Source: Streptomyces seoulensis (lineage in GTDB: Bacteria > Actinomycetota > Actinomycetes > Streptomycetales > Streptomycetaceae). Taken from it: a stretch of DNA of 64,000 nucleotides. The position numbers and the translations under genes are program-made. Shown one piece after another: positions 1-64,000 of this stretch (position 1 is its first letter; each line of letters begins with the position of its first letter). The stretch lies in the NCBI RefSeq assembly GCF_004328625.1, contig NZ_CP032229.1, positions 5,890,001 through 5,954,000 on the forward strand, read 5' to 3'. Under the pieces are notes generated by a model. The model was not told the DNA's origin and did not search any database. It worked only from the letters and a program-made list of their open reading frames with translations.

Positions 1-931
1 GGTTCTCCAGCGCCGTGAACACCTCGTCGCGCACCGCCACGCACAACGCCCGGAAGCTGCGGTCCCCGCCGAGGTCCGCGCGCAGGGCCACCGTGTTGGC
101 CAGCAGTCCCACGGTCCGGTCGAAGCGTGCCTCGGACCGGCCGGCCGCGACCGTGCCGACCACCACGTCGTCGGTCCCCGTGTACCGGCCGAGCAGGATC
201 ACGTACGCGGCGAGCAGCACGCCGAACAGGGTGGTGTCCGACTCGGCCGCGAGGTCGCGCAGCCGGGCGACTGCATCGGCCGGCGGCGTGAAGACATGGC
301 TGCCGTCCGGTCCGTCGGGAGCCGAGGGGGGCGGAAAGGCCAGTGGTACCAGGTCGCCGCTCAGCCGGTCCCGCCAGTGGGCGCGTTGCCGGTCCGCTTC
401 CGGGCCCGTCAGGAACGCGGCCTGGGCGGCGGTGAACGCACGGTACGGCACTGCGGGCGGCGCTTGTTCGGCGAACAGTTCCTCCAGCAGCAGATCCACC
501 GACCAGCCGTCGCTCACGATGTGGTGCATGCACAGCAGCAGCCGCCAGGTGCGGGGACCGAGCCGCAGCAGCCGCACCCGGAACAGCGGGCCGGTCTCCA
601 GGTCGAAGGGACGGTCGCACTCGACGGCCGTCCACCGGCGCACCGCTTCCTCGGGGAGCGTCTCCCGCCCGGTCCCCGGCGGTTCGTCGTAGCGCCAGTC
701 GACGACGGCGGAGGCGTCGACGACCTGGGTCAGCCGGCCGTCGCGCAGCACGAACCGGGTGCGCAGCGCCTCATGACGGTCGACCAGGCGCTGGGCCGCG
801 TCGAGGAGATCGTCCGGGCGCGGGTCGCCGTGGAGCGTGCGGGCCACCGGGAGGTGGTGGACGGCCGAGGTGCCCGCCGCCGCTTCGACGAAGTACAGGC
901 GTTGCTGGGCGCTGGACGCCGGAAGTTCCAC
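1..931 (-). CDS. NRPS condensation domain protein (partial, runs off left edge)
   Basis: The reverse strand reads into a classical condensation (C) domain starting with residues ELPASSAQQRLYF and carrying an intact HHIVSDG catalytic motif (HHxxxDG) near position 520. C domains form the peptide bond between two carrier-bound aminoacyl groups. I chose the GTG at 931-929 because GGAG lies about seven bases upstream and the homology to C domains begins at once; it lies 11 bases downstream of the stop of the preceding gene, so it belongs to the same leftward operon. The reading frame is open to base 1, so further domains beyond the edge are unknown. Seen: motif and frame. Known: C-domain function. 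Inferred: it continues the assembly line that begins at 11072. Confidence 0.9.
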   Translation of the reverse strand, partial: MELPASSAQQRLYFVEAAAGTSAVHHLPVARTLHGDPRPDDLLDAAQRLVDRHEALRTRFVLRDGRLTQVVDASAVVDWRYDEPPGTGRETLPEEAVRRWTAVECDRPFDLETGPLFRVRLLRLGPRTWRLLLCMHHIVSDGWSVDLLLEELFAEQAPPAVPYRAFTAAQAAFLTGPEADRQRAHWRDRLSGDLVPLAFPPPSAPDGPDGSHVFTPPADAVARLRDLAAESDTTLFGVLLAAYVILLGRYTGTDDVVVGTVAAGRSEARFDRTVGLLANTVALRADLGGDRSFRALCVAVRDEVFTALEN

Positions 932-942
932 GGTGGTCTCCG

Positions 943-1668
943 CTAGTCGTCGGTCAGGGCGCCGTGCGCGGTCAGGAAGGAGGCGACGGCCCGGTAGGTG
1001 CGCGGATCGCGCAGCAGCTCCGCGCGGTCGCTGGGGATGCGGACGCCGTCGCCGGGCGTGTGCGCCGACAGGATTCGCAGGGTGGGTCCCGCCGGACGGG
1101 GCGGCGGTGTGTGGTGGGCGGCCAGCAGATGGGCCAGCCACCGCAGCGCGGCGTCCGTCATCGGCCCGGCGAGGTCCCGGACGTCCGCCGCGTCCGCCCC
1201 GTCGGCGCCCAGGGCGGTGCCCACATGGCCGGTCAGCCGGGCCCGCGCGGTCGTGAGGAAGGCGCCGGGGTCCGCGACACGTGCCGCAAGTTCCCGCAGC
1301 TCGGCGGGGCCGGGCAGCAGACCGAGCTGGGCCACGGTGTCCCGGTAGGCGGTGAGGACGGTGGCGGCGGTGACCGGTTCGGCGTCGAAGAGCACCAGGG
1401 GCACCCCGCGTCCCTCCTGCCCCACCCGGGCTGCGAGCGCGGCGGCCAGCGGTGCGGCGGCGCAGTAGGCCAGCACCGCTCCGGCCGGCCCCGTTGCGGG
1501 CAGCGCGGACAGATACCGGTCGGGTGTGACGGGCGGAGGCGGCCCCGCGAGCAGGTCACGCGTTCCGGGCAGGCCCAGCTCGCACACGCGGGCCTCCGGG
1601 CGCTCGCCGGGGTAGTCGAGGACCAGCAGCGTACGGGCCGGACCCGCCGCACCCGCCGTGCTCACCAC
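943..1668 (-). CDS. thioesterase-like alpha/beta-hydrolase protein, unusual nucleophile elbow
   Basis: A 241-residue protein starting at GTG overlapping the PKS stop (GTGGTGA); a second in-frame GTG at 1665 is equally possible. Its organisation resembles a type II or integrated thioesterase: an N-terminal TLLVLDYPGE strand, an elbow-like AYCAAAPLA where a thioesterase would have GxSxG, a VPLVLFDAEP strand, a variable lid, and a late LRILSAHTPGDG segment. The nucleophile position appears to be Cys with Ala in place of the elbow glycines, so activity is doubtful. It sits between the PKS and the truncated C protein, where a proofreading or chain-transfer role would fit. I recognise the general fold pattern but no exact family; alternative: a non-catalytic scaffold. 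Confidence 0.55.
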   Translation of the reverse strand: MVSTAGAAGPARTLLVLDYPGERPEARVCELGLPGTRDLLAGPPPPVTPDRYLSALPATGPAGAVLAYCAAAPLAAALAARVGQEGRGVPLVLFDAEPVTAATVLTAYRDTVAQLGLLPGPAELRELAARVADPGAFLTTARARLTGHVGTALGADGADAADVRDLAGPMTDAALRWLAHLLAAHHTPPPRPAGPTLRILSAHTPGDGVRIPSDRAELLRDPRTYRAVASFLTAHGALTDD

Positions 1669-4334
1669 GGGAACCTCTGGCGGGCGAAGGGGTGGCCGGG
1701 CAGCTGCGCCCGGGGTCCCGGGCCGGTCAGCGCGGCCCAGTCCAGCGCGGCGCCGCGCCGGTACAGTGCGGCGAGCCCGGCCGGTCCCCACAGGTACCAG
1801 GCACTGTCCGGCAGCACCCGGCGGCCGAAGTCCCGGAGCACGAAGGCCGGCGCGATCTCCGTGAAGTCCCGGACGCCCGTGCCGCGCAGGGTCCGCAGCG
1901 CGGGGTCGAACAGCACCGGATAGCGGACCTGTCGCGCCAGACAGTCGGGCTCGGGGACCGTTCCGGCGGGGAGGAGCTCGTCGTCGGAGGCCGAGGCCCA
2001 CGGCACCCGTAGCGGCTGCCAGCCGAGGTCACGGGCGTGCCCGGCGAGGCGGTCCAAGACCGGCTCCATGAGGTGGGAGTGGTACGCGGTCGTCATCGGC
2101 AGCCGCCGCCAGGGCACCGCGTGCCGGTCGAGCCAGGACTCCGCCCGGTCCATCAGCACCTCCGGACCGGACAGCGTGTGCGAGGTGGGCGCGTTGTGGG
2201 CGGCGAGGTCCGCTCCGGTCGCGGCCGCCGCGTCGAGCGCCACGTCCAGAGGCGCGCTGACCGCCAGCATCCGGCCCGGTGCGGTGGACCCGGTCAGCTC
2301 CTCGCGCGCCAGGACGAACCGGACCGCGTCGGACAGCGCGAGGGCGCCGGCCGTGCACAGCGCGGCCAGTTCGCCGAGGCTGTGTCCGACGACGGCCGAC
2401 GGCCGTATCCCGGCCGACTCCCACAGCCGGGCGAGCGCCACCTGGAACACCAGCTGAGCCGCCTGGGGACGGTCCAGAACCTCGCCGAACGGCTCGACGA
2501 CGCTCCGGAACACGGGCTCGTCCCGGTACGCCTCGAAGTCCACCGCACCCGCGCCCTGGCCCCGGAACGCGAAGGCCGGCGGGCCGAGCGGCGGCTCCTC
2601 GGGGGGCGGTTCGCCGAGCGCGGTGTCCAGGGCGTCGGCCACCTCGTGGGCGGTCCGCCCGGACACGGCCAGCCGGGCGGACGAGCGGCGCGGCCCGCTG
2701 TGCAGACGGCGCGCGACATCGCCCACGGGCAGGTCACCGTGGTCCCGCAGCCAGTCGCGGAGCTGCCCGGCCCGCCGCCGCAGCGACGCCGGGTCGGGAG
2801 CGGCCAGCGGCACGAGCACCGCCCGGCCCGGGTCCGGCACTGCCCCCCGGGCGGGGGGTTCCTCCAGGACCACGTGCGCGTTGGTGCCGCCGAACCCCAG
2901 GGCGCTGACACCGGCTCTGCGCGGACCGGACCCCGACGGCCAGTCCGACCGTTCGGTGACGGGGAAGAAAGGGCTCTTTGACCACGCCAGGCGCGGGTCG
3001 GGGGCCGTCGTGTTCACCGTCGGCACCAGCTCGCCTTGCCGCAGCATCAGCACCGTCTTGATCAGGCCCGCCATGCCCGCGCAGGTGTCGAGATGTCCGA
3101 CCGACGGTTTGACCGAGCCGAGCCCCGTGCGCCCGGCGGGCCCCGGGCCACCGGCCAGCGCCTCGGTCAGGGCCCGGAACTCGATCGGGTCACCGACCTC
3201 GGTACCGGTGCCGTGCGCCTCCAGGTAGCCGATCGTGTGCGGCTCGGCCCCGGCCCGTTCCAGGGCGTGCCGGACCGCCGACGCGTGCCCGCGCACGGAC
3301 GGAGCCGTGAACCCGGCCTTGGCCCGCCCGTCGTTGTTGACCGCCGAACCCAGGATCACCGCGTGCACGGTGTCGCCGTCGGCCAGCGCCCGTTCCAGGG
3401 GCTTGAGCAGGACCGCGGCCACACCGTCCCCGCCCACGGTGCCGTCGGCGGCGGCGTCGAAGGCACGCACGACCCCGCTGGGGGACAGGATGTACTCCGG
3501 GTCGGCGGGGCCCTCGGGCGCGGGTGTACGGCGGACGGCGGCGGCACCCGCGAGCGCGAGGTCGGCGTCGCCCGTCAGCAGCGCCTGGACCGCCAGGTGC
3601 ACCGCGACCAGCGAGGTGGAGCAGGCGCTCTGCACATTCACCGCCGGACCGGTCAGGCCGAGCTGCCAGGCGACGCGGGTGGCCAGGAAGTCCGCCTGGC
3701 AGCCGATGAGTTCGGCGATCGCCTCGACCGGGTCGCCGGACGTCCCGGCGCGCAGGAAGTACGGCGGCTGCGGACCGTACAGGTTCATCCCGGCGCCGGC
3801 GAAGACACCGATCCGTACGCCGTCGTCCGGGTCGGTGTACCCGCCGTCCTCCAGCGCGTGGTGACAGCTCTCCAGCAGCAGCCGGTGCGCGGGGTCCGTG
3901 CGCTCCGCCTCCTTGGGGCTCACTCCGAAGAAAGCCGCGTCGAAGGCGTCCGCGTCGGCCAGCGGCTCGCCGACCGAGCAGACCCCGGCCCGCAGGTTCC
4001 GCCAGAACGTGTCGACGTCCGGTGCGCCGGGGAAACGGGCGGCCATGCCGATGACGGCCACCCGCCGGTCCGCTCCTCCGGCCTTGAGCGGGCGCGGCCC
4101 CGGCGCCGTACGGGCATCGCCGTCCAGGTAGCGGGCCAGCGCGGTCACCGTGTAGTGCTCGGTCAGTGCGGCGGCGGGCACGGACCGGCCGAACTCCTTC
4201 TCCAGCCGCACCCGGAGCCGGGCGCCGAGCAGGGAGGTCAGACCCAGCTCGCGGAAGGGCACGTCCGGGGCGACCGGAACACCCCCCAGCAGACCGGCCA
4301 CGGTCGCGGCGACCCGCTCCTCGGTGCCGTTCAC
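1662..4334 (-). CDS. Polyketide synthase, ACP-KS-AT
   Basis: An 890-residue type I PKS protein translated from GTG (overlap GTGA with the upstream NRPS stop). Domains in order: carrier protein (GLTSLL, Ser34), ketosynthase about 90-520 with the Cys237 in SACSTS, His373 in EAHGTGT and His413 in KPSVGH, and acyltransferase about 585-880 with GHSLGE (Ser651). The AT specificity region reads TAYH, closer to the malonyl-type HAFH than to the methylmalonyl YASH. The protein ends right after the AT with no ketoreductase, dehydratase or C-terminal ACP, so the extended chain must sit on a carrier elsewhere. Because the upstream NRPS ends in a T domain, two carriers lie back to back. Seen: domains and residues. 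Inferred: one malonyl extension of an aminoacyl chain. Confidence 0.92.
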   Translation of the reverse strand: MNGTEERVAATVAGLLGGVPVAPDVPFRELGLTSLLGARLRVRLEKEFGRSVPAAALTEHYTVTALARYLDGDARTAPGPRPLKAGGADRRVAVIGMAARFPGAPDVDTFWRNLRAGVCSVGEPLADADAFDAAFFGVSPKEAERTDPAHRLLLESCHHALEDGGYTDPDDGVRIGVFAGAGMNLYGPQPPYFLRAGTSGDPVEAIAELIGCQADFLATRVAWQLGLTGPAVNVQSACSTSLVAVHLAVQALLTGDADLALAGAAAVRRTPAPEGPADPEYILSPSGVVRAFDAAADGTVGGDGVAAVLLKPLERALADGDTVHAVILGSAVNNDGRAKAGFTAPSVRGHASAVRHALERAGAEPHTIGYLEAHGTGTEVGDPIEFRALTEALAGGPGPAGRTGLGSVKPSVGHLDTCAGMAGLIKTVLMLRQGELVPTVNTTAPDPRLAWSKSPFFPVTERSDWPSGSGPRRAGVSALGFGGTNAHVVLEEPPARGAVPDPGRAVLVPLAAPDPASLRRRAGQLRDWLRDHGDLPVGDVARRLHSGPRRSSARLAVSGRTAHEVADALDTALGEPPPEEPPLGPPAFAFRGQGAGAVDFEAYRDEPVFRSVVEPFGEVLDRPQAAQLVFQVALARLWESAGIRPSAVVGHSLGELAALCTAGALALSDAVRFVLAREELTGSTAPGRMLAVSAPLDVALDAAAATGADLAAHNAPTSHTLSGPEVLMDRAESWLDRHAVPWRRLPMTTAYHSHLMEPVLDRLAGHARDLGWQPLRVPWASASDDELLPAGTVPEPDCLARQVRYPVLFDPALRTLRGTGVRDFTEIAPAFVLRDFGRRVLPDSAWYLWGPAGLAALYRRGAALDWAALTGPGPRAQLPGHPFARQRFPW

Positions 4335-7300
4335 CGGGCACCCGCGAAGCGTCCGGCGAGGGCGCGGATCGTGGGGGCCTTGAGGAACTCGGCCATCGGG
4401 ACCCGACGGCCTGTCTCGCCCCGGATGCGTTCCAGCATGCGTACGGCGTTCAGCGAGTTGCCGCCCACCTGGAAGAACGACACCTCCACGGGCAGGTCCT
4501 CCGCCCCCAGCTCCAGGCACCACAACCGGTGCACCCGCTCCTCCTCCGCGGTGGCCGGCGGACTGCCCGCCGGCACGGTCGCGGTGCCCCGCGAGCCGCG
4601 CAGCAGGGTCCGGTCCAGCTTGCCGTTGGCACCTACGGGGAGCCGGTTCACGGCGAACCAGGCGGCCGGGACGAGATGCCCTGGCAGCGACGCGGCCAGC
4701 TCCGCCCGCAGCACCGCCCCCCAGTCGTCCAGCGGTCCGGCCAGCACCACATGGGCCACCAGCCTCGGCTCCGGCTCGTGCTCCACGAGGACCGCTGCCT
4801 CCGCCACCTGGGGCAGCGCGTTCAGGGCTGCCTCCGCCTCGCCGGGTTCCACCCGGAAGCCACGGATCTTGACCTGGTCGTCGGTGCGGCCGACATGGTC
4901 GAGCGTGCCGTGCCGGTTCCAGCGGACCAGGTCGCCGGTGCGGAACCAGCGCCGGGTCCCGTCCGTGACGAAACGGCGCGCGGTCAGCTCCGGGTCGCCC
5001 GGGTAACCGTCGGTCACCTGCGCCCCGCCGACCAGCAGTTCGCCGACCACGCCCGGTGGTACCGGCCGGCCGTGCCGGTCCTCGACCCGTACCGAGACAC
5101 CGGTGACGGGGTGTCCGATCGGCGGATGGGGTCCGTCCGAGGGGGACACCTGGTGCTCGGTGACGATGACCGAGGTCTCGGTCGGCCCGTACTGGTTGAA
5201 CAGGAGGGTCTGCGGCTGCGCCGCCAGGAACCGGGTGAGCGCGCCCGCCATGCGCAGGGGCTCGCCCGCGCAGAAGACCTCCCGCAGCGAGGGCATCGGT
5301 CCGGCGCCCCCGAGGAGCGCCGCGAGCGGTGTGGCGGGCATGCACAGGCGCTGGACCTCGTGCCGGCGCACGATCTCGCCCACCGTCGCCGGGTCGAGGC
5401 GGTCGGCGTCGTCGAGGAGGACCAGTTCGGCCCCGCCGGCGAGCGTGCCGAAGATCTCCTGCACGCTGACGTCGAACCCCGGTGAGGTCCACTGGAGCGT
5501 GCGCAGTGGTGCGTGCGCCCGCGACTGCCAGCGCAGCAGGGCGACCGGTCCCCGGTGCGGCACCGACACCGCCCGTGCGCCACCGGTGGTGCCCGAGGTG
5601 AACATGACGTAGGCGGTCGCACCGGGGTCGCCGGGTACCCCCGGCGAGGTGACCGGGAGATCCGGGTCCGCGTACGGGTCCGTCAGGGTGAGCACGGACC
5701 CGCTGTCCCGTGCCATCGCGGCGCGTCGCGCCTCGGGCAGCGCCGGATCGACGGGGACGTACGCGGCTCCGCACTTGAGGACAGCCAGCAGTGCGGTGAC
5801 GAGACCGGGCCCGCGCGGCAGGACCAGTGCCACGGCGCTGCCCGGTGTCACCCCCTCGCCGATCAGCCGGTGGGCCAGCCGGTTGGCCGCGGCGTCCAGC
5901 TCCGCGTAGCGCGTCGTGCCGTGCGGCCCCGACAGCGCGATGGCGTCCGGTGCGGCGGCCGCGGCCCGCTCGAACAGCTCGTGCAGACAGCCGGGCCCGG
6001 CCTCCGCCGTGTCTGTCGTGTCCGGACCGTCCCCGGCCGTCGAGCCGTCGTGCAGGGCGACGAAACGGGCGTCCGGTTCGCTGAGCCCGACCAGCCGCGA
6101 CAGCGGGCCCGCCGAGTCGGCCAGCCCGCGCCGGAGCAGGTCCTCGGTGTAGCCCAGCAGCCTGGTGACCGTCTCCGCCTCGAACAGGGCCGCGTCGTAC
6201 TCCACCGTGCAGCTCAGGCCGTCCGGCCGGGCCGTGAAGTAGAGGGTCAGGTCGAACGGCGCCTGCTCGCGGGGTACGTGGAGGAGGCGCGCGGACAGGC
6301 CCGTACCGCCGAGGTCCGTACCCGGTTCGTCCTCGTACTCCACCAGCACGGTGAACAGCGGATTGGCGCCCGGCACCCGCTCCGGGTCGACCGCCTCCAC
6401 CACCGCGTCCAGCGGTACGTCCCGGTGCTCCAGCGCGTCCATGACCGTCCCGCGCACCCGCCGCACGAGCCCGGCGAAGGACGGGTCTCCCGCCAGGTCC
6501 AGACGCAGCGCCAGGGTCTCCACGAACATACCGATCCGGTCCTCGGTGCCCGGCGGCCGGTGCGAGACCGCCGTGCCCAGCACCACGTCCTCGCTGTCCC
6601 CGAACCGGCCGAGCACGGAGGCGACCGCGCTCAGCACCGTGGTGAACGCGGTGGCCCCCACCGAGCGGCCGAAGGCGCGCACCCGCCGGGCGAGGGCGCC
6701 GTCGAAGTCGTACGTCAGCGTGGCGCCGGCCGTCGGCCGTGCCGCGTCGCGCGGCCGGTCCACGGGAAGGCGCAGCACCGGTGCCCCGTCCAGCAGCCGC
6801 CTCCAGAACTCCAGTCCGGAGCCGTCCTCCGGTTCCGGCACCGCCAGGGCGGGCAGCGGGGCCGGCGCAGGGGTCTCGCCCCGCAGGCCGGCCGCGAGAT
6901 CGCGGAGGAAGACCGTGGTCGACCCGGCGTCGAAGACACTGTGGTGCGCCACCAGGTACAGCAGATGACGGTCCGGCCCGAGCCGGCCCAGTGCCACCCG
7001 CCACAGCGGGCCCGTCGCCAGGTCGAAGGGCGCCAGGCCGTGGGCCCGGTGCAGCCGGTCCACCGCCTCTTCTTCCGTGCATCCGGTCAGATCGGTGACC
7101 GGGCAGTCCGGGACGAACGGCGCTCCCACCACCTGCCGCAGGACGCCGTCCTCCTCCCGGAAGGCCGTGCGCAGGGCGTCGTGGCGTTCCGTCACCGAGG
7201 CCAGGGCCGAGCGGAACGCGTCCCGGTCGAGCGGTCCCTCCAGCAGTACGGCCTTGGGCTCGTTGTGGACGGCGCGCTCCGGGTCCATCCGGTCCAGCAG

Positions 7301-8650
7301 CCACATCCGGCGCTGCTGCGGGGTCGCGGGCGCGGCCTCGGGGGCACGCGCCTCGTCCTTGAGCGCCGCCAGGTGAGGGAGCCCGGCCAGCATGTCGGCG
7401 GCCGGAAGGCCGAAGTCCACGAAGCAGCCGACCTCGTCCGCCCCGGCCCGCAACAGCGCGTCCAGTACCGGCCGCACGTCCTGGGGGGTGCCGATGAGGG
7501 CGCGGGTCGCGCAGTAGCGGTCGTAGGCGCGTTCCAGCAGGAACTCGACGTCGTCGGCCGGGGTACGGGCGAGGTCGACCTCGACGCCGAGGCTGCGTAC
7601 CGCGTTGTCGAACAGGGAGAGCGAGGACCGCAGATACGCCTTGAACGGCTCGTAGGCGTCCTGCCGTGCCCGCTCACCGTCTTCCCGCAGGTAGGTGTGG
7701 ACGAGGACCGTGACCCGGCCCTCCTCCGGGGCCAGCCCGCACTCCGCGCGGGTGCGCCGGTACAGGGCGATGTTGGACGCCAGGTCCTCGACGTCCTGCT
7801 GCATCAGGTTGGTCACCACGCCCACGTCCTCCCGCGCCGCCCGCTCCCAGCTCGCCGGACTGGACAGGACGGCCACGGACAGCGGCAGCCGGGGCTGCAC
7901 GGGCGCCGGGTAGAGCGTCACGTCGACGGGGTCGCCCTCGCCCGACACACCCGAGTGCGGTTCCCCCGACCACAGCCGGCGTACTTCGTCCAGGCGCGTG
8001 TACATCAGCTCGCGCCGGTCCTCGAAGTGCTCGGGTGCCAGGACGAAGTCACCGGAGTGCCAGCCGGACGCCACGCACAGCCCGGCCCGGCCGCCGGAGA
8101 GGTTGTCGACCATCGCCCACTCCTCGGCCACCCGGACCGGGTGGTGCAGGGGGAGCACCACCGACCCGGCGTGCAGCCGGATGCCGCTGGTGCGCGCGGC
8201 GAGCGCGGCGGCCAGTACGGCCGGGTTGGGGAACAGCCCGCCGAAGGAGTGGAAGTGGCGCTCGGGCATCCACAGCGCGTGGAAGTCGTTGCGGTCGCCG
8301 AACTCCGCGGCGGCCAGCAGCGTCTCGTACTGCGCCGGACCGTCTCCGTGCGGGTAGTCGCCGAAGAAGTAGAGGCTGAAGTCGACGGTTCCGGCCGACG
8401 GCGCGGCCGCCGTGGCCGCGGGGCTCCCGGTGAGCCGGGCGGTCATCGTACGGACGGTCAGCTCGTCCTCGAACAGCGCGCGGACCGGCAGCCGCACGCC
8501 GAACCGGTCGTCGACCTTGCGGGTCAGGGCGAGCAGCACCAGTGATTCACCGCCCAGCGCGACCAGCGGCCGGTCCGGGTCGACGGCGTCCGCCGGCAGT
8601 CCGAACACCTCGGCGACCAGGGCGCGCACGGTGTGGAGCGTCGCGTTCAC
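4331..8650 (-). CDS. NRPS, T-monooxygenase-C-A-T
   Basis: A 1439-residue protein from GTG (GTGA overlap with the methyltransferase gene). Domains: carrier (GGESL, Ser36), luciferase-like flavin monooxygenase about 90-425 of the type embedded in natural-product megasynthases (FSLYFFGDYP, ALWMPERHF, VASGWHSG), condensation about 445-865 with HHSVFDA (the final Gly of HHxxxDG is Ala), adenylation about 890-1385 (FTSGTTG, NQYGPTE, YG-type core and VGANGKLDR) and a terminal carrier (VGGNSLN). By eye against GrsA the A-domain pocket reads DVQCFAQVI plus Lys, partly like proline codes (DVQxxAxVV). The monooxygenase presumably oxygenates the chain held on the first carrier. Seen: domain order. Known: family chemistry. 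Substrate assignment is tentative. Confidence 0.92.
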   Translation of the reverse strand: MNATLHTVRALVAEVFGLPADAVDPDRPLVALGGESLVLLALTRKVDDRFGVRLPVRALFEDELTVRTMTARLTGSPAATAAAPSAGTVDFSLYFFGDYPHGDGPAQYETLLAAAEFGDRNDFHALWMPERHFHSFGGLFPNPAVLAAALAARTSGIRLHAGSVVLPLHHPVRVAEEWAMVDNLSGGRAGLCVASGWHSGDFVLAPEHFEDRRELMYTRLDEVRRLWSGEPHSGVSGEGDPVDVTLYPAPVQPRLPLSVAVLSSPASWERAAREDVGVVTNLMQQDVEDLASNIALYRRTRAECGLAPEEGRVTVLVHTYLREDGERARQDAYEPFKAYLRSSLSLFDNAVRSLGVEVDLARTPADDVEFLLERAYDRYCATRALIGTPQDVRPVLDALLRAGADEVGCFVDFGLPAADMLAGLPHLAALKDEARAPEAAPATPQQRRMWLLDRMDPERAVHNEPKAVLLEGPLDRDAFRSALASVTERHDALRTAFREEDGVLRQVVGAPFVPDCPVTDLTGCTEEEAVDRLHRAHGLAPFDLATGPLWRVALGRLGPDRHLLYLVAHHSVFDAGSTTVFLRDLAAGLRGETPAPAPLPALAVPEPEDGSGLEFWRRLLDGAPVLRLPVDRPRDAARPTAGATLTYDFDGALARRVRAFGRSVGATAFTTVLSAVASVLGRFGDSEDVVLGTAVSHRPPGTEDRIGMFVETLALRLDLAGDPSFAGLVRRVRGTVMDALEHRDVPLDAVVEAVDPERVPGANPLFTVLVEYEDEPGTDLGGTGLSARLLHVPREQAPFDLTLYFTARPDGLSCTVEYDAALFEAETVTRLLGYTEDLLRRGLADSAGPLSRLVGLSEPDARFVALHDGSTAGDGPDTTDTAEAGPGCLHELFERAAAAAPDAIALSGPHGTTRYAELDAAANRLAHRLIGEGVTPGSAVALVLPRGPGLVTALLAVLKCGAAYVPVDPALPEARRAAMARDSGSVLTLTDPYADPDLPVTSPGVPGDPGATAYVMFTSGTTGGARAVSVPHRGPVALLRWQSRAHAPLRTLQWTSPGFDVSVQEIFGTLAGGAELVLLDDADRLDPATVGEIVRRHEVQRLCMPATPLAALLGGAGPMPSLREVFCAGEPLRMAGALTRFLAAQPQTLLFNQYGPTETSVIVTEHQVSPSDGPHPPIGHPVTGVSVRVEDRHGRPVPPGVVGELLVGGAQVTDGYPGDPELTARRFVTDGTRRWFRTGDLVRWNRHGTLDHVGRTDDQVKIRGFRVEPGEAEAALNALPQVAEAAVLVEHEPEPRLVAHVVLAGPLDDWGAVLRAELAASLPGHLVPAAWFAVNRLPVGANGKLDRTLLRGSRGTATVPAGSPPATAEEERVHRLWCLELGAEDLPVEVSFFQVGGNSLNAVRMLERIRGETGRRVPMAEFLKAPTIRALAGRFAGAR

Positions 8651-9420
8651 GGGGTGGTCCCTTCCTGGGGCGTCAGGCGCCAGAAGGCACCCAGCCCGTC
8701 GATGTCCTCGATCTCCTCGGTCACCCCGTTGCGCTCCCGCCAGTCGTGCACGGCGTCCCGGCAGGCCGGGATGTGGTAGTCGTCGACGATGACGAATCCG
8801 CCCGGGGACACCCGGGGGTGGAGGAGGTCGAGGGTCTGCACCGTGGAGGTGTAGAGGTCGCTGTCGAGCCGGAGCACCGCCAGCCGGCCGATGGGCGCGG
8901 ACGGGAGCGTCTCGTGGAACCAGCCCGGCAGGAAGACCACCTGGTCGTCGAGCAGACCGTAGCGCTCGAAGTTCCCCCGCACGGTGGCCAGGTCCACGGC
9001 GATGACGTCGTTGTGGGTGTGGGCGGCGAGCGCGTGGTCGGCCGGGTGGCTGTCCCCGTCCGGCACCGGCATGCCCTGGAAGGAGTCGGCGACCCACACC
9101 CGGCGGTCCGTCACACCGTGCGCGCGCAGCACCGCCCGCATGAAGATGCACGCGCCGCCCCGCCAGACGCCCGTCTCGATCAGGTCGCCCGGCACGCCGT
9201 CCGCCAGCGCGCTCTCCACGCAGAACTGCAGGTTGTCCAGCCGCCGCCGGCCGATCATCGTGTGTGCCTGACTGGGCCAGTCCACGCCCAGCCTGCGGTT
9301 GAGCGGCTCGTAGACGGCCGAGGGCGCCCAGTCGGCCGGGATCGGCGGGTCCTCGTAGATGGTGTTGGACAGGACGTCCTTCATCAGGTCCAGGTACAGG
9401 TCCAGCGTCGGCGTGCTCAT
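8647..9420 (-). CDS. TylF/MycF-family O-methyltransferase
   Basis: A 257-residue SAM-dependent methyltransferase of the macrocin-O-methyltransferase family. Diagnostic segments are LIETGVWRGG (SAM loop), VADSFQGMP, LRLDSDLYTST and VIVDDYHIP (metal and substrate region). Family members methylate hydroxyl groups of sugars or other small scaffolds with a divalent metal. ATG start overlaps the stop of the A-T gene (ATGA) and its stop overlaps the next GTG, so it is translationally coupled on both sides. Its place next to the NRPS that contains a monooxygenase domain suggests it may cap the new hydroxyl as a methoxy group; that link is inference. Confidence 0.9.
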   Translation of the reverse strand: MSTPTLDLYLDLMKDVLSNTIYEDPPIPADWAPSAVYEPLNRRLGVDWPSQAHTMIGRRRLDNLQFCVESALADGVPGDLIETGVWRGGACIFMRAVLRAHGVTDRRVWVADSFQGMPVPDGDSHPADHALAAHTHNDVIAVDLATVRGNFERYGLLDDQVVFLPGWFHETLPSAPIGRLAVLRLDSDLYTSTVQTLDLLHPRVSPGGFVIVDDYHIPACRDAVHDWRERNGVTEEIEDIDGLGAFWRLTPQEGTTP

Positions 9421-11072
9421 GCGTCCCCCACCGGGTCGGGAGTGTCGGTGTCGGTCAGTAGTCGGGCCAGCTCGCGCACGGTGGGCGCGGACAGGAAGTT
9501 CTCCAGGCCGATCCGGGCCGGATGACGGGCACGCAGCCTGGCCAGGACCAGGGCTGCCGACAGGGAGGTACCGCCCAGGGACCGGAAGGACCGGTCCCGT
9601 CCGATGTCCTCGCGGCCCAGCACCGCCGACCACACCGAGGCGATCTCGCGTTCGACGGGCCCGGCCGGCGGGTCGCCCGCCGGTCCGGGAAGGGGCGGGG
9701 CGGGCAGCCGGGCACGGTCGACCTTGCCGTGCGCGGTGAGCGGCAGCCGGTCCACGGTCTGGAACCGCGCGGGCATCAGATGGGCGGGGAGCCGAGTGGC
9801 GAGCCGGTCTCGCAGGCCCGCCGTGTCACCGGCGACGTAGGCCGCCAACTGGGTCTCTCCGGAAGCCTGTTCGGCGACCACGGCGCACTCGCGCACCCCG
9901 GCCACCCGGCCAAGCACCGACTCCACCTCGGCGGGGTCGGCCAGATGACCTCTGATCTTGATCTGGTCGTCGGCCCGCCCGAGGAACCGCAGGAGACCGT
10001 CGGGGTCCCGAGTCACCAGGTCGCCCGTGCGGTAGGCCGGCCCGGCCAGGCCCTCGACGGGGACGAAGGCACGCGCGGTGGCGTCCGGATCGTTGAGGTA
10101 CCCCAGACCCACACCCGGCCCCGTCAGCCACAGCTCGCCGTCGACGATCCGTGTCCCGAAGCCCGGCAGGGCGGTACCGATGGGCGGCTGGTCCGGCCAG
10201 GAGGCGGGCGGGCCGGTCAGGGTGTGCGCGACGGCCACATGCGTCTCCGACGGACCGTAGTGGTGGTGCAGCCGGCAGCCGGGCAGTTCCTCGAAGAACC
10301 GCCGCAGGCCGGGGGTGATCCGCAGGGCCTCGCCCGCCACGGCGACCTCCCGCAGAGCGCGGGGAAAGCTTCCCGTGTACGGCGCGAGAGCGGCGAGCCG
10401 GTCGAGTACGACGGGTGGAACGAACAGTCGCTCGATCCGGCGTTCGACGAGCAGTTCCGCCAGCCGCACCAGATCCCGGCGCTCCTCCTCGTCCGGCAGA
10501 CACAGCACCCCTCCGGAGCAGAGCGCCGTGAACATCTCCTGCACGAACACGTCGAAGCCCAGCGGAGCGAACTGCAGCGTGCGCAGCGGCAGGCGCGAGG
10601 TGCTCGCCAGGGTCCACTCGACCAGGCCGTCCACCGTCCGGTGCGGCATCCCCACGGCCTTGGGCCGTCCCGTCGAGCCGGAGGTGAACACCACGTAGGC
10701 CAGCCCCTCCCGTCCCATGGCCGGACCGGGGCCGGTGCGCAGGTCCAGCCCCGGTCCGACCACGAGACGGGCCCCGCTCTCGCGGTGGATCTGCCGGACC
10801 CGGGACGGCGGGTAGCCGGGGTCCACGACACAGAACGCGCCGCCCGCCCGCAGGACCGCCAGCACGGCGACGGGGAGTTCCCCGGTCCGTCCGGTGCCGA
10901 CGACCACCACCTCGCCGGACCGCAGCCCCGCGTCGGTCATGCGCGCGGCCAGCCGCCCCGACCGCTCCCACAGCTCGCCGCGGCTCGTCACCGAGCCCGC
11001 CGTCTCCACCGCGGGCGCCCCGGGGCAGTCCCGGGCCCCCTGCCCGACCAGCTCCAGAACGCGTGATCTCAC
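9417..11072 (-). CDS. NRPS loading protein, A-T
   Basis: A 551-residue adenylation plus carrier protein and first gene of the leftward operon. A-domain cores are present: [39 protein letters not shown] and AHGKVDR; the carrier motif is GGTSLS near the C-terminus. The pocket reads by eye DVQFAAHVA plus Lys, close to published proline codes (DVQxxAHVV). With no C domain in front, it is a plausible starter unit. GTG start at 11072 is preceded by GGAGGAG with proper spacing, which fixes the start. Seen: domains. Inferred: prolyl or proline-like loading. Confidence 0.92.
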   Translation of the reverse strand: MRSRVLELVGQGARDCPGAPAVETAGSVTSRGELWERSGRLAARMTDAGLRSGEVVVVGTGRTGELPVAVLAVLRAGGAFCVVDPGYPPSRVRQIHRESGARLVVGPGLDLRTGPGPAMGREGLAYVVFTSGSTGRPKAVGMPHRTVDGLVEWTLASTSRLPLRTLQFAPLGFDVFVQEMFTALCSGGVLCLPDEEERRDLVRLAELLVERRIERLFVPPVVLDRLAALAPYTGSFPRALREVAVAGEALRITPGLRRFFEELPGCRLHHHYGPSETHVAVAHTLTGPPASWPDQPPIGTALPGFGTRIVDGELWLTGPGVGLGYLNDPDATARAFVPVEGLAGPAYRTGDLVTRDPDGLLRFLGRADDQIKIRGHLADPAEVESVLGRVAGVRECAVVAEQASGETQLAAYVAGDTAGLRDRLATRLPAHLMPARFQTVDRLPLTAHGKVDRARLPAPPLPGPAGDPPAGPVEREIASVWSAVLGREDIGRDRSFRSLGGTSLSAALVLARLRARHPARIGLENFLSAPTVRELARLLTDTDTPDPVGDA

Positions 11073-11399
11073 CAGGCGTCTCCTCCACCGGGACAGGACA
11101 CTTCGGACCGCTCGCGAGGGCTCGGCGCTGCCGGAAGCCTCGGTGCGTCAGCAGTGCACCAGAGCGGTGTTCCGGGGCTCGGGCCACGAACGTTCCCAGG
11201 CCATCTCCGTCACCGTGCCGTCCGCGTTCCCGGCGGACCGGGACCGCCGTCCGGGACGGAATCCCGACGGCGGGCCGGCCGGTACGGCCCGCCCCTAGCG
11301 TGACGGGCGTCAGGACGACGCGGGCCGGCCGGTCCGGGCCTGCGGGTTCCGGGGCGGCGCGCGGCACGCGGCAGGCGGCCGAGAACGAGGTGGGACCGG
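11073..11399. promoter_or_regulatory. Divergent intergenic region between the two operons of region 1
   Basis: 327 bases without a gene separate the leftward A-T gene from the rightward asparagine-synthetase-like gene, so both operon promoters should lie here. I see a TAGCGT hexamer at 11296-11301 that could serve as a -10 box for the rightward operon, about 100 bases before its GTG, without a convincing -35, and GC-rich inverted repeats around 11225-11275. I see no recognisable activator box. The ribosome site GGAGGAG for the leftward gene is at its edge. Confidence 0.4.
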
Positions 11400-13217
11400 G
11401 TGGCGGGCATCGCGGGATGGACCGACGGACAGCGTGATCTGTCCGGCGAACACGCAGAGTTGGCCAGGATGGTGACCGGTCTGCGGGGGCGGGCCCGGGA
11501 CGGGGGCGCCGCCTGGACGGAGCGTCGCGCGGCACTCGTCCAGAGCACCGACCCCGCCTGGCGCGGGCCCACCGGTCCGGCCACCGTCGAGCAGGACGGC
11601 CGCACCGTCGTCGTCGCCGTGTGCGACGGGCACCTGCGCGACGCCGCCGGCCTGTGGGACGCGCTCGGCGGCCGCCGCGACCACGGTCCGCGCCGGCCCT
11701 CCGACTCCGAGGTCATCGCCCGCGCCTACCTGCGCTGGGGGAGCGGACTGGCCGAACGGCTCGAAGGACTCTGCGCGTTCGCCGTCTGGGACGCCCGCTC
11801 GGGCGACCTCCTGCTCGGCCGCGACCGGATGGGCGTACGGCCCCTGAGCTGGACCCGCACCGGCGACGGCGTGGTCTTCGCCTCCGACGTCGCCACCCTC
11901 ACCGCCCACTCACGGGTCACGCCCGAGGCCGACGCCGACGCCCTGTGCGCGCTGCTCACCCTGATGCGCGAGGACGGCCGCGGCGCGCTGCGCGGCGTCC
12001 ACGATGTACCCCCGGCCACCGTGCTGCGCTTCGCCCCGGACGGCACGGTCCGCACCCACACGTACTGGACGCTGGAAGCCCACGAACACGTCCTGGACGC
12101 CGACGCCACGGCGAAGGAGGCCGACCGGCTGCTGCGGGCCTCGGTGTCCGCCGACATCGCGGGCCAGGACACGGCCGTCCTCCTGTCCGGCGGACTCGAC
12201 TCCAGCGTGCTCGCCGGACTGGTCGCCACCGGCACCCGGCGCCGGCCCGTCACCGCCACCGTGTCCTTCGCCCACACGACCTCCCGCATCCCCGACCGCC
12301 CCTTCATCGAGGACGTCGTCCGCTTCTGGGACTGCGACCACGAGGACGTGGTGGTCGGCACCGACGAGGTCCGCGACCCGGCGACGCTCGCCGAGGTGCT
12401 CGCCGCCAAGGACTACCCCACCCCCTGGGGGGACAAGAACGTCACCCCGTACCTGCTGAGCAGGTCCCTCTCCACGCACGCCCAGGTGGCGCTCTCCGGC
12501 GAGGCGGCCGACACCATGTTCGGCGGTCTCTACGGGGACCTCGACGGCATCCCCGAACCGACGACCTTCCCGTGGCTGGAACAGGCCCGGCGCTTCGGGG
12601 TCACCCACGGCATCGGCACCGGACTGTTCGACCCCGCCCTGCTGCGCGCGATCGACGTCGACGGATACCTGGAGCGCGTCTTCCGCACCGCGCTCGACCG
12701 GGTTCCGGTGCTCCCGGACGACTCGCCGGGCCGTCGGGCCGTACGGCAGATCGACCATCTGACCGTCACCCGGCTGCTGGAACAGACGATGCTGCACACC
12801 GAACGCCTCGCCGCCGCGGCCGGCGTGCAGATGCGGTTCCCTTTCGCCGACCACGCGCTCTACTCGTTCATGTACAACGTCCCGGTCGCCATGAAGTTCA
12901 GCGGCGGACGCACCAAGAGCATCCTGCGCGACCTGGCCCGCGGCCTGGTTCCGCCCTCCGTGCTGGAGCGCAAGAAGTCCACCTTCCCCGCCCTCTACGA
13001 CGACCGGTACAAGGCCGACGTCACCGCCCGTCTGCGCGCCCTGCTCGACGACTCCTCGGCGCCCGTGCACGCCGTCACCGACCTCGCGGCCGCCACCCGG
13101 GTCGCGGAGGACCCCCGGCTGCTCGACCGGGGCGGCTGGCTGGGCCGGGCGGACGTGGAGATGCTCCTCCAGCTCGACGCCTGGCTGCGCCGCCACCAGG
13201 TGCGTCTGCGGCTCTGA
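11400..13217 (+). CDS. Asparagine synthetase B-like / beta-lactam-synthetase-like amide ligase, glutaminase Cys missing
   Basis: A 605-residue protein with the two-domain architecture of glutamine-dependent asparagine synthetase: an N-terminal Ntn-type region and a C-terminal ATP-pyrophosphatase domain with SGGLDSS near residues 262-269. Family members begin MCGIAGW and use Cys2 as the glutaminase nucleophile; here the start reads (GTG)-Ala-Gly-Ile-Ala-Gly-Trp, so Cys2 is Ala. Beta-lactam synthetase and CarA have also lost this Cys and use the adenylating domain to close an amide intramolecularly. The enzyme therefore probably activates a carboxylate as AMP ester and couples an amine other than ammonia from glutamine. 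Start chosen on homology and GAGGTGG upstream. A 16-base palindrome follows the stop at 13219-13234. Confidence 0.85.
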   Translation: MAGIAGWTDGQRDLSGEHAELARMVTGLRGRARDGGAAWTERRAALVQSTDPAWRGPTGPATVEQDGRTVVVAVCDGHLRDAAGLWDALGGRRDHGPRRPSDSEVIARAYLRWGSGLAERLEGLCAFAVWDARSGDLLLGRDRMGVRPLSWTRTGDGVVFASDVATLTAHSRVTPEADADALCALLTLMREDGRGALRGVHDVPPATVLRFAPDGTVRTHTYWTLEAHEHVLDADATAKEADRLLRASVSADIAGQDTAVLLSGGLDSSVLAGLVATGTRRRPVTATVSFAHTTSRIPDRPFIEDVVRFWDCDHEDVVVGTDEVRDPATLAEVLAAKDYPTPWGDKNVTPYLLSRSLSTHAQVALSGEAADTMFGGLYGDLDGIPEPTTFPWLEQARRFGVTHGIGTGLFDPALLRAIDVDGYLERVFRTALDRVPVLPDDSPGRRAVRQIDHLTVTRLLEQTMLHTERLAAAAGVQMRFPFADHALYSFMYNVPVAMKFSGGRTKSILRDLARGLVPPSVLERKKSTFPALYDDRYKADVTARLRALLDDSSAPVHAVTDLAAATRVAEDPRLLDRGGWLGRADVEMLLQLDAWLRRHQVRLRL

Positions 13218-13218
13218 A

Positions 13219-13234
13219 CCGGCGGGCCCGCCGG
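13219..13234. other. GC-rich perfect palindrome after the synthetase gene
   Basis: CCGGCGGGCCCGCCGG is a perfect 16-base palindrome two bases after the stop codon. It could form a stem in the transcript and attenuate or process the mRNA between the synthetase and the following C-T gene, but there is no U tract and the next gene starts only 77 bases later, so full termination is unlikely. Confidence 0.3.
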
Positions 13235-13310
13235 CAACCGGGGGTGCCCGCGAGGACGGTGCCCCCTCGACGAAACCACCACACGCGAACACCCTGGGAG
13301 ACGAGCTTCG

Positions 13311-14894
13311 ATGAACACCACCCGGCACAGCGTGCCCCTCTCCGTGGGGCAGGAGGCCATGAACGTGGCCTGGCGGCTCGAACCGCGGAAGTGGACCAAC
13401 ATCATCCCCGTCCCGCTCGCGGTCGAAGGCGAGCTGGACCTCGGCCGGCTGCGCGCCGCGGCCGACGTCCTGGGCACCACGTTCCCCCAGCTGCGGGGCC
13501 GGGTGACCGGAAGCCCCGGCGCCCACCGCCTCGACTGGGGCGACGCCCCGCCGATCCCCGTCACCGAGAGCACGACGGACCTCGGCCGCGACGAAGCGGT
13601 ACGCGCGGCCTGGCAGGTGCCCTTCGACCTGCGCACCGGCCCCCTGGCCCGCCTCCAGGTCGTCACCGGCCCCGGCTGGCGGGTCCTGCTGCTGACGCTG
13701 CATCACATCGTCGGCGACGGCGCGTCCGTGCTGCTCCTGCTGGAGGCGCTGCGCCAGGCGTACGCCGGTGAGCCCGTGACCGTGCCCGACGACCCCGGCG
13801 TCCTGGAGGCACACGCCCTGCGCACGGTCCGGCTGGCGGAGGGCGAGGAGGGCGAACGCCGCCGCGCGTACTGGGCCGCCGAACTCGACGCCGGGATGGC
13901 CCCCCTCACCCTCCCCGCGACCCCCGCGGAACCGCCGCGCTACACCATGGTGAGCGACCTGCTGCCCGACGACCTGGTCGCGGGGCTGCGGCACCGCGCC
14001 GAGACCTCCGGCGTCTCCTACGTCACCGCCCTGATGGCGGGCTACTACGCCCTGCTGCGCCGGCACAGCGGCTCCTCGGACATCCTGTCCTTCCTGCCCC
14101 ACCACGGCCGGACCGACCCGGAGACGCGCCAGCAGGTGGGCTACTTCGTCAACCTGCTGCCGATACGCGCCCGGATGAGCCCGGCGGACACCTACACCGA
14201 CGTCATGCGGCAACTGCGCGGGCGGGTCAAGAACGCCCTCGCGCACGGCGAACTCCCGCAGCCGACGATCATGCGCAGTGCCGGACTGGTGGGCCCGCAG
14301 GCCCGCGAGCTGACCCACCGCGGCATCTTCCAGTACTGGCACGCGGGCCTCCGTGACGGCCTGGACGTGATGGACCTCCCGCTGACCGCGCCGGGAGCCC
14401 GTGCGAGGCTCAGCCTGCTGGACATCGAGAGCACCGCCGGGTTCACCCTGGCCGTCATGGTCCGTCAGGACAGCGCCGGCACCCATGTGCTGTGGAAGGA
14501 CCCCGCCGGAGCCCTGGGCGAACCCCTGCTCAAGACGCTCGCCGCCGACTACCACGAGGTGCTCTGGACGATCGCCGACGACCCCGGCAGCCCGCTCGCC
14601 GAGATCGTCGCCGCGCCGGGCGCCGGGACCGCGTCCGCCACCGTGGGAACGGCCGTCGGCCGCACCGACGCCGACGCCCTCGCCACCATGACCGAGCTGT
14701 GGCAGGACATCCTGGGCATCGACGGCATCGGACCCGAGGACAGCTTCTTCGAGCTGGGCGGCCATTCCCTCCTCGCCGAGAGCCTGATCATCGACGTCTC
14801 GCGCCGGTTCGGGCGCGAGGTGGAGCTGAGCGTGCTGTTCAGCCGGCCGCGACTGGGCGAGTTCACCGAACACGTCGTGGGACCGAAGGAGTGA
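13311..14894 (+). CDS. NRPS C-T didomain protein
   Basis: A 527-residue condensation plus carrier protein. The C domain begins at PLSVGQEAM and has an intact HHIVGDG motif near residue 131; the carrier motif is LGGHSLLAES near 482. There is no adenylation domain, so its carrier must be loaded in trans or receive a chain by transfer, and it could provide the acceptor that the PKS protein lacks. ATG with GGGAG about eleven bases upstream. It lies 93 bases after the synthetase gene and overlaps the exporter gene by four bases. Confidence 0.92.
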   Translation: MNTTRHSVPLSVGQEAMNVAWRLEPRKWTNIIPVPLAVEGELDLGRLRAAADVLGTTFPQLRGRVTGSPGAHRLDWGDAPPIPVTESTTDLGRDEAVRAAWQVPFDLRTGPLARLQVVTGPGWRVLLLTLHHIVGDGASVLLLLEALRQAYAGEPVTVPDDPGVLEAHALRTVRLAEGEEGERRRAYWAAELDAGMAPLTLPATPAEPPRYTMVSDLLPDDLVAGLRHRAETSGVSYVTALMAGYYALLRRHSGSSDILSFLPHHGRTDPETRQQVGYFVNLLPIRARMSPADTYTDVMRQLRGRVKNALAHGELPQPTIMRSAGLVGPQARELTHRGIFQYWHAGLRDGLDVMDLPLTAPGARARLSLLDIESTAGFTLAVMVRQDSAGTHVLWKDPAGALGEPLLKTLAADYHEVLWTIADDPGSPLAEIVAAPGAGTASATVGTAVGRTDADALATMTELWQDILGIDGIGPEDSFFELGGHSLLAESLIIDVSRRFGREVELSVLFSRPRLGEFTEHVVGPKE

Positions 14895-16204
14895 ACGATC
14901 CCGGCACCGCCCGCGCCGGGGTGTGGACCCGCCCGGTGCTGCGGGCCGTGCTCGCCGCCGAGGGCGTGTCGATGCTCGGCAGCTCACTGACCGTGGTCGC
15001 CGTGCCGTGGCTGATGCTCACCACGACCGGATCGGCCCGTGACATGGGCCTGGTGATGGCCGCCCAGCTGGCGGGGACCACCGTGGTCGGCGTCCTGGGC
15101 GCCTCCTGGGCGGGCCGCGCGGGACCCCGCCGCGTGATGCTCCTCGGTGACGCCTGCCGGGGGACACTGATCGCGCTCGTACCGGTGCTGATCTCGGCGG
15201 GGGCCCTGGCCGTGCCCCTGACCGCCACCGCGATGTTCGTCTTCGGCGCGATCATGGCGCCCTACGCCGCCGCACAGCAGGCGATGCTCCCGGACGTCGT
15301 CGGCGAGGACGAGACGCTTCTGAGCCGGGCCACCGCCGCCCTCCAGGGCGCCATGCGGCTGAGCATGACGCTGGGACCGCCCCTGGCGGGGCTGCTCGTC
15401 GGGCTGCTCGGCCCCGTCCCCGTGATCCTCGCGGACGCCGCCAGCTTCGCCCTGTCCCTGCTCGTACTGCGCCGCTTCCTGCCGCGCACCACCCCTGCCG
15501 CGCCCAGACCCTCGCGCCTGGGCGCGGCAGGGGTACGCGCGCTGTTCGCCGAGCCGCTGACGGCCACCTGGTCCCTGGCTCTGGTCTGCTCCGAGTTCGC
15601 CTGGCAGGGACTGTTCGCGGCCCTGCCGGTCGTCGCGCTGGAGTTCGGCGACCGGGGGCCCACGGTCGCCGGGGTGCTGTCCGGGGCGTTCGGTGCCGCC
15701 GCGCTGACCGGGACCCTGCTCGTCGGACCGCTGCTGCGACGCCTGCCGGCACCGGTCCTGGCGACCGGCGGACGGGTGCTGCTGGCCCTCTGCTTCCTCG
15801 GCCTGCTCCTGCCGCTCGGCCTCGCCGCCGTGCTCGGCTGCCTCGTGCTCGCCGGGCTCCTCAACGGCGTCTCCAGCGCGCCCGTGGCTGCGGTGCGCGC
15901 GCTGCGGCTGCCCGCCGCCGTGCGCGCGGAGGCGCTCACCGTGGGCACCGCCGTCGCCCTGGCCGGAGGCACCTGCGGACTGCTCGTCAGCAGTACGACG
16001 ATCCAGCCGGGCGGTGCGCGCACGGTGTTCGCCGTACTCGCCGTGGCCCAGGTCACGGCCGCCGTTCTGCACGTGGCCGGCCTCGTCGCGCTGCGCCGCA
16101 CCACCGGCGCCGCTCCCCGGCGCCCGCCCGACGCGCCGCCGCCCTCTTCTTCCCGCGAGGCCGACCGGCCCGCGGGCCACCCGGTTCCCGAGGAGTTCCG
16201 TTGA
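14891..16204 (+). CDS. MFS-type exporter
   Basis: A 437-residue integral membrane protein with about 12 hydrophobic segments and MFS-like loops (SWAGRAGPRRVML between helices 2 and 3). GTG start overlaps the previous stop (GTGA). Position inside the biosynthetic operon suggests export of, or self-protection from, the product. A charged, Pro-rich tail follows the last helix. Confidence 0.85.
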   Translation: MNDPGTARAGVWTRPVLRAVLAAEGVSMLGSSLTVVAVPWLMLTTTGSARDMGLVMAAQLAGTTVVGVLGASWAGRAGPRRVMLLGDACRGTLIALVPVLISAGALAVPLTATAMFVFGAIMAPYAAAQQAMLPDVVGEDETLLSRATAALQGAMRLSMTLGPPLAGLLVGLLGPVPVILADAASFALSLLVLRRFLPRTTPAAPRPSRLGAAGVRALFAEPLTATWSLALVCSEFAWQGLFAALPVVALEFGDRGPTVAGVLSGAFGAAALTGTLLVGPLLRRLPAPVLATGGRVLLALCFLGLLLPLGLAAVLGCLVLAGLLNGVSSAPVAAVRALRLPAAVRAEALTVGTAVALAGGTCGLLVSSTTIQPGGARTVFAVLAVAQVTAAVLHVAGLVALRRTTGAAPRRPPDAPPPSSSREADRPAGHPVPEEFR

Positions 16205-17493
16205 CCACCCAGACCGGCGCGGCGCCGGACGGCCTCTGGCGCGGCGTCCCGCACCGCATGAGCATCGGCCTGCGCCACCAGCTCCGCGACGACGGCTCCC
16301 TGCCGTCGGAGAACCTGACCTGCTTCCTCTTCGCGTTCCCCGGCGTCCGCGTCGACGTTCCCCGGCTGGAGCGCGCGCTCGCGCGTGCGGTGACCGCCAA
16401 CCCCGCGCTCAGCCACCACTACCGCGTCGACCCCGACCACGGCCCGCAGTACCGGGAAGCGGAGTGGCGGCCGAGGATCGACGTCGTCCAGCCGCCCGGC
16501 CGGGGCTGGGAGAGCACCCGTACGGCGGCCCGCCGTATCGCGGACGCCGAGCTGGACAACCCCTTCGACCTGCGCGACGGACGCCTGCTGCGGGTGACCG
16601 CCGTACGCCGTCCGGACGGGGACGGCACCGTCCTGGTCGTCACGATCGACCACACCGTCTGCGACGGGATCTCCTACGCCCAGTTCCTCGACGACCTGTC
16701 CGCCGCCTACCGGGACGAGGACACGGCGGCACCGGACCGCCCTCGCGCCTCCCTGGCACGGGTCGCCGCCGCGGAACGCCGCGCCCTGGCCGGCGCCGCC
16801 CGCGAGGAACTCTGCGACGCGTGGCGCGGCAGACTGCCCGACGGCATCCCCGAACTGGTCCTCGCCCGGCCCACCCCCTGGACGGCGTGCACGGCGGAGG
16901 GCGACCAGGCCACGACCGTGCTGAGCGGTCCGGAGTACGAACGACACGTCCGTCACGCCGCCGAACTGTCGGTGTCCAGCTTCATGCTGGCCACCGCCAA
17001 GCTCCTGCACGCGATGCGTCCCAGCGTGCTGGGAGACGAACTCTCCTTCTTCTCCCCGCTGCCCGGACGCTTCGTCCCCGCCGCCCGGGGCGTCCTCGGC
17101 AACTTCGTCAGCGTCCTGCCGGTCACCGTGCCGGCCCCGCGCTCCGCCGACGTGGCGGCCACCGCCGAGGCGGTCCGCGAAGGCGTGCTGTGGACGCTGC
17201 GCCACCAGGGCGTCCCCTTCGACGTGATCCGGGACGCGGTCGGCAACGGCGACGCCGGGAACGGGGAGTTCTCCTATCAGCGCCGGTCGGTCTTCATCTC
17301 GGGCAACCCCGTGATGCGCCTCGAACTGGACGGCTTTCAGGGCCAGATGAGCGTGCCGACCCTGTCCGACGCCATGTTCGACATCAGCCTGTGGATCGCG
17401 GACACCGGCACCGAGCTGCGCGCCAGCAGTGTGTTCCGCACGTCCCTCCTCGACCGTTCCCTCGTCGAGACCTGGCTGAGCGCCCTGCACTGA
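16201..17493 (+). CDS. Free-standing condensation-type protein with variant DHxxxDG motif
   Basis: A 430-residue single C-domain protein. The catalytic motif reads DHTVCDG (residues about 150-156): the second His, thought to be the catalytic one, is kept while the first is Asp. Other C-domain landmarks are present (NPFDLRDGRLLRV, VLGNFVSVLPV). Such stand-alone C homologues act in amide or ester formation with soluble substrates or in chain release. TTG start overlaps the exporter stop (TTGA), with GAGGAG upstream. Confidence 0.85.
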   Translation: MTTQTGAAPDGLWRGVPHRMSIGLRHQLRDDGSLPSENLTCFLFAFPGVRVDVPRLERALARAVTANPALSHHYRVDPDHGPQYREAEWRPRIDVVQPPGRGWESTRTAARRIADAELDNPFDLRDGRLLRVTAVRRPDGDGTVLVVTIDHTVCDGISYAQFLDDLSAAYRDEDTAAPDRPRASLARVAAAERRALAGAAREELCDAWRGRLPDGIPELVLARPTPWTACTAEGDQATTVLSGPEYERHVRHAAELSVSSFMLATAKLLHAMRPSVLGDELSFFSPLPGRFVPAARGVLGNFVSVLPVTVPAPRSADVAATAEAVREGVLWTLRHQGVPFDVIRDAVGNGDAGNGEFSYQRRSVFISGNPVMRLELDGFQGQMSVPTLSDAMFDISLWIADTGTELRASSVFRTSLLDRSLVETWLSALH

Positions 17494-17697
17494 TCCGCCC
17501 CGCGCCGTTCCCACCGCATTCCCTCCGCCTCCCCGCCGCCGGCGGGAGCCGCGGAACGAACGGCAACGCAACCGGAATCACCGGGTGCCAGGCTGCGACA
17601 AGCCGAGCGGCCGACCGAGCGACGACGAACCGCACGGTGACCGATGGTCGCACCCCCCGGACCCGTCCCCTGACGGCGCACAAACGGAGGTCCACTC

Positions 17698-18714
17698 ATG
17701 TCGAAAGTCGAACCACACCCGTCGCCGGGACAACTCACCGACGGCCTCCCGCGATTCCTGCGGATCCTCGACGACCCGCTCTACGCGTCCCTCGTCGACC
17801 TCCAGGACCTGGTGAACTACGAGACCGCCGCGTTCTGGCGGGGTCGGCAGGTCAAGGCGCTCCACCTCCCCGTCACCACCTCCTCCATCTCCTCGCCCAT
17901 GGGCCTGGGCAGCGACTCGCTGCCGGTCCAGGTCGACCTCTTCGGAGTCCCCACCTACCTCGCCGACTCCATGCAGTTCCTGCTGGAGTACGGCTGCCGC
18001 ATCGCCGACCAGGGCTGCTACTACCTCATGCCGAGCTTCCGCGGCGAGGAGACCGACGCCACCCACCTCAGCCAGTTCTTCCACAGCGAGGCCGAGATCC
18101 CCGGCGGCCTCGACGACGTGATCGCGGTGGCCGACGCCTACCTGCGTCACCTCACCGAAGCGGTCCTGCGGGAGATGGAGGCACCCGTCGCCCGGATCGC
18201 CGGCGGCGTCGGCCACCTCACCGACTTCCTCGCCAAGCCGACGCCCCGGATCACCTTCGACGAGGCCGTCGCCGCACTGGACGGCGACCCGGAGTACTTC
18301 GAGTTCCACGACCAGTGGCGCACCATCACCCGGGCCGGTGAGCGCCGGCTCATGGAACTGCACGGCTCCGCGGTGTGGCTGACCCACTTCGACCACCTCT
18401 CGGTCCCCTTCTACCAGGCCACCGACGCCACCGGCACCAAGGCGCTCAACGCCGACCTGCTCATCGGCCCCGGCGAGGTCGTGGGCTGCGGCGAACGGCA
18501 CACCGACGCGGCCCACGCCCTCGGCGCGCTCGCCGCGCACGGCGTCCCGTCCGACGACTACGACTGGTACCTGCGCATGAAGCAGGAGAAGCCCCTGCAC
18601 ACCAGCGGGTTCGGCATGGGCGTCGAGCGCTTCTTCATGTGGGTGCTGCGCCACCCCGACGTGCGCGACCTGCAACTCCTGGAGCGCGCCAACGGCCTGG
18701 CCGCCACCCCCTGA
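17698..18714 (+). CDS. Class II tRNA-synthetase-like protein (AsnRS/AspRS catalytic core only)
   Basis: A 338-residue protein matching the class IIb aminoacyl-tRNA synthetase catalytic core: motif 2 region FRGEETDATHLSQFFHSEAE (about 114-133) and motif 3 GFGMGVERFFMWVLRH (about 300-315) with its conserved Arg. The N-terminal OB-fold anticodon domain of true AsnRS/AspRS is absent. Such truncated paralogues, like the archaeal AsnRS-related asparagine synthetase, activate Asp or Asn as the adenylate without charging tRNA. In this cluster it may make an amide, or an aminoacyl adenylate for transfer. ATG with strong GGAGGT eight bases upstream, after a 204-base gap that may carry an internal promoter. 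Confidence 0.85.
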   Translation: MSKVEPHPSPGQLTDGLPRFLRILDDPLYASLVDLQDLVNYETAAFWRGRQVKALHLPVTTSSISSPMGLGSDSLPVQVDLFGVPTYLADSMQFLLEYGCRIADQGCYYLMPSFRGEETDATHLSQFFHSEAEIPGGLDDVIAVADAYLRHLTEAVLREMEAPVARIAGGVGHLTDFLAKPTPRITFDEAVAALDGDPEYFEFHDQWRTITRAGERRLMELHGSAVWLTHFDHLSVPFYQATDATGTKALNADLLIGPGEVVGCGERHTDAAHALGALAAHGVPSDDYDWYLRMKQEKPLHTSGFGMGVERFFMWVLRHPDVRDLQLLERANGLAATP

Positions 18715-18765
18715 TCCTTTCGTCCCTCACCCGCCATCACACCGTCTTCCGACAAGGAGCACCCC

Positions 18766-19611
18766 ATGAACCTCGGCGACCTGACCGCCCAGCAGATCCG
18801 CGACATGAACTACAACGAGCTGATCTCCGTCGTGCGCGAGACCAACCGCCCGCCCGGCGGCGTGAAGACCATCTCCCACCTCGCCACCGGCGCCCACCTC
18901 GACAAGGACAGCCACGTCCTGGAGATCGGCACCAGCACCGGCATCACGGCCATCGAACTGGCCCGCCTGGTGGGCTGCCGCGTCACCGCCATCGACATCA
19001 ACGAGCGCAGCATCGCCGAGGCCCGCCGCCGCGCCGAGAGCCTCGGTGTGGACCACCTCATCACCTTCGAGGTCAACGACGCCACCGCCACCGGCTACCC
19101 CGACGACACCTTCGACCTGGTCTTCTGCGGCAACGTCACCTCCCTCATCCCGGACCGCGCGCGGGCCCTCGCCGAGTACTCCCGCGTCGTCAAGCCGGGC
19201 GGCTTCATCGCCGCCATCCCGATGTACTACGTCAAGCAGCCCTCCGAGCAGCTGCTCGCCGACGTCACCGCGGCCATCCAGGTCACCGTGGAGCCGCTGG
19301 AGGAGTCCTACTGGCTCGACTTCTTCCTCGGCGAGGGCCGTATCCCGTTCAGCCGGGAGCAGTACACCTTCGACTGGATCTCCGACGAGGTGGTCGAGTC
19401 CTTCGTCCGTGACATCCTCGCCCGGCCGCACCTCGACGAACTGAGCGCCGACGCCCGTGAGGTCCTCGCCGAGCAGTACGCCGTCTACATGCGGCTGTTC
19501 CGCGACAACCTCGCGCAGATGGGCTACACCGAGCTGCTCGTGCGCTGCGAGGCCGACGAGCTGGGCGAGCCGGAGCTGTTCGACTCCAGCCCGGTGCTCC
19601 CCAGGCCGTGA
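18766..19611 (+). CDS. Class I SAM-dependent methyltransferase
   Basis: A 281-residue methyltransferase with motif I VLEIGTSTG (about 50-58), acidic motif VTAIDIN, FDLVFCGNVTSLI and the post-motif VKPGGFIAAIP. This is the small-molecule (UbiE-like) class I fold. Substrate cannot be read from sequence; O- or N-methylation of the peptide product, or of the precursor made by neighbouring enzymes, is likely. AAGGAG lies just before the ATG, 51 bases after the synthetase-like gene. Confidence 0.88.
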   Translation: MNLGDLTAQQIRDMNYNELISVVRETNRPPGGVKTISHLATGAHLDKDSHVLEIGTSTGITAIELARLVGCRVTAIDINERSIAEARRRAESLGVDHLITFEVNDATATGYPDDTFDLVFCGNVTSLIPDRARALAEYSRVVKPGGFIAAIPMYYVKQPSEQLLADVTAAIQVTVEPLEESYWLDFFLGEGRIPFSREQYTFDWISDEVVESFVRDILARPHLDELSADAREVLAEQYAVYMRLFRDNLAQMGYTELLVRCEADELGEPELFDSSPVLPRP

Positions 19612-19679
19612 CGCCGCCCGGCACCGGAGCCCCGCCGGGCTCCGGTGCCGGCCCTCCACCCCGAGAGCGAGCCCCGTCC

Positions 19680-20573
19680 GTGAAGCTGCCCCCCTTCGAC
19701 CACGTGGCACCCCGGTGCCTCGCCGAGGCGGTGTCCCACCTCGCCGCCGCCCCGCCGGGCGATGCCCTGCCGCTGGCGGGCGGCCAGAGCCTCGTCCCGA
19801 TGCTGGCGTCCCGCACCCGCGCGTCCCGGCTCCTGGTCGACCTCCGCGACGTGGGGGAGCTGACCGGGGTGAGCGCGCCCGACGGCTCGCTCCGGATCGG
19901 TGCCATGACCCGCCAGCACACGCTCGCCACGGACCCCTTGATCCGCTCCCTCTGCCCCCTGATCGCGGAGGCCGCGGCGAGCACGGGGCACGCGTCCGTC
20001 CGGCACCGGGGCACCTTCGGGGGGACGCTCGCCCATGCCGCGAGCGCCGCCCAGCTCGTCGTCGCCGCGTACGCCCTGGACGCACAGGTCCTGGTCACCG
20101 GCCCCGGCGGACAGCACCTGACCGCCCTCAGATCCTGGTTCGGCGGGCCGCACAGCCCCGGAGTGCGCCACGGCGAGATCGTCACCGCCGTCCACCTGCC
20201 GTCGCGCGGGCCGGGCAGCGGACACGCACTGCGGCAGCTGGGGCATCCGGCCGGCGGACGGCCGGTCGCGTCGGTCGCCGCCGTCGTGGACACCGCGCCG
20301 GACGGCGCCGTGCTGCGGGCCGAACTCACCGTCGGTACACGGGTGTCCGCCCCCACCGCGGTGGACGTCACGCACCGGCTCCGGGAGGCGGCCGGCGTGG
20401 CCGCCGCTGTCGTCCCCGACGGTCCGGGGGAGCCGGACCGTCAGGGGCCCCCGGCCGCGTACTGCCGGCACGTGACCGGTGTCCTGGCGGAGCGCGCGTT
20501 GACCGAGGCCATCACCAGGGCACGCCGCGCGGACACCGCGGCACTGCCCGCACCGAGGCGGGAGACACCATGA
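19680..20573 (+). CDS. FAD-binding subunit of XDH/CoxM-family molybdenum hydroxylase
   Basis: A 297-residue FAD subunit with FAD loop AGGQSLVPML and the second loop RHRGTFGGTLAHA. I prefer the GTG at 19680 because members of the family start K-x-P-P-F-D, exactly as here (KLPPFDHV); a longer form from GTG 19608 overlapping the methyltransferase stop is possible. It passes electrons from the iron-sulfur clusters to an acceptor. It overlaps the next gene by four bases, so the two subunits are translated together. Confidence 0.87.
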   Translation: MKLPPFDHVAPRCLAEAVSHLAAAPPGDALPLAGGQSLVPMLASRTRASRLLVDLRDVGELTGVSAPDGSLRIGAMTRQHTLATDPLIRSLCPLIAEAAASTGHASVRHRGTFGGTLAHAASAAQLVVAAYALDAQVLVTGPGGQHLTALRSWFGGPHSPGVRHGEIVTAVHLPSRGPGSGHALRQLGHPAGGRPVASVAAVVDTAPDGAVLRAELTVGTRVSAPTAVDVTHRLREAAGVAAAVVPDGPGEPDRQGPPAAYCRHVTGVLAERALTEAITRARRADTAALPAPRRETP

Positions 20574-23416
20574 CCTGCGCACCCGGCACCGCCCCGGAGC
20601 CGCCCGAGGGTGAGCCGCACGCCTGCGGGACCCTCGCGGACCATCTGCGCGACTGCCTGGGCCGCGCGTCCGTCCGCCTGGGCTGCGAGGACGGCGTCTG
20701 CGGCTCCTGCACCGTGCTCCTCGACGGCCGCACGGCCCGCGCCTGCACGGTGCTCGCGGCGCAGGCGGACGGCCTGACCGTACGCACCGCCGAGGACACC
20801 GGCGACGCGCTGATGCGGCACCTGCGCGAGGTGCTGTGGGCCGAACACGCCTTCCAGTGCGGGTTCTGCGCCACCGGCTTCCTCATGGAGATCCACGCCC
20901 TGCTCACCGAGCACCCCGACCCCTCTGAGGAGCAGATCCGGGACCGGCTCGCGGGCAACCTGTGCCGGTGCACCGGCTACGAGAGCATCGTCCGCGCGGT
21001 CCTCGTCGCGGCACGCACCTGGACACCCGGCCCGGCGCCCTCCCACCCGGCCACCGCCGCGACCACCGACCCCACGGTCGGCACCAGCGCGCTGCGGGCG
21101 GAGGACCGTACCGTCCTCGACGGCCGCGCCCGCTACATCGCCGACCTCGACGTGCCGGGCACCCTGCACGCGCGCTTCGTGCGCGGCACCCGTCCGCACG
21201 CCCGGATCACCGGCCTTGACCTGACGGCCGCCCGGGCCGCACCCGGCGTCGTCGCCGTCCTCACGGCCGCCGACATGCGGGACGGCCTCAACCCGATCAC
21301 CATCGCGTGCCCCCTTGAGGGCTACACCCCGCCGGCCTTCACCCCGCTCACCGGGGACCGGGTCCGGTTCGAGGGCGACCCCGTCGCGCTGGTCGTCGCG
21401 GAGAGCCAGGCACAGGCCGAGGACGCCGCCGCGGCCGTGGGCATCGGGTACGAGGACCTGCCGCCCGTGACGGACGCACGGGCCGCCGCCGACGGCGCCC
21501 ACCCGCCGCTCTTCCCCGACCTGGACGGCAACGTCCTGTACACCGAGCACCGCAGGCACGGCGACGTGGACGCCGCCTTCGCGTCCGCCGCCCGGGTGGT
21601 GCGCCACCGACTCCGCCAGGACCGCGTGCAGAACGCGCCGCTCGAACCCCGGGGCGGCCTCGCCTCCTACGACCCCGCCGACGGCAGCCTCAGCTACGAC
21701 GTGGCGTCCCAGTCGCCCACGTCCCACCGCGCGTACCTGTCCGACGTGCTCGGCATCGACATCGGCTCGGTCCGGGTCCGGGTCCCCCCGAACATGGGCG
21801 GCTCCTTCGGGATCAAGGGCGGGGTGTTCCGCGAGGACATCGCCGTGTGCTGGGCGAGCAGACACCTGGGCCGTCCCGTCCGCTGGATCGAGGACCGCCG
21901 GGAGCACCTGATCGCGGCCGGACAGGCCAGGGGCGAGGAGATCGACGTCGAAGCGGCCCTGGGGGAGGGCGGCGAACTGCTGGCCCTGCGCGCCGACCTC
22001 GTGGTCGACCAGGGCGCCTACCCCGTCCCCCCGGTCGCCAGCGCCGTCTTCGTCGCCATCGTCGGCTGCCTGATCCCCAACGCCTACCGCGTCCCGGCGT
22101 ACGAGTTCACCGGCCGGCTGGCCCTGAGCAACCGCACCCCGTACGTCGCGTACCGGGGTCCCTGGGAGATGGCGACCTTCGCCGCCGAACGCACCATGGA
22201 CCTGATCGCCCGTGAGGTGGGCGAGGAACCGGCCGACTACCGGCTGCGGCACCTCAACCCGGTGGACGGCCCCGACCCCCGCATGATCACCGGCGCCCGG
22301 CTCACCGACGTGCCCGAACTCGGCTCGACCCTGCGGCTGGCCCGGCGGGAGGCAGCCGTGGAGACGTTCCGCGAGCGCCAGGCGCGGGCGCGTGCGGAGG
22401 GCCGGCTGCTCGGCCTCGGCATCGCGACCCTGCTGGAGCCGGCCCCCGGTCCCTGGAGCCTGCACGAGGCGATGGGCGCCCACATGGGGCCGGAGCCGGT
22501 CCGCGTGCTCTTCACCGCCGAAGGCCGCGTCGAGATCAGGACGGGACAGATCCCGCACGGCCAGGGGCACGTCACCACGCTCTCGCAGATCGCCGCGACC
22601 ACCCTCGGCCTGCCGCTGCACGCGGTCGACGTCGTGCACGGGGACACCGACCGGGTCCCGTTCAGCCTGGCCGGGACCGGCGCGAGCCGGGCGGCGGCCC
22701 TCGCGGGCGGGGGAGTGCTGCGCGCCGCCCGCCGCCTGCGGGCCGACCTGCTCGCCGCCGTCGCGCGGCGCACCGGACACGCACCCGGTGCTCTGGACAT
22801 CGTCGCCGCGCACGTCGTACACGTCCCCGACGGCCGCACCGTGGGCACGGTCGCCGCGCTGGCCGGAGCCCACGTCGCCACCGGCGAGGGACGCTCGCGG
22901 CTGGACGTGAGCGAGGTCTTCGACAGCGAGGAGACCGGCTGGGCGGAGGCGACCCACTGCTGCTGGGTGGAGATCGACCCGGACCTCGGCACGGTCTGTG
23001 TCGACCGCTACCTGATCGTCGCCGACAGCGGACGCATCATCAATCCGGCGATCGCCGACGGACAACTGCGCGGCGGCGCCGTGCAGGGCATCGGCACCGT
23101 GCTCCAGGAACGGTCGGGCTACGGCCCCGACGGCCGCCAGCTCTCCCGCGACCTCACCGAATACCTGCTGCCCACCACCCGGACCGCCCCGGCCATCGAC
23201 ATCGTCCACCTGGAGTCGCGGCGGGCCGGCGACGTGCCCTACCGGGGACTCGGCGAGGGCGGCGCGGTCCTGGCGCCCTCGGCCGTGGTCGGTGCCGTCG
23301 AGGACGCCCTCGCGCACCTCGGTGTCCGCCTCACCGAACGTCACCTGCCGCCGTGGCGTGTCCTCGACCTGCTGGCGGCCTTCCGGACCCTCACGCCCGT
23401 ACCGGAGTACCGATGA
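20570..23416 (+). CDS. XDH-family molybdenum hydroxylase, fused [2Fe-2S] and molybdopterin domains
   Basis: A 948-residue protein. Residues 1-140 are the iron-sulfur part, with Cys39, Cys44, Cys47 and Cys59 for one cluster and Cys97, Cys100, Cys132 and Cys134 for the second; the usual N-terminal beta-hairpin before the first cluster is short. Residues about 175-940 are the molybdenum-cofactor domain of the aldehyde oxidase/xanthine dehydrogenase family, ending with the active-site GLGEGGAV segment (Glu). These enzymes hydroxylate an electron-poor carbon with water or oxidise an aldehyde. In most bacteria the iron-sulfur and molybdenum parts are separate genes. Substrate unknown; a heteroaromatic or amino-acid-derived building block is plausible. 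Confidence 0.9.
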   Translation: MTCAPGTAPEPPEGEPHACGTLADHLRDCLGRASVRLGCEDGVCGSCTVLLDGRTARACTVLAAQADGLTVRTAEDTGDALMRHLREVLWAEHAFQCGFCATGFLMEIHALLTEHPDPSEEQIRDRLAGNLCRCTGYESIVRAVLVAARTWTPGPAPSHPATAATTDPTVGTSALRAEDRTVLDGRARYIADLDVPGTLHARFVRGTRPHARITGLDLTAARAAPGVVAVLTAADMRDGLNPITIACPLEGYTPPAFTPLTGDRVRFEGDPVALVVAESQAQAEDAAAAVGIGYEDLPPVTDARAAADGAHPPLFPDLDGNVLYTEHRRHGDVDAAFASAARVVRHRLRQDRVQNAPLEPRGGLASYDPADGSLSYDVASQSPTSHRAYLSDVLGIDIGSVRVRVPPNMGGSFGIKGGVFREDIAVCWASRHLGRPVRWIEDRREHLIAAGQARGEEIDVEAALGEGGELLALRADLVVDQGAYPVPPVASAVFVAIVGCLIPNAYRVPAYEFTGRLALSNRTPYVAYRGPWEMATFAAERTMDLIAREVGEEPADYRLRHLNPVDGPDPRMITGARLTDVPELGSTLRLARREAAVETFRERQARARAEGRLLGLGIATLLEPAPGPWSLHEAMGAHMGPEPVRVLFTAEGRVEIRTGQIPHGQGHVTTLSQIAATTLGLPLHAVDVVHGDTDRVPFSLAGTGASRAAALAGGGVLRAARRLRADLLAAVARRTGHAPGALDIVAAHVVHVPDGRTVGTVAALAGAHVATGEGRSRLDVSEVFDSEETGWAEATHCCWVEIDPDLGTVCVDRYLIVADSGRIINPAIADGQLRGGAVQGIGTVLQERSGYGPDGRQLSRDLTEYLLPTTRTAPAIDIVHLESRRAGDVPYRGLGEGGAVLAPSAVVGAVEDALAHLGVRLTERHLPPWRVLDLLAAFRTLTPVPEYR

Positions 23417-24669
23417 GACTGAGCAAGATCCCGCACGCCGACCCGCTGGGCGCCCCGCTCCCCGACCCCGGCGACCCCGAGGCCGACCTGCCGCACCAGC
23501 TCGGCCTGGCCCGGTTCACCGACGCGGGATTCCCCTGGTTCTCCCCGGTCGGCCAGCGCCTGGTCACCCGCATCCAGGCAGTCGTCCGCCGGGAGATGGA
23601 GCGCGCCGGATACGCCGAGTTCCGCGGCCCCGCCGTCCATCGCGTCGAGACACTCGCGCCGGCCGGCTGGCTGGAGCGGTTCGGCGGTGAACTGATCGGC
23701 TTCAGCGCCCCGTTCGACCAGTACACCCTGGCCGCCACCAGTGAGGAACCCCTGCTGAGCTACATCGGCCCGGCGGGGCTCGCCTCCCACCGCCAGCTCC
23801 CGATGCGGCTGTTCGAGTTCCGGGAGATCTTCCGGTTCCGCGACCGGCCCCAGAGCATCTACAACTCCCGCCAGTTCCAGTGCTGTCTCTTCGCCAGCCT
23901 GGACACCGACCACGCCGCCTACCTCCAGAGCGCGGCACACGCCCAGCGCACGGTCCGCGCCGTCCTGGACCGGCTCCGGCTCCGCGCCGAACTGGTCCGG
24001 GACGAGACCACCGGTGGCTTCGAGTTCATCTTCCCCTACGCCCGTGGCGACCGGCCCCGCAGCCGCACCATCCCCTACCACCGCGACGCCGGGCGCGCCA
24101 CGACCGCCGAGGACGAGATCCCCCAGGGCGGGATCGCCATGGGGTACGGCTACACCCACACCCCCGCCTTCGACGTGCGCTTCCGCGACGAGGACAACCA
24201 GGTGCGCACCCCGGTGATGGGGACGTACGGCCTGGGCATCCAGCGCTGCGTGCTCGCCCTGCTGGAACAGCACCGCGTGCCCGGCGGTGTCGCCCTGCCC
24301 GCCGACGTGCGGCCGTTCGACGTGATGGTGGCCGTCCAGGGCAGGGACCCCGCCACGACGGACGCGGCCGGAGAACTCCACCGCGTCCTGCTGGAGCACG
24401 ACGTCAGCGTCGTGCTCGACGACCGGCACGGCGCCTCGATGGGCAGCCGGATGCGCTTCGCCGACGCGGTGGGTGTCCCCTGGCGGGTGGTCGTGGGCCG
24501 TGACGACGCGAAGAGCGGGTCCTTCCGCCTGCGCGGCCCGCGCGGCGCGCGGGACCCGGAACGGTCTCTGACCGTGGACGGTCTGCTCGCCCACCTCGCC
24601 GCGCGGGGACACGAGGAGTGGACCGTCCGGCCCGGAAACGACGACGAGCGAATCGGAGCGACCGCATGA
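23413..24669 (+). CDS. Prolyl-tRNA-synthetase-like protein
   Basis: A 418-residue class IIa synthetase homologue. It keeps the TSEE loop (near 108-112), the motif 2 region FEFREIFRFRD, a TYGLGIQR motif 3 with its Arg (near 270), and a C-terminal HGTP anticodon-like domain (VVLDDRHGASMGSRMRFAD). It lacks the large editing insertion of most bacterial ProRS, and the segment LMRxREFxMKDAYSF is altered to IYNSRQFQCCLFASLD. It may be a drug-resistant ProRS, or an adenylating enzyme recruited to the pathway. ATG overlaps the preceding stop (ATGA). Given the proline-like codes of two A domains in this locus, a prolyl link is attractive but unproven. Confidence 0.85.
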   Translation: MRLSKIPHADPLGAPLPDPGDPEADLPHQLGLARFTDAGFPWFSPVGQRLVTRIQAVVRREMERAGYAEFRGPAVHRVETLAPAGWLERFGGELIGFSAPFDQYTLAATSEEPLLSYIGPAGLASHRQLPMRLFEFREIFRFRDRPQSIYNSRQFQCCLFASLDTDHAAYLQSAAHAQRTVRAVLDRLRLRAELVRDETTGGFEFIFPYARGDRPRSRTIPYHRDAGRATTAEDEIPQGGIAMGYGYTHTPAFDVRFRDEDNQVRTPVMGTYGLGIQRCVLALLEQHRVPGGVALPADVRPFDVMVAVQGRDPATTDAAGELHRVLLEHDVSVVLDDRHGASMGSRMRFADAVGVPWRVVVGRDDAKSGSFRLRGPRGARDPERSLTVDGLLAHLAARGHEEWTVRPGNDDERIGATA

Positions 24670-25775
24670 GCACGATGAGCACGACGAACGGCACCACCGC
24701 CGCCGCGCACGGCACGAACGGACCGGCCGCGCCGGCACCAGGCGGCGACGCGGCGCGCTGGCCCGTGCCGCTGCCCGCCGACGCCACGCTGGGGGTGTGG
24801 GCCCCCAGTTCACCGGCCCCCGTCCTCTTCCCCCGCCGCTTCGCCCGTGGCCTCGACGCGCTGCGCCGGCGCGGGCACACCGTGGTCCTCGGCGACTCCT
24901 GCCGGTCAGCGCAGGGGCCGGGCACCCGGCCGCCCGAGGCGCTGGCCGAGGAACTGCACACCCTGCTCGCCAAGACCGACGGCGTGATCGCCGCCGTCGG
25001 CGGCTGGACGCTCACCCCGGTCCTTCCCCACCTGGACTTCGACGCCATCGGGCGCGCGGCCAAGCCGCTCGTCGGGTACAGCGACCTGACCTCCCTGGTC
25101 AACCTCGTGCCCCACCGCTCCGGCCTTGTCGCCTTCCACGGCCCCATGGTCGTCTCCGAGTGGGGCGAGGCCGACGGCCCCTGGGAGCCGACCGAGTCCG
25201 AGTTCGACCAGGTGCTCGGCGCACAACACCACTGGACGGAAAGGACGGTGGCCACTGCGGGGGAGTGGTCGGACGAGAACCTCTTCTGGGACCGGGAGGA
25301 CGACCGCCGCCGGCAGGGCAACAGCGGCGGCCAGCAACCGCGCGTCCTGCGGACCGGCGAGGCGTCCGGCCCTCTCTGGGGCGGCTCCCTCGTCGTACTC
25401 GGTCTGCTGCTCGGCACCCCGCTGTGGCCCGAACCCGCCCCCGGCTCGCTCCTGTTCCTGGAGGCCGACGGCATGGCTCCGGACGAACTCTGGGCCCGGC
25501 TGGAGCAGTTCCGGCTGGCCGGTGTCCTCGACCGGGCCGCAGGCGTGATCATGAGCAGGATCGCCAACCCGCACTCCACGTCGTCCGGTTACGCCGGATA
25601 CGACGAGGTCCTCCTGCGCTGCCTGCCCGGCGACATGCCGGTCGCCGCCGGCCTCCCCCTGGGCCACGCCGATCCGATGGTCACCCTGCCGGTCGGCGGC
25701 CGGGCACAGCTGAGCTGCCAGGCCCCCACCACCGCGCCCCGGCTGCGTCTTTTGCGGCCGGGTCCCACCCCGTAG
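24666..25775 (+). CDS. Peptidase S66 family protein, MccF/LD-carboxypeptidase-like
   Basis: A 369-residue S66 peptidase: nucleophile Ser139 in GYSDLT, the LWGGSLVVL and LLFLEADG segments (Glu), and the terminal GLPLGHADPMVTLPVG with the catalytic His. The family comprises murein LD-carboxypeptidases and MccF, which cleaves the amide between an amino acid and the adenylate analogue in microcin C and so confers immunity. Placement directly after a ProRS-like gene (ATGA overlap) argues for the immunity or precursor-trimming role over cell-wall recycling. No signal peptide is visible, so it is cytoplasmic, as MccF is. Confidence 0.86.
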   Translation: MSTMSTTNGTTAAAHGTNGPAAPAPGGDAARWPVPLPADATLGVWAPSSPAPVLFPRRFARGLDALRRRGHTVVLGDSCRSAQGPGTRPPEALAEELHTLLAKTDGVIAAVGGWTLTPVLPHLDFDAIGRAAKPLVGYSDLTSLVNLVPHRSGLVAFHGPMVVSEWGEADGPWEPTESEFDQVLGAQHHWTERTVATAGEWSDENLFWDREDDRRRQGNSGGQQPRVLRTGEASGPLWGGSLVVLGLLLGTPLWPEPAPGSLLFLEADGMAPDELWARLEQFRLAGVLDRAAGVIMSRIANPHSTSSGYAGYDEVLLRCLPGDMPVAAGLPLGHADPMVTLPVGGRAQLSCQAPTTAPRLRLLRPGPTP

Positions 25776-26804
25776 TCCACGCGAGCAGGGCGGTTCGGCA
25801 GGGCCCGAGCAGCGCTGACGAGCTGACGAGAAGAGCCCCCCGTGCTTAACATCGCCGACACGCTCGCCCATTGGTGCAGTACCGGCCGCGCCTGCGCCGT
25901 GGCCACGGTGACCACCGCCACGGGCAGCACACCGCTGCCCGTGGGGACCTCGATGGCCGTGGACGCCGAGGGCAACGTCGCGGGCAGCATCTCCGGCGGC
26001 TGTGTGGACGCGGCCGTCCACGAACTGTGCCGACGGCAGCTCGACGAGGACGGCGCGGCCGAGGAGGTCCGCTTCGACTCCTCCGACGACGACGCCTGGG
26101 CGGCCGGTCTGATCTGCGGGGGCAGCATCGGCGTCCATGTGCAGCGCGTCCATCCGGCGGACCGGCTGCACTTGTCCACCACGCTCACCGGGGCGGTGGG
26201 CGGTCGGCCCCCGGGTCTCCTGCAGATCACCAGGAGCGCCGACCCGCTCCTGGCAGGCCGCATCCTGCCGCTCTCCGGCGACCCGGCCTCCGCCCCGGCC
26301 GGACGGGTCCCGGCGGCCCTGGCCGTGCTCGCCGCCGCCGCGCACCGCGCGGGCGTCACCGGCCTCGTGCGCGCTCCCGGGGGAGAAGGCCGCGCCCCGG
26401 CCGAGGCCCTGGTGCACAGCAGCCGGCCCGCACCGGCGATACTCGTGTTCGGCGCGGTGGAGTTCGCCGACGCCCTGAGTCGGGCCGGCCGGTTCCTGGG
26501 CTATCACGTCACGGTGTGCGACGCCCGCCCGGTCTTCGCCACCGCCGAGCGCTTCCCGCACGCCGACCGAGTCGTCGTGGACTGGCCGCACCGGTTCCTC
26601 GCCCGTACCGCAACGGACGAACGCACCGCCGTGTGCGTCCTCACCCACGACTCCAGGTTCGACGTCCCGCTGCTGCGCGACGCGCTGCGGCGGCCGCTCG
26701 GCTACATCGGCGCCATGGGCTCACGCCGTACCCACGAACGCCGCCTCGAACTCCTGCGCGCGGAGGGCGTCGGGCCCGGGGCCCTCGCCCGCCTGAACGG
26801 GCCG

Positions 26805-27655
26805 CTAGGGGGTGTCCGGAAAGTCGTTGAGCCAGAGGCGGAGGCAGGCAAGGGTGACCATGGCCCGGTAGTGAATGGCTCGTTTGTCGTAGCGTGTGGC
26901 CAGGGCCCGGTTCTGCTTGAGGCGGCTGAAGCAGCGCTCGATGACGTTGCGCCGCCGGTAAGCGGCTTTGTCGAGGCGGCAGCGGCTCTCGCCGCGGCGG
27001 ATGCGTCCGTTGATCTGGTCGATGCGTTCCGGGATCGCTGCCGCGATGCCGCGTCGTCGCAGGTAGGCGCGGATCTTGCGGGCCGAGTAGCCTTTGTCCG
27101 CGACGACGCGGCCGGGCCGGGTGCGCGGCCGGCCCGGCCCAGGACGCGCGATCTTGATCTGGTCCATGACCGGCTCGAGCTGAGTGCAGTCGTTCACGTT
27201 CCCGCCCGTCAGCGTGAACGCCAGGGGCCGGCCCAGGCCGTCGCAGGCCAGGTGGATCTTGCTGGTCAGGCCGCCCCGCGACCGGCCGAGCGCCTCGCCT
27301 TCCCAGGGCCCCCTTTTCGGGCCCCGGCGGCGTGCTGATGGGCCCGGACCGTGGTCGAGTCCACGCACACAACCGTCCAGTCGACCCGCCCGACGGCGTC
27401 GGAGTGCTGCTGGACGTGGGCCAGCAGACGGTCCCACGTGCCGTCGGCGGACCAGTTCCGGAACCGTTCGTAGACCGTCTTCCAGGGCCCGTACCGCTCG
27501 GGCAGGTCACGCCAGGCAGCCCCGGTGGACAGCTTCCACAAGATCCCGTTCACCACCTGCCGCCGGTCCCGACCAGGCCTGCCCATCCGACCCGGCGCCA
27601 GCAACGGAGCGATCAACGCCCACGACTCATCGGTCAGTTCATGCCTACGCACCAC
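26805..27655 (-). CDS. IS5-family transposase, two frames joined by a probable -1 frameshift
   Basis: The first frame (27655-27266, 129 residues from GTG) begins VVRRHELTDESWALIAPLL and holds the first catalytic Asp (VCVDSTTVRAH). The second frame continues to 26805 with VADKGYS (second Asp) and NVIERCFSRLKQNR (Glu), ending FPDTP with a stop formed inside the target duplication. The frames overlap at CGAAAAGG, AAAA at 27314-27317, where a lysyl-tRNA on AAA could slip back one base. The joined product would be about 283 residues, normal for this family. Confidence 0.88.
26808..26826 (+). repeat. Left terminal inverted repeat of the IS
   Basis: GGGGGTGTCCGGAAAGTCG, identical over 19 bases to the inverse of the right end at 27675-27693; a mismatch follows, then two more matching bases. 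Confidence 0.95.
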
Positions 27656-27674
27656 GAACGGACCAACGAGCCAC

Positions 27675-27693
27675 CGACTTTCCGGACACCCCC
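27675..27693 (-). repeat. Right terminal inverted repeat of the IS
   Basis: CGACTTTCCGGACACCCCC on the + strand, the exact inverse complement of the left end; followed by TA and then the resumed xdhC frame. Confidence 0.95.
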
Positions 27694-29069
27694 TAGGGCT
27701 GGACATCGGCGCCGCGACCCCGCAGGAGACCGCGGTGTCCATCGTCGCCGAGATCCTCGCCCACACCCGGGGCAGGCCGGGCCTCCCGCTCGGCCGGACC
27801 ACCGGCCCCATCCACCCCCGGGGCGTCGAAGTCGCGCATGCCGCGCAGCGGTGAGCACACCACCCACACGCCGGCCAGCGAGGTGCCAAGGGCCGCGATC
27901 CACAGGGTGCCCCTGATCCCGGCCCACTCGCCGAACACGCCGCCGGCCAGCGCCCCGAGCGTCAGCGCGCCGAAACCGATGAAGCGGACGGTGGCGTTCA
28001 CCCGGGCCAGCATGGCCGGGGGGCACATCGTCTGGCGGTAGCTCACCTGGGCGACGTTGTACACGACGACGCCGTAGCCGGTGAGGAGAAGGCCGGCCAG
28101 GGCCGGGGCGAGCAGGACGCCGCGCCCCGCGAGCGGCACCAGCAGCAGGGAGGGGAAAGTCACCACCGGCACCAGCCAGACGGCACGAGCCTGCCCCACC
28201 CGGCGCACGACCCGGTAGGCCGACAGCGCCCCGAGCACCCCTCCGAGACCGAGCACGCTCATGACGGCCCCGGCCGCGGACCCGGCGAGGCCGAGCACCC
28301 CGGTCAGGAAGAGGACCTGCACCGCGCCGAGCACCCCGGTGAAGAAGTTCGCGGTGGCGGTGCAGCCGGTGATGGCCAGCAGGGTGCGGCTGCGGGCCAC
28401 GAACCCCAGCCCGGCGCGCACTTCGGCGAGCAGCGCGGGGCGCGCCCCCTTCGCCCGAGCCGCCGGGTCCGGGGCCCGCACCCGGCGCAGCAGCAGGGAC
28501 GACGCCAGGTAGCCGAGGGCCGTCGCCAGCACCGGGTAGGCGGGCCCGGCGAGCTGGGCCAGCGAGCCGGCCACGCCGGGCCCGGTGATCTGGGCGAGGG
28601 ACTGACTGGACTGGAGCCGGGCGTTGCCCTGGAGCAGCCGGTCCCGGCGGACCAGGGCCGGCAGGTGGGACTGGTAGGCGACATCGAAGAGCACGGCCAG
28701 GACCCCGCACAGCAGGGCCACGCCGATGAGCTGGGCGACCGTGAGCAGGCCGCCCCACCAGGCCACCGGAATGGTGCACAGCAGCAGCGCCCGGCCGGTG
28801 TTGACGCGCCGCATCAGGTGCCGCTGCCGCAGCTGTGTCACCCACACCCCGGCCGGGAGGCCGATCAGCAGGTAGCCGACCGTCTCCGCGGCCCCGAGCA
28901 GACCCATCTCCAGCGGGGTCGCCGCGAGCGTGGTGGCGGCCAGCAGCGGCAGCAGGGCGTTGCCGACGTAGGTGCCGAACTGGCTGACCGAGTCCGCCGC
29001 CCAGAACAGTCCGAAGTCGCGGGGGTGGGGCCGGCGGCCGCACGCCGGCGCGGTGACCGGCTCGCTCAC
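27693..29069 (-). CDS. MFS-type exporter, last gene of the DABA-type NRPS operon
   Basis: A 458-residue membrane protein of the MFS_3/enterobactin-exporter-like type: starts with a short cytosolic part, RDFGLFWAADSVSQFGTYV, then about 12 hydrophobic segments. GTG start overlaps the aldolase stop. Its last 50 or so codons are antisense to the 3' end of xdhC. The stop TAG is part of the CTAG target sequence and was there before the IS came in, so the protein is not truncated by the insertion. Likely exports the region 2 peptide. Confidence 0.85.
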   Translation of the reverse strand: MSEPVTAPACGRRPHPRDFGLFWAADSVSQFGTYVGNALLPLLAATTLAATPLEMGLLGAAETVGYLLIGLPAGVWVTQLRQRHLMRRVNTGRALLLCTIPVAWWGGLLTVAQLIGVALLCGVLAVLFDVAYQSHLPALVRRDRLLQGNARLQSSQSLAQITGPGVAGSLAQLAGPAYPVLATALGYLASSLLLRRVRAPDPAARAKGARPALLAEVRAGLGFVARSRTLLAITGCTATANFFTGVLGAVQVLFLTGVLGLAGSAAGAVMSVLGLGGVLGALSAYRVVRRVGQARAVWLVPVVTFPSLLLVPLAGRGVLLAPALAGLLLTGYGVVVYNVAQVSYRQTMCPPAMLARVNATVRFIGFGALTLGALAGGVFGEWAGIRGTLWIAALGTSLAGVWVVCSPLRGMRDFDAPGVDGAGGPAEREARPAPGVGEDLGDDGHRGLLRGRGADVQP

Positions 29070-30136
29070 CATCCGGCCCCGGGGCGGGCGGCCATGGTGT
29101 CCGCGAGTGCCGACACGGCCCGGTCGATGTCGGCGGCGGTGACGCCCGAGTGGGTGACCGCGCGGACGCGGCCCGGTCCCAGCTCGGCGAGGTGCACCCC
29201 ACGGGCGCGGGCTCCCTCGATGACGGTCTCGGTGGTGTGCGGGGTGTGGCGCGTGTCCACGGTGAAGAACACCATGTTGGTCCGCGGCGGCTCCGGGTCC
29301 AGCCGCAGACCGGGGATGTCCGCCAGGCCCTCGGCCAGCCGTCGGGCGTGCGCGTGGTCGTCGGCGAGCCGGTCGACCATCTCGGTCAGGGCGATGATCC
29401 CGCACGCCGCGACGATGCCCGCCTGGCGCATGCCCCCGCCGAGCATCTTGCGGTAGCGCCTGGCCGTGGCGATGGACCGCTCGTCGCCCACGAGCACCGA
29501 ACCGATCGGGGCGGACAGCCCCTTGGACAGACAGAACTGGACGGTGTCCGCCGGGGCTGCCAGCTCGGCGGCCGGCACGCCGAGCGCGATGGCCGCGTTG
29601 AAGATTCGGGCCCCGTCCAGGTGCAGGGCGACACCGTGCTCGCGGGCGAGCGCGCCGGCCGCCGCGAGATAGCCGGCGTCGAGCGGGATGCCGCCGCGAC
29701 GGTTGTGCGGAGTCTCCAGGGCGAGTACGGCGGGCAGCGCGAACTGGGGGTCCTCCCGGTCCACGTCGAACGCCTCGGCCACCGCGGCGAGCGGCAGGGT
29801 GCCGTCCGGGGCGGCCGTGACGGGCTCGTAGACGATGCCGCCGAACACCGAGGCGCCGCCCGCCTCGTAGACGTAGATGTCGGACTCGGAACCGACGACG
29901 GCCTTGCCGCCGCGCGGGCTGTGGGTGAGGAGGGCGGCGAGGTTGGCCATGGTGCCGCTGGGCATCAGGCAGCCGGCGGCCTTGCCGAGCGACTTCGCCG
30001 ACAGTTCCTCCAGTTCGATGACGGCGGGGTCCTCGCCGTACACGTCGTCGCCCAGGCGTGCCGTCGTCGCGGCTTCGAGCATCCGGGGGGTGGGCAGGGT
30101 GAAGGTGTCGCTGCGCAGTTCCACGACATGGCTCAT
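29066..30136 (-). CDS. L-threonine aldolase-like PLP enzyme
   Basis: A 356-residue fold-type I PLP enzyme of the low-specificity threonine aldolase family: RSDTFTLP at the start, LHLDGARIFN (Asp174) and the Schiff-base Lys205 in FCLSKGLSAP. Members interconvert beta-hydroxy-alpha-amino acids with glycine plus an aldehyde. In this operon it could supply glycine for two Gly-like adenylation domains, or make a beta-hydroxy or threonine stereoisomer. ATG start 13 bases after the lyase gene. Confidence 0.9.
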   Translation of the reverse strand: MSHVVELRSDTFTLPTPRMLEAATTARLGDDVYGEDPAVIELEELSAKSLGKAAGCLMPSGTMANLAALLTHSPRGGKAVVGSESDIYVYEAGGASVFGGIVYEPVTAAPDGTLPLAAVAEAFDVDREDPQFALPAVLALETPHNRRGGIPLDAGYLAAAGALAREHGVALHLDGARIFNAAIALGVPAAELAAPADTVQFCLSKGLSAPIGSVLVGDERSIATARRYRKMLGGGMRQAGIVAACGIIALTEMVDRLADDHAHARRLAEGLADIPGLRLDPEPPRTNMVFFTVDTRHTPHTTETVIEGARARGVHLAELGPGRVRAVTHSGVTAADIDRAVSALADTMAARPGAGW

Positions 30137-30149
30137 GGGTCGAGGCTCC

Positions 30150-31625
30150 TCAGGATCGGTGGATCAGGGCGGACACGGCGTCGTCGAGCGCGCGTCGGGC
30201 GGACTCCCAGTGGACCCGGCGGGCGTCGGCGGCGGCCGCGAGTGCGCCGAGACCTCGGTCGGCCTCGTCGAGGGCCGCGAGTACGGCGGCCGGGGCGGGT
30301 CCGCCGCCGGCGCCGGCCGCGGCGGCGACCGAGGCGGGGTCCAGGGCGTCGAGCAGGCCGGGGGAGCGGTCGGCGAGGTGCTCGGCCGCGGTCTCCTCGA
30401 AGGTCCGGCCCCCGGCCAGGGCCGCCGTGCTGATCTCACCGACCATGTGGTGGGCGGTGCGGAACGGCACCCCCGCCACGACCAGCCGCTCGGCGAGCGC
30501 GGTGGCGGCGGTGTGCCCCTCCGCCGCACGCCGCAGCATGGTGTCCTCGTCGGGTTCCGCGCCCTCCACCATGAGCCGCAGCAGGACCACGGCGTCGGTG
30601 GTCGCCTCCAGCGCCGGCCACACGTGACCGACCGCCTCGGTGCCCACGGCGATGGCGTTGGTGTACCGCGCGGTCGACATGGCCGTGGTCGCCGAGGTGA
30701 GCGCCCCCAGGGCGGCCGCCGCCTTGCCCTGGATGTTCTCCAGCAGGAACGGGTTGCGTTTCTGCGGCATCATCGAGCTGCTGCCGACCAGGTCGTCCGG
30801 CAGACGGAGCAGGGGATTCTCGGCACTGGTCCAGGACTGGAAGTCGTGCGCGGTCCGGGTCAGCAGGACGCCGAGCACCGCGCAGGCGCCGAGCAGCCGC
30901 AGCACCAGGTCCCGGGAGGCCACCGCGTGCAGGGAGTTGCCGAGCGGCGCGGTGAACCCCAGCAGTTCCGTGGTGCGCGCCGGGTCGACGGGCAGGGTGG
31001 TCCCTCCGGTGGCCCCGGCGCCGAGGGGATTCTCCCCCAGCTCACGGCCCGCGTGCTCGAGCTGGTCCAGGTCCCGTACGAGGGCCGCGGCGACCCCCGC
31101 CAGGTAGTGGCCGTATGTCACGGGCACGGCGGGCTGATGGTGGGTGTACGCGGGCATGACCGTGGTGTGCCAGCGCCGCCCCTGCGCGACGAGGACCCGG
31201 CCGAGGGCGTCGGTCTCGGCGAGCAGCCGGTCGTAGGGAGTCCTCAACCGGAGCCTGAGCACGGTGGCGTTGAGATCGTTGCGGGAGCGCCCGCTGTGCA
31301 GGACGCCACCGGTCTCCTCCCCGAGGGTGTCCACGAGGTGACCCTCGTAGGCGAGGTAGCGGCCACGCGGGGCGGGGAGGTGCCGCAGCGGGGCGAAGTC
31401 GGCGGCGCGCAGCTCCTCGATGCCGCGCAGCAGCCGGGCGGCGGTCTCCGGCCCTATGACGCCCTGTTCGGTGAGCATCACCACATGGGCGCGGTCCACC
31501 TCACTGGTCGGCCGCAGCTCCCCGGCCACCGGGTCCGGCGGGACACGTAGATGCCTGTCGAAGAGGATGTCCGCCGCCGCCGGGGTCACGGCGGAGGTCA
31601 GACGTCCGGTGGTGGAAGCGGTCAT
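30150..31625 (-). CDS. Argininosuccinate lyase-like protein
   Basis: A 491-residue member of the fumarase/argininosuccinate lyase superfamily with the signature GSSSMMPQKRNP and THHQPAVPVTYGHY. These enzymes eliminate fumarate from N-succinyl-type adducts. Next to a CysK/SbnA-like enzyme and a threonine kinase it matches the gene trio proposed in friulimicin- and pacidamycin-type clusters to make 2,3-diaminobutyrate: the lyase would remove fumarate from an aspartate adduct, leaving its nitrogen. ATG overlaps the ATP-grasp stop. A housekeeping argH role is unlikely without other arg genes. Confidence 0.88.
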   Translation of the reverse strand: MTASTTGRLTSAVTPAAADILFDRHLRVPPDPVAGELRPTSEVDRAHVVMLTEQGVIGPETAARLLRGIEELRAADFAPLRHLPAPRGRYLAYEGHLVDTLGEETGGVLHSGRSRNDLNATVLRLRLRTPYDRLLAETDALGRVLVAQGRRWHTTVMPAYTHHQPAVPVTYGHYLAGVAAALVRDLDQLEHAGRELGENPLGAGATGGTTLPVDPARTTELLGFTAPLGNSLHAVASRDLVLRLLGACAVLGVLLTRTAHDFQSWTSAENPLLRLPDDLVGSSSMMPQKRNPFLLENIQGKAAAALGALTSATTAMSTARYTNAIAVGTEAVGHVWPALEATTDAVVLLRLMVEGAEPDEDTMLRRAAEGHTAATALAERLVVAGVPFRTAHHMVGEISTAALAGGRTFEETAAEHLADRSPGLLDALDPASVAAAAGAGGGPAPAAVLAALDEADRGLGALAAAADARRVHWESARRALDDAVSALIHRS

Positions 31626-32860
31626 ACCGGGATCTCCTGGTCCGAACGGGCGCGAAGGGCGGTGCTGAGCAGGGTCAGTGCCTCGTCCGCCGCCCGCGCG
31701 GCCGACACCGCGTCGGGGGCGGTGGCCACGGTGTGGCCGACGCGGTCGCGGTGGTCGTGCCACGGGGTGAGCACGACGCCGCTCCGCCCGGTCAGGACGG
31801 CGGAGGTGACGTAGTGCGGCGGATCGGCGAGGGCCGGCGGCGGATCGCCGAGGACCGAGGGTTCCCCGACCACGAGGAAGCGCAGTGCCGCGTGATGCGC
31901 GGTGCGGGCCTCCAGACCGGGCCGGCGCCCCAGGGCGGCGCCCACCTGCGCGGCGACCATGTCGATCCCCCGCGCGGAACGGATCAGCTCGGGGATCATG
32001 CCACCGGCGAGCCGGGGGTTGACCTCGATCAGCACCGGCCCCCGGGCGGTCAGCCGGAGTTCGACGTGGGCCGCGCCATGACCCAGTCCGAGCGCCTCGA
32101 CGGCGGCCACGGCCGTGTCCGCCAGCAGCCGCGCCGTACCGTCCGGCACCGGCGCGGGCACGTCGTGCCCGGTCTCGACGAAGTGCGGTGCCTCGCCGAG
32201 GTGTTTGCCCACGACGGCCACCGGGGTGCGTTCGAACACCTCGACCGAGAACTCCGGGCCGTCCAGGTACTCCTCCACGAGAAGTCCGGGCGCGGTGGGG
32301 ATGCCCCGCTCGTTGTGGGTGCGGGCCAGCAGCACGGCGGTGTGCCGGACGGCCTCCTCAAGGCTCCGGCAGAGCCGGACACCGGTGCTGCCGGAACCGT
32401 CGGCGGGCTTGAGGACCACCGGCAGCCCCGTACGCCGGACGGCGTCGAGGGCGGCGTCGGCGTCGGTCACCAGGGTGTGGGCGGCCACCGGCACTCCCGC
32501 CGCCGCGAGCGCGGCCCGCTGGTGGCCCTTGTGCCGGCACCGGGTCACGGCGGCGGGATCGGGTCCGGGCAGGCCGAGCGCGTGGGCCGCCTCGGCGGCG
32601 ACCGGGACGAAGTAGTCCGAACTCGTGGTCACCCCGGCGGGCCGCCCGGCGCCGAGCCCGGCGATCGCGTCGAGGACCGCCCCCGGAGTCGACGTATCGG
32701 CTTCGACCAGGGTGATCCCCTCGGCCTGGGCGTAGCCGTAGCGGCCGGGGTCCTCGGCCAGCAGGACCGGCCGGACCCCGAGGTCCCGGGCCCGCCGGGC
32801 GAACAGCGGCCCGGTGCCCGAGGTGTTGGACTCGACGAGGACCAGGACGGGCTCGGTCAC
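31622..32860 (-). CDS. ATP-grasp ligase
   Basis: A 412-residue ATP-grasp protein: a Rossmann-like N-terminus (VLVLVESNTSGTG), the ATP loop VVLKPADGSGSTGV and metal-binding LIEVNPRLAGGMIPEL. It activates a carboxylate as an acyl phosphate and couples it to an amine. It is set between the lyase and CysK-like genes with four-base overlaps on both sides, suggesting it acts in precursor synthesis, or couples an extra amino acid to the diamino acid or the peptide. The start is the GTG at 32860; longer upstream starts lie inside the previous gene. Confidence 0.86.
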   Translation of the reverse strand: MTEPVLVLVESNTSGTGPLFARRARDLGVRPVLLAEDPGRYGYAQAEGITLVEADTSTPGAVLDAIAGLGAGRPAGVTTSSDYFVPVAAEAAHALGLPGPDPAAVTRCRHKGHQRAALAAAGVPVAAHTLVTDADAALDAVRRTGLPVVLKPADGSGSTGVRLCRSLEEAVRHTAVLLARTHNERGIPTAPGLLVEEYLDGPEFSVEVFERTPVAVVGKHLGEAPHFVETGHDVPAPVPDGTARLLADTAVAAVEALGLGHGAAHVELRLTARGPVLIEVNPRLAGGMIPELIRSARGIDMVAAQVGAALGRRPGLEARTAHHAALRFLVVGEPSVLGDPPPALADPPHYVTSAVLTGRSGVVLTPWHDHRDRVGHTVATAPDAVSAARAADEALTLLSTALRARSDQEIPV

Positions 32861-33951
32861 CGGACCTCCCCGAGTGCGGTGCCGCGACCCTGCCGGGCCT
32901 CGCGCAGGGCGTCGTCGAGGGAACGCCGGCGCCACAGCATGCGTGCCCATCCCCCCACGGCGTCACCGGGATCGGTGACGGTGCGCGGAGAGGCGGTGGC
33001 CGGGACGTCCAGCAGACCGCGCTCGGCCAGCCACTCGTCCCGGTACACCGTCTCCTGGTACCGGTGCCCCTCGTCCGGGAGGAACGCCACCACCTGCGAG
33101 CCCGGGTTGCGCTCGGCGTACCAGCGGGCCACCAGGAAGGACGCGCCACTGGTGGGGCCCATGAACAGGGCGTGCCGGGCGTGCAGTTCGCGGGTGGCCC
33201 GGCAGACCTCCGCCGGCCCGGCCCAGTGCACCTCGTCGTAGGCGTCGTGGCTGACGTTGGGCGGTACGAGGCTGTTGCCGAGGCCGCGCACCACGCGGGG
33301 CCCGTCGGCCTGGCCGAAGATGGTGCTGGGCGAGGTGTCCACCCCGATGAGGCGCATCCGAGGCTGGAGCAGCCGCAGGAAGGCGGCGGTGCCTCCGGTC
33401 GACCCCCCGGACCCGACGGGTCCGACGAGGCAGTCCACGGCACCCACGGTCTCCGCGATCTGCTCGGCCACCGCGGCGTAGGCGTTGGGGTTGTCGGGGT
33501 TGTGGTACTGGCCCGGGACGTAGTGGTCGGGGTAGCGGGAGCGCAGTTCCGCCAGCCGGTCCAGCCGGGCCTGCTGGAAGCCGCCGTTGGGGCTCGGTTC
33601 GGTGCAGATCTCGACCTGGGCGCCCAGTTCACCGAGCCGTCGGCACAGCGCCGGGTCGATGGCGGGATCGCCCACGATCACCAGCGGGTAGCCGCGCAGC
33701 CGGCACACCATCGCGAGGCCCAGGGCGAAGGTGCCGGAGGAGGTCTCCAGCACCGTGGTGCCGGGCTTGAGGTCGCCGCGCTGTTCGGCGCGGTCCAGCA
33801 TGAAGCGGGCCGGAAGCAGCTTCATCAGGGTGAACGCGGCCACACAGAGGTTGGGGCCGATGCGGATGAGCCGCGGCAGCACGGTCGCGTCGACGACCGA
33901 CCGGCTGGCTGCGGGCAGGGTGGGTGAGCGCATGCTCTCCGTCCTCGTCAT
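32857..33951 (-). CDS. PLP-dependent SbnA/cysteine-synthase-like enzyme
   Basis: A 364-residue fold-type II PLP enzyme. Probable Schiff-base Lys lies in FTLMKLLPARF near residue 44; the substrate loop is ETSSGTF and the phosphate-binding loop GPVGSGGSTGG. SbnA-type relatives replace the phosphate of O-phosphoserine with an amino-acid nitrogen on the way to 2,3-diaminopropionate. Beside a threonine-kinase-like gene, the natural reading is beta-replacement on O-phosphothreonine. ATG overlaps the kinase stop (ATGA). Confidence 0.88.
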   Translation of the reverse strand: MTRTESMRSPTLPAASRSVVDATVLPRLIRIGPNLCVAAFTLMKLLPARFMLDRAEQRGDLKPGTTVLETSSGTFALGLAMVCRLRGYPLVIVGDPAIDPALCRRLGELGAQVEICTEPSPNGGFQQARLDRLAELRSRYPDHYVPGQYHNPDNPNAYAAVAEQIAETVGAVDCLVGPVGSGGSTGGTAAFLRLLQPRMRLIGVDTSPSTIFGQADGPRVVRGLGNSLVPPNVSHDAYDEVHWAGPAEVCRATRELHARHALFMGPTSGASFLVARWYAERNPGSQVVAFLPDEGHRYQETVYRDEWLAERGLLDVPATASPRTVTDPGDAVGGWARMLWRRRSLDDALREARQGRGTALGEVR

Positions 33952-34874
33952 GTCGTGGTGAAGTACCAGGTGTCGTCGATCCCGAGGCCGGCGATCCGCT
34001 TGCGGGCGTCGTCGGTGCGGGTGACGAGGTCGGGCAGGGCGGGGTCGAAGATGAGCCCGGCCACGTCCCCGCTGTGCGCGACCTGGAGCCCGGCCGCGCC
34101 CACCGCCTCGGCGACCCGGAGGAGTTCCGTGAGCCGGGGGACGGGCAGATGGCGCTGGTTGAGACGGGCGCTCGCGGTCGCCACCCTGCCGAGCAGGGCG
34201 ACGTCCCCCGTGCGGACGGCACGGCGGACGCTGCCCAGCAGGGGGCGGAACGCCTCGATCTCCCAGACCGAGTAGCGCGCCGGCGGCAGCCCGAGCGTGT
34301 CGGTGCCGGTGCTGTCCGCGCTGGTGCCGAAGCCGAGGACGGCCAGCGGCATCAGGGGGCCGCCCATGTCCTCGATGACCTCACCCTCACGGTGCGCGAA
34401 CAGCACGGCCCGGTGGGCGTACATGAGCGCGTCGGATGCGGTCTCGGCGGCCACGGCCAGAGCGGCGTACTGCGCGGGGCTGGGGCGGCGTCCGGCGGCG
34501 TCATGGACGGCGCCGATGGCCGCCACGACGTCCGCCGTCGACGACCCGAAGCCACGGCTGGGCGGGATGTTGCTGGTCAGCGTGAGCGTGCCGCCGGTGT
34601 CAACGTCGCCCAGGGCGCGCAGCGCCAGCTCGGCCGCCCGGCGGGCCTTGGTCCGCCAGGGCTCGCGCACGGTGATCTCGGAGGTGCTGTCGGACGGTTC
34701 GAAGAAGGCGTGGGACTCGTAGAGGGGGCACGGAAGGGTGACGAGGGCGCGGCGCAGGCGTCCGCCGGACTCGAAGACTCCCTGAAGGATCTCTCCGTGG
34801 TGTCCGACGCTGTGGTGCGCCCCCCGGATACGGACCGCCGTCCCGGCCGGCCCTGTGGACATGTCGTGCAGCAT
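33948..34874 (-). CDS. GHMP-family L-threonine kinase-like protein
   Basis: A 308-residue GHMP kinase related to PduX: the ATP loop PPSRGFGSSTADV and, at the start, GEILQGVF as in PduX-type L-threonine kinases. It would make O-phosphothreonine for the following PLP enzyme. I chose ATG 34874 because GAGGGA sits just ahead of it; the GTG at 34916, overlapping the NRPS stop, is the alternative and adds 14 unlike residues. It comes directly after the NRPS gene whose adenylation domain is decayed. Confidence 0.85.
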   Translation of the reverse strand: MLHDMSTGPAGTAVRIRGAHHSVGHHGEILQGVFESGGRLRRALVTLPCPLYESHAFFEPSDSTSEITVREPWRTKARRAAELALRALGDVDTGGTLTLTSNIPPSRGFGSSTADVVAAIGAVHDAAGRRPSPAQYAALAVAAETASDALMYAHRAVLFAHREGEVIEDMGGPLMPLAVLGFGTSADSTGTDTLGLPPARYSVWEIEAFRPLLGSVRRAVRTGDVALLGRVATASARLNQRHLPVPRLTELLRVAEAVGAAGLQVAHSGDVAGLIFDPALPDLVTRTDDARKRIAGLGIDDTWYFTTT

Positions 34875-34912
34875 GGCTTCCCTCGGGATTGGTGGATGGG
34901 ACGCCGGAGCGG

Positions 34913-37900
34913 TCACGGCCGGCCGGCCGGCTGCGCGGGCAGTGTGCGCACCGCGACGAAGCGGGCTGGGATCTGGTAGTCGGGCAGGGACTCGGCGAGG
35001 TACTCGACGAGTTCGCCGTCGTCCGGCACGACGGAGCCCGTGCGCGCCACGAGGTAGGCGTGCAGCTCGCCGTCGGCGCTGACGACCGCCGCCTCAGCGA
35101 TCCCCCGGTGCGCGGTCAGACGGGCACGCGTCTCGTACGGCGCGACGCGGAAGCCCGAGACGGTCGGCCAGGTCCCCGACGGGCCCAGGACCTCGAAGCC
35201 GGCGGTGGTGTGCCGGGCCCGGTGGCCGGTGGGGGCGGGTTCCGCGCCGTCGCCGCACGCGAGGTGCAGCTCACCGGGGACGCCGGCGGGCAGCGGCTCG
35301 CCCCGGCCGTCCAGCAGCGTGGCCGCGACGCCGGGCACGGCGTGGCCGACCGGCACCACGACCTCGGAGTCCGCCGGGGCCGTGCCGTGCGGCCGGTACA
35401 GGGCCAGCGGCAGCTCCGGGGTGCCGAACCCCACGGCCACCCGCACACCGGCGCGGGATGCCGCGCGCAGGGCGCCGGGGTCCAGATCGGGCCCGATCGC
35501 GAGGACGGCGGCGGTGCCGTGCGCCACGGCTTCACAGTGGTGGGCGAGCAGCGTGTTGACGGTCGTATCAGACAGCAGGACGGCAGAGAAAGGCCTGTGA
35601 CGAGTCGTCAGCAGTGCGGCCAGCTCGGCGGCCGAGCGCGGAGGTGTCTCCGTGAGGACGAGGGTGCCGCCACGGGCGAGCGTGGTCCACACCTCAAGGA
35701 GGAACAGGGCGCTGTCGGCCTCGGCGGCCTGCGGGACCTCGTCCGCCGCGAACCCGAGCGCGTCGAGTGCGGCGAGCGCGCCGGCGAGCGCGCCGTGCGT
35801 GATCTCGGCACGGCCCGCCAGGGCCAGTACCTCACCGCCGGCCGGGCGCCGGCCGACCGGCCTCGTGGAGGGTGCCCCGCCCCGCGTCATGCCCTCGGTG
35901 AGGAGGGTCTCCCCGGCGCCGGGCTCGGTGCCGGGGGCGAGGACCCGCGCCGGGGTACCGGTACGGGCGGCGGCCAGGAGCGCCGCGACCAGATCGGTGC
36001 CGGGACGCAGCGCCAGGGCGACGCGAGGGCTGGGCCCTGCCTCCCGGCCGGGCAACGACCGCGCCAACTCCTCCGCAAGAAGGCCGAGTTCGCCATAGGT
36101 GACGATGCCGTGGGCCGTCCTCAGGGCGGGTGCGCCGGGGCGCTCGGTGATCTGCCGCTCCACGAGGTCCAGGACGCCGCCGGCGGCGGGCTCGGCCTGC
36201 GCGGCGGGCACCGGGTCCGCGCCGGTCAGCGGGAACCTGGACACCCGCAGGTCGGGCCGGTCGAGCGCGGCGCGCAGCAGATCGCGGTAGGCGCGCACCA
36301 TGCTCCGCATCGTCCCGGCGTCGAAGAGGTCGGTGGCGTACTCCCAGATGATGGTCAGCGAGTCGTCCTCGCTGCTGGGACGCTTGCCCACGCGCTGCTC
36401 GGCCCGGGGGATGGCCACGATGTTCAGGTCGGCCTTGGCGGACCCGTTGTGCTCCATGCGCACCTCGCCCTTGAGACCGGCGAAGTCGAGGTCGGGCACG
36501 GCGGAGTCGTGGAAGCTGAACATCGCCGAGAACAGCGGGTTGCGCGAGAGGTCACGCGCGGGGGCGACGGCCTTGACGAGCCGCTGCAACGGCACGTCCT
36601 GCCAGGCGTATCCCTCGACCGCGGTGCCGTGGACCTGCTCCAGCAGCTGCCGGAACGTGGGGTCGTCCGCCAGACGGACCCGCAGCGGCACCGTGTTGAC
36701 CATCATCCCGATCAGCCGCTCGGCCTCGGCCAGCCTGCGGTTGGCCACGCCGACGCCGAGCACGAAGTCGGTCTGGTCCGCGTAGCGCGACAGCAGGGCG
36801 GCGAACGTGGTCAGCATCAGCGAGTAGAGGGTGACCCCGAACTTCCTGGCCCCCTCGCGCAGGCGGTGGTACTCGTCGGGGTCGAGGGTCAGCCGCACGA
36901 CGTCGCCGCGGAAGGTGAACTCGGGCGGCCGGGGCCGGTCGGTGGGGAGTTCGAGGGCCGCGGGGGCTCCCTCCAGCTCGTGCCGCCAGTGGTCCAGATA
37001 GTGTTCCATGACCGGGCCGTCCAGCCAGGACCGCTGCCACGCGGCGAGGTCGGCGAACTGGAAGCGGGGCTCCGCCGGGGCGGTGGCACCCTCGGCGAAC
37101 ACGGCGTACAGCCGCGTGAGTTCACCGACGAAGACGGCGAACGACCAGCCGTCGTGCACCAGATGGTGCTCCACATGGATGAGCCGGTACGAGTCCGGGG
37201 CGTCCCTGGCCACGACCCACCGGGCCAGCGGAGGCTTCTCCAGGTCGAACGGTTCGGCCTGCTCGCGGGCCGACAGGTCGAGCCACGCCTGCTCACGCTC
37301 GGCCTCCGGCAGCGCCGTGAGATCGACCAGGGGCACCTCGATGTCGATGGCGTCCATCTCGACCGGGCACTGCGTGGGGACCCCGTCGACCTCGCGGAAG
37401 GCGGTGCGCAGGATCTCGTGCCGCCGGACCAGCTCGACGAGGGCGGCGCGCAGCGCGGCCATGTCCAGGCGTCCGCGCAGCGTGAGCGTGGCCTGCATCC
37501 GGTACGCCTGGTTGCTGGGCGAGAGCTGCTCCAGGAACCAGACCCGCTCCTGCGGGAAGGACAGCGGGATAGGCCGGGTGCGGTCGGCATGCCGCATCGG
37601 CGGCGGGGCGGGGACGGCCTCGGCGTCGTCGAGGGGGGTGTCGCCGTCGACGAGCGCGGCGATCCGGCGGGGGGTGGCGAGCCGGAAGAGGTGGGAGAGG
37701 GGGATGTCGGCGCCGAGATCGGCGCGGATGCGGGCGGCGAGCCGCCCCACCAGCAGGGAGTGGCCGCCGAGCTGGAAGAAGTCGTCGGTGGCGCCGGCCG
37801 GTGTGCCGCCGAGCAGTTCCGACATCAGCGCGGCGACGGCCGCCTCGGTGGGCGTGGCCGGCTCGTCACCGCTGCTGACCTCCGACCGGTACGGCGACGG

Positions 37901-39325
37901 CAGCGCCTCGCGGTCCACCTTGCCGCTCGGCGTGAGCGGGAGCGCGGGCAGCACCACCACGGTGGACGGCACCATGTGCGCGGGCAGGGTCTCGCCGCAC
38001 CAGCTCCGCAGCTCGGCGGGGTGCGCCTGCTCGCCGGAAGCGGACACATAGCCGACCAGGACGGTGCCCCGGGCCACCACGACGGCGTCGCGGACGGCGG
38101 GATGGGCCCGCAGCACCTCGGCGATCTCGCCCGGCTCCACCCGGAAGCCCCGGATCTTGACCTGGTGATCGGCGCGCCCGGCGTACAGGTAGCGGCCGTC
38201 GGGCAGTTGGCGGGCCAGGTCGCCGGTGCGGTAGGCGCGGGCGCCGTCGGCGGGGACGAAGCGCTCCGCCGTCAGGGCGGGCCGGCCGAGATAGCCGCGG
38301 GTCACGCCGACGCCGGAGACGACCAGTTCGCCGACCTCGCCGGCGGGCACCGGCACCCCGGCCTGGTCCAGCAGGTCCACCCGCACGCCCGGCAGGGGGC
38401 GTCCGATGTCGGGCGTCCCGGACCCGCTGACCTCACCCGTGGTGGCGACGATGGAGATCTCGGTCGGCCCGTACGCGTTGAAGACGCGCCGGCCCCGGCC
38501 CCAGCGGGCCACTAGCTCCGCGGGGAGTGCCTCGCCGCCGCAGACCAGGGTGCGCAGCGCGGGCAGTTCGGCGTCGGGGAGCGCGGCGAGGACGGACGGC
38601 GGCAGCAGGGTGAAGGTCACCCCGAAGCGGTCCATCAGCTCCACCAGTCCGGGGCCGGACATCACGCTGTCGGCATCCGCCAGCACCAGTGCAGCCCCGC
38701 TGGTCAGAGCGACCCCGGTCTCCAGGACCGAGGCGTCGAAGCTCGACGGGGCGAACTGCAGGACGCGGTCGCCGGACCCCACCCCCCACTCGGTGAGCAT
38801 CCCGGCGACCGTGGCGGCGGCACTGCCGTGTTCGACCAGGACACCCTTGGGCTTCCCGGTGGAACCGGAGGTGTAGATGACGTAGGCCAGGTCACCGCGG
38901 CCGGCGCCGTCCAGGTCGGCGGAGCCGTCGGGCAGCGTCTCGTCGGCGGCTTCCGGGGCCAGGACCCGGATGTCGCCCGGCAGTCGCCGCGCCGTGTCCT
39001 CGTCCGCGATCACCAGGGTGACGCCGGAGTCGCGCAGCATGTACTCCAGCCGGTCCTGCGGATAGGCCGGATCGAGCGGAACCCAGGCGGCGCCGGACCG
39101 CATGACGCCGAGCAGCGCGGTGGGCAGGGCCGGCCCCCGGCTCACACAGACGCCGACCAGCGTCCCCGGACCGGCGCCGGCGGCCCGCAGGCGGTGCGCG
39201 AGCACGGCCGAGCGGTGCCGCAGCTCGCCGTAGGTCGTGGTGCCGCCCGACCACAGCAGGGCGGGCGCGTCCGGGGAGCGCAGGGCGTGCTCGAGGAACG
39301 CCTCGTACAGCAGGGGAGTCTTCAT
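34913..39325 (-). CDS. NRPS, A-T-C followed by a degenerate A domain
   Basis: A 1470-residue NRPS. Residues 1-500 form an A domain with all cores ([30 protein letters not shown]); pocket by eye DALLVGAIV plus Lys, a hydrophobic type. A carrier (LGGHSLLVG) and a C domain (HHLVHDG) follow. From about residue 1049 to the end (bases 34916-36181) the sequence still resembles an A domain, but the P-loop core, the YGPTE core, the YRTGD core and the catalytic Lys core (ends PAQPAGRP) are lost, and no carrier follows. The last module therefore cannot load itself. ATG overlaps the previous stop. Confidence 0.92.
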
Positions 39326-42300
39326 CGCTTCGTACCTCGTTCGTCGTCCACGGGGCTGGGGGCGGGGGAGGCGTCCGCGAGGAGCCGGTGCGCCTCGTCG
39401 TCGGACATCGCCTCGATCTCGGCGAGGATCAGGTCGTGCAGGTACTCCGCCGTCCCGGCGACGGTCGGACGCTCGAAGATCACGCTCAGCGGCAGCGCGG
39501 TGTCGAACGCCTGCCGCATCCGGTTCACGGCCCGGGTGGCGATCAGGGAATGGCCGCCCAGGGCGAAGAAGTCGTCGAAGACGCCGACGCGGGGCAGGGA
39601 CAGCACGTCCGCCCAGATGTCGGCCACGACGCGCTCGGTCTCGTCGCGCGGGGCGACGTGGTCCGCCGTCTCGTGGTCGGCGGGGTCGGGTTCGGGCAGC
39701 AGCGAGGGGCTGAGCTTGCCGCTGGCCGAGCGGGGCAGCGCGGGGAGCACGGTGATCGTGGCGGGCATCGCGTACCCGGGCAGCCGCTGGGACAGGTGCT
39801 CGCGCAGCTCGGGCACGGCCGCCGGGACGCCGCCGAGGGTGAGGTAGGCGGCCAGCCGGAGGTCGCCGGACGGCGCGCGGCGGGTCACCACCGCCGCGTC
39901 GGCCACCGCGGGATGGTCGCGGAGCGCGGCCTCGACCTCCCCCAGCTCCACCCGGACACCGCGCACCTTCACCTGGCGGTCCATCCGCTCCAGGTAGCTG
40001 AAGGTGCCGTCCGGATGCAGCCGGCCCCGGTCACCGGTGCGGTACACGCGCTCGCCGGACCGGTAGGGATGCGGGACGAAGGCGCCCGCCGTCTTCGCGG
40101 GATCGCCCAGGTAACCACGGGCCAGACCGGTCCCGGCGATGCACAGTTCGCCGGGCACGCCGGGCGGCAGGGGAGCCAGGCGGTGGTCGAGAACCAGTAC
40201 CTCGTTGTTGTCCATCGGCCGTCCGAGACTGACCGCGCCGGTGCCGTGCGCGTCCCGTGGGCCGCAGATGTGGAAGGTCGAGTCGATCGACACCTCCGTG
40301 GCGCCCCAGGTGTTGTCCAGCGTGACCGCGTCGCCGAACGCCTCGCGGAATCGCCGCACGAGCGAGGGGCGCAGGGCCTCACCGCTGGAGAGGACGCTGC
40401 GCAGGTTCCGGCGCAGCGCGACGGTGTCGTCCGGGGTGAGTTCCTCCAGGAAGAGGTCGAGGACGCTGGGTACGAACTGGACATGGACGGCCCGGTGGCG
40501 CACGGCCGCGTCGACCAGGGCGCGCGGATCGCGGTGCAGGCCCGGCGGCAGCAGTGCCACCGTGCCGCCGTGGATCAGCGGCCAGAGGATCTCGACGGCC
40601 GCGTCGTCGAACGGCAGGGTCGTCTTGTGCAGGACCGTCTCGCCCGGACGGAGTCCGTGCCTGCGCTGCATCCACGCCATGCGGTTGGCCCAGCCCCGGT
40701 GCGTGCAGGCCACGCCCTTGGGACGGCCGGTCGAGCCGGACGTGTAGTAGACCGCGCAGAGGTGGTCGGGGTGGACGGAGACCGGCGTCGGCGCGGCCCG
40801 CTCCAGCGGGTCGACGGTGAGCGGGACGGCACCCGCGGCCGTGACGGTGCCGGCGTGGTCCCCGGCGACCAGGCAGACCGGCGCACCGGCGTCGGTGAGG
40901 AGGGTGGCGATCCGGGAGTCCGGGGTGGCGGTCTCGATGGGCAGGTAGGCACCGCCCGCCTTGAGGATGCCCAGCAGACCGACGACCATCGCGACCGACC
41001 GGTCGATCAGCAGGCCCACCGGTGTGTCGGGCCCGACCCCGTGGGCGGTCAGCCGGCGGGCGACGGCGTTGGCCGCCGCCTCCAGGTCCGCGTAGCTCGT
41101 CGGGGTGCCGTCGGCGTCCACCAGGGCGACCGCGTCGGGCTGGGCGGCCGCCCGGAGGGACACCGCGTCGTGCAGGGTGTGCGGGGGAGCGTCGTCGGAC
41201 GGGCGCAGGACCAGGGCGCGCAGGGCGTCCTCCTCCGCGCCGGACAGCAGCGGGATGTCGTCCAGCGGGGTGTCGGGCCGCTCGGCGACATACCGCAGCA
41301 GCCGCTCCAGCCACTGGCCCAGGCGCTCCACCGTGGCGTCGTCGTACAGGTCGACGTCCCAGTTCACCCCGCACCACAGCCCGGCGGCGCTCTGCTCGAA
41401 ACTGACGCAGAGGTCGTACTTGGCGCCGTGGTACGGCATGGGGAGTTCGGTCACGGTCAGCCCCGGCAGCCGGGGTGTGCGGCGCCGGCCGGTGCGGAAG
41501 TTCACCAGGATCTGGAACAGCGGTGTACGGGACGGATCGCGCTCGGGGGCGTTCTCCTCCACGAGCCGGTCGAAGGGGACCTCGGCGTGGTCGAACGCGT
41601 CGAGCGAGACGTCGCGGAACTCCTCGACGAACCGGCGGAACGTCAGCTCCGGCCGCGGACGGCCGCGCAGCGGCAGCACGTTGATGAGCAGACCCAGCAG
41701 CCGTTCGGTCGCCGGGTCGTCACGGCGCGCGTACGTGGTGCCGGTGGTGACGTCCTGCCGGCCGGTGTAGCGGTACAGGACGGCCTGGACGGCGGCGCTC
41801 AGCAGCATCGCGGGAGTGGCCCCCACGGACCGGCCGAGCGCGGTGAGCGGTTCCGCGACCCTCGGCGGCAGCGTGAACGCGGTCCGCACCGCTCCGCGCC
41901 CGGCCCGGACGGCGGGGCGGGGGTGGTCGGTGGGCACCTCGAAGGCGGTGAAGTCCGCCAGCACGGCACGCCAGTGCCCGAGGCCGTCCGGGGCCGCCTC
42001 GTCGGCGAGGGCGTCGAGGCGCGCGGCCACGGTGCCGTAGGGCTCGGCGGGCGGGAGGACGGGGGAGGGGGCTCCGGCGGCGAAGGCCGCGTAGTCGGCT
42101 GCCAGTTCGTCGTAGACCAGAGCGCAGGACCAGTCGTCGGCGGCGACGTGATGGAGCGTGAGGACCAGGGTGTGCTCGCGGGCGCCGTGCCGGATCAGCA
42201 GCGCGCGTACGGGCGGCTCGCTCGCCAGGTCCATGGGCGTGGCCGCCTCAGCGGCCAGAGCCGCCTCCAGCGCGACGGCGTCGGCCGCCTCCGCCTCCCG

Positions 42301-42564
42301 CAGCCGGAACCGGTCGGGCGGGTGGATCACGCCGACCGGACGCGCCTCCCCGGCCACCACGCCGGTACGCAGCACCTGGTGCCGGGCGACCAGGGCGTCC
42401 AGCGCCCGGCGCAGCGCGTCACGGTCGAGGGGGCCCGCGAAGTGCAGGCGGAGCGGGATCAGGTAGTCGGAGGGGCAACTGCTCAACTGGTCGACGAACC
42501 AGGTCCGTTCCTGGTCGCGGCTGAGCGGGACCCGGACCCCGGTGTGGCCGGGGGTGGCAGACAT
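39322..42564 (-). CDS. NRPS module, C-A-T
   Basis: A 1080-residue single module. The C motif is HHVAADD (terminal Gly replaced by Asp). The A domain has [19 protein letters not shown] and SASGKLSPS; its pocket by eye is DDVQLSTID plus Lys, identical to the third A domain of the 4002-residue NRPS. Two Asp residues in the pocket suit a substrate with an extra amino group, such as 2,3-diaminobutyrate. Carrier motif LGGHSLIAT; the tail [14 protein letters not shown] resembles C-terminal docking segments. Starts ATG six bases after the stand-alone A gene. Confidence 0.92.
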
Positions 42565-42570
42565 GTGCGA

Positions 42571-44136
42571 TCAGATCCTCTCGGGCAGGGCGGCCGGGCC
42601 GGCGGGCAGGGGAATGACGTCGAGCACGGCGAGACTGCCGCGCCCCCAGGCCGGCTCGGGCAGCCGGCGCCGGTCCTCTTTTCCGTTGGCGTCCAGGGGG
42701 AGTCCGTCGAGCGCGACGTACTCGGAGGGCAGCATGTGGCGCGGCAGCCGCCCGGCCAGGAAGCGGTGCACCTCGGCCGCGTGCAGCGGGCCGGCGGCGC
42801 GCGGGACGACATAGGCGACGACGCGTCTGTCGCCGGGCGGCGCGACACGTGCGGTGACCAGGCAGGCGTGCACCCCGGGCGCCTCGCCGAGCGCGGCCTC
42901 GATCTCTCCGGGCTCGATGCGGAAGCCCCGTATCTTGACCTGCTGGTCGGCCCGGCCCGCGAACTCCACGGTGCCGTCGGGGCGTTTGCGGGCGAGGTCA
43001 CCGCTGCGGTAGGCACGCCGGCCGGTCCCGGCGTCGGTGACGTAGCGGTCCGCCGTCAGCTCGGCGCGGTCGTGGTAGCCGCGGGACACCGTCTCCCCCG
43101 CGATCCACAGTTCTCCGGTCTCACCGGGGGGCAGCGGACGGCCGCGTTCGTCCATGACGTGCAGGCTCGTGCCGGGGATCGGGGTGCCCAGCGGCAGCGG
43201 GGACTCCACCTGGTCCGGGTCGGTGAGCAGGCGGCGGCAGACGGCGACGGTCGTCTCGGTCGGCCCGTAGATGTGCGCCACCGTCAGCCCCGGGTTGGCG
43301 CTCAGCACGCGACGTACCCGGGCCGGGGACACGACGTCCCCGCCGGTGATCACCGTACGCAGCGGAGCCAGCGCCTCGGGCGCGTCCTCGGCGATCCGGT
43401 GGAAGAGGCCCGCCGAGAGCCAGAGATCGGTCACGCCCTCGGCGGCCAGGACGCCGCCGAGTTCCGCCGGAGTCAGCATGCTGTCCGGCGGGAAGGCCAG
43501 GCAGGCCCCGCGCAGCAGCACCCCCCAGATCTCCAGCACCGACGCGTCGAACGAGAAGGAGCTGCTCTGCAGCATGGTGCGTCCGGGCCCCAGCGCGACG
43601 AAGTCCTGCCGCAGCGCGAATGCGGTGACGTTGCGCTGCTCGACCAGGACCGCCTTGGGCAGTCCGGTCGATCCCGAGGTGTACATCGCGTACGCCAGGT
43701 CGGCGGGGTCGGCCTGCCGGGCCGCGCCGGAGGGGAGCGGGCCGGTGTCGTCCGCGTCGTCGGCGTCCGGAGCCGGGGCCAGGACCACACAGTCCGCGAG
43801 AGCGGGCGGCAGGTCGGCGTCGGCGACCAGGACCCGGATGCCGCTGTCCCGCCGCATGTGCGCCAGCCGCTTCCCGGGGTAGGCCAGGTCGAACGGCACA
43901 TAGGCGCAGCCCGCCCGCAGCACACCCAGGATCGCCACCACGAACTGGGGCGACGGGGTGGCGGCCACCCCGACCAGCTCCCGGTGCCGTACGCCGAGCC
44001 CGGTCAGCCGGCGGGCGAGGCGCGTCGCCGCCCGGTCCAGTTCGCCGTACGTCATCCGGGTGCCGGGCGCGCGCAGCGCCACGGCGTCCGGGGTGCGCAC
44101 CGCCCACCGCCGGAAGGCGTCGTCGATCGTCACCAT
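42571..44136 (-). CDS. Stand-alone NRPS adenylation protein
   Basis: A 521-residue A domain without carrier. Cores: YTSGSTGLPKAV, HIYGPTE, YRSGDLA, DANGKEDRR; pocket by eye DALWIGIVA plus Lys, hydrophobic and somewhat valine-like. The C-terminus after the Lys core is short (SLAVLDVIPLPAG). It must load a carrier in trans; the only free carrier in the operon is the PCP at 56386-56646. ATG overlaps the end of the large NRPS by seven bases. Confidence 0.92.
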   Translation of the reverse strand: MVTIDDAFRRWAVRTPDAVALRAPGTRMTYGELDRAATRLARRLTGLGVRHRELVGVAATPSPQFVVAILGVLRAGCAYVPFDLAYPGKRLAHMRRDSGIRVLVADADLPPALADCVVLAPAPDADDADDTGPLPSGAARQADPADLAYAMYTSGSTGLPKAVLVEQRNVTAFALRQDFVALGPGRTMLQSSSFSFDASVLEIWGVLLRGACLAFPPDSMLTPAELGGVLAAEGVTDLWLSAGLFHRIAEDAPEALAPLRTVITGGDVVSPARVRRVLSANPGLTVAHIYGPTETTVAVCRRLLTDPDQVESPLPLGTPIPGTSLHVMDERGRPLPPGETGELWIAGETVSRGYHDRAELTADRYVTDAGTGRRAYRSGDLARKRPDGTVEFAGRADQQVKIRGFRIEPGEIEAALGEAPGVHACLVTARVAPPGDRRVVAYVVPRAAGPLHAAEVHRFLAGRLPRHMLPSEYVALDGLPLDANGKEDRRRLPEPAWGRGSLAVLDVIPLPAGPAALPERI

Positions 44137-47100
44137 CGTGCGTCCTCCAATCCGACCCCGAGGTCGTGCAGCAGTTCGCGCAGGAAGTCCTCACCGGCAT
44201 CGGAGTTGGCGGTGACGACGAGCCCCAGGCCACGGTCCGGGTCGGACCAGGTCAGGGAGCGGAAGCCGGGTACGCCTCCGGTGTGGCCGAACCAGCGGCG
44301 GTCGCCGTACGCCTTGCCGGCCGTGCCGAGGCCGCCCGGAGTGCCGGGATGGGTGCGGAGCATCTCCGCCGCCGCCTCCGCGCTCAGGAAGACCGGCCGG
44401 TCACCGGTGACCGCCCGCTGGATCTCGATGGCCGCCCGGGCCAGGTCGCGCGGTGTGGACCACAGCCCGCCCGCGGCCGACTCCGGGTACAGGTGCCAGC
44501 CCTCCGGGTACGGCGCGCCGGACGCGTCGTGGTTACGGGCGACGGTCGTGCCGGGCAGGTCCGGGACACGGGGAGCGAAGTCGCTGTCCCGCATGCCCAG
44601 CGGTCCGAGGACGAGCGTGCGCATCAAGGGGGCGAACTCCTCTCCCGTGACGTCCTGGAGCACCTGCTGCACCACGGTGAAGTTGCTGCTCGAGTACAGG
44701 TACGGCGAGCCGGGCGGGCCCACGGGACGCACCGGCGGGGTGAGGGCCGGGCCGGTGCCGCCGAGCACCTGCGCCGCGGTGGGCATCGGCAGGCCCGCGC
44801 GGTATCCGTCGTAGGACTGCGTGCCGAGTCCCGAGGTGTGGGTGAGCAGATGGCGCAGGGTGACGCCGTCGCCGGGCAGCCGCCAGGAGGTGAGCATCCG
44901 GTTGACGTCGGTGTCCAGGTCGAGCCGTCCGTCCTGGACCAGGGCCATCACCCCCAGCGCGGTGATGTGCTTGCTGACCGAGCCGACCTGGAAGACCGTC
45001 CGCTCGTCGACCCCGGCCGGGTCGTCGGCCGCGAGGGTGCCGAAGCCCCAGGCCCCCTTCAGCCCGCCGTCGGAGATCACCGCGACGGCGACTCCCGGGA
45101 CCCGGTGCCGCAGCATGGGCAGCCTCGGTGCCGGACTCCCGGCGAACAGCCGCCGGACGAACGGCTCGGCGGGCCGGCCGGCCGGGGTGCCGCCCAGGGC
45201 GGTGAGATGCCGCAGGTGCCCCTCGGCCAGGGCGCGTACCGTGCCGGGGTCGAAGTGATCGGCCGCGTAACGCCATTCGAGGCGCAGTTCGCCGTCGATC
45301 ACCGCCGCCTCGATCTCCACGAGGTGGGAGCGGAGCTGTCCGGGGTCCACGTGCTCGCCGAGTGTCCCGGCCACCGGGCGCAGGAGCGCGTCCGTGGGCT
45401 GGGCGGTGTCGCGGCGGCCGTGGTAGTTGAACGAGAGCTGGGCCGGTGGCGCCGTCGCGTCGTCCCCGCGCAGATACCGGGCGAGACCGTGGCCGAGGCC
45501 CCGGCCCGCGGGGGTGCGGGTGTGCTCGGCGACCGCGTCGGTCCAGGCGTCCAGGTCGTCGGAGCCGGGGCGGCCGAGCCGCAGCGGCTGCACGCTGGTG
45601 AACCAGCCGACGGTGCGGGTGAGGTCGATGTCGTCGAAGAGCGGCTCACGGCCGTGCCGTTCCACGTCGATGGCGACGCCGTCACCACCGGTGGCCTCGG
45701 CGAGGGTACGGGCCAGAGCGGCGAGCATCAGGTGCTCGGGCTCCGCGCCGCGCCGCGCGGCGGCCTGCCGCAGCAGGGCCGCCGTCGGAGCGGCCGCCAG
45801 GACGGCCTTCTCGGTGCGGGCACGCCCCTCGGTGTTGGTGCCGTCCTCGCGGTCCATGGGCAGTCCCGCCGCGTCCGGCCGGGGGAGTGCCCAGTAGGCG
45901 GCCTCGGCGTCGAACCCGGTGCTCTGCGCGTGTTCGCGCAGCCTGCGGGCCCAGTGCCGCACGGAGGTCGTCTTGGCGGCCGGACTCCCGCCTTCCAGCA
46001 GGGTGTTGAGATCCTCCACCAGGATGTGCCAGGACACGGTGTCGACGGCCAGGTGGTGGGCGACCAGCAGGAGCCGTCCGGAGTGCCTGAGCAGCACGCC
46101 GTGCAGCAACGGGCCACGGGCCAGGTCGAATCCGGCGTGCGCGCCCTCCACCGCCGCGTCCGTCTCCTCGGGGGCGTCCACGACCGTGAGCGGATCACCG
46201 CGGCCGTCGGCCGGCTCCAGGACCTGGTGCCAGTGCGCTCCCCGGCCGCTCCAGCTCAGCCGCAGCGCGTCGTGGTGGCCGATCAGGGTGCGCAGCGCCG
46301 CCCGCAGGGCGTCGGGACCGACCTCCGGAGCGATCTCCAGGAGGCGGCTCTGGTTGAAGCGGCCGCGGGGGCCCAGCGCGGCGTACTGCCGCTGGATCGG
46401 TCCGAGGGGGACCTCGCCGGTGACCGGGCCCTGCTCGGCGTGGACGGCGGCCGGACCGCCCAGCGCCGCCGCGTCGTCGCAGGCCGCGGCGAGAGCGGCG
46501 ACCGTGGGATGCTCGAAGACCATCTTCGGCGTGATGAGCAGGCCCGCCTCGCGCGCCTTGGCCACGGTGTGGATCAGCAGGATGGAATCCCCGCCCAGCG
46601 TACGGAAGTTGTCGTGCACGCCGACGCTCGGCACCCCGAGGACCCGGCACCAGATGCGGGCTATGGCCTCCTCGGTCGGCGTACGCGGAGCGGTACCGGA
46701 GTCCGGCGCCGCCTCCCGGGCCGCGGGGTCCGGATCGGGCAGCGCGGCCCGGTCCACCTTGCCGTTGGCGTTGAGCGGTACGGCGTCCAGGGCGACCAGG
46801 AACCTCGGCACCATGACATCGGGCAGCTCGGCGCGCAGCGCGGCCAGCGTACGGTCGGCGTCGCCGTCCCCGACGGTCCAGCCGACCAGGGTCCGGGCAC
46901 CGGCCACGGTACGGACGTCGGCGACCGCGTCCCGGACACCGGGGGCCCTGCGCAACGCGTCCTCGATCTCGCCGAGTTCGACGCGGACACCGCCGATCTT
47001 GACCTGGTGGTCGGCCCGCCCCATGAACTCCAGCACGCCGTCGGCCCGCCGGCGCCCCACGTCTCCGGTGCGGTAGAGCCGCGAGCCGGGCGGCCCGAAC

Positions 47101-50100
47101 GGGTCCGGCACGAACCGCTCGGCGGTCAGAGCGAACCGTCCGTGGTAGCCGCGGGCCAGGCCGGGGCCGCCGATGAAGAGCTCTCCGGTGGCCCCCGTGG
47201 GCAGCGGGGCCATCGCCTCGTCGAGCACGTGGACGGTGTTGTTGTCGATGGGCAGTCCCAGGGCGACCGCGCCCGTGTCTCCCACCGCGTCCCCGGCGGT
47301 GCACACCCGGCAGGTGGAGTCGATCGACACCTCGGTCGCGCCCCAGGTGTTGTCCAGGCTCACCCGGTCCCCGAAGACCTCACGGAACCGGCGCACCAGC
47401 GCGGGGCGCAGCGCCTCGCCGCTGGTGAGGACCGAACGCAGCCGGGACATCGACCGGGCCCGGTCGGGGGTGAGGATGTCCAGGAACACCTCCAGCACAC
47501 TGGGGACGAACTGCACGTGCACCACGTCGTGCCGGGCGACGGCCTCGGCCATCGCGTGGGCGTCGCGGTGCGCGCCGGGCGGAAGCAGGACGACCGTGCC
47601 CCCGGTGATCAGCGGCCAGAGGATCTCCACCGCCGCGTCGTCGAAGGAGAGCGTGGTCTTGTGCAGGACGCCCTCGCCGGGGCTCAGCCGGTGCCGGCGC
47701 TGCATCCACGTCATGCGGTTGACCCAGCCGGCGTGGTGCGAGGCCACCGCCTTGGGGGAGCCGGTCGATCCCGAGGTGTAGTACAGCGAGCACAGGTCGG
47801 CCGGGAGCGCCTCGGGACGGGGGCCCTGACCGGGTGCCCCGGCCCATGCCTCCGGGTCGTCCAGCGCGAGCACGGTCGCGTCCACGTCGTCGGGCAGCGA
47901 CGCGCGCAGGCGGGTCTGGGTCAGCACCACCCGCGCGCCGGAGTCGGCGAGCATGTACGCCTGGCGCCGGGCGGGATGGTCGGGGTCGACGGGCACGAAG
48001 GCGGCACCGGCCTTCAGGATGCCGAGCAGCCCCACGACGTGCTCGAAGGAGCGTTCGGTGCACAGGGCCACCAGATCGCCCGGCCGCACACCCTCCCGGT
48101 ACAGGCGGCCGGCCACCCGGTCGGCCCGCGCCCCGAGTTCGGCGTAGGTCAGGGTGTCCTCGCCGAACCGGACGGCGACCGCGTCCGGCAGCGCGGCGGT
48201 GCGGCTCTCCACCAGGGAGTGCAGGGTGCGGTCGTCCGGGAACGGGACCGTCGTGTCGTTCCACTCGTGGACGACCCGTGCGCGCTCCTCCGCCGACAGC
48301 ATGGGCACGTCTGCGGCGCCCGCGTGCTCCTCGGTCAGGCCGGTCAGCAGATGCGTCAGCTGGTCGAGCAGCCGGTCGGCGGTGACCTGGTCGTAGTGCG
48401 ACTTCTCGCAGCTCAGACTGAGCGTGAGCCGGTCGGTGCGGGTGGCCTCCAGGACCAGGGGGTAGCCGGTGTCGCGGGCGGTGTCCTCGGCGACCGGTAC
48501 GACGCCCTCCGGCAGACCGCCCGCTCCGGTGTCGGTGAAGACGACCAGGCTGTCGAAGAGCCGTCGTCCCGGCGCCACCTCACTGACCCGCCGCACGGCG
48601 GGCAGCGCCACGTGTGCCCGCCCCGCCACCTCCGTGACGCGGTGCTGGACATCGCGCAGCAGCTCGGCGAGAGGGGCGTCCGGAGCCACCTCGACCCGCA
48701 GGGGCAGCGTGTTCATCAGCAGCCCCACCATCCGCTCGATCCCCTCGACGTCACCGAAGCGGCCGGAGACGGTGGTGCCGAAGACGACGTCCCGCTCCCC
48801 GCTCGTCCGGCTCAGCAGCAGGGACCACGCGGTGTGGACCAGGGTGCCGACCGTGACGCGGTGGCGCCGTCCGGCACGCTCCAGGGCGTCGTGGACGCCG
48901 GCCGGGAGGACGCGCCGGGCACTCCACACCCCCTCGGTGGCACCCGTGGGACGGCTGCCGGGCAACGCTGTGGGCCGGGTGAAGCCCGCCAGGTGGGACC
49001 GCCAGTACGCCGCCTCGCGCTCCGCCTCCTCGGGGGTGTCGCGCTCGGCGAGCCGGCGCAGGTACTCCCGGTACGGGGGAGGGTCGGCGAGGACGGGCGG
49101 GCGGCCGGTCTCACGCCGGCTCCGGTAGCCGTCGAACGCCTCGGCGAACAGCGCGTGCAGGCTCCAGCCGTCGAAGACGACATGGTGGGTGGTCCACACG
49201 AAGCGGTGCCGGTCCTCGGCGAGGCGGATCAACAGGAAGCGGGCGGGCGGAGCCGCGGCGAGGTCGAAGACGGTCTCCTCCTCCGCCGCCGTGAGCGCGG
49301 CGGCCCGTCCGGCCGCCAGGTCCGGGGCGAGCGCGCCGAGGTCGGCGTGCCGGAACCCCGGCGGCGCGGTACGCCGGACGACCTGGACCGGACGGGGCAG
49401 ACCGGCCCAGTGGAAGGTGGACCGCAGGATGGCGTGCCGGGCGAGCAGACCGGCCCAGGCGTCCTCGAAGGCGGCCGGGTCGAAGTCGCCCTCGATGTCG
49501 ACGGCGAAGACGCGCACGTAGTCGCCGGTCTCCGCGAGCGTGTCGAGCAGCAGCCCGGTCTGCAGGGGCGACAGGGGCAGCACGTCCTCGACGCCCTCCC
49601 GGCCCACGGCGTCCAGCAGCCCGTCCAAGGTGTCCTCGTCCAGCCCGCTGAACTGGGACGGGACGCTCGCCGGGGCGACCGCGACCGGTGGCCCGGAAGC
49701 GAGGTCCGCGAGTTCCGCCACCGTGGGGTGGGCGAAGATCTGCCGGGTGGTCACGGAGAGCCCCGCCTCGCGGGCGAGCGCCGAGACCGTCACCGCCCTG
49801 AGGGAGTTGCCGCCCAGGGCGAAGAAGTCGTCGTGCACCCCGACGGCGTGCGTGTTGAGGACGCGGGCCCAGATGTCCGCGAGCGTCCGCTCGGCGGGAT
49901 CGCGGGGCGCGACCCCGCCGGAGGGCTCCGCCTCGGACGCGTCGGGTGCGGCGAGCGCCGTACGGTCGACCTTGCCGGCCGGGCTGAGCGGCATCGCCTC
50001 CAGCACGACGAGCCGGTCGGGCACCATGGCGCGGGACACCTCGCCCCGCAGGAACGCCCGTACGTCCGACGCCTCGGGCGAGGTTCCGGCGATGTGACCG

Positions 50101-53100
50101 ACCAGGTAGTCCTGGCCCGCCGCGTCCTGGTGCACCGTGACGGCGGCGAGCCGGACGTCGGGGTGGCGGGTCAACGCGTTCTCGATCTCGGCGAGTTCGA
50201 TGCGATGGCCGCGGATCTTGACCTGGTGGTCGTCGCGGCCCAGGAAGCGCAGCCGGCCGTCCGCACGCCGCGCCGCCAGGTCACCGGTGCGGTACAGCCG
50301 CGCGCCCAGGGCGCCGAACGGGTCGGGCACGAACTGCCGGGCGGTCAGCGCGGGCCGCCCCAGATAGCCGCGAGCGACCCCCGCGCCGCCGAGGTACAGC
50401 TCTCCGGGCACACCGACCGGTACGGGCCGCATGGCCTCGTCGAGCACGTAGGCGGTTGTGTTGGGCAACGGGAGCCCGATGGTCACCTCCGCCCGGTCCG
50501 GAGGGACCTCGTCCCAGGTGGACCACACGGTCGCCTCGGTCGGGCCGTAGACGTTGATCAGCCGGGGCAGACACGCGCTCAGCTCACCGGCCAGGGCGTC
50601 GGGGAGTGCCTCACCCCCGGCGAGACCGACGGCGACACCGTCCGCGCTCCCGAAGCCGGCGGCCAGCAGCAGCCGCCAGCCGGACGGGGTGGCCTGGACA
50701 TGGGTGACCCCGTGGGCGTGGATCAGGGCGCGTTGCGCGGCGGCGTCCCAGCGTGCCTCCTCGGGGACCACCACCACCCGGCCGCCCGTGGTGAGCGGCA
50801 CGAGCATCTCCACGGTGGAGATGTCGAAGGCCAGTGAGGTCAGGCCCAGCCAGGTCTGGGGCCCGGCGGGCCGCAGCACGTGTGTCATGGCGGCGGTCAG
50901 ATGCGCCAGGGACGCATGGGTGACCTCCACGCCCTTGGGGCGGCCGGTGGAGCCGGAGGTGTACAGCACATAGGCCACGTCGTCCGGTCCGGGCGGCTCC
51001 GGGGCGTCCCCGGTACCCCCGGGCGGCGTCGGCGCGTCCGCGCCGTCACCGATCCGGACCACCGTCACCCCGGCGGGCACGGACCCGGACGGCGGCTCCT
51101 CACTCACCAGGAGGACACGCACCCCGGAGTCCGACAGCACGAAGGCGGCCCGCGCGTCCGGGTACTCGGGGTCCAGCGGGACGTACGCGCCGCCGGTACG
51201 CCAGACCGCGAGCACCGCGGCGATCATGTCGGCCGAGCGGTCCAGCCGCAGCCCCACCCGGTCACCCGGCCGGACCCCCGCCGCACGCAGCCGCCACGCC
51301 GTCAGCCCGGCCCGCTCGTCCAGCCGGGAGTACGTCCACTCCTCGGCGCCGTACACCACAGCGGGCGCCTGCGGGGTGCGCAGCAACTGTTCCCGGAGCA
51401 TGGCGGGCACGGTCGTGGCGTCGGGGAAGGGGTGTGCCGTGTCGTTCCACTCGCGGACCACCGTGTCACGCGCGTCGTCCGTCAGGACCGGGAGATCCCC
51501 GACCCGGGCGCCGGGCCGCTCGACGAAGGCGTTCAGCAGACGGCCGAAGGAGGCCAGCAGGCGCTCCGCGTCGCGGGCGTCGACCCGGGCGTCGTCGTGG
51601 ATGAGCTGGAGCACGGTCCGCGCCGGGGCGGCACGGACGTTCAGCATCAGCGGATACCCGCTGCTCTGGTGCACGGGGCCCATGCGCACGGACAGCCCGC
51701 CCAGGTCGGCGCGTTCGGCCACCGCCAGGTTCTGCATGACCAGGATGCTGTCGAACAGCTTCTTGTCACCCGGTACGTCCGACCAGTCCTGGATGTCGAC
51801 CAGCGCGGTGTGCTCGACGTCGCGCAGTCCGGCGAGCTGCCCGGCGAGACGGCCGAGCCAGTCGCCCAGGCGGTCCTCCTCCTCCCAGCGCACGCGCACC
51901 GGCAGGGTGTTGGAGAGCAGGCCCACGATCGAGTCGACCTGCGCCAGGTCGACGGAGCGCCCGGAGACCGTCAGCCCGAACAGCACGTCTTGGCGTCGGC
52001 TCCAGCGGCCCAGCAGCAGCGCCCAGGCGCCCTGGAACACGGTGCCGAGCGTGCACCCCCGCTCACGGGCGAGCCGGGCCAGGGCCTCGGTGACACCGGC
52101 GTCCAGGGTCAGCTCGGCCGTGCGGGCCGTTCCGGCGGGCTCGTCCTGATCCGGCCGCCGCACCACCGGGATCGGGGTGGGCTCGGCGAAGCCGGCCAGC
52201 GCGTCGCGCCAGTACCGTTCGACGGCACGCGGGTCCTGCCCCTGAAGCCACTCCACGTAGGAGCGGTGGGACACCGGCGCGGGCAGGCTCCGTGCGGGCC
52301 GCCCCGGCCGGCTGCGCGCCGTGAGGGTCGCGAAGACCTCGTTCAGCAGCGGGCCGACGCTCCAGCCGTCGGCCAGGATGTGATGGCTGTGCCACACGAG
52401 CTGGTGCCGGTCCGGGGCGGTGCGGATGAGGTGGAACCGCTGCGGAGGCACCCGGAACAGGTCGAAACCAGCCGCGCGTTCCTCGGCGAGGAGCGCCTCC
52501 AGCCGTCCGGGGAGTTCCCCGGCGGGGGTGCCGGTCCAGTCGAGGACGGTGAAGTCGGCCCGCACACCCCGGTGGACGACCTGGAGCGGCCGTTCGAGGC
52601 CCTCCCAGCGGAAGGAGCAGCGCAGCGCGTCGTGCCGGTCCAGCACATGCTGCCAGGCCGCGACCAGACCGTCCTGGTCGAGGTCACCCTCGATCTCCCA
52701 GCGGTACTGGTTGAAGTACGAGTCGCCGCCCTGGTCATGCAGGCTGTGGAACAGCATGCCCGCCTGGAGCGGGGTGCAGGGGTAGACGTCCTGGACGTCC
52801 TCGGCGGAGAGCCCGGCCAGTACCCGGTCCAGACCCTCGCGGTCGAGACCGGCCAGCGGGAAGTCCTCGGGGCGGACACCGCCGGCCGCCCGCCCGTCGC
52901 CGGACGGGACGGCGATCGCGGCCAGTTCGGAGAGCGTCTGATGGGCGAAGACCTGCCGCGCGGTGAACACGTAACCCGCTTCCCGGGCCCTCGACACGAG
53001 GAACACGGCGGTGACCGAGTCGCCGCCCAGGGTGAAGAAGTTGTCCTGAGCCGTCACCGAGGGGACGTCGAGCAGCCGGCTCCAGATGCCGGCCAGCACC

Positions 53101-56100
53101 CGTTCGGCCCCGTCGGCGGGCGGCCGGTGCTCCACCGGCGCCGCGCTGCGCGGAGCGGGCAGACGACGCCGGTCGACCTTGCCGTTCGGCGACAGCGGCA
53201 TGCTCTCCAGCGGGACGAGGACGGCGGGCACCCAGGCGGCGGGCAGGGCGGCCGCGAGATGCCGCCGCACCTCCTCCTCCGGGGCGCCTCCGACCCAGTA
53301 CCCGACGAGCCGGGCCCCCGCGGGGTTCCGGTCCACCACCACGACGGCGTGCGCCACGTCCGGGTGTGCGGTCAACCGGGCCTCGATCTCGCCGAGTTCG
53401 ATGCGGTGACCGCGGATCTTGACCTGATGGTCGTCGCGGCCGAGGAAACGGACACGGCCGTCCGCCCGGCGTGCCCCCACGTCCCCCGAGCGGTACAGCC
53501 GCGCGCCGGGCGGACCGAACGGGTCGGGCACGAAGGCCCCGGCCGTCAGCCCCGGCCGGGCGTGGTACCCGCGCCCGATCCCGGGCCCCCCGATGTACAG
53601 CTCACCGGGCACGCCCACGGGGACCGGACGCATCGCGTCGTCGAGCACATGGACGGCGGCGTTGTCGACGCCGGTGCCGACCGTGATGTCCGCGCCCGGG
53701 TCGGTCACGTCGTCGTAGGTGGCCCACACCGTGGACTCGGTCGGCCCGTAGCAGTTGAACAGGCGCCGGGTGCCGGCACGCAGCTGGGTGGCCAGCGCGG
53801 GCGCCAGCGTCTCACCGCCGGTCAGGGCGACGGCCAGCCGGGGCAGGCGCCGGGTCGCGGCGAGCAGGACCCGCCAGCCCGAGGGCGTGGCCTGCACATG
53901 GGTGACACCGTGCTTCCGCGCCGTCTCGACGGCGGCCTCGCCGTCCTGCGCGGCCCCCTCCGGGGCCAGGACCACGCGCCCGCCGGTCGTGAGGGGCAGG
54001 AACATCTCGACCAGCGCGATGTCGAAACCGATGCCGGTCAGGCCCAGCCACACGTCGTCCGCTCCGGCGTCGAGCCGGTTCGCGGTGCCGTGGAGGAAGT
54101 TGACGAGCCCGGCGTGCTCGATCGCCACGGCCTTGGGACGGCCGGTGGAGCCCGAGGTGTAGATGAGGTACGCGAGATCGCCGGGCAGCGGCGCGGACTC
54201 CGGCGGGGCTTCCGCGGTGGGCCCGTCGGCGCCGGGGTCGAGCACCGGCACCCGGCCGAACGGCTCGTGCCGTCCCGGTCCGGCGACGATCAGCGAGACG
54301 TCCGCGTCCTCCAGCATGGCGCGCAGCCGGTCGTCCGGATGGTCGAGGGGCAGCGGAAGGAACGCGCACCCGGCCTTCCACACTGCCAGCAGCGTGGCCA
54401 CGAGTTGCTCGGACCGGGGCAGGTGGATACCGACCAGCGCGCCGGGCCCCGGCACCGCCGCGCGGAGCCGTGCGGCCAACTGCGTGGAAAGCTGGTCCAG
54501 TTCGCGGTAGGTCAGCGCGGTGTCGCCGGAGGTCACGGCGGTGGCGTCGGGCGTGGCGGCGACGGCGGCGGCGAAGAGGTCCAGTACGGTTCCGTCGGGC
54601 GCCGCCGGTCCCGCGCCGAGGGATTCCTCGACAACCCGGTCCCGTTCCGCCGGGGAGAGCAGCTCCACCTCGGCGACGGTGGTCTCGGGGTCGTCCATCG
54701 CGCGGGTCAGCACCTCGACCAGGGAGTCGAGCATGCGTTCCACCGTCGCCGGCTCGAACAGGGTGCTCTCACCCACCAGGTCGATGCGGACGCCTTCTTC
54801 CAGGTTGGCCGCGACCAGCGAGAGGTCCACCTTCGCGGACGCCATGCCGATGGGCTCGCGCTCCACCGTGACGCCGGGAAGCTCCCACACGTGCTCACGC
54901 GACTCGATGCACTGGTACATGACCTGGGACAGCGGATTGCGGGACGCGTCCCGGGGGTGCCCGGAGTCGGCCACCAGCTGCTCGAAGGTGACGTCCTGGT
55001 GCTCCAGCGCTCCGAGGACGACCGTGTTCATGCGGTGCGTCAGCGCGGTGAAGCCTGGACGGTCGCTGACGTCCACGGCCAGCGGCAGCGTGTTCGCCAT
55101 CATGCCGACGAGCGGTTCGGTGTCGGCGACGATCCGCCCCGAGACCGGTGTCAGCACCGAGAACCGGTCCTGGCCACCGCTCCAGCGGTGCAGATGGCCG
55201 GCGAAGACCGACAGCAGGGCCGTGAAGAGGGTGACGTTGTTCCGCCTGGCGAACTCCCGCAGCGCGGAACTCAGTTGAGGCGAGAGCAGTCTGCGGGCCC
55301 CGTGCCCCCAGAACGACGGCGTGGGGGGACGCAGGTGGTCGGCGGGCAGTTCGAGGACCGGGGGCACGCCCTGAAGCGCCGAGCGCCAGTAGGCGAGCTG
55401 ACGTGCCAGGAGATCACCCGAGAGCCGGGCGGACTGCCAGGTCGAGTAGTCCGTGTACGAGGCGGAGAGCTCCGGCAGCGCCTTCAGCGGGTCGGCGGCT
55501 CCCCGCGCGCACTCCGTGTACAGGACGCCGAACTCGCGGGCCAGCACACCGCACGACCACTCGTCGGCCACGCAGTGGTGCATGTTCAGCACGAGGATGT
55601 GCGTGGTGTCGTCGCAGGCCGCCAGCACGGCGCGGAAGACCGGACCGTGCTCCAGGTCGAAGGGGCGCGCGATCTCCTCCTCCGCGAGCCGTACCGCCGC
55701 CGCCGGCCGCGCGACGGGAGGAAGGCTCGACAGGTCGACGGTGCGCAGCGGTGCCGGTCCGGGCGGCAGCGGGCTCTGGCGGGGCGGGTTGTCGTCCCGG
55801 AACACCATGCGCAGGGTCTCGTGCCGCTCCACCAGAGCGTCCAGCGCCCGTCGGACGGCGTCGCGGTCCAGCGTCCCGGTCAGGCGCAGGACCCGGTGGA
55901 CGCTGAACGTGGAGTTGTCCGAGAGCAGCCGGTCCGCCACCCACAGGTTGTGCTGGACGGGCGCCAGCGGGGCGCTCCCGATGCCAGGACGGCGCGGTAT
56001 GGAGTCCGGGGACGCCGTCACGGTCCGCGACCTCCCAAGCAGCCGCTGCCTGAGCAACTCGCTCTTCTCGGGCGTCAGTTCCCTCTTCTTCGCGTCCGGC

Positions 56101-56138
56101 TCTTCCACTCCGGCCGCTTCCTCGGTCCGCGTCGTCAT
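44130..56138 (-). CDS. Giant NRPS: C-A-T-C-A-T-C-A-T-E with C-terminal PBP-type release domain
   Basis: A 4002-residue NRPS. C1 has HHCVADE (variant), then A1 with pocket DIVQLGCVW and T1 (LGGDSVTA); C2 HHILADG, A2 DIVQLGVVW, T2 LGGNSLRA; C3 HHVVFDG, A3 DDVQLSTID, T3 LGGDSILL; then an epimerisation domain with HHLAVDTVSW. The A1/A2 codes look glycine-like. From residue about 3676 comes a serine-hydrolase domain of the penicillin-binding-protein/class C beta-lactamase type: SVSK (Ser3720, Lys3723), YSS in place of YxN, and HTG (3952-3954). In surugamide-type systems such PBP-type thioesterases, there separate proteins, cyclise peptides ending in a D residue; here the module ends in E and the release domain is fused. 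Starts ATG ten bases after mbtH. Confidence 0.93.
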   Translation of the reverse strand: MTTRTEEAAGVEEPDAKKRELTPEKSELLRQRLLGRSRTVTASPDSIPRRPGIGSAPLAPVQHNLWVADRLLSDNSTFSVHRVLRLTGTLDRDAVRRALDALVERHETLRMVFRDDNPPRQSPLPPGPAPLRTVDLSSLPPVARPAAAVRLAEEEIARPFDLEHGPVFRAVLAACDDTTHILVLNMHHCVADEWSCGVLAREFGVLYTECARGAADPLKALPELSASYTDYSTWQSARLSGDLLARQLAYWRSALQGVPPVLELPADHLRPPTPSFWGHGARRLLSPQLSSALREFARRNNVTLFTALLSVFAGHLHRWSGGQDRFSVLTPVSGRIVADTEPLVGMMANTLPLAVDVSDRPGFTALTHRMNTVVLGALEHQDVTFEQLVADSGHPRDASRNPLSQVMYQCIESREHVWELPGVTVEREPIGMASAKVDLSLVAANLEEGVRIDLVGESTLFEPATVERMLDSLVEVLTRAMDDPETTVAEVELLSPAERDRVVEESLGAGPAAPDGTVLDLFAAAVAATPDATAVTSGDTALTYRELDQLSTQLAARLRAAVPGPGALVGIHLPRSEQLVATLLAVWKAGCAFLPLPLDHPDDRLRAMLEDADVSLIVAGPGRHEPFGRVPVLDPGADGPTAEAPPESAPLPGDLAYLIYTSGSTGRPKAVAIEHAGLVNFLHGTANRLDAGADDVWLGLTGIGFDIALVEMFLPLTTGGRVVLAPEGAAQDGEAAVETARKHGVTHVQATPSGWRVLLAATRRLPRLAVALTGGETLAPALATQLRAGTRRLFNCYGPTESTVWATYDDVTDPGADITVGTGVDNAAVHVLDDAMRPVPVGVPGELYIGGPGIGRGYHARPGLTAGAFVPDPFGPPGARLYRSGDVGARRADGRVRFLGRDDHQVKIRGHRIELGEIEARLTAHPDVAHAVVVVDRNPAGARLVGYWVGGAPEEEVRRHLAAALPAAWVPAVLVPLESMPLSPNGKVDRRRLPAPRSAAPVEHRPPADGAERVLAGIWSRLLDVPSVTAQDNFFTLGGDSVTAVFLVSRAREAGYVFTARQVFAHQTLSELAAIAVPSGDGRAAGGVRPEDFPLAGLDREGLDRVLAGLSAEDVQDVYPCTPLQAGMLFHSLHDQGGDSYFNQYRWEIEGDLDQDGLVAAWQHVLDRHDALRCSFRWEGLERPLQVVHRGVRADFTVLDWTGTPAGELPGRLEALLAEERAAGFDLFRVPPQRFHLIRTAPDRHQLVWHSHHILADGWSVGPLLNEVFATLTARSRPGRPARSLPAPVSHRSYVEWLQGQDPRAVERYWRDALAGFAEPTPIPVVRRPDQDEPAGTARTAELTLDAGVTEALARLARERGCTLGTVFQGAWALLLGRWSRRQDVLFGLTVSGRSVDLAQVDSIVGLLSNTLPVRVRWEEEDRLGDWLGRLAGQLAGLRDVEHTALVDIQDWSDVPGDKKLFDSILVMQNLAVAERADLGGLSVRMGPVHQSSGYPLMLNVRAAPARTVLQLIHDDARVDARDAERLLASFGRLLNAFVERPGARVGDLPVLTDDARDTVVREWNDTAHPFPDATTVPAMLREQLLRTPQAPAVVYGAEEWTYSRLDERAGLTAWRLRAAGVRPGDRVGLRLDRSADMIAAVLAVWRTGGAYVPLDPEYPDARAAFVLSDSGVRVLLVSEEPPSGSVPAGVTVVRIGDGADAPTPPGGTGDAPEPPGPDDVAYVLYTSGSTGRPKGVEVTHASLAHLTAAMTHVLRPAGPQTWLGLTSLAFDISTVEMLVPLTTGGRVVVVPEEARWDAAAQRALIHAHGVTHVQATPSGWRLLLAAGFGSADGVAVGLAGGEALPDALAGELSACLPRLINVYGPTEATVWSTWDEVPPDRAEVTIGLPLPNTTAYVLDEAMRPVPVGVPGELYLGGAGVARGYLGRPALTARQFVPDPFGALGARLYRTGDLAARRADGRLRFLGRDDHQVKIRGHRIELAEIENALTRHPDVRLAAVTVHQDAAGQDYLVGHIAGTSPEASDVRAFLRGEVSRAMVPDRLVVLEAMPLSPAGKVDRTALAAPDASEAEPSGGVAPRDPAERTLADIWARVLNTHAVGVHDDFFALGGNSLRAVTVSALAREAGLSVTTRQIFAHPTVAELADLASGPPVAVAPASVPSQFSGLDEDTLDGLLDAVGREGVEDVLPLSPLQTGLLLDTLAETGDYVRVFAVDIEGDFDPAAFEDAWAGLLARHAILRSTFHWAGLPRPVQVVRRTAPPGFRHADLGALAPDLAAGRAAALTAAEEETVFDLAAAPPARFLLIRLAEDRHRFVWTTHHVVFDGWSLHALFAEAFDGYRSRRETGRPPVLADPPPYREYLRRLAERDTPEEAEREAAYWRSHLAGFTRPTALPGSRPTGATEGVWSARRVLPAGVHDALERAGRRHRVTVGTLVHTAWSLLLSRTSGERDVVFGTTVSGRFGDVEGIERMVGLLMNTLPLRVEVAPDAPLAELLRDVQHRVTEVAGRAHVALPAVRRVSEVAPGRRLFDSLVVFTDTGAGGLPEGVVPVAEDTARDTGYPLVLEATRTDRLTLSLSCEKSHYDQVTADRLLDQLTHLLTGLTEEHAGAADVPMLSAEERARVVHEWNDTTVPFPDDRTLHSLVESRTAALPDAVAVRFGEDTLTYAELGARADRVAGRLYREGVRPGDLVALCTERSFEHVVGLLGILKAGAAFVPVDPDHPARRQAYMLADSGARVVLTQTRLRASLPDDVDATVLALDDPEAWAGAPGQGPRPEALPADLCSLYYTSGSTGSPKAVASHHAGWVNRMTWMQRRHRLSPGEGVLHKTTLSFDDAAVEILWPLITGGTVVLLPPGAHRDAHAMAEAVARHDVVHVQFVPSVLEVFLDILTPDRARSMSRLRSVLTSGEALRPALVRRFREVFGDRVSLDNTWGATEVSIDSTCRVCTAGDAVGDTGAVALGLPIDNNTVHVLDEAMAPLPTGATGELFIGGPGLARGYHGRFALTAERFVPDPFGPPGSRLYRTGDVGRRRADGVLEFMGRADHQVKIGGVRVELGEIEDALRRAPGVRDAVADVRTVAGARTLVGWTVGDGDADRTLAALRAELPDVMVPRFLVALDAVPLNANGKVDRAALPDPDPAAREAAPDSGTAPRTPTEEAIARIWCRVLGVPSVGVHDNFRTLGGDSILLIHTVAKAREAGLLITPKMVFEHPTVAALAAACDDAAALGGPAAVHAEQGPVTGEVPLGPIQRQYAALGPRGRFNQSRLLEIAPEVGPDALRAALRTLIGHHDALRLSWSGRGAHWHQVLEPADGRGDPLTVVDAPEETDAAVEGAHAGFDLARGPLLHGVLLRHSGRLLLVAHHLAVDTVSWHILVEDLNTLLEGGSPAAKTTSVRHWARRLREHAQSTGFDAEAAYWALPRPDAAGLPMDREDGTNTEGRARTEKAVLAAAPTAALLRQAAARRGAEPEHLMLAALARTLAEATGGDGVAIDVERHGREPLFDDIDLTRTVGWFTSVQPLRLGRPGSDDLDAWTDAVAEHTRTPAGRGLGHGLARYLRGDDATAPPAQLSFNYHGRRDTAQPTDALLRPVAGTLGEHVDPGQLRSHLVEIEAAVIDGELRLEWRYAADHFDPGTVRALAEGHLRHLTALGGTPAGRPAEPFVRRLFAGSPAPRLPMLRHRVPGVAVAVISDGGLKGAWGFGTLAADDPAGVDERTVFQVGSVSKHITALGVMALVQDGRLDLDTDVNRMLTSWRLPGDGVTLRHLLTHTSGLGTQSYDGYRAGLPMPTAAQVLGGTGPALTPPVRPVGPPGSPYLYSSSNFTVVQQVLQDVTGEEFAPLMRTLVLGPLGMRDSDFAPRVPDLPGTTVARNHDASGAPYPEGWHLYPESAAGGLWSTPRDLARAAIEIQRAVTGDRPVFLSAEAAAEMLRTHPGTPGGLGTAGKAYGDRRWFGHTGGVPGFRSLTWSDPDRGLGLVVTANSDAGEDFLRELLHDLGVGLEDARW

Positions 56139-56148
56139 GGCTGTCGGG

Positions 56149-56331
56149 TCACCGCGCCCGGCGGAGACTGAGCGGCCGCATGTCGGTCCACACCTGTTCG
56201 ACGTGGGCGAGGCAGTCCTCCTTGGAGCCGGACGTGCCCTCGTCGAACCAGCCGGCGGGCAGCTTTTGCTCCTCCGGCCAGATCGAGTACTGCTCCTCGC
56301 CGTTCACCACTACGCGGTACGTCTGTGCCAC
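56149..56331 (-). CDS. MbtH-like protein
   Basis: A 60-residue MbtH protein with the family core: [19 protein letters not shown] and a Trp-Thr-Asp-Met-Arg-Pro ending. MbtH proteins bind A domains and are needed for their folding or activity. Placed second in the operon, just before the giant NRPS. Confidence 0.95.
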
Positions 56332-56385
56332 CGGTTCCTCACCTCTCGAAGAGTCGTCAGGGATGTGCGTTCGGCTCGCCGGGTG

Positions 56386-56646
56386 TCAGGAGTCCCGGCG
56401 GCGCAGCGCCACGACGGCGAGCGCGTCGGCGGTACCGGACCGGAACAGGTCCCGGACCGTGATGCGCGCGCCGAGCCGGGAGCTGATGAGGGACACCGCG
56501 CGGGCGGCCGTCAGCGAGTCGCCGCCGATGTCCAGGAATCCGCTGTCCGTGCCGGGCACGCCGTCCGAGCCCAGTACCTCCGCGAATATCTCCGCGATCT
56601 GCGCGGCGGTCGCCCGGACCTCCGGTGTCGTGACATCCACCGTCAT
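56386..56646 (-). CDS. Free-standing peptidyl carrier protein
   Basis: An 86-residue carrier protein with the phosphopantetheine site IGGDSLTAA. First gene of the region 2 operon (ATG preceded by GAAGGGAA). It is the only carrier in the operon not attached to a module, so it is the natural partner for the stand-alone A protein at 42571-44136. Confidence 0.92.
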   Translation of the reverse strand: MTVDVTTPEVRATAAQIAEIFAEVLGSDGVPGTDSGFLDIGGDSLTAARAVSLISSRLGARITVRDLFRSGTADALAVVALRRRDS

Positions 56647-57000
56647 TGTCTTTTCCCTTCGGAGTCGATGACTTCGGGGTTCGGTAATCGCATCCCCGGC
56701 ATGTCCGTGAAGCCGGGATCACTCTGACTCCGAGGGGCGGTCCATTCCCAGACCGTCGCCCGCTCATCAACCTGCACGACATGAAAGTGAGTGGGCGACA
56801 TACAGCGCGGAAGAAGGAGTGCGCGCAGGTCGGAGCGGCCGGGCGCGGTCCGGAGCGGGTGTCACGAGAATTCGTGTCTGCCGGTCGGAGAATTCTCGTG
56901 GAATGCTCGTCGTGGACCGCGCAGAACCGTTTCCCGTACGTTCCGCCGCTCTCTACGCGCAATTCGAATTCAGAACGCGCCACACCGAAAGGCGACAGCC
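56647..57000. promoter_or_regulatory. Divergent intergenic region between the NRPS operon and panD
   Basis: 354 bases without a gene that should contain the promoter of the roughly 29 kb NRPS operon and that of panD. The notable element is a nested inverted repeat at 56863-56900 (listed separately). No confident -10/-35 pair could be assigned. Confidence 0.45.
56863..56900. promoter_or_regulatory. Nested inverted repeat, candidate operator
   Basis: CACGAGAATT (56863-56872) and its exact inverse AATTCTCGTG (56891-56900) are separated by 18 bases. Each arm also begins or sits within a smaller palindrome (CACGA-GAAT-TCGTG; GAGAATTCTC). AT-rich palindromes are rare in this DNA, so a dimeric repressor site is likely. 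It lies midway between panD and the PCP gene, so it may control either. Confidence 0.5.
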
Positions 57001-57420
57001 GTGTTCCGTACCATGCTCAAGTCCAAGATCCACCGAGCCACGATCACCCAGTGCGATCTGCATTACGTCGGCTCCCTCACCCTGGACGCCGACCTGATGG
57101 ACGCGGCCGATCTGCTGCCGGGCGAGCTGATACACATCGTCGACATCAACAACGGCAGCCGGCTGGAGACCTATGTGATCGAGGGTCCCCGGGGCAGCGG
57201 CATCATCGGCGTCAACGGCGCCGCCGCCCGCCTGGTCCAGAAGGGCGACCTCGTGATCATCATCGCCTACGCCACGGTGGCCGACGCCGACGCCGCGAGG
57301 GTCGAACCCAGGGTGGTCTTCGTGAACGACCGCAACGAGGTCACCGACACGGGCGCCGCCCTCAACACGGCCCCGGACGGCCACGGCCTGACCGACGGCA
57401 CCCTGATCGAGACGGCCTGA
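57001..57420 (+). CDS. panD: Aspartate 1-decarboxylase (pyruvoyl enzyme)
   Basis: A 139-residue PanD. It converts aspartate to beta-alanine for pantothenate and coenzyme A. The self-cleavage site Gly24-Ser25 (YVGSLTL) that yields the pyruvoyl group, Lys9 and Arg/Tyr residues of the family are present. GTG at 57001 chosen by matching the family N-terminus ([14 protein letters not shown]); the longer upstream frame has no homology. Sits divergently from the NRPS operon; supply of beta-alanine or phosphopantetheine to the carriers is possible but housekeeping is equally likely. Confidence 0.93.
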
Positions 57421-57523
57421 GGACGCGCCGGCAGTCCGGCGCCGGGTGCGGCGGGCCGGCGGAGCGCGGACCTGGCCGCCCGCCGGCCGCGCCCCACCTC
57501 GCGCCGCGACGGGACGACGCGGC

Positions 57524-58369
57524 TCAGCCCTGATGCACCTCGTTCCGCCCCGCCCCACCCGACAGCCGGTCCCTGCCGGGGCCGCCCCACAGGACGTCGT
57601 CGCCACTGTTGCCCCACAGCGTGTCGTCCCCCGCCTCCCCGTACAGCGTGTCGTCGCCCTTGCCGCCGTAGAGGACGTCCGCGCCGCCACCGCCGTGCAG
57701 GATGTCGTCGCCTTCGTCGCCGTGCAGGGTGTTCTCCTCGTCGGTGCCGGTCAGGGAGTCGTTCCCGGTTCCGCCGAAGCAGTCCTGTCCGCAGTGGGTC
57801 AGGACGTCGTTCCCGGAGTCGCCGTACGAACCGAAGCCGAACGGACCGCCACCGCCGTCGAGCCGGTCGTCACCGTCGCCGCCGTGGAGCACGGCGGACG
57901 CGGGCCCCCGGAGGATGTCGTCGCCCGGACCGCCGTCGACACGGGCGTACGCGTGGCTGTCCGGGGCGAGCGTGGCCGTGTCGTCCAGGTCGCCGAGGTC
58001 GACGTCGTAGTCGTCCGAGTCGTCGGAGTTCTCCGGGATGTGGACCGCGCAGCGGACGGTGGTGTGGTCGGCCGGGGCCGGGTACGCGCACTCGTCGTAC
58101 GTCACCGCGCTCGCGTCCAGCGCGATGGCGTAGCGGTCGTGGAAGGTGAGGACGTAGTACGAGTCGAACTCGCCCCGCTGCTCGATGCGTTCGCCGACCG
58201 TCAGGTGGTTGATTCGGCCGGGAGCGGCCTTGTACCAGAGCTCGCCGTCCTGGTGGACGACGGTGGCCGGGGGCGCCGCCGCGTGTGCGGCCGGCAGTGC
58301 GAGGGCGGTGCCGCCGAGGGCGAGTGCGAGTGTGCCGGTGGCCGTGGCGATGGTGCGGAACGTGCGCAT
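57524..58369 (-). CDS. Secreted RTX-like calcium-binding repeat protein
   Basis: A 281-residue protein with an N-terminal signal peptide (basic MRTFR, hydrophobic stretch, AHAAA cleavage region), a short globular part about 35-130, and about ten nonapeptide repeats of the GGxGxDxLx kind (GGPGDDIL, GGDGDDRL, GGKGDDTLYG) that fold as a calcium-binding beta-roll. Function beyond that unknown. Convergent with panD. Confidence 0.85.
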   Translation of the reverse strand: MRTFRTIATATGTLALALGGTALALPAAHAAAPPATVVHQDGELWYKAAPGRINHLTVGERIEQRGEFDSYYVLTFHDRYAIALDASAVTYDECAYPAPADHTTVRCAVHIPENSDDSDDYDVDLGDLDDTATLAPDSHAYARVDGGPGDDILRGPASAVLHGGDGDDRLDGGGGPFGFGSYGDSGNDVLTHCGQDCFGGTGNDSLTGTDEENTLHGDEGDDILHGGGGADVLYGGKGDDTLYGEAGDDTLWGNSGDDVLWGGPGRDRLSGGAGRNEVHQG

Positions 58370-58499
58370 GCGAGTTGCCTCCCCGATGTCGGCGCGCGGT
58401 GACGCGCGCGGTCGCCTTGTCGGACAGGGGCGGGAGCGGCGAAGTTGCCCTTGCCGATCATGAACAGTGGCGTACCGGACGGTGTACGCGGCACGCGAT

Positions 58500-58505
58500 T
58501 AGGCT
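58500..58505 (+). promoter_or_regulatory. Possible -10 box of a leaderless transcript
   Basis: TAGGCT lies six bases before the ATG at 58512, so transcription would start at or next to the start codon; no ribosome site is present in between. No clear -35 box was seen. Confidence 0.35.
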
Positions 58506-58511
58506 GGGGCC

Positions 58512-60714
<2,203 letters not shown>

Positions 60715-60731
60715 GCCCTGGCCACGCGTGG

Positions 60732-60759
60732 GCCGACCGACTCACTGGGGTCGGTCGGC
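60732..60759. terminator. Bidirectional hairpin terminator
   Basis: GCCGACCGAC and its exact inverse GTCGGTCGGC form a 10-base-pair stem with an 8-base loop, between the convergent cellulase and DUF1152-type genes. No U tract, as is usual for such genomes. Confidence 0.75.
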
Positions 60760-60784
60760 TCTCGGAGTCGCCGACGCGGAAGTC

Positions 60785-61750
60785 TCAGTGCGGGAACGCC
60801 CGTGACGGGCGCTGACGGGGGAGGGTGGTGCGGAACTCCTCGATGACGGTGCTCACTTGACGCATCAGCGACGTCCGCTCCAGCAGGTCCAGGTACAGGT
60901 TCCGGCGGGCCAGGCCGGGGAGGTCCACGCAGAAGTACATGGCCATGAGCGGGTTGACGAACAGCTCGCCGCCCTTGGTCCTCTCGGTGAACCGGACGTC
61001 ACCGAAGTCGCCGCGCACTGCGGCGGCCACCGAGCCGTTCACGATGCTCGGGTGACTCGGGGTGTGGCGCTGGGCGTGTGCCACCGCGTCGAGGTAGAGC
61101 GCGCCCTCCCGTCCTGTGCCGAGCAGCGAGAACGCGCCGAGGTAGGAGCCGTCCCGGTCCAGGGCGGCCAGGTTCTCCAGGACGAGCGCGTGGCTCACAC
61201 CGTGATACGCGTCCACCCCGAAGCCGAGGCAGGCGACCAGCCGGTGGGGGATCTCGTCGAGCCCGCTCACGGCGGCCAGACTCGCCATGTCCTCCTCCGG
61301 CGTGCCGAGGCCGTGCTCGTCACCGCGCATCAGGATGTCTGTCCCGCCGTCCACCAGCACCACCGCGTCGACCCCGCCGAGGTGCGCGATGAGCGCCCGG
61401 TACGCCGCCCGCAGCGGACCCACCCCGATGCTCGGGAACGCGTACACGGTGGACGGCAGGTCCTGCGTCGACAGCCACTGCGCGAGCGTCCGTTCCGGAA
61501 AGTAGTCGCCGCGCACGGGGGTGTCGGGCTCGACGGCGGCGACATCCTCGTCCACCCACACGTCGAGGCTCAGGCCGTACAGGTCGGCGAAGGACAGGCT
61601 GGCGAGGTGCACCTCCTTGCCCGCCGACCGCAGCGCCAGCGCGAGCGGCAGCCCGGCGTACACGTCGAAGCCGCCGCCCGCACCGGCTATGAGAACGCGC
61701 CGCGCGTCGCGCAGACGGGTGAAGAAGGCTGGTTCCCCCAGAGAGATCAC
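60785..61750 (-). CDS. DUF1152-type protein
   Basis: A 321-residue cytosolic protein with a GAGGGFDVYAGLPLA glycine-rich start and VVLVDGGTDILMRGDE, the pattern of DUF1152 proteins, whose function is not established. GTG start; the nearest upstream -10-like box lies so close that the mRNA may be leaderless. Confidence 0.8.
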   Translation of the reverse strand: MISLGEPAFFTRLRDARRVLIAGAGGGFDVYAGLPLALALRSAGKEVHLASLSFADLYGLSLDVWVDEDVAAVEPDTPVRGDYFPERTLAQWLSTQDLPSTVYAFPSIGVGPLRAAYRALIAHLGGVDAVVLVDGGTDILMRGDEHGLGTPEEDMASLAAVSGLDEIPHRLVACLGFGVDAYHGVSHALVLENLAALDRDGSYLGAFSLLGTGREGALYLDAVAHAQRHTPSHPSIVNGSVAAAVRGDFGDVRFTERTKGGELFVNPLMAMYFCVDLPGLARRNLYLDLLERTSLMRQVSTVIEEFRTTLPRQRPSRAFPH

Positions 61751-61755
61751 CGCAC

Positions 61756-61761
61756 GACGCT
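61756..61761 (-). promoter_or_regulatory. Possible -10 box of a leaderless transcript
   Basis: TAGCGT on the reverse strand ends five bases before the GTG of the DUF1152-type gene, with no room for a ribosome site. Confidence 0.4.
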
Positions 61762-61835
61762 AGCAGGGGGCCGCGCGGGCCATGCCGGGGCCGGATAGCG
61801 CCGACCTGGGTGTTGCGTGCGCAGCTATAGCGCGT

Positions 61836-61865
61836 TTGCAATTAACCCGCGTGTGCAATTAACGT
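61836..61865 (+). promoter_or_regulatory. Promoter with direct-repeat operator for the aldo/keto reductase operon
   Basis: TGCAATTAAC occurs twice, at 61837-61846 and 61854-61863, with the same phase of 17 bases. The repeats overlap a reasonable promoter: TTGCAA (61836-61841) and TAACGT (61860-61865) with an 18-base spacer. Such AT-rich repeats in this DNA suggest binding of a repressor over the promoter. Confidence 0.5.
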
Positions 61866-61935
61866 CGGACCGAAGCCGCGCACGGCTCGACGGGCGCGGC
61901 TTTCCGACAGCAGGCTAGGAGAGGTGCGGTACCCC

Positions 61936-62757
61936 ATGACGATCCCCGACATCACCCTGAACAACGGCGTACGGATGCCCCAGCTCGGCTTCGGCGTCTT
62001 CCAGGTCCCCGACGACGAGACCGCCGAGGCGGTCGGCCACGCCCTGCGTGCCGGCTACCGCAGCGTCGACACCGCCGCGATCTACGGCAACGAGCGCGGC
62101 GTCGGCCGGGCGATCGCTGAGTCCGGTATCGCCCGCGACGAGCTGTTCGTCACCACCAAGCTGTGGAACGACGACCAGGGTCACGACAGCACCCTCACCG
62201 CCTTCGACGCGTCCCTGGACCGCCTCGGCCTCGACCATGTGGACCTGTACCTGATCCACTGGCCCACCCCGGTCCGCGACCGCTACCTCGACACCTGGCG
62301 CGCCCTGGAGCGGATTCTCGCGGAGGGCCGCGCCCGCGCCATCGGCGTCTCCAACTTCCAGGTGCCGCATCTGCGCCGTCTCATGGAGCACTCGGGCATC
62401 GTCCCGGCCGTCAACCAGATCGAACTGCACCCCGCGCTCCAGCAGGCCGAACTGCGCGCCTTCCACGCCGAACACGGAATCGCCACCGAGGCGTGGAGCC
62501 CGCTCGCGCAGGGCGCCGTCCTCGGTGACGAGGCGATCCTCTCGGCCGCGCGTGCGCACGGGGTCACCCCCGCCCAGGTGGTGATCCGCTGGCACCTGCA
62601 GACCGGCAACATCGTGATCCCGAAGTCCGTGACGCCCGAGCGCATCCGCCAGAACCTCGACGTCTTCGGCTTCCGGCTGAGCGACGCCGAACTCGACGCC
62701 ATCGCCGCCCTGGACCGCGGGCTGCGCACCGGGCCGGACCCCGACACCCTCAACTGA
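61936..62757 (+). CDS. Aldo/keto reductase (2,5-diketo-gluconate reductase-like)
   Basis: A 273-residue NADPH-dependent aldo/keto reductase: GYRSVDTAAIYGNE (catalytic Asp and Tyr), TTKLWNDD (Lys), LIHWP (His), and the NADPH part IPKSVTPERIRQN. ATG 61936 preferred over GTG 61924 because AGGAGAGG (61917-61924) is then well spaced. Confidence 0.92.
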   Translation: MTIPDITLNNGVRMPQLGFGVFQVPDDETAEAVGHALRAGYRSVDTAAIYGNERGVGRAIAESGIARDELFVTTKLWNDDQGHDSTLTAFDASLDRLGLDHVDLYLIHWPTPVRDRYLDTWRALERILAEGRARAIGVSNFQVPHLRRLMEHSGIVPAVNQIELHPALQQAELRAFHAEHGIATEAWSPLAQGAVLGDEAILSAARAHGVTPAQVVIRWHLQTGNIVIPKSVTPERIRQNLDVFGFRLSDAELDAIAALDRGLRTGPDPDTLN

Positions 62758-62793
62758 CCCGGAGCCGCGCCCCTCGCCCCCGAAAGACCTGAC

Positions 62794-63801
62794 ATGAGCA
62801 TCCGTCACCTGCTGCCGGGCCGCATCGGCTTCGGCGCGGCCCCGCTGGGCAACATGTTCCGCTCCCTCACGGACGAGGAGGCGCGGGCCACCCTGCGGGC
62901 CGCCTGGGACCACGGCATCCGCTACTTCGACACCGCGCCCGTGTACGGCGCCGGCCTCGCGGAGACCCGCCTCGGCGAGTTCCTGTCGGGGTTCGACCGT
63001 GCCGAGTACGTCCTGTCGACGAAGGTCGGCCGCCTGATCCTGGACGAGTTCGAGGAACCGTCCACCCGCGAACTGGGGGAGAAGGGCAACCTGTTCCGGT
63101 ACGGGCTGCCCCACAAGATCCACAACGACTACGGCGCGGACGCGACCCTGCGCTCCGTCGAGGACAGCCTCAGGCGGCTGCGCACCGACCGGCTCGACAT
63201 CGTCTGGGTGCACTCCGTGGCCCAGGACTTCTACGGGGACGAGTGGATCGGCCGCTTCGAGCAGGCGCGCACCGGCGCCTTCCGCGCCCTGACCCGGCTG
63301 CGGGAGGAGGGCGTCATCGGGGCGTGGGGTCTCGGCGTCAACCGGGTCGAGCCCCTGGAGCTGACCCTGGACCTCGACGAACCGGCCCCGGACGCCTTCC
63401 TGCTGGCCGGCCGCTACACGCTGCTGGACCACGAGCGCGCGCTCCAGCGCCTGCTCCCCGCCGCCCGGCGACGCGGTGTGGACATCGTCGTCGGCGGTCC
63501 GTACAGCTCGGGCATCCTCGTCGGGGGCACCCACTTCGAGTACGGCGAAGCACCCGCCGAGGTCGTCACCAAGGTGGAGCGGATCGACGCCCTCGCGCGG
63601 GAGCACGGCATCGGCGTCAAGTCCGCGGCCCTCCAGTTCGTCCTCGCCCACCCCGCCGTGGCCGCCGTCGTGCCGGGCGCCAGCAGGCCCAGCCGTATCG
63701 CGGAAGACCTCGCCGCCCTCGACGAGCCCGTCCCCGCCGCGTTCTGGCAGGCCCTCTGCGCGGAGGGGATCGTCTCCCCGGAGGCACCGGTACCCGCCTG
63801 A
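62794..63801 (+). CDS. Aldo/keto reductase (aldose dehydrogenase-like)
   Basis: A 335-residue aldo/keto reductase of the L-fucose/D-threo-aldose dehydrogenase type: YFDTAPVYGAGLAE (Asp, Tyr), STKVGR (Lys), WVHSV (His) and the late VVPGASRPSRIAED. 36 bases after the previous gene, likely the same operon and perhaps consecutive sugar oxidation/reduction steps. Confidence 0.9.
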   Translation: MSIRHLLPGRIGFGAAPLGNMFRSLTDEEARATLRAAWDHGIRYFDTAPVYGAGLAETRLGEFLSGFDRAEYVLSTKVGRLILDEFEEPSTRELGEKGNLFRYGLPHKIHNDYGADATLRSVEDSLRRLRTDRLDIVWVHSVAQDFYGDEWIGRFEQARTGAFRALTRLREEGVIGAWGLGVNRVEPLELTLDLDEPAPDAFLLAGRYTLLDHERALQRLLPAARRRGVDIVVGGPYSSGILVGGTHFEYGEAPAEVVTKVERIDALAREHGIGVKSAALQFVLAHPAVAAVVPGASRPSRIAEDLAALDEPVPAAFWQALCAEGIVSPEAPVPA

Positions 63802-63807
63802 CGTTGT

Positions 63808-64000
63808 CTACGGGGTGGCGGTCAGCCCCGCGAGATACGCGGTCAGTACGCGCCGCATCCGGGGTGCCACCTCGACCACCGCGTGGCCGAGCAGCGGGTC
63901 GGAGGCGTACAGCTCGGCCAGCTTCGGTCCCGGTGTGGCCATCTGCCACAGTGCGCCGGCCAGACTGGTCGCGGTGGCGATCGTGTCGACGGCCTCCAGT
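63808..64000 (-). CDS. TetR-family regulator, C-terminal end (partial)
   Basis: The last 63 residues of a protein read on the reverse strand end in LTAYLAGLTATP. Helical, with ELYASDPLLGHAVVEVAPRMRRVL, which resembles the ligand-binding C-terminus of TetR-like repressors. DNA-binding part lies outside the window. Convergent with the aldo/keto reductase genes; it may be the repressor of the repeats at 61836-61865, but this is only a guess. Confidence 0.5.
   Translation of the reverse strand, partial: LEAVDTIATATSLAGALWQMATPGPKLAELYASDPLLGHAVVEVAPRMRRVLTAYLAGLTATP

Follow-up and report, generated by a model that had tools for sequence, protein, structure and literature searches.

What does an operon make that combines two aminoacyl-tRNA synthetase (aaRS)-like proteins with an MccF-like peptidase, and what is the part of the synthetase paralogues in it? 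The window, a stretch of 64,000 nucleotides from Streptomyces seoulensis (NZ_CP032229.1, positions 5,890,001 to 5,954,000), was originally predicted to hold these genes in one rightward 'NRPS/PKS' operon, either for the synthesis of an aminoacyl-adenylate mimic (target ProRS or AsnRS, with built-in immunity) or with the paralogues serving as adenylating enzymes in synthesis.

Organization of the cluster

The AsnRS core (17698-18714), the ProRS-like protein (23413-24669) and the MccF-type S66 peptidase (24666-25775) do lie in a single rightward operon, in which 4-base start/stop overlaps link C-PCP/MFS/C and MT/FAD/Mo/ProRS-like/S66 (gene starts in the window are inferred). The operon and the genes to its right comprise:

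11400..13217, + strand: asparagine-synthase-like ligase (Pfam Asn_synthase 7.3e-56; NCBIfam asn_synth_AEB 248 bits, cut-off 267)
13311..14894, + strand: condensation domain and carrier protein, without A domain (Pfam)
14891..16204, + strand: MFS exporter, GTG start inferred (Pfam MFS_1 1e-29 in ORF 14492-16204; start/stop overlap)
16201..17493, + strand: stand-alone condensation domain (Pfam 2.9e-24)
17698..18714, + strand: AgnA-type AsnRS catalytic core, predicted to form the P-N bond (AgnA homology, clade, motifs)
18766..19611, + strand: MccD-like SAM-dependent transferase (PDB, family profile, agn homology)
19608..20573, + strand: Mo-hydroxylase FAD subunit (Pfam FAD_binding_5 4.3e-34)
20570..23416, + strand: fused 2Fe-2S and molybdopterin subunit, N-heteroaromatic hydroxylase type (Pfam; PDB)
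23413..24669, + strand: short ProRS-like protein, predicted to transfer proline or to confer immunity (Pfam; 12 homologues)
24666..25775, + strand: MccF-type S66 peptidase (top PDB matches MccF; triad intact)
25842..26810, + strand: first part of xdhC (Mo-hydroxylase maturation), interrupted by an insertion sequence (Pfam XdhC)
26805..27696, no strand assigned: IS5-type insertion sequence within xdhC (25-nt terminal inverted repeats; ORF with DUF4096, IS4/5 transposase)
27693..29405, - strand: second MFS exporter (ORF limits; Pfam)
29066..30136, - strand: PLP aldolase-like protein (Pfam Beta_elim_lyase 2.6e-87)
30150..31763, - strand: argininosuccinate-lyase-like protein, assigned to a predicted 2,3-diaminobutyrate set (Pfam; NCBIfam argH 280 bits)
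31622..32950, - strand: ATP-grasp ligase (Pfam)
32857..33951, - strand: SbnA-like PLP enzyme (NCBIfam PLP_SbnA_fam 223 bits, cut-off 350)
33948..34916, - strand: GHMP kinase (Pfam)
34913..56138, - strand: four NRPS genes (1470, 1080, 521 and 4002 aa; Pfam), of which the last has a beta-lactamase/PBP-type domain at its end

The 'NRPS/PKS' label is loose: the operon does encode C-PCP and C proteins along with the asparagine-synthase-like ligase, but the KS-AT PKS (at ~1.7-4.3 kb) is on the opposite strand and, of two related clusters used for comparison, finds no match in the NBC_01707 stretches. Streptomyces sp. PsTaAH-137 and a linear plasmid from Streptomyces sp. NBC_01707 carry the operon in unchanged gene order, with 66-95% protein identity for the ten genes from asparagine synthase to S66, so the combination of genes is not due to chance. 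The AsnRS-like and MccD-like proteins are the best conserved of 27 cluster proteins (90 and 95% in PsTaAH-137; 87 and 92% in NBC_01707). The left NRPS/PKS block was rejected as part of the core after the NBC_01707 comparison; TylF and KS-AT are unmatched in those stretches. In asparagine synthases Cys2 is the glutaminase nucleophile; the ligase of the window begins VAGIAGW (MAGIAGW in NBC_01707) and has no such residue.

The nearest PDB entry of the molybdenum subunit is quinoline 2-oxidoreductase (1t3q, 3.9e-109). Homology to the NBC_01707 XdhC ends at 26810 and restarts at 27690-27815; this break in xdhC in the source strain was counted against the biosynthetic route proposed below.

The AsnRS core and the MccD-like enzyme

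As originally claimed, the AsnRS core has no anticodon domain: the 338-residue protein matches tRNA-synt_2 (E = 1.3e-24), with tRNA-synt_2d marginal, and gives no anticodon-domain match in Pfam. A function in translation was rejected on this ground and because the genome holds no AsnRS above the family cut-off. The protein is related to AgnA of agrocin 84 (43.8% identity over 94%), and motifs 2 and 3 together with the pocket Arg and Glu are retained. In the tree it groups with AgnA, apart from canonical AsnRS (29-row clade, 100/99, 99% of 200 bootstrap trees); the tree included 18 of the 19 fetched AgnA-type ORFs (that of L049 was left out), and ITFR16, agnA and brady are on long branches.

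MccD helps to alkylate the phosphoramidate of microcin C. The top PDB match of the adjacent SAM enzyme is MccD (5fcd, 2.8e-23), and the MccD family profile (8.9e-47 over positions 3-259 of 278) is well ahead of the runner-up SAM profile (8.6e-27 over 111 positions), so that single sequence and profile alike identify the relationship. No match to a PLP decarboxylase of the MccE N-domain type (Orn_Arg_deC) was found among the subset of window ORFs scanned. A tblastn search of 72,556 plasmids with the MccD-like protein (E 1e-15) matched 40 records, 30 of which are listed. The matches include the NBC_01707, Xenorhabdus, Exiguobacterium and Peribacillus module plasmids, six Agrobacterium/Rhizobium records (the one inspected is pAgK84) and 30 from Escherichia/Salmonella/Providencia, where both of the two inspected carry ThiF-MFS-MT-GNAT-S66, the microcin C order.

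The ProRS-like protein and the S66 peptidase

ORF 23353-24669 matches tRNA-synt_2b (9.8e-10) and HGTP_anticodon (5.2e-10) in Pfam; its start was refined to 23413 (418 aa), the residue at which homologues P0001-P0012 also start. The predicted lack of an editing insertion holds, the segment being a gap in the alignment with the genome's own ProRS. The protein thus lacks the INS domain of canonical bacterial ProRS, and also the motif 2 FRxE and a score above the family cut-off. In all 12 close homologues xRFR stands in place of the FRxE stretch and RQF in place of REF; the motif-2 Glu is replaced. The search for a second proS, one part of the refutation proposed with the original prediction, located a housekeeping ProRS with the insertion at C1:4594405-4596057 (592-aa frame), and the ProRS-like gene is not the sole proS. 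Since the genome has this normal enzyme and the motif-2 Glu is replaced, the ProRS-like protein, judged from its sequence, is not a housekeeping enzyme. It probably transfers proline; an immunity role is less likely. A Streptomyces ProRSx/tRNA-ProA recoding pair was considered and dropped, as the protein lacks the editing insertion and the window contains no tRNA (nor any Rfam match at gathering score).

ORF 24618-25775 matches Peptidase_S66 and S66C in Pfam, with its start refined to an in-frame ATG at 24666 that overlaps the ProRS-like stop. Its Ser, Glu and His all align with those of MccF, in agreement with the original prediction, and MccF is a stronger PDB match (8.9e-31) than murein carboxypeptidases (4.2e-21 for 6uuk, 2.6e-16 for 5z01). 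MccF-type peptidases are immunity enzymes elsewhere, and the Trp of the MccF loop stacks on the nucleobase. This Trp is present in the window copy and in 13 of 15 cluster copies (the L036, L039 and L048 copies were left out of the alignment), but also in seven of nine stand-alone S66 controls, and the loop was dropped as proof of MccF function.

Distribution of AgnA-type loci

Cores of the AgnA type are found repeatedly in Actinomycetota, Bacillota and Pseudomonadota, in many cases together with an MccD-like gene, an MccF-like gene or both. In 11 of the 19 loci fetched, an S66 gene lies near the AgnA-type one, against 0.07 expected by random gene placement in the 18 genomes scanned (G014 was left out); it is absent from 8/19 within the fetched stretch and from 4/9 plasmid loci. 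MccD-like genes occur in 5/19 loci, with a strong match in 5/9 plasmid loci. A second aaRS (Leu, Ala or Pro) is present in five of the nine plasmid loci inspected and varies while the AsnRS core stays constant: Leu in agn and Xenorhabdus, Ala in Peribacillus and Exiguobacterium, Pro in the window and NBC_01707. Peptide-joining genes are common neighbours of the core, being present in 12/19 loci, and support the proposed reading. None of the 19 fetched loci has a ProRS-like gene, which, like the gaps in S66 and MccD-like genes, counts against the route proposed below, and in the family draw the gene was found in 1 of 394 genomes, the source genome itself. The genus draws (391-392 genomes of a larger group) are largely one set; two scans scored ~8,000 candidates each, and one lists 120 of 1864 matches.

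Comparison with known systems

The original prediction knew of no characterised cluster with this combination, but the agn operon of agrocin 84 (pAgK84) has one of the same kind: an AsnRS core (agnA), an adjacent MccD-like SAM enzyme (Arad_15003, 44% identity), an aaRS paralogue (the LeuRS agnB2) and the MccF-like agnC5 (34%). Unlike the window, agn has a LeuRS in place of the ProRS-like protein, acyl and sugar genes of its own and, over the 37 kb read, no annotated Mo-hydroxylase or NRPS (plasmid record of pAgK84; PMC4392301). Biochemical proof of the AgnA reaction is not given in the covered part of that review (PMC4392301). Microcin C (mccABCDEF) likewise has homologues of MccD and MccF and an MFS exporter; it differs in having the ThiF protein MccB where the window has the AsnRS core, and the window adds NRPS genes. 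No ThiF-type MccB was matched among the window ORFs scanned. In microcin C the P-N bond is made by MccB, a ThiF enzyme unrelated to the AsnRS core.

Phosmidosine bears 8-oxo and P-O-methyl groups. The operon contains candidate enzymes for its Pro, 8-oxo and O-alkyl features; free phosmidosine would not need the NRPS genes. It is described as a Streptomyces prolinamide phosphoramidate nucleotide and probable ProRS inhibitor (PMC6429109, PMC7689648, PMC7540745), with the target listed as 'Pro-tRNA synthetase?' (PMC7689648). No gene cluster for it was found in the covered parts of these papers (PMC6429109, PMC7689648, PMC7540745), and no report of the present cluster in the open-access literature searched. 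For acylation, AcmF (ascamycin) and SbzA (SB-203208) are precedents (PMC12945691): both derive from an aaRS and acylate the nitrogen of a sulfamate or a sulfonamide. Their ancestry is AlaRS and IleRS, whereas that of the window enzyme is ProRS and its predicted acceptor a phosphoramidate nitrogen.

Predicted product and alternative readings

An aminoacyl-adenylate mimic with MccF-type immunity is strongly supported by the relationship of these genes to those for agrocin 84 and microcin C. This part of the original interpretation stands; the claim that no characterised cluster is of this kind does not. Between its two options for the paralogues, the evidence favours biosynthetic enzymes (an AgnA-type core and a ProRS-like protein with changed motif 2), and ProRS is the likelier target. 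We propose that the operon probably makes an N-acyl-phosphoramidate adenylate of the agrocin 84/microcin C kind, a phosmidosine-type ProRS inhibitor. Membership of the phosphoramidate-nucleotide class appears very likely, and a prolyl acyl group is favoured to a lesser degree; that all three phosmidosine-type features occur together is a slightly less than even prospect. The product would be a non-hydrolysable aminoacyl adenylate: an adenine nucleotide with an N-acyl phosphoramidate at its 5'-phosphorus, the acyl group being prolyl. The AgnA-type core would adenylate asparagine, the amide nitrogen of which goes into the P-N bond; the S66 peptidase would strip the aspartyl group to give adenosine phosphoramidate, and/or detoxify the product intracellularly; and the ProRS-like protein would activate proline and place it on the phosphoramidate nitrogen in the manner of AcmF/SbzA. 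The MccD-like enzyme would alkylate the phosphate oxygen and the Mo-hydroxylase would oxidize adenine, probably at C8, which fits the P-O-methyl and 8-oxo groups of phosmidosine. Export would be by the MFS proteins. The NRPS and diaminobutyrate genes accompany the operon, so the product may also bear a peptide carrier, which these genes, the C domains and the asparagine-synthase-like ligase may add. Agrocin 84 has an MccD-like gene yet is not known to carry a P-alkyl group, so the MccD-like step may be other than P-alkylation. The Mo-hydroxylase could act on another heteroaromatic. Since in the Xenorhabdus cluster a ProRS-related protein occurs alongside a complete LeuRS, the ProRS-like protein need not imply proline.

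The two synthetase paralogues could each be read differently. It is rather unlikely that the ProRS-like protein is a self-immunity ProRS, a counterpart of AgnB2 outside synthesis, with proline supplied by an NRPS A domain or other ligase. An A domain at 9417-11072 has the code DVQFAAHVAK, which we take to be proline-like, but its A-PCP gene, like luciferase-NRPS and NRPS-TE, finds in NBC_01707 only a 35-36% match to another NRPS gene (36% for A-PCP), and the ProRS-like protein is kept there. The protein retains the HGTP anticodon domain, T-x-E and the motif-2 and motif-3 Arg; AgnB2 is the resistant LeuRS of the agrocin operon (PMC5059758), and resistant aaRS copies can share only ~30% identity with the housekeeping one (PMC9437257). 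AgnB2, however, keeps its synthetic site (PMC5059758), whereas in the ProRS-like protein the motif-2 Glu is gone, with xRFR/RQF in all 12 close relatives and 146 bits against a cut-off of 558 for NCBIfam proline--tRNA ligase. An archaeal-type asparagine synthetase (AS-A), making asparagine or another amide from ammonia, is a still less probable identity for the AsnRS core; the P-N bond would then be formed by something else. NCBI names several homologues 'asparagine synthetase A', including agnA in NC_006277, PRK06462 gives 246 bits, though below its cut-off of 322, and AS-A is AspRS-like and without tRNA-binding domain (PMC9437257). The PDB comparison nevertheless favours AsnRS by far (3.2e-21 vs 1.5e-9 for AS-A), the YLADSMQF and GCGERH signatures separate the core from one AS-A-named row as well as from three canonical AsnRS, and one clade spans clusters that differ in second aaRS but have nucleotide-antibiotic genes in common.

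The NRPS genes raise the question of one pathway or two. That a nucleotide antibiotic operon merely adjoins an unrelated NRPS peptide cluster is possible though doubtful. Neighbours of AgnA-type genes vary (ATP-grasp in 7/19 loci, NRPS in 5/19, neither in 7/19); NRPS annotation is absent from the agrocin 84 and Bacillota stretches read, and nothing in the NBC_01707 stretches truly corresponds to the left NRPS/PKS block. Yet the right NRPS and diaminobutyrate genes accompany the operon in 3/3 clusters (window, PsTaAH-137, NBC_01707), in differing order, and C domains and a carrier protein are inside the operon itself. These C-PCP and C proteins lack A domains, which, with the five other AgnA-type loci near NRPS genes and the known SerRS-like amino acid:carrier protein ligases (PMC9437257), would also suit an aaRS-like pair that loads a free-standing carrier protein, S66 being a processing peptidase and the product containing no nucleotide. 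We consider this highly improbable: it leaves the MccD homology unexplained, and the AsnRS core is also found with an MccD-like or MccF-like gene, or both, where no NRPS is annotated (agrocin 84; Bacillota, Xenorhabdus and Bradyrhizobium plasmid stretches read).

Implications

The kind of gene set is already known from the Trojan-horse antibiotics agrocin 84 and microcin C; what is new is the present variant with its testable chemistry, a clonable set of genes in which to study how phosmidosine-type compounds and the P-N bond of agrocin 84 may be made. If the peptide carrier is real, the adenylate antibiotic of this cluster would be joined to a nonribosomal peptide. Tentatively, AgnA-type cores might be a general, independently evolved counterpart of MccB that converts free asparagine to an aspartyl-phosphoramidate nucleotide, from which an MccF-type peptidase would strip Asp as a biosynthetic step before an aaRS-like enzyme peculiar to each cluster (of Pro type here, of Ala or Leu type in others) acylates the nitrogen anew. 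If true, aminoacyl-adenylate antibiotics of this modular family would be widespread, and the second aaRS gene would determine the target of each. From a swappable second aaRS, next to a recurring AsnRS core with MccD-like and MccF-like genes, genome mining could then predict the tRNA synthetase that a hidden Trojan-horse antibiotic attacks.

Layout and boundaries of the cluster

The window's genome is complete (6.43 Mb, 2 contigs), and the genes of interest are arranged around a rightward operon.

Gene arrangement (window coordinates)
1662-11072, leftward: NRPS/PKS block left of the operon
~11.4 to 26.8 kb, rightward: operon with, in order, Asn-synthase-like ligase, C-PCP, MFS exporter, stand-alone C domain, AsnRS-like core, SAM transferase, FAD subunit and fused 2Fe-2S/Mo subunit of a molybdenum hydroxylase, ProRS-like protein, S66 peptidase and xdhC
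past the operon, leftward: second MFS, PLP aldolase-like, argininosuccinate-lyase-like, ATP-grasp, SbnA-like PLP and GHMP kinase genes
reaching 56.1 kb, leftward: four NRPS genes

In Streptomyces sp. PsTaAH-137 the gene order is the same from the left flank to window position 56.8 kb, with alignment gaps and ~75-83% DNA identity, and includes the left NRPS/PKS block (window 1662-11072 and L011 14218-19977). The operon and the right NRPS/diaminobutyrate block are also present on the linear plasmid of Streptomyces sp. NBC_01707, as are xdhC, a BTAD regulator and one A-domain gene; within the plasmid stretches read, TylF and KS-AT have no match and the remaining left block gives matches of 35-36% only, on different NRPS genes. 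What these two strains keep or drop leaves a core made up of the operon and the right-hand NRPS block. The left block is either an additional pathway or a tailoring block that varies; it encodes a luciferase-like monooxygenase, TylF, KS-AT, an A-PCP with a Pro-like code, and a TE. Conservation is highest for the SAM transferase (95 and 92% in PsTaAH-137 and NBC_01707) and the AsnRS-like core (90 and 87%), the other cluster proteins having 63 to 89% identity (mismatches of the left block in NBC_01707 excluded).

Kinase/PLP/lyase gene sets of this kind supply 2,3-diaminobutyrate in pacidamycin; a search of the open-access literature for such a set found nothing. The Asn-synthase-like protein (11400-13217) lacks the N-terminal Cys, so that its amine substrate is probably something other than ammonia derived from glutamine. 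A 4002-aa NRPS (44130-56138) ends in a beta-lactamase/PBP-type domain, possibly for offloading or cyclisation. Genes for an RTX-repeat protein and for a CBM2-bearing GH5 cellulase lie just beyond the cluster (57524-60714).

The AsnRS-like core belongs with AgnA

The AsnRS-like core (338 aa) matches tRNA-synt_2 in Pfam, with an anticodon domain absent from its Pfam matches, and no AsnRS above the family cut-off occurs anywhere in the window's genome. The family is sparse (20/392 Streptomyces and 2/296 class-draw genomes at E 1e-60, own genome counted in both). Among plasmid sequences the core matches AgnA, the 'Agrocin84-synthetase' of pAgK84 (43.8% over 94%), a product described as a truncated AsnRS homologue without anticodon domain (PMC4392301). 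In a tree of 33 rows a single branch (100/99) unites 29 AgnA-type rows including the window protein; outside it are three canonical AsnRS and one row named AS-A. The window protein retains the pocket Arg, motif 2 FRGE with the pair of Glu residues that follows it, and motif 3 GFGxGxER, and has YLADSMQF and GCGERH in place of the AsnRS forms.

Genes named 'asparagine synthetase A' also occur with a methylaspartate mutase near NRPS genes at two comparison loci (L057 1-1864; L070 6104-10207), which perhaps supply 3-methyl-Asn. In the tree, the copy from ITFR-16 (L070) does not fall within the AgnA-type clade.

The ProRS-like protein

The ProRS-like gene occurs in 2/392 Streptomyces genomes, and the family is rare (13 proteins of at least 60% identity among 20 matches). 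Its product lacks the INS domain and scores far below the ProRS family cut-off; it retains T-x-E, the motif-2 Arg and the motif-3 Arg, with FRFR in place of FRxE and NSRQF in place of RxREF. By sequence it is a non-canonical ProRS paralogue, a normal ProRS being encoded elsewhere in the genome. An immunity role is the less likely possibility. A resistant synthetase such as AgnB2, the LeuRS paralogue of the agn operon, must still charge tRNA, and AgnB2 retains its site; on this comparison we favour a biosynthetic role for the ProRS-like protein, for which AcmF and SbzA, as presented in PMC12945691, are analogues.

Tailoring enzymes and the proposed product

We infer a prolyl phosphoramidate nucleotide as the product, together with the order of the biosynthetic steps and the peptide conjugate. 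The solved structure nearest to the SAM transferase is MccD (5fcd, 2.8e-23; next 5.5e-16), and a profile of 11 relatives matches MccD at 8.9e-47 over almost the full length. MccD is described as helping to attach an aminopropyl group to the phosphate of microcin C (PMC10491745).

The nearest solved relative of the Mo-hydroxylase is quinoline 2-oxidoreductase, by name an N-heteroaromatic hydroxylase, and adenine C8 would be a fitting substrate. A prolyl group, a P-O-alkyl group and a C8-oxidised adenine together make up the phosmidosine pattern. For phosmidosine, of which Streptomyces durhameusis is a producer, the formula C16H24N7O8P gives a calculated [M+H]+ of 474.15. The MccD-like step is the most doubtful part of the proposal, since agrocin 84, whose operon includes this gene, is not known to carry a P-alkyl group. 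Phosmidosine, a Streptomyces product, is described as a prolinamide phosphoramidate nucleotide (PMC6429109, PMC7540745), and 'Pro-tRNA synthetase?' is listed as its target (PMC7689648). At 26805-27696 xdhC is split by an IS5-type element of 892 bp that has inverted repeats of 25 nt, so maturation of the Mo enzyme may be poor in this strain unless another maturation protein helps; XdhC of NBC_01707 is annotated as uninterrupted (381 aa).

The top PDB matches of the S66 peptidase are MccF proteins (8.9e-31), murein carboxypeptidases ranking lower (6uuk 4.2e-21, 5z01 2.6e-16), and Ser, Glu and His are all intact; the MccF-loop Trp does not discriminate between cluster and stand-alone copies. MccF is described as cleaving the carboxamide bond between aspartamide and AMP (PMC7157772, where the aspartyl-phosphoramidate AMP bears the name McC462). 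Cleavage of this kind would release adenosine phosphoramidate, so that the peptidase could serve synthesis as well as immunity.

A recurring module with a variable synthetase

Nineteen AgnA-type loci were fetched (18 from Streptomyces, one from another genus). Within the stretches fetched, S66 is found at 11/19, an MccD-like gene at 5/19, both at 4/19 and the ProRS-like gene at 0/19. One further genome has the S66/MccD-like pair on a different contig (L080), and in another the distance between S66 and the AgnA-type gene is ~16 kb. The number of S66 neighbours expected by chance across the 18 genomes scanned is 0.07. ATP-grasp genes (7/19) and NRPS genes (5/19) also lie near the AgnA-type gene, with no overlap between the two sets. 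The sequences thus show relatives of AgnA, MccD and MccF that often occur together.

A tblastn search of 72,556 plasmids with the MccD-like protein (1e-15) matched 40 records, of which 30 were listed. Four are module plasmids, six come from Agrobacterium/Rhizobium and 30 from Escherichia/Salmonella/Providencia. Both records opened in this last group of 30 have ThiF-MFS-MT-GNAT-S66, the microcin C order. Nine plasmid loci were opened, with S66 at five, a strong MccD-like gene at five, both at four, and a second aaRS at five.

Second aaRS on plasmids
agrocin: LeuRS
NBC_01707: ProRS-like
Peribacillus and Exiguobacterium: AlaRS and a short AlaRS-like protein, with an AgnA-type/MccD-like pair (L058 5822-12442, L060 7900-18811)
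Xenorhabdus bovienii megaplasmid (L059 9872-18522): full LeuRS and a short class II protein, a distant relative of the window ProRS-like protein, in a single run with AgnA-type, MccD-like, S66 and nucleoside phosphorylase genes

The NBC_01707 plasmid also encodes an AlaRS-related short protein (L062 15296-16129), ~54 kb from the AgnA-type gene. In Pantoea agglomerans, a plasmid gene (L056 11404-12999) fuses a GNAT domain, of a type that also occurs in the MccE gene, to an AgnA-type core; an MFS gene comes next, and the two may form a minimal cluster for an aminoacyl nucleotide. In the module the AsnRS core is constant and the other aaRS variable, and the Peribacillus and Exiguobacterium plasmid clusters are predicted to make alanyl-nucleotide antibiotics.
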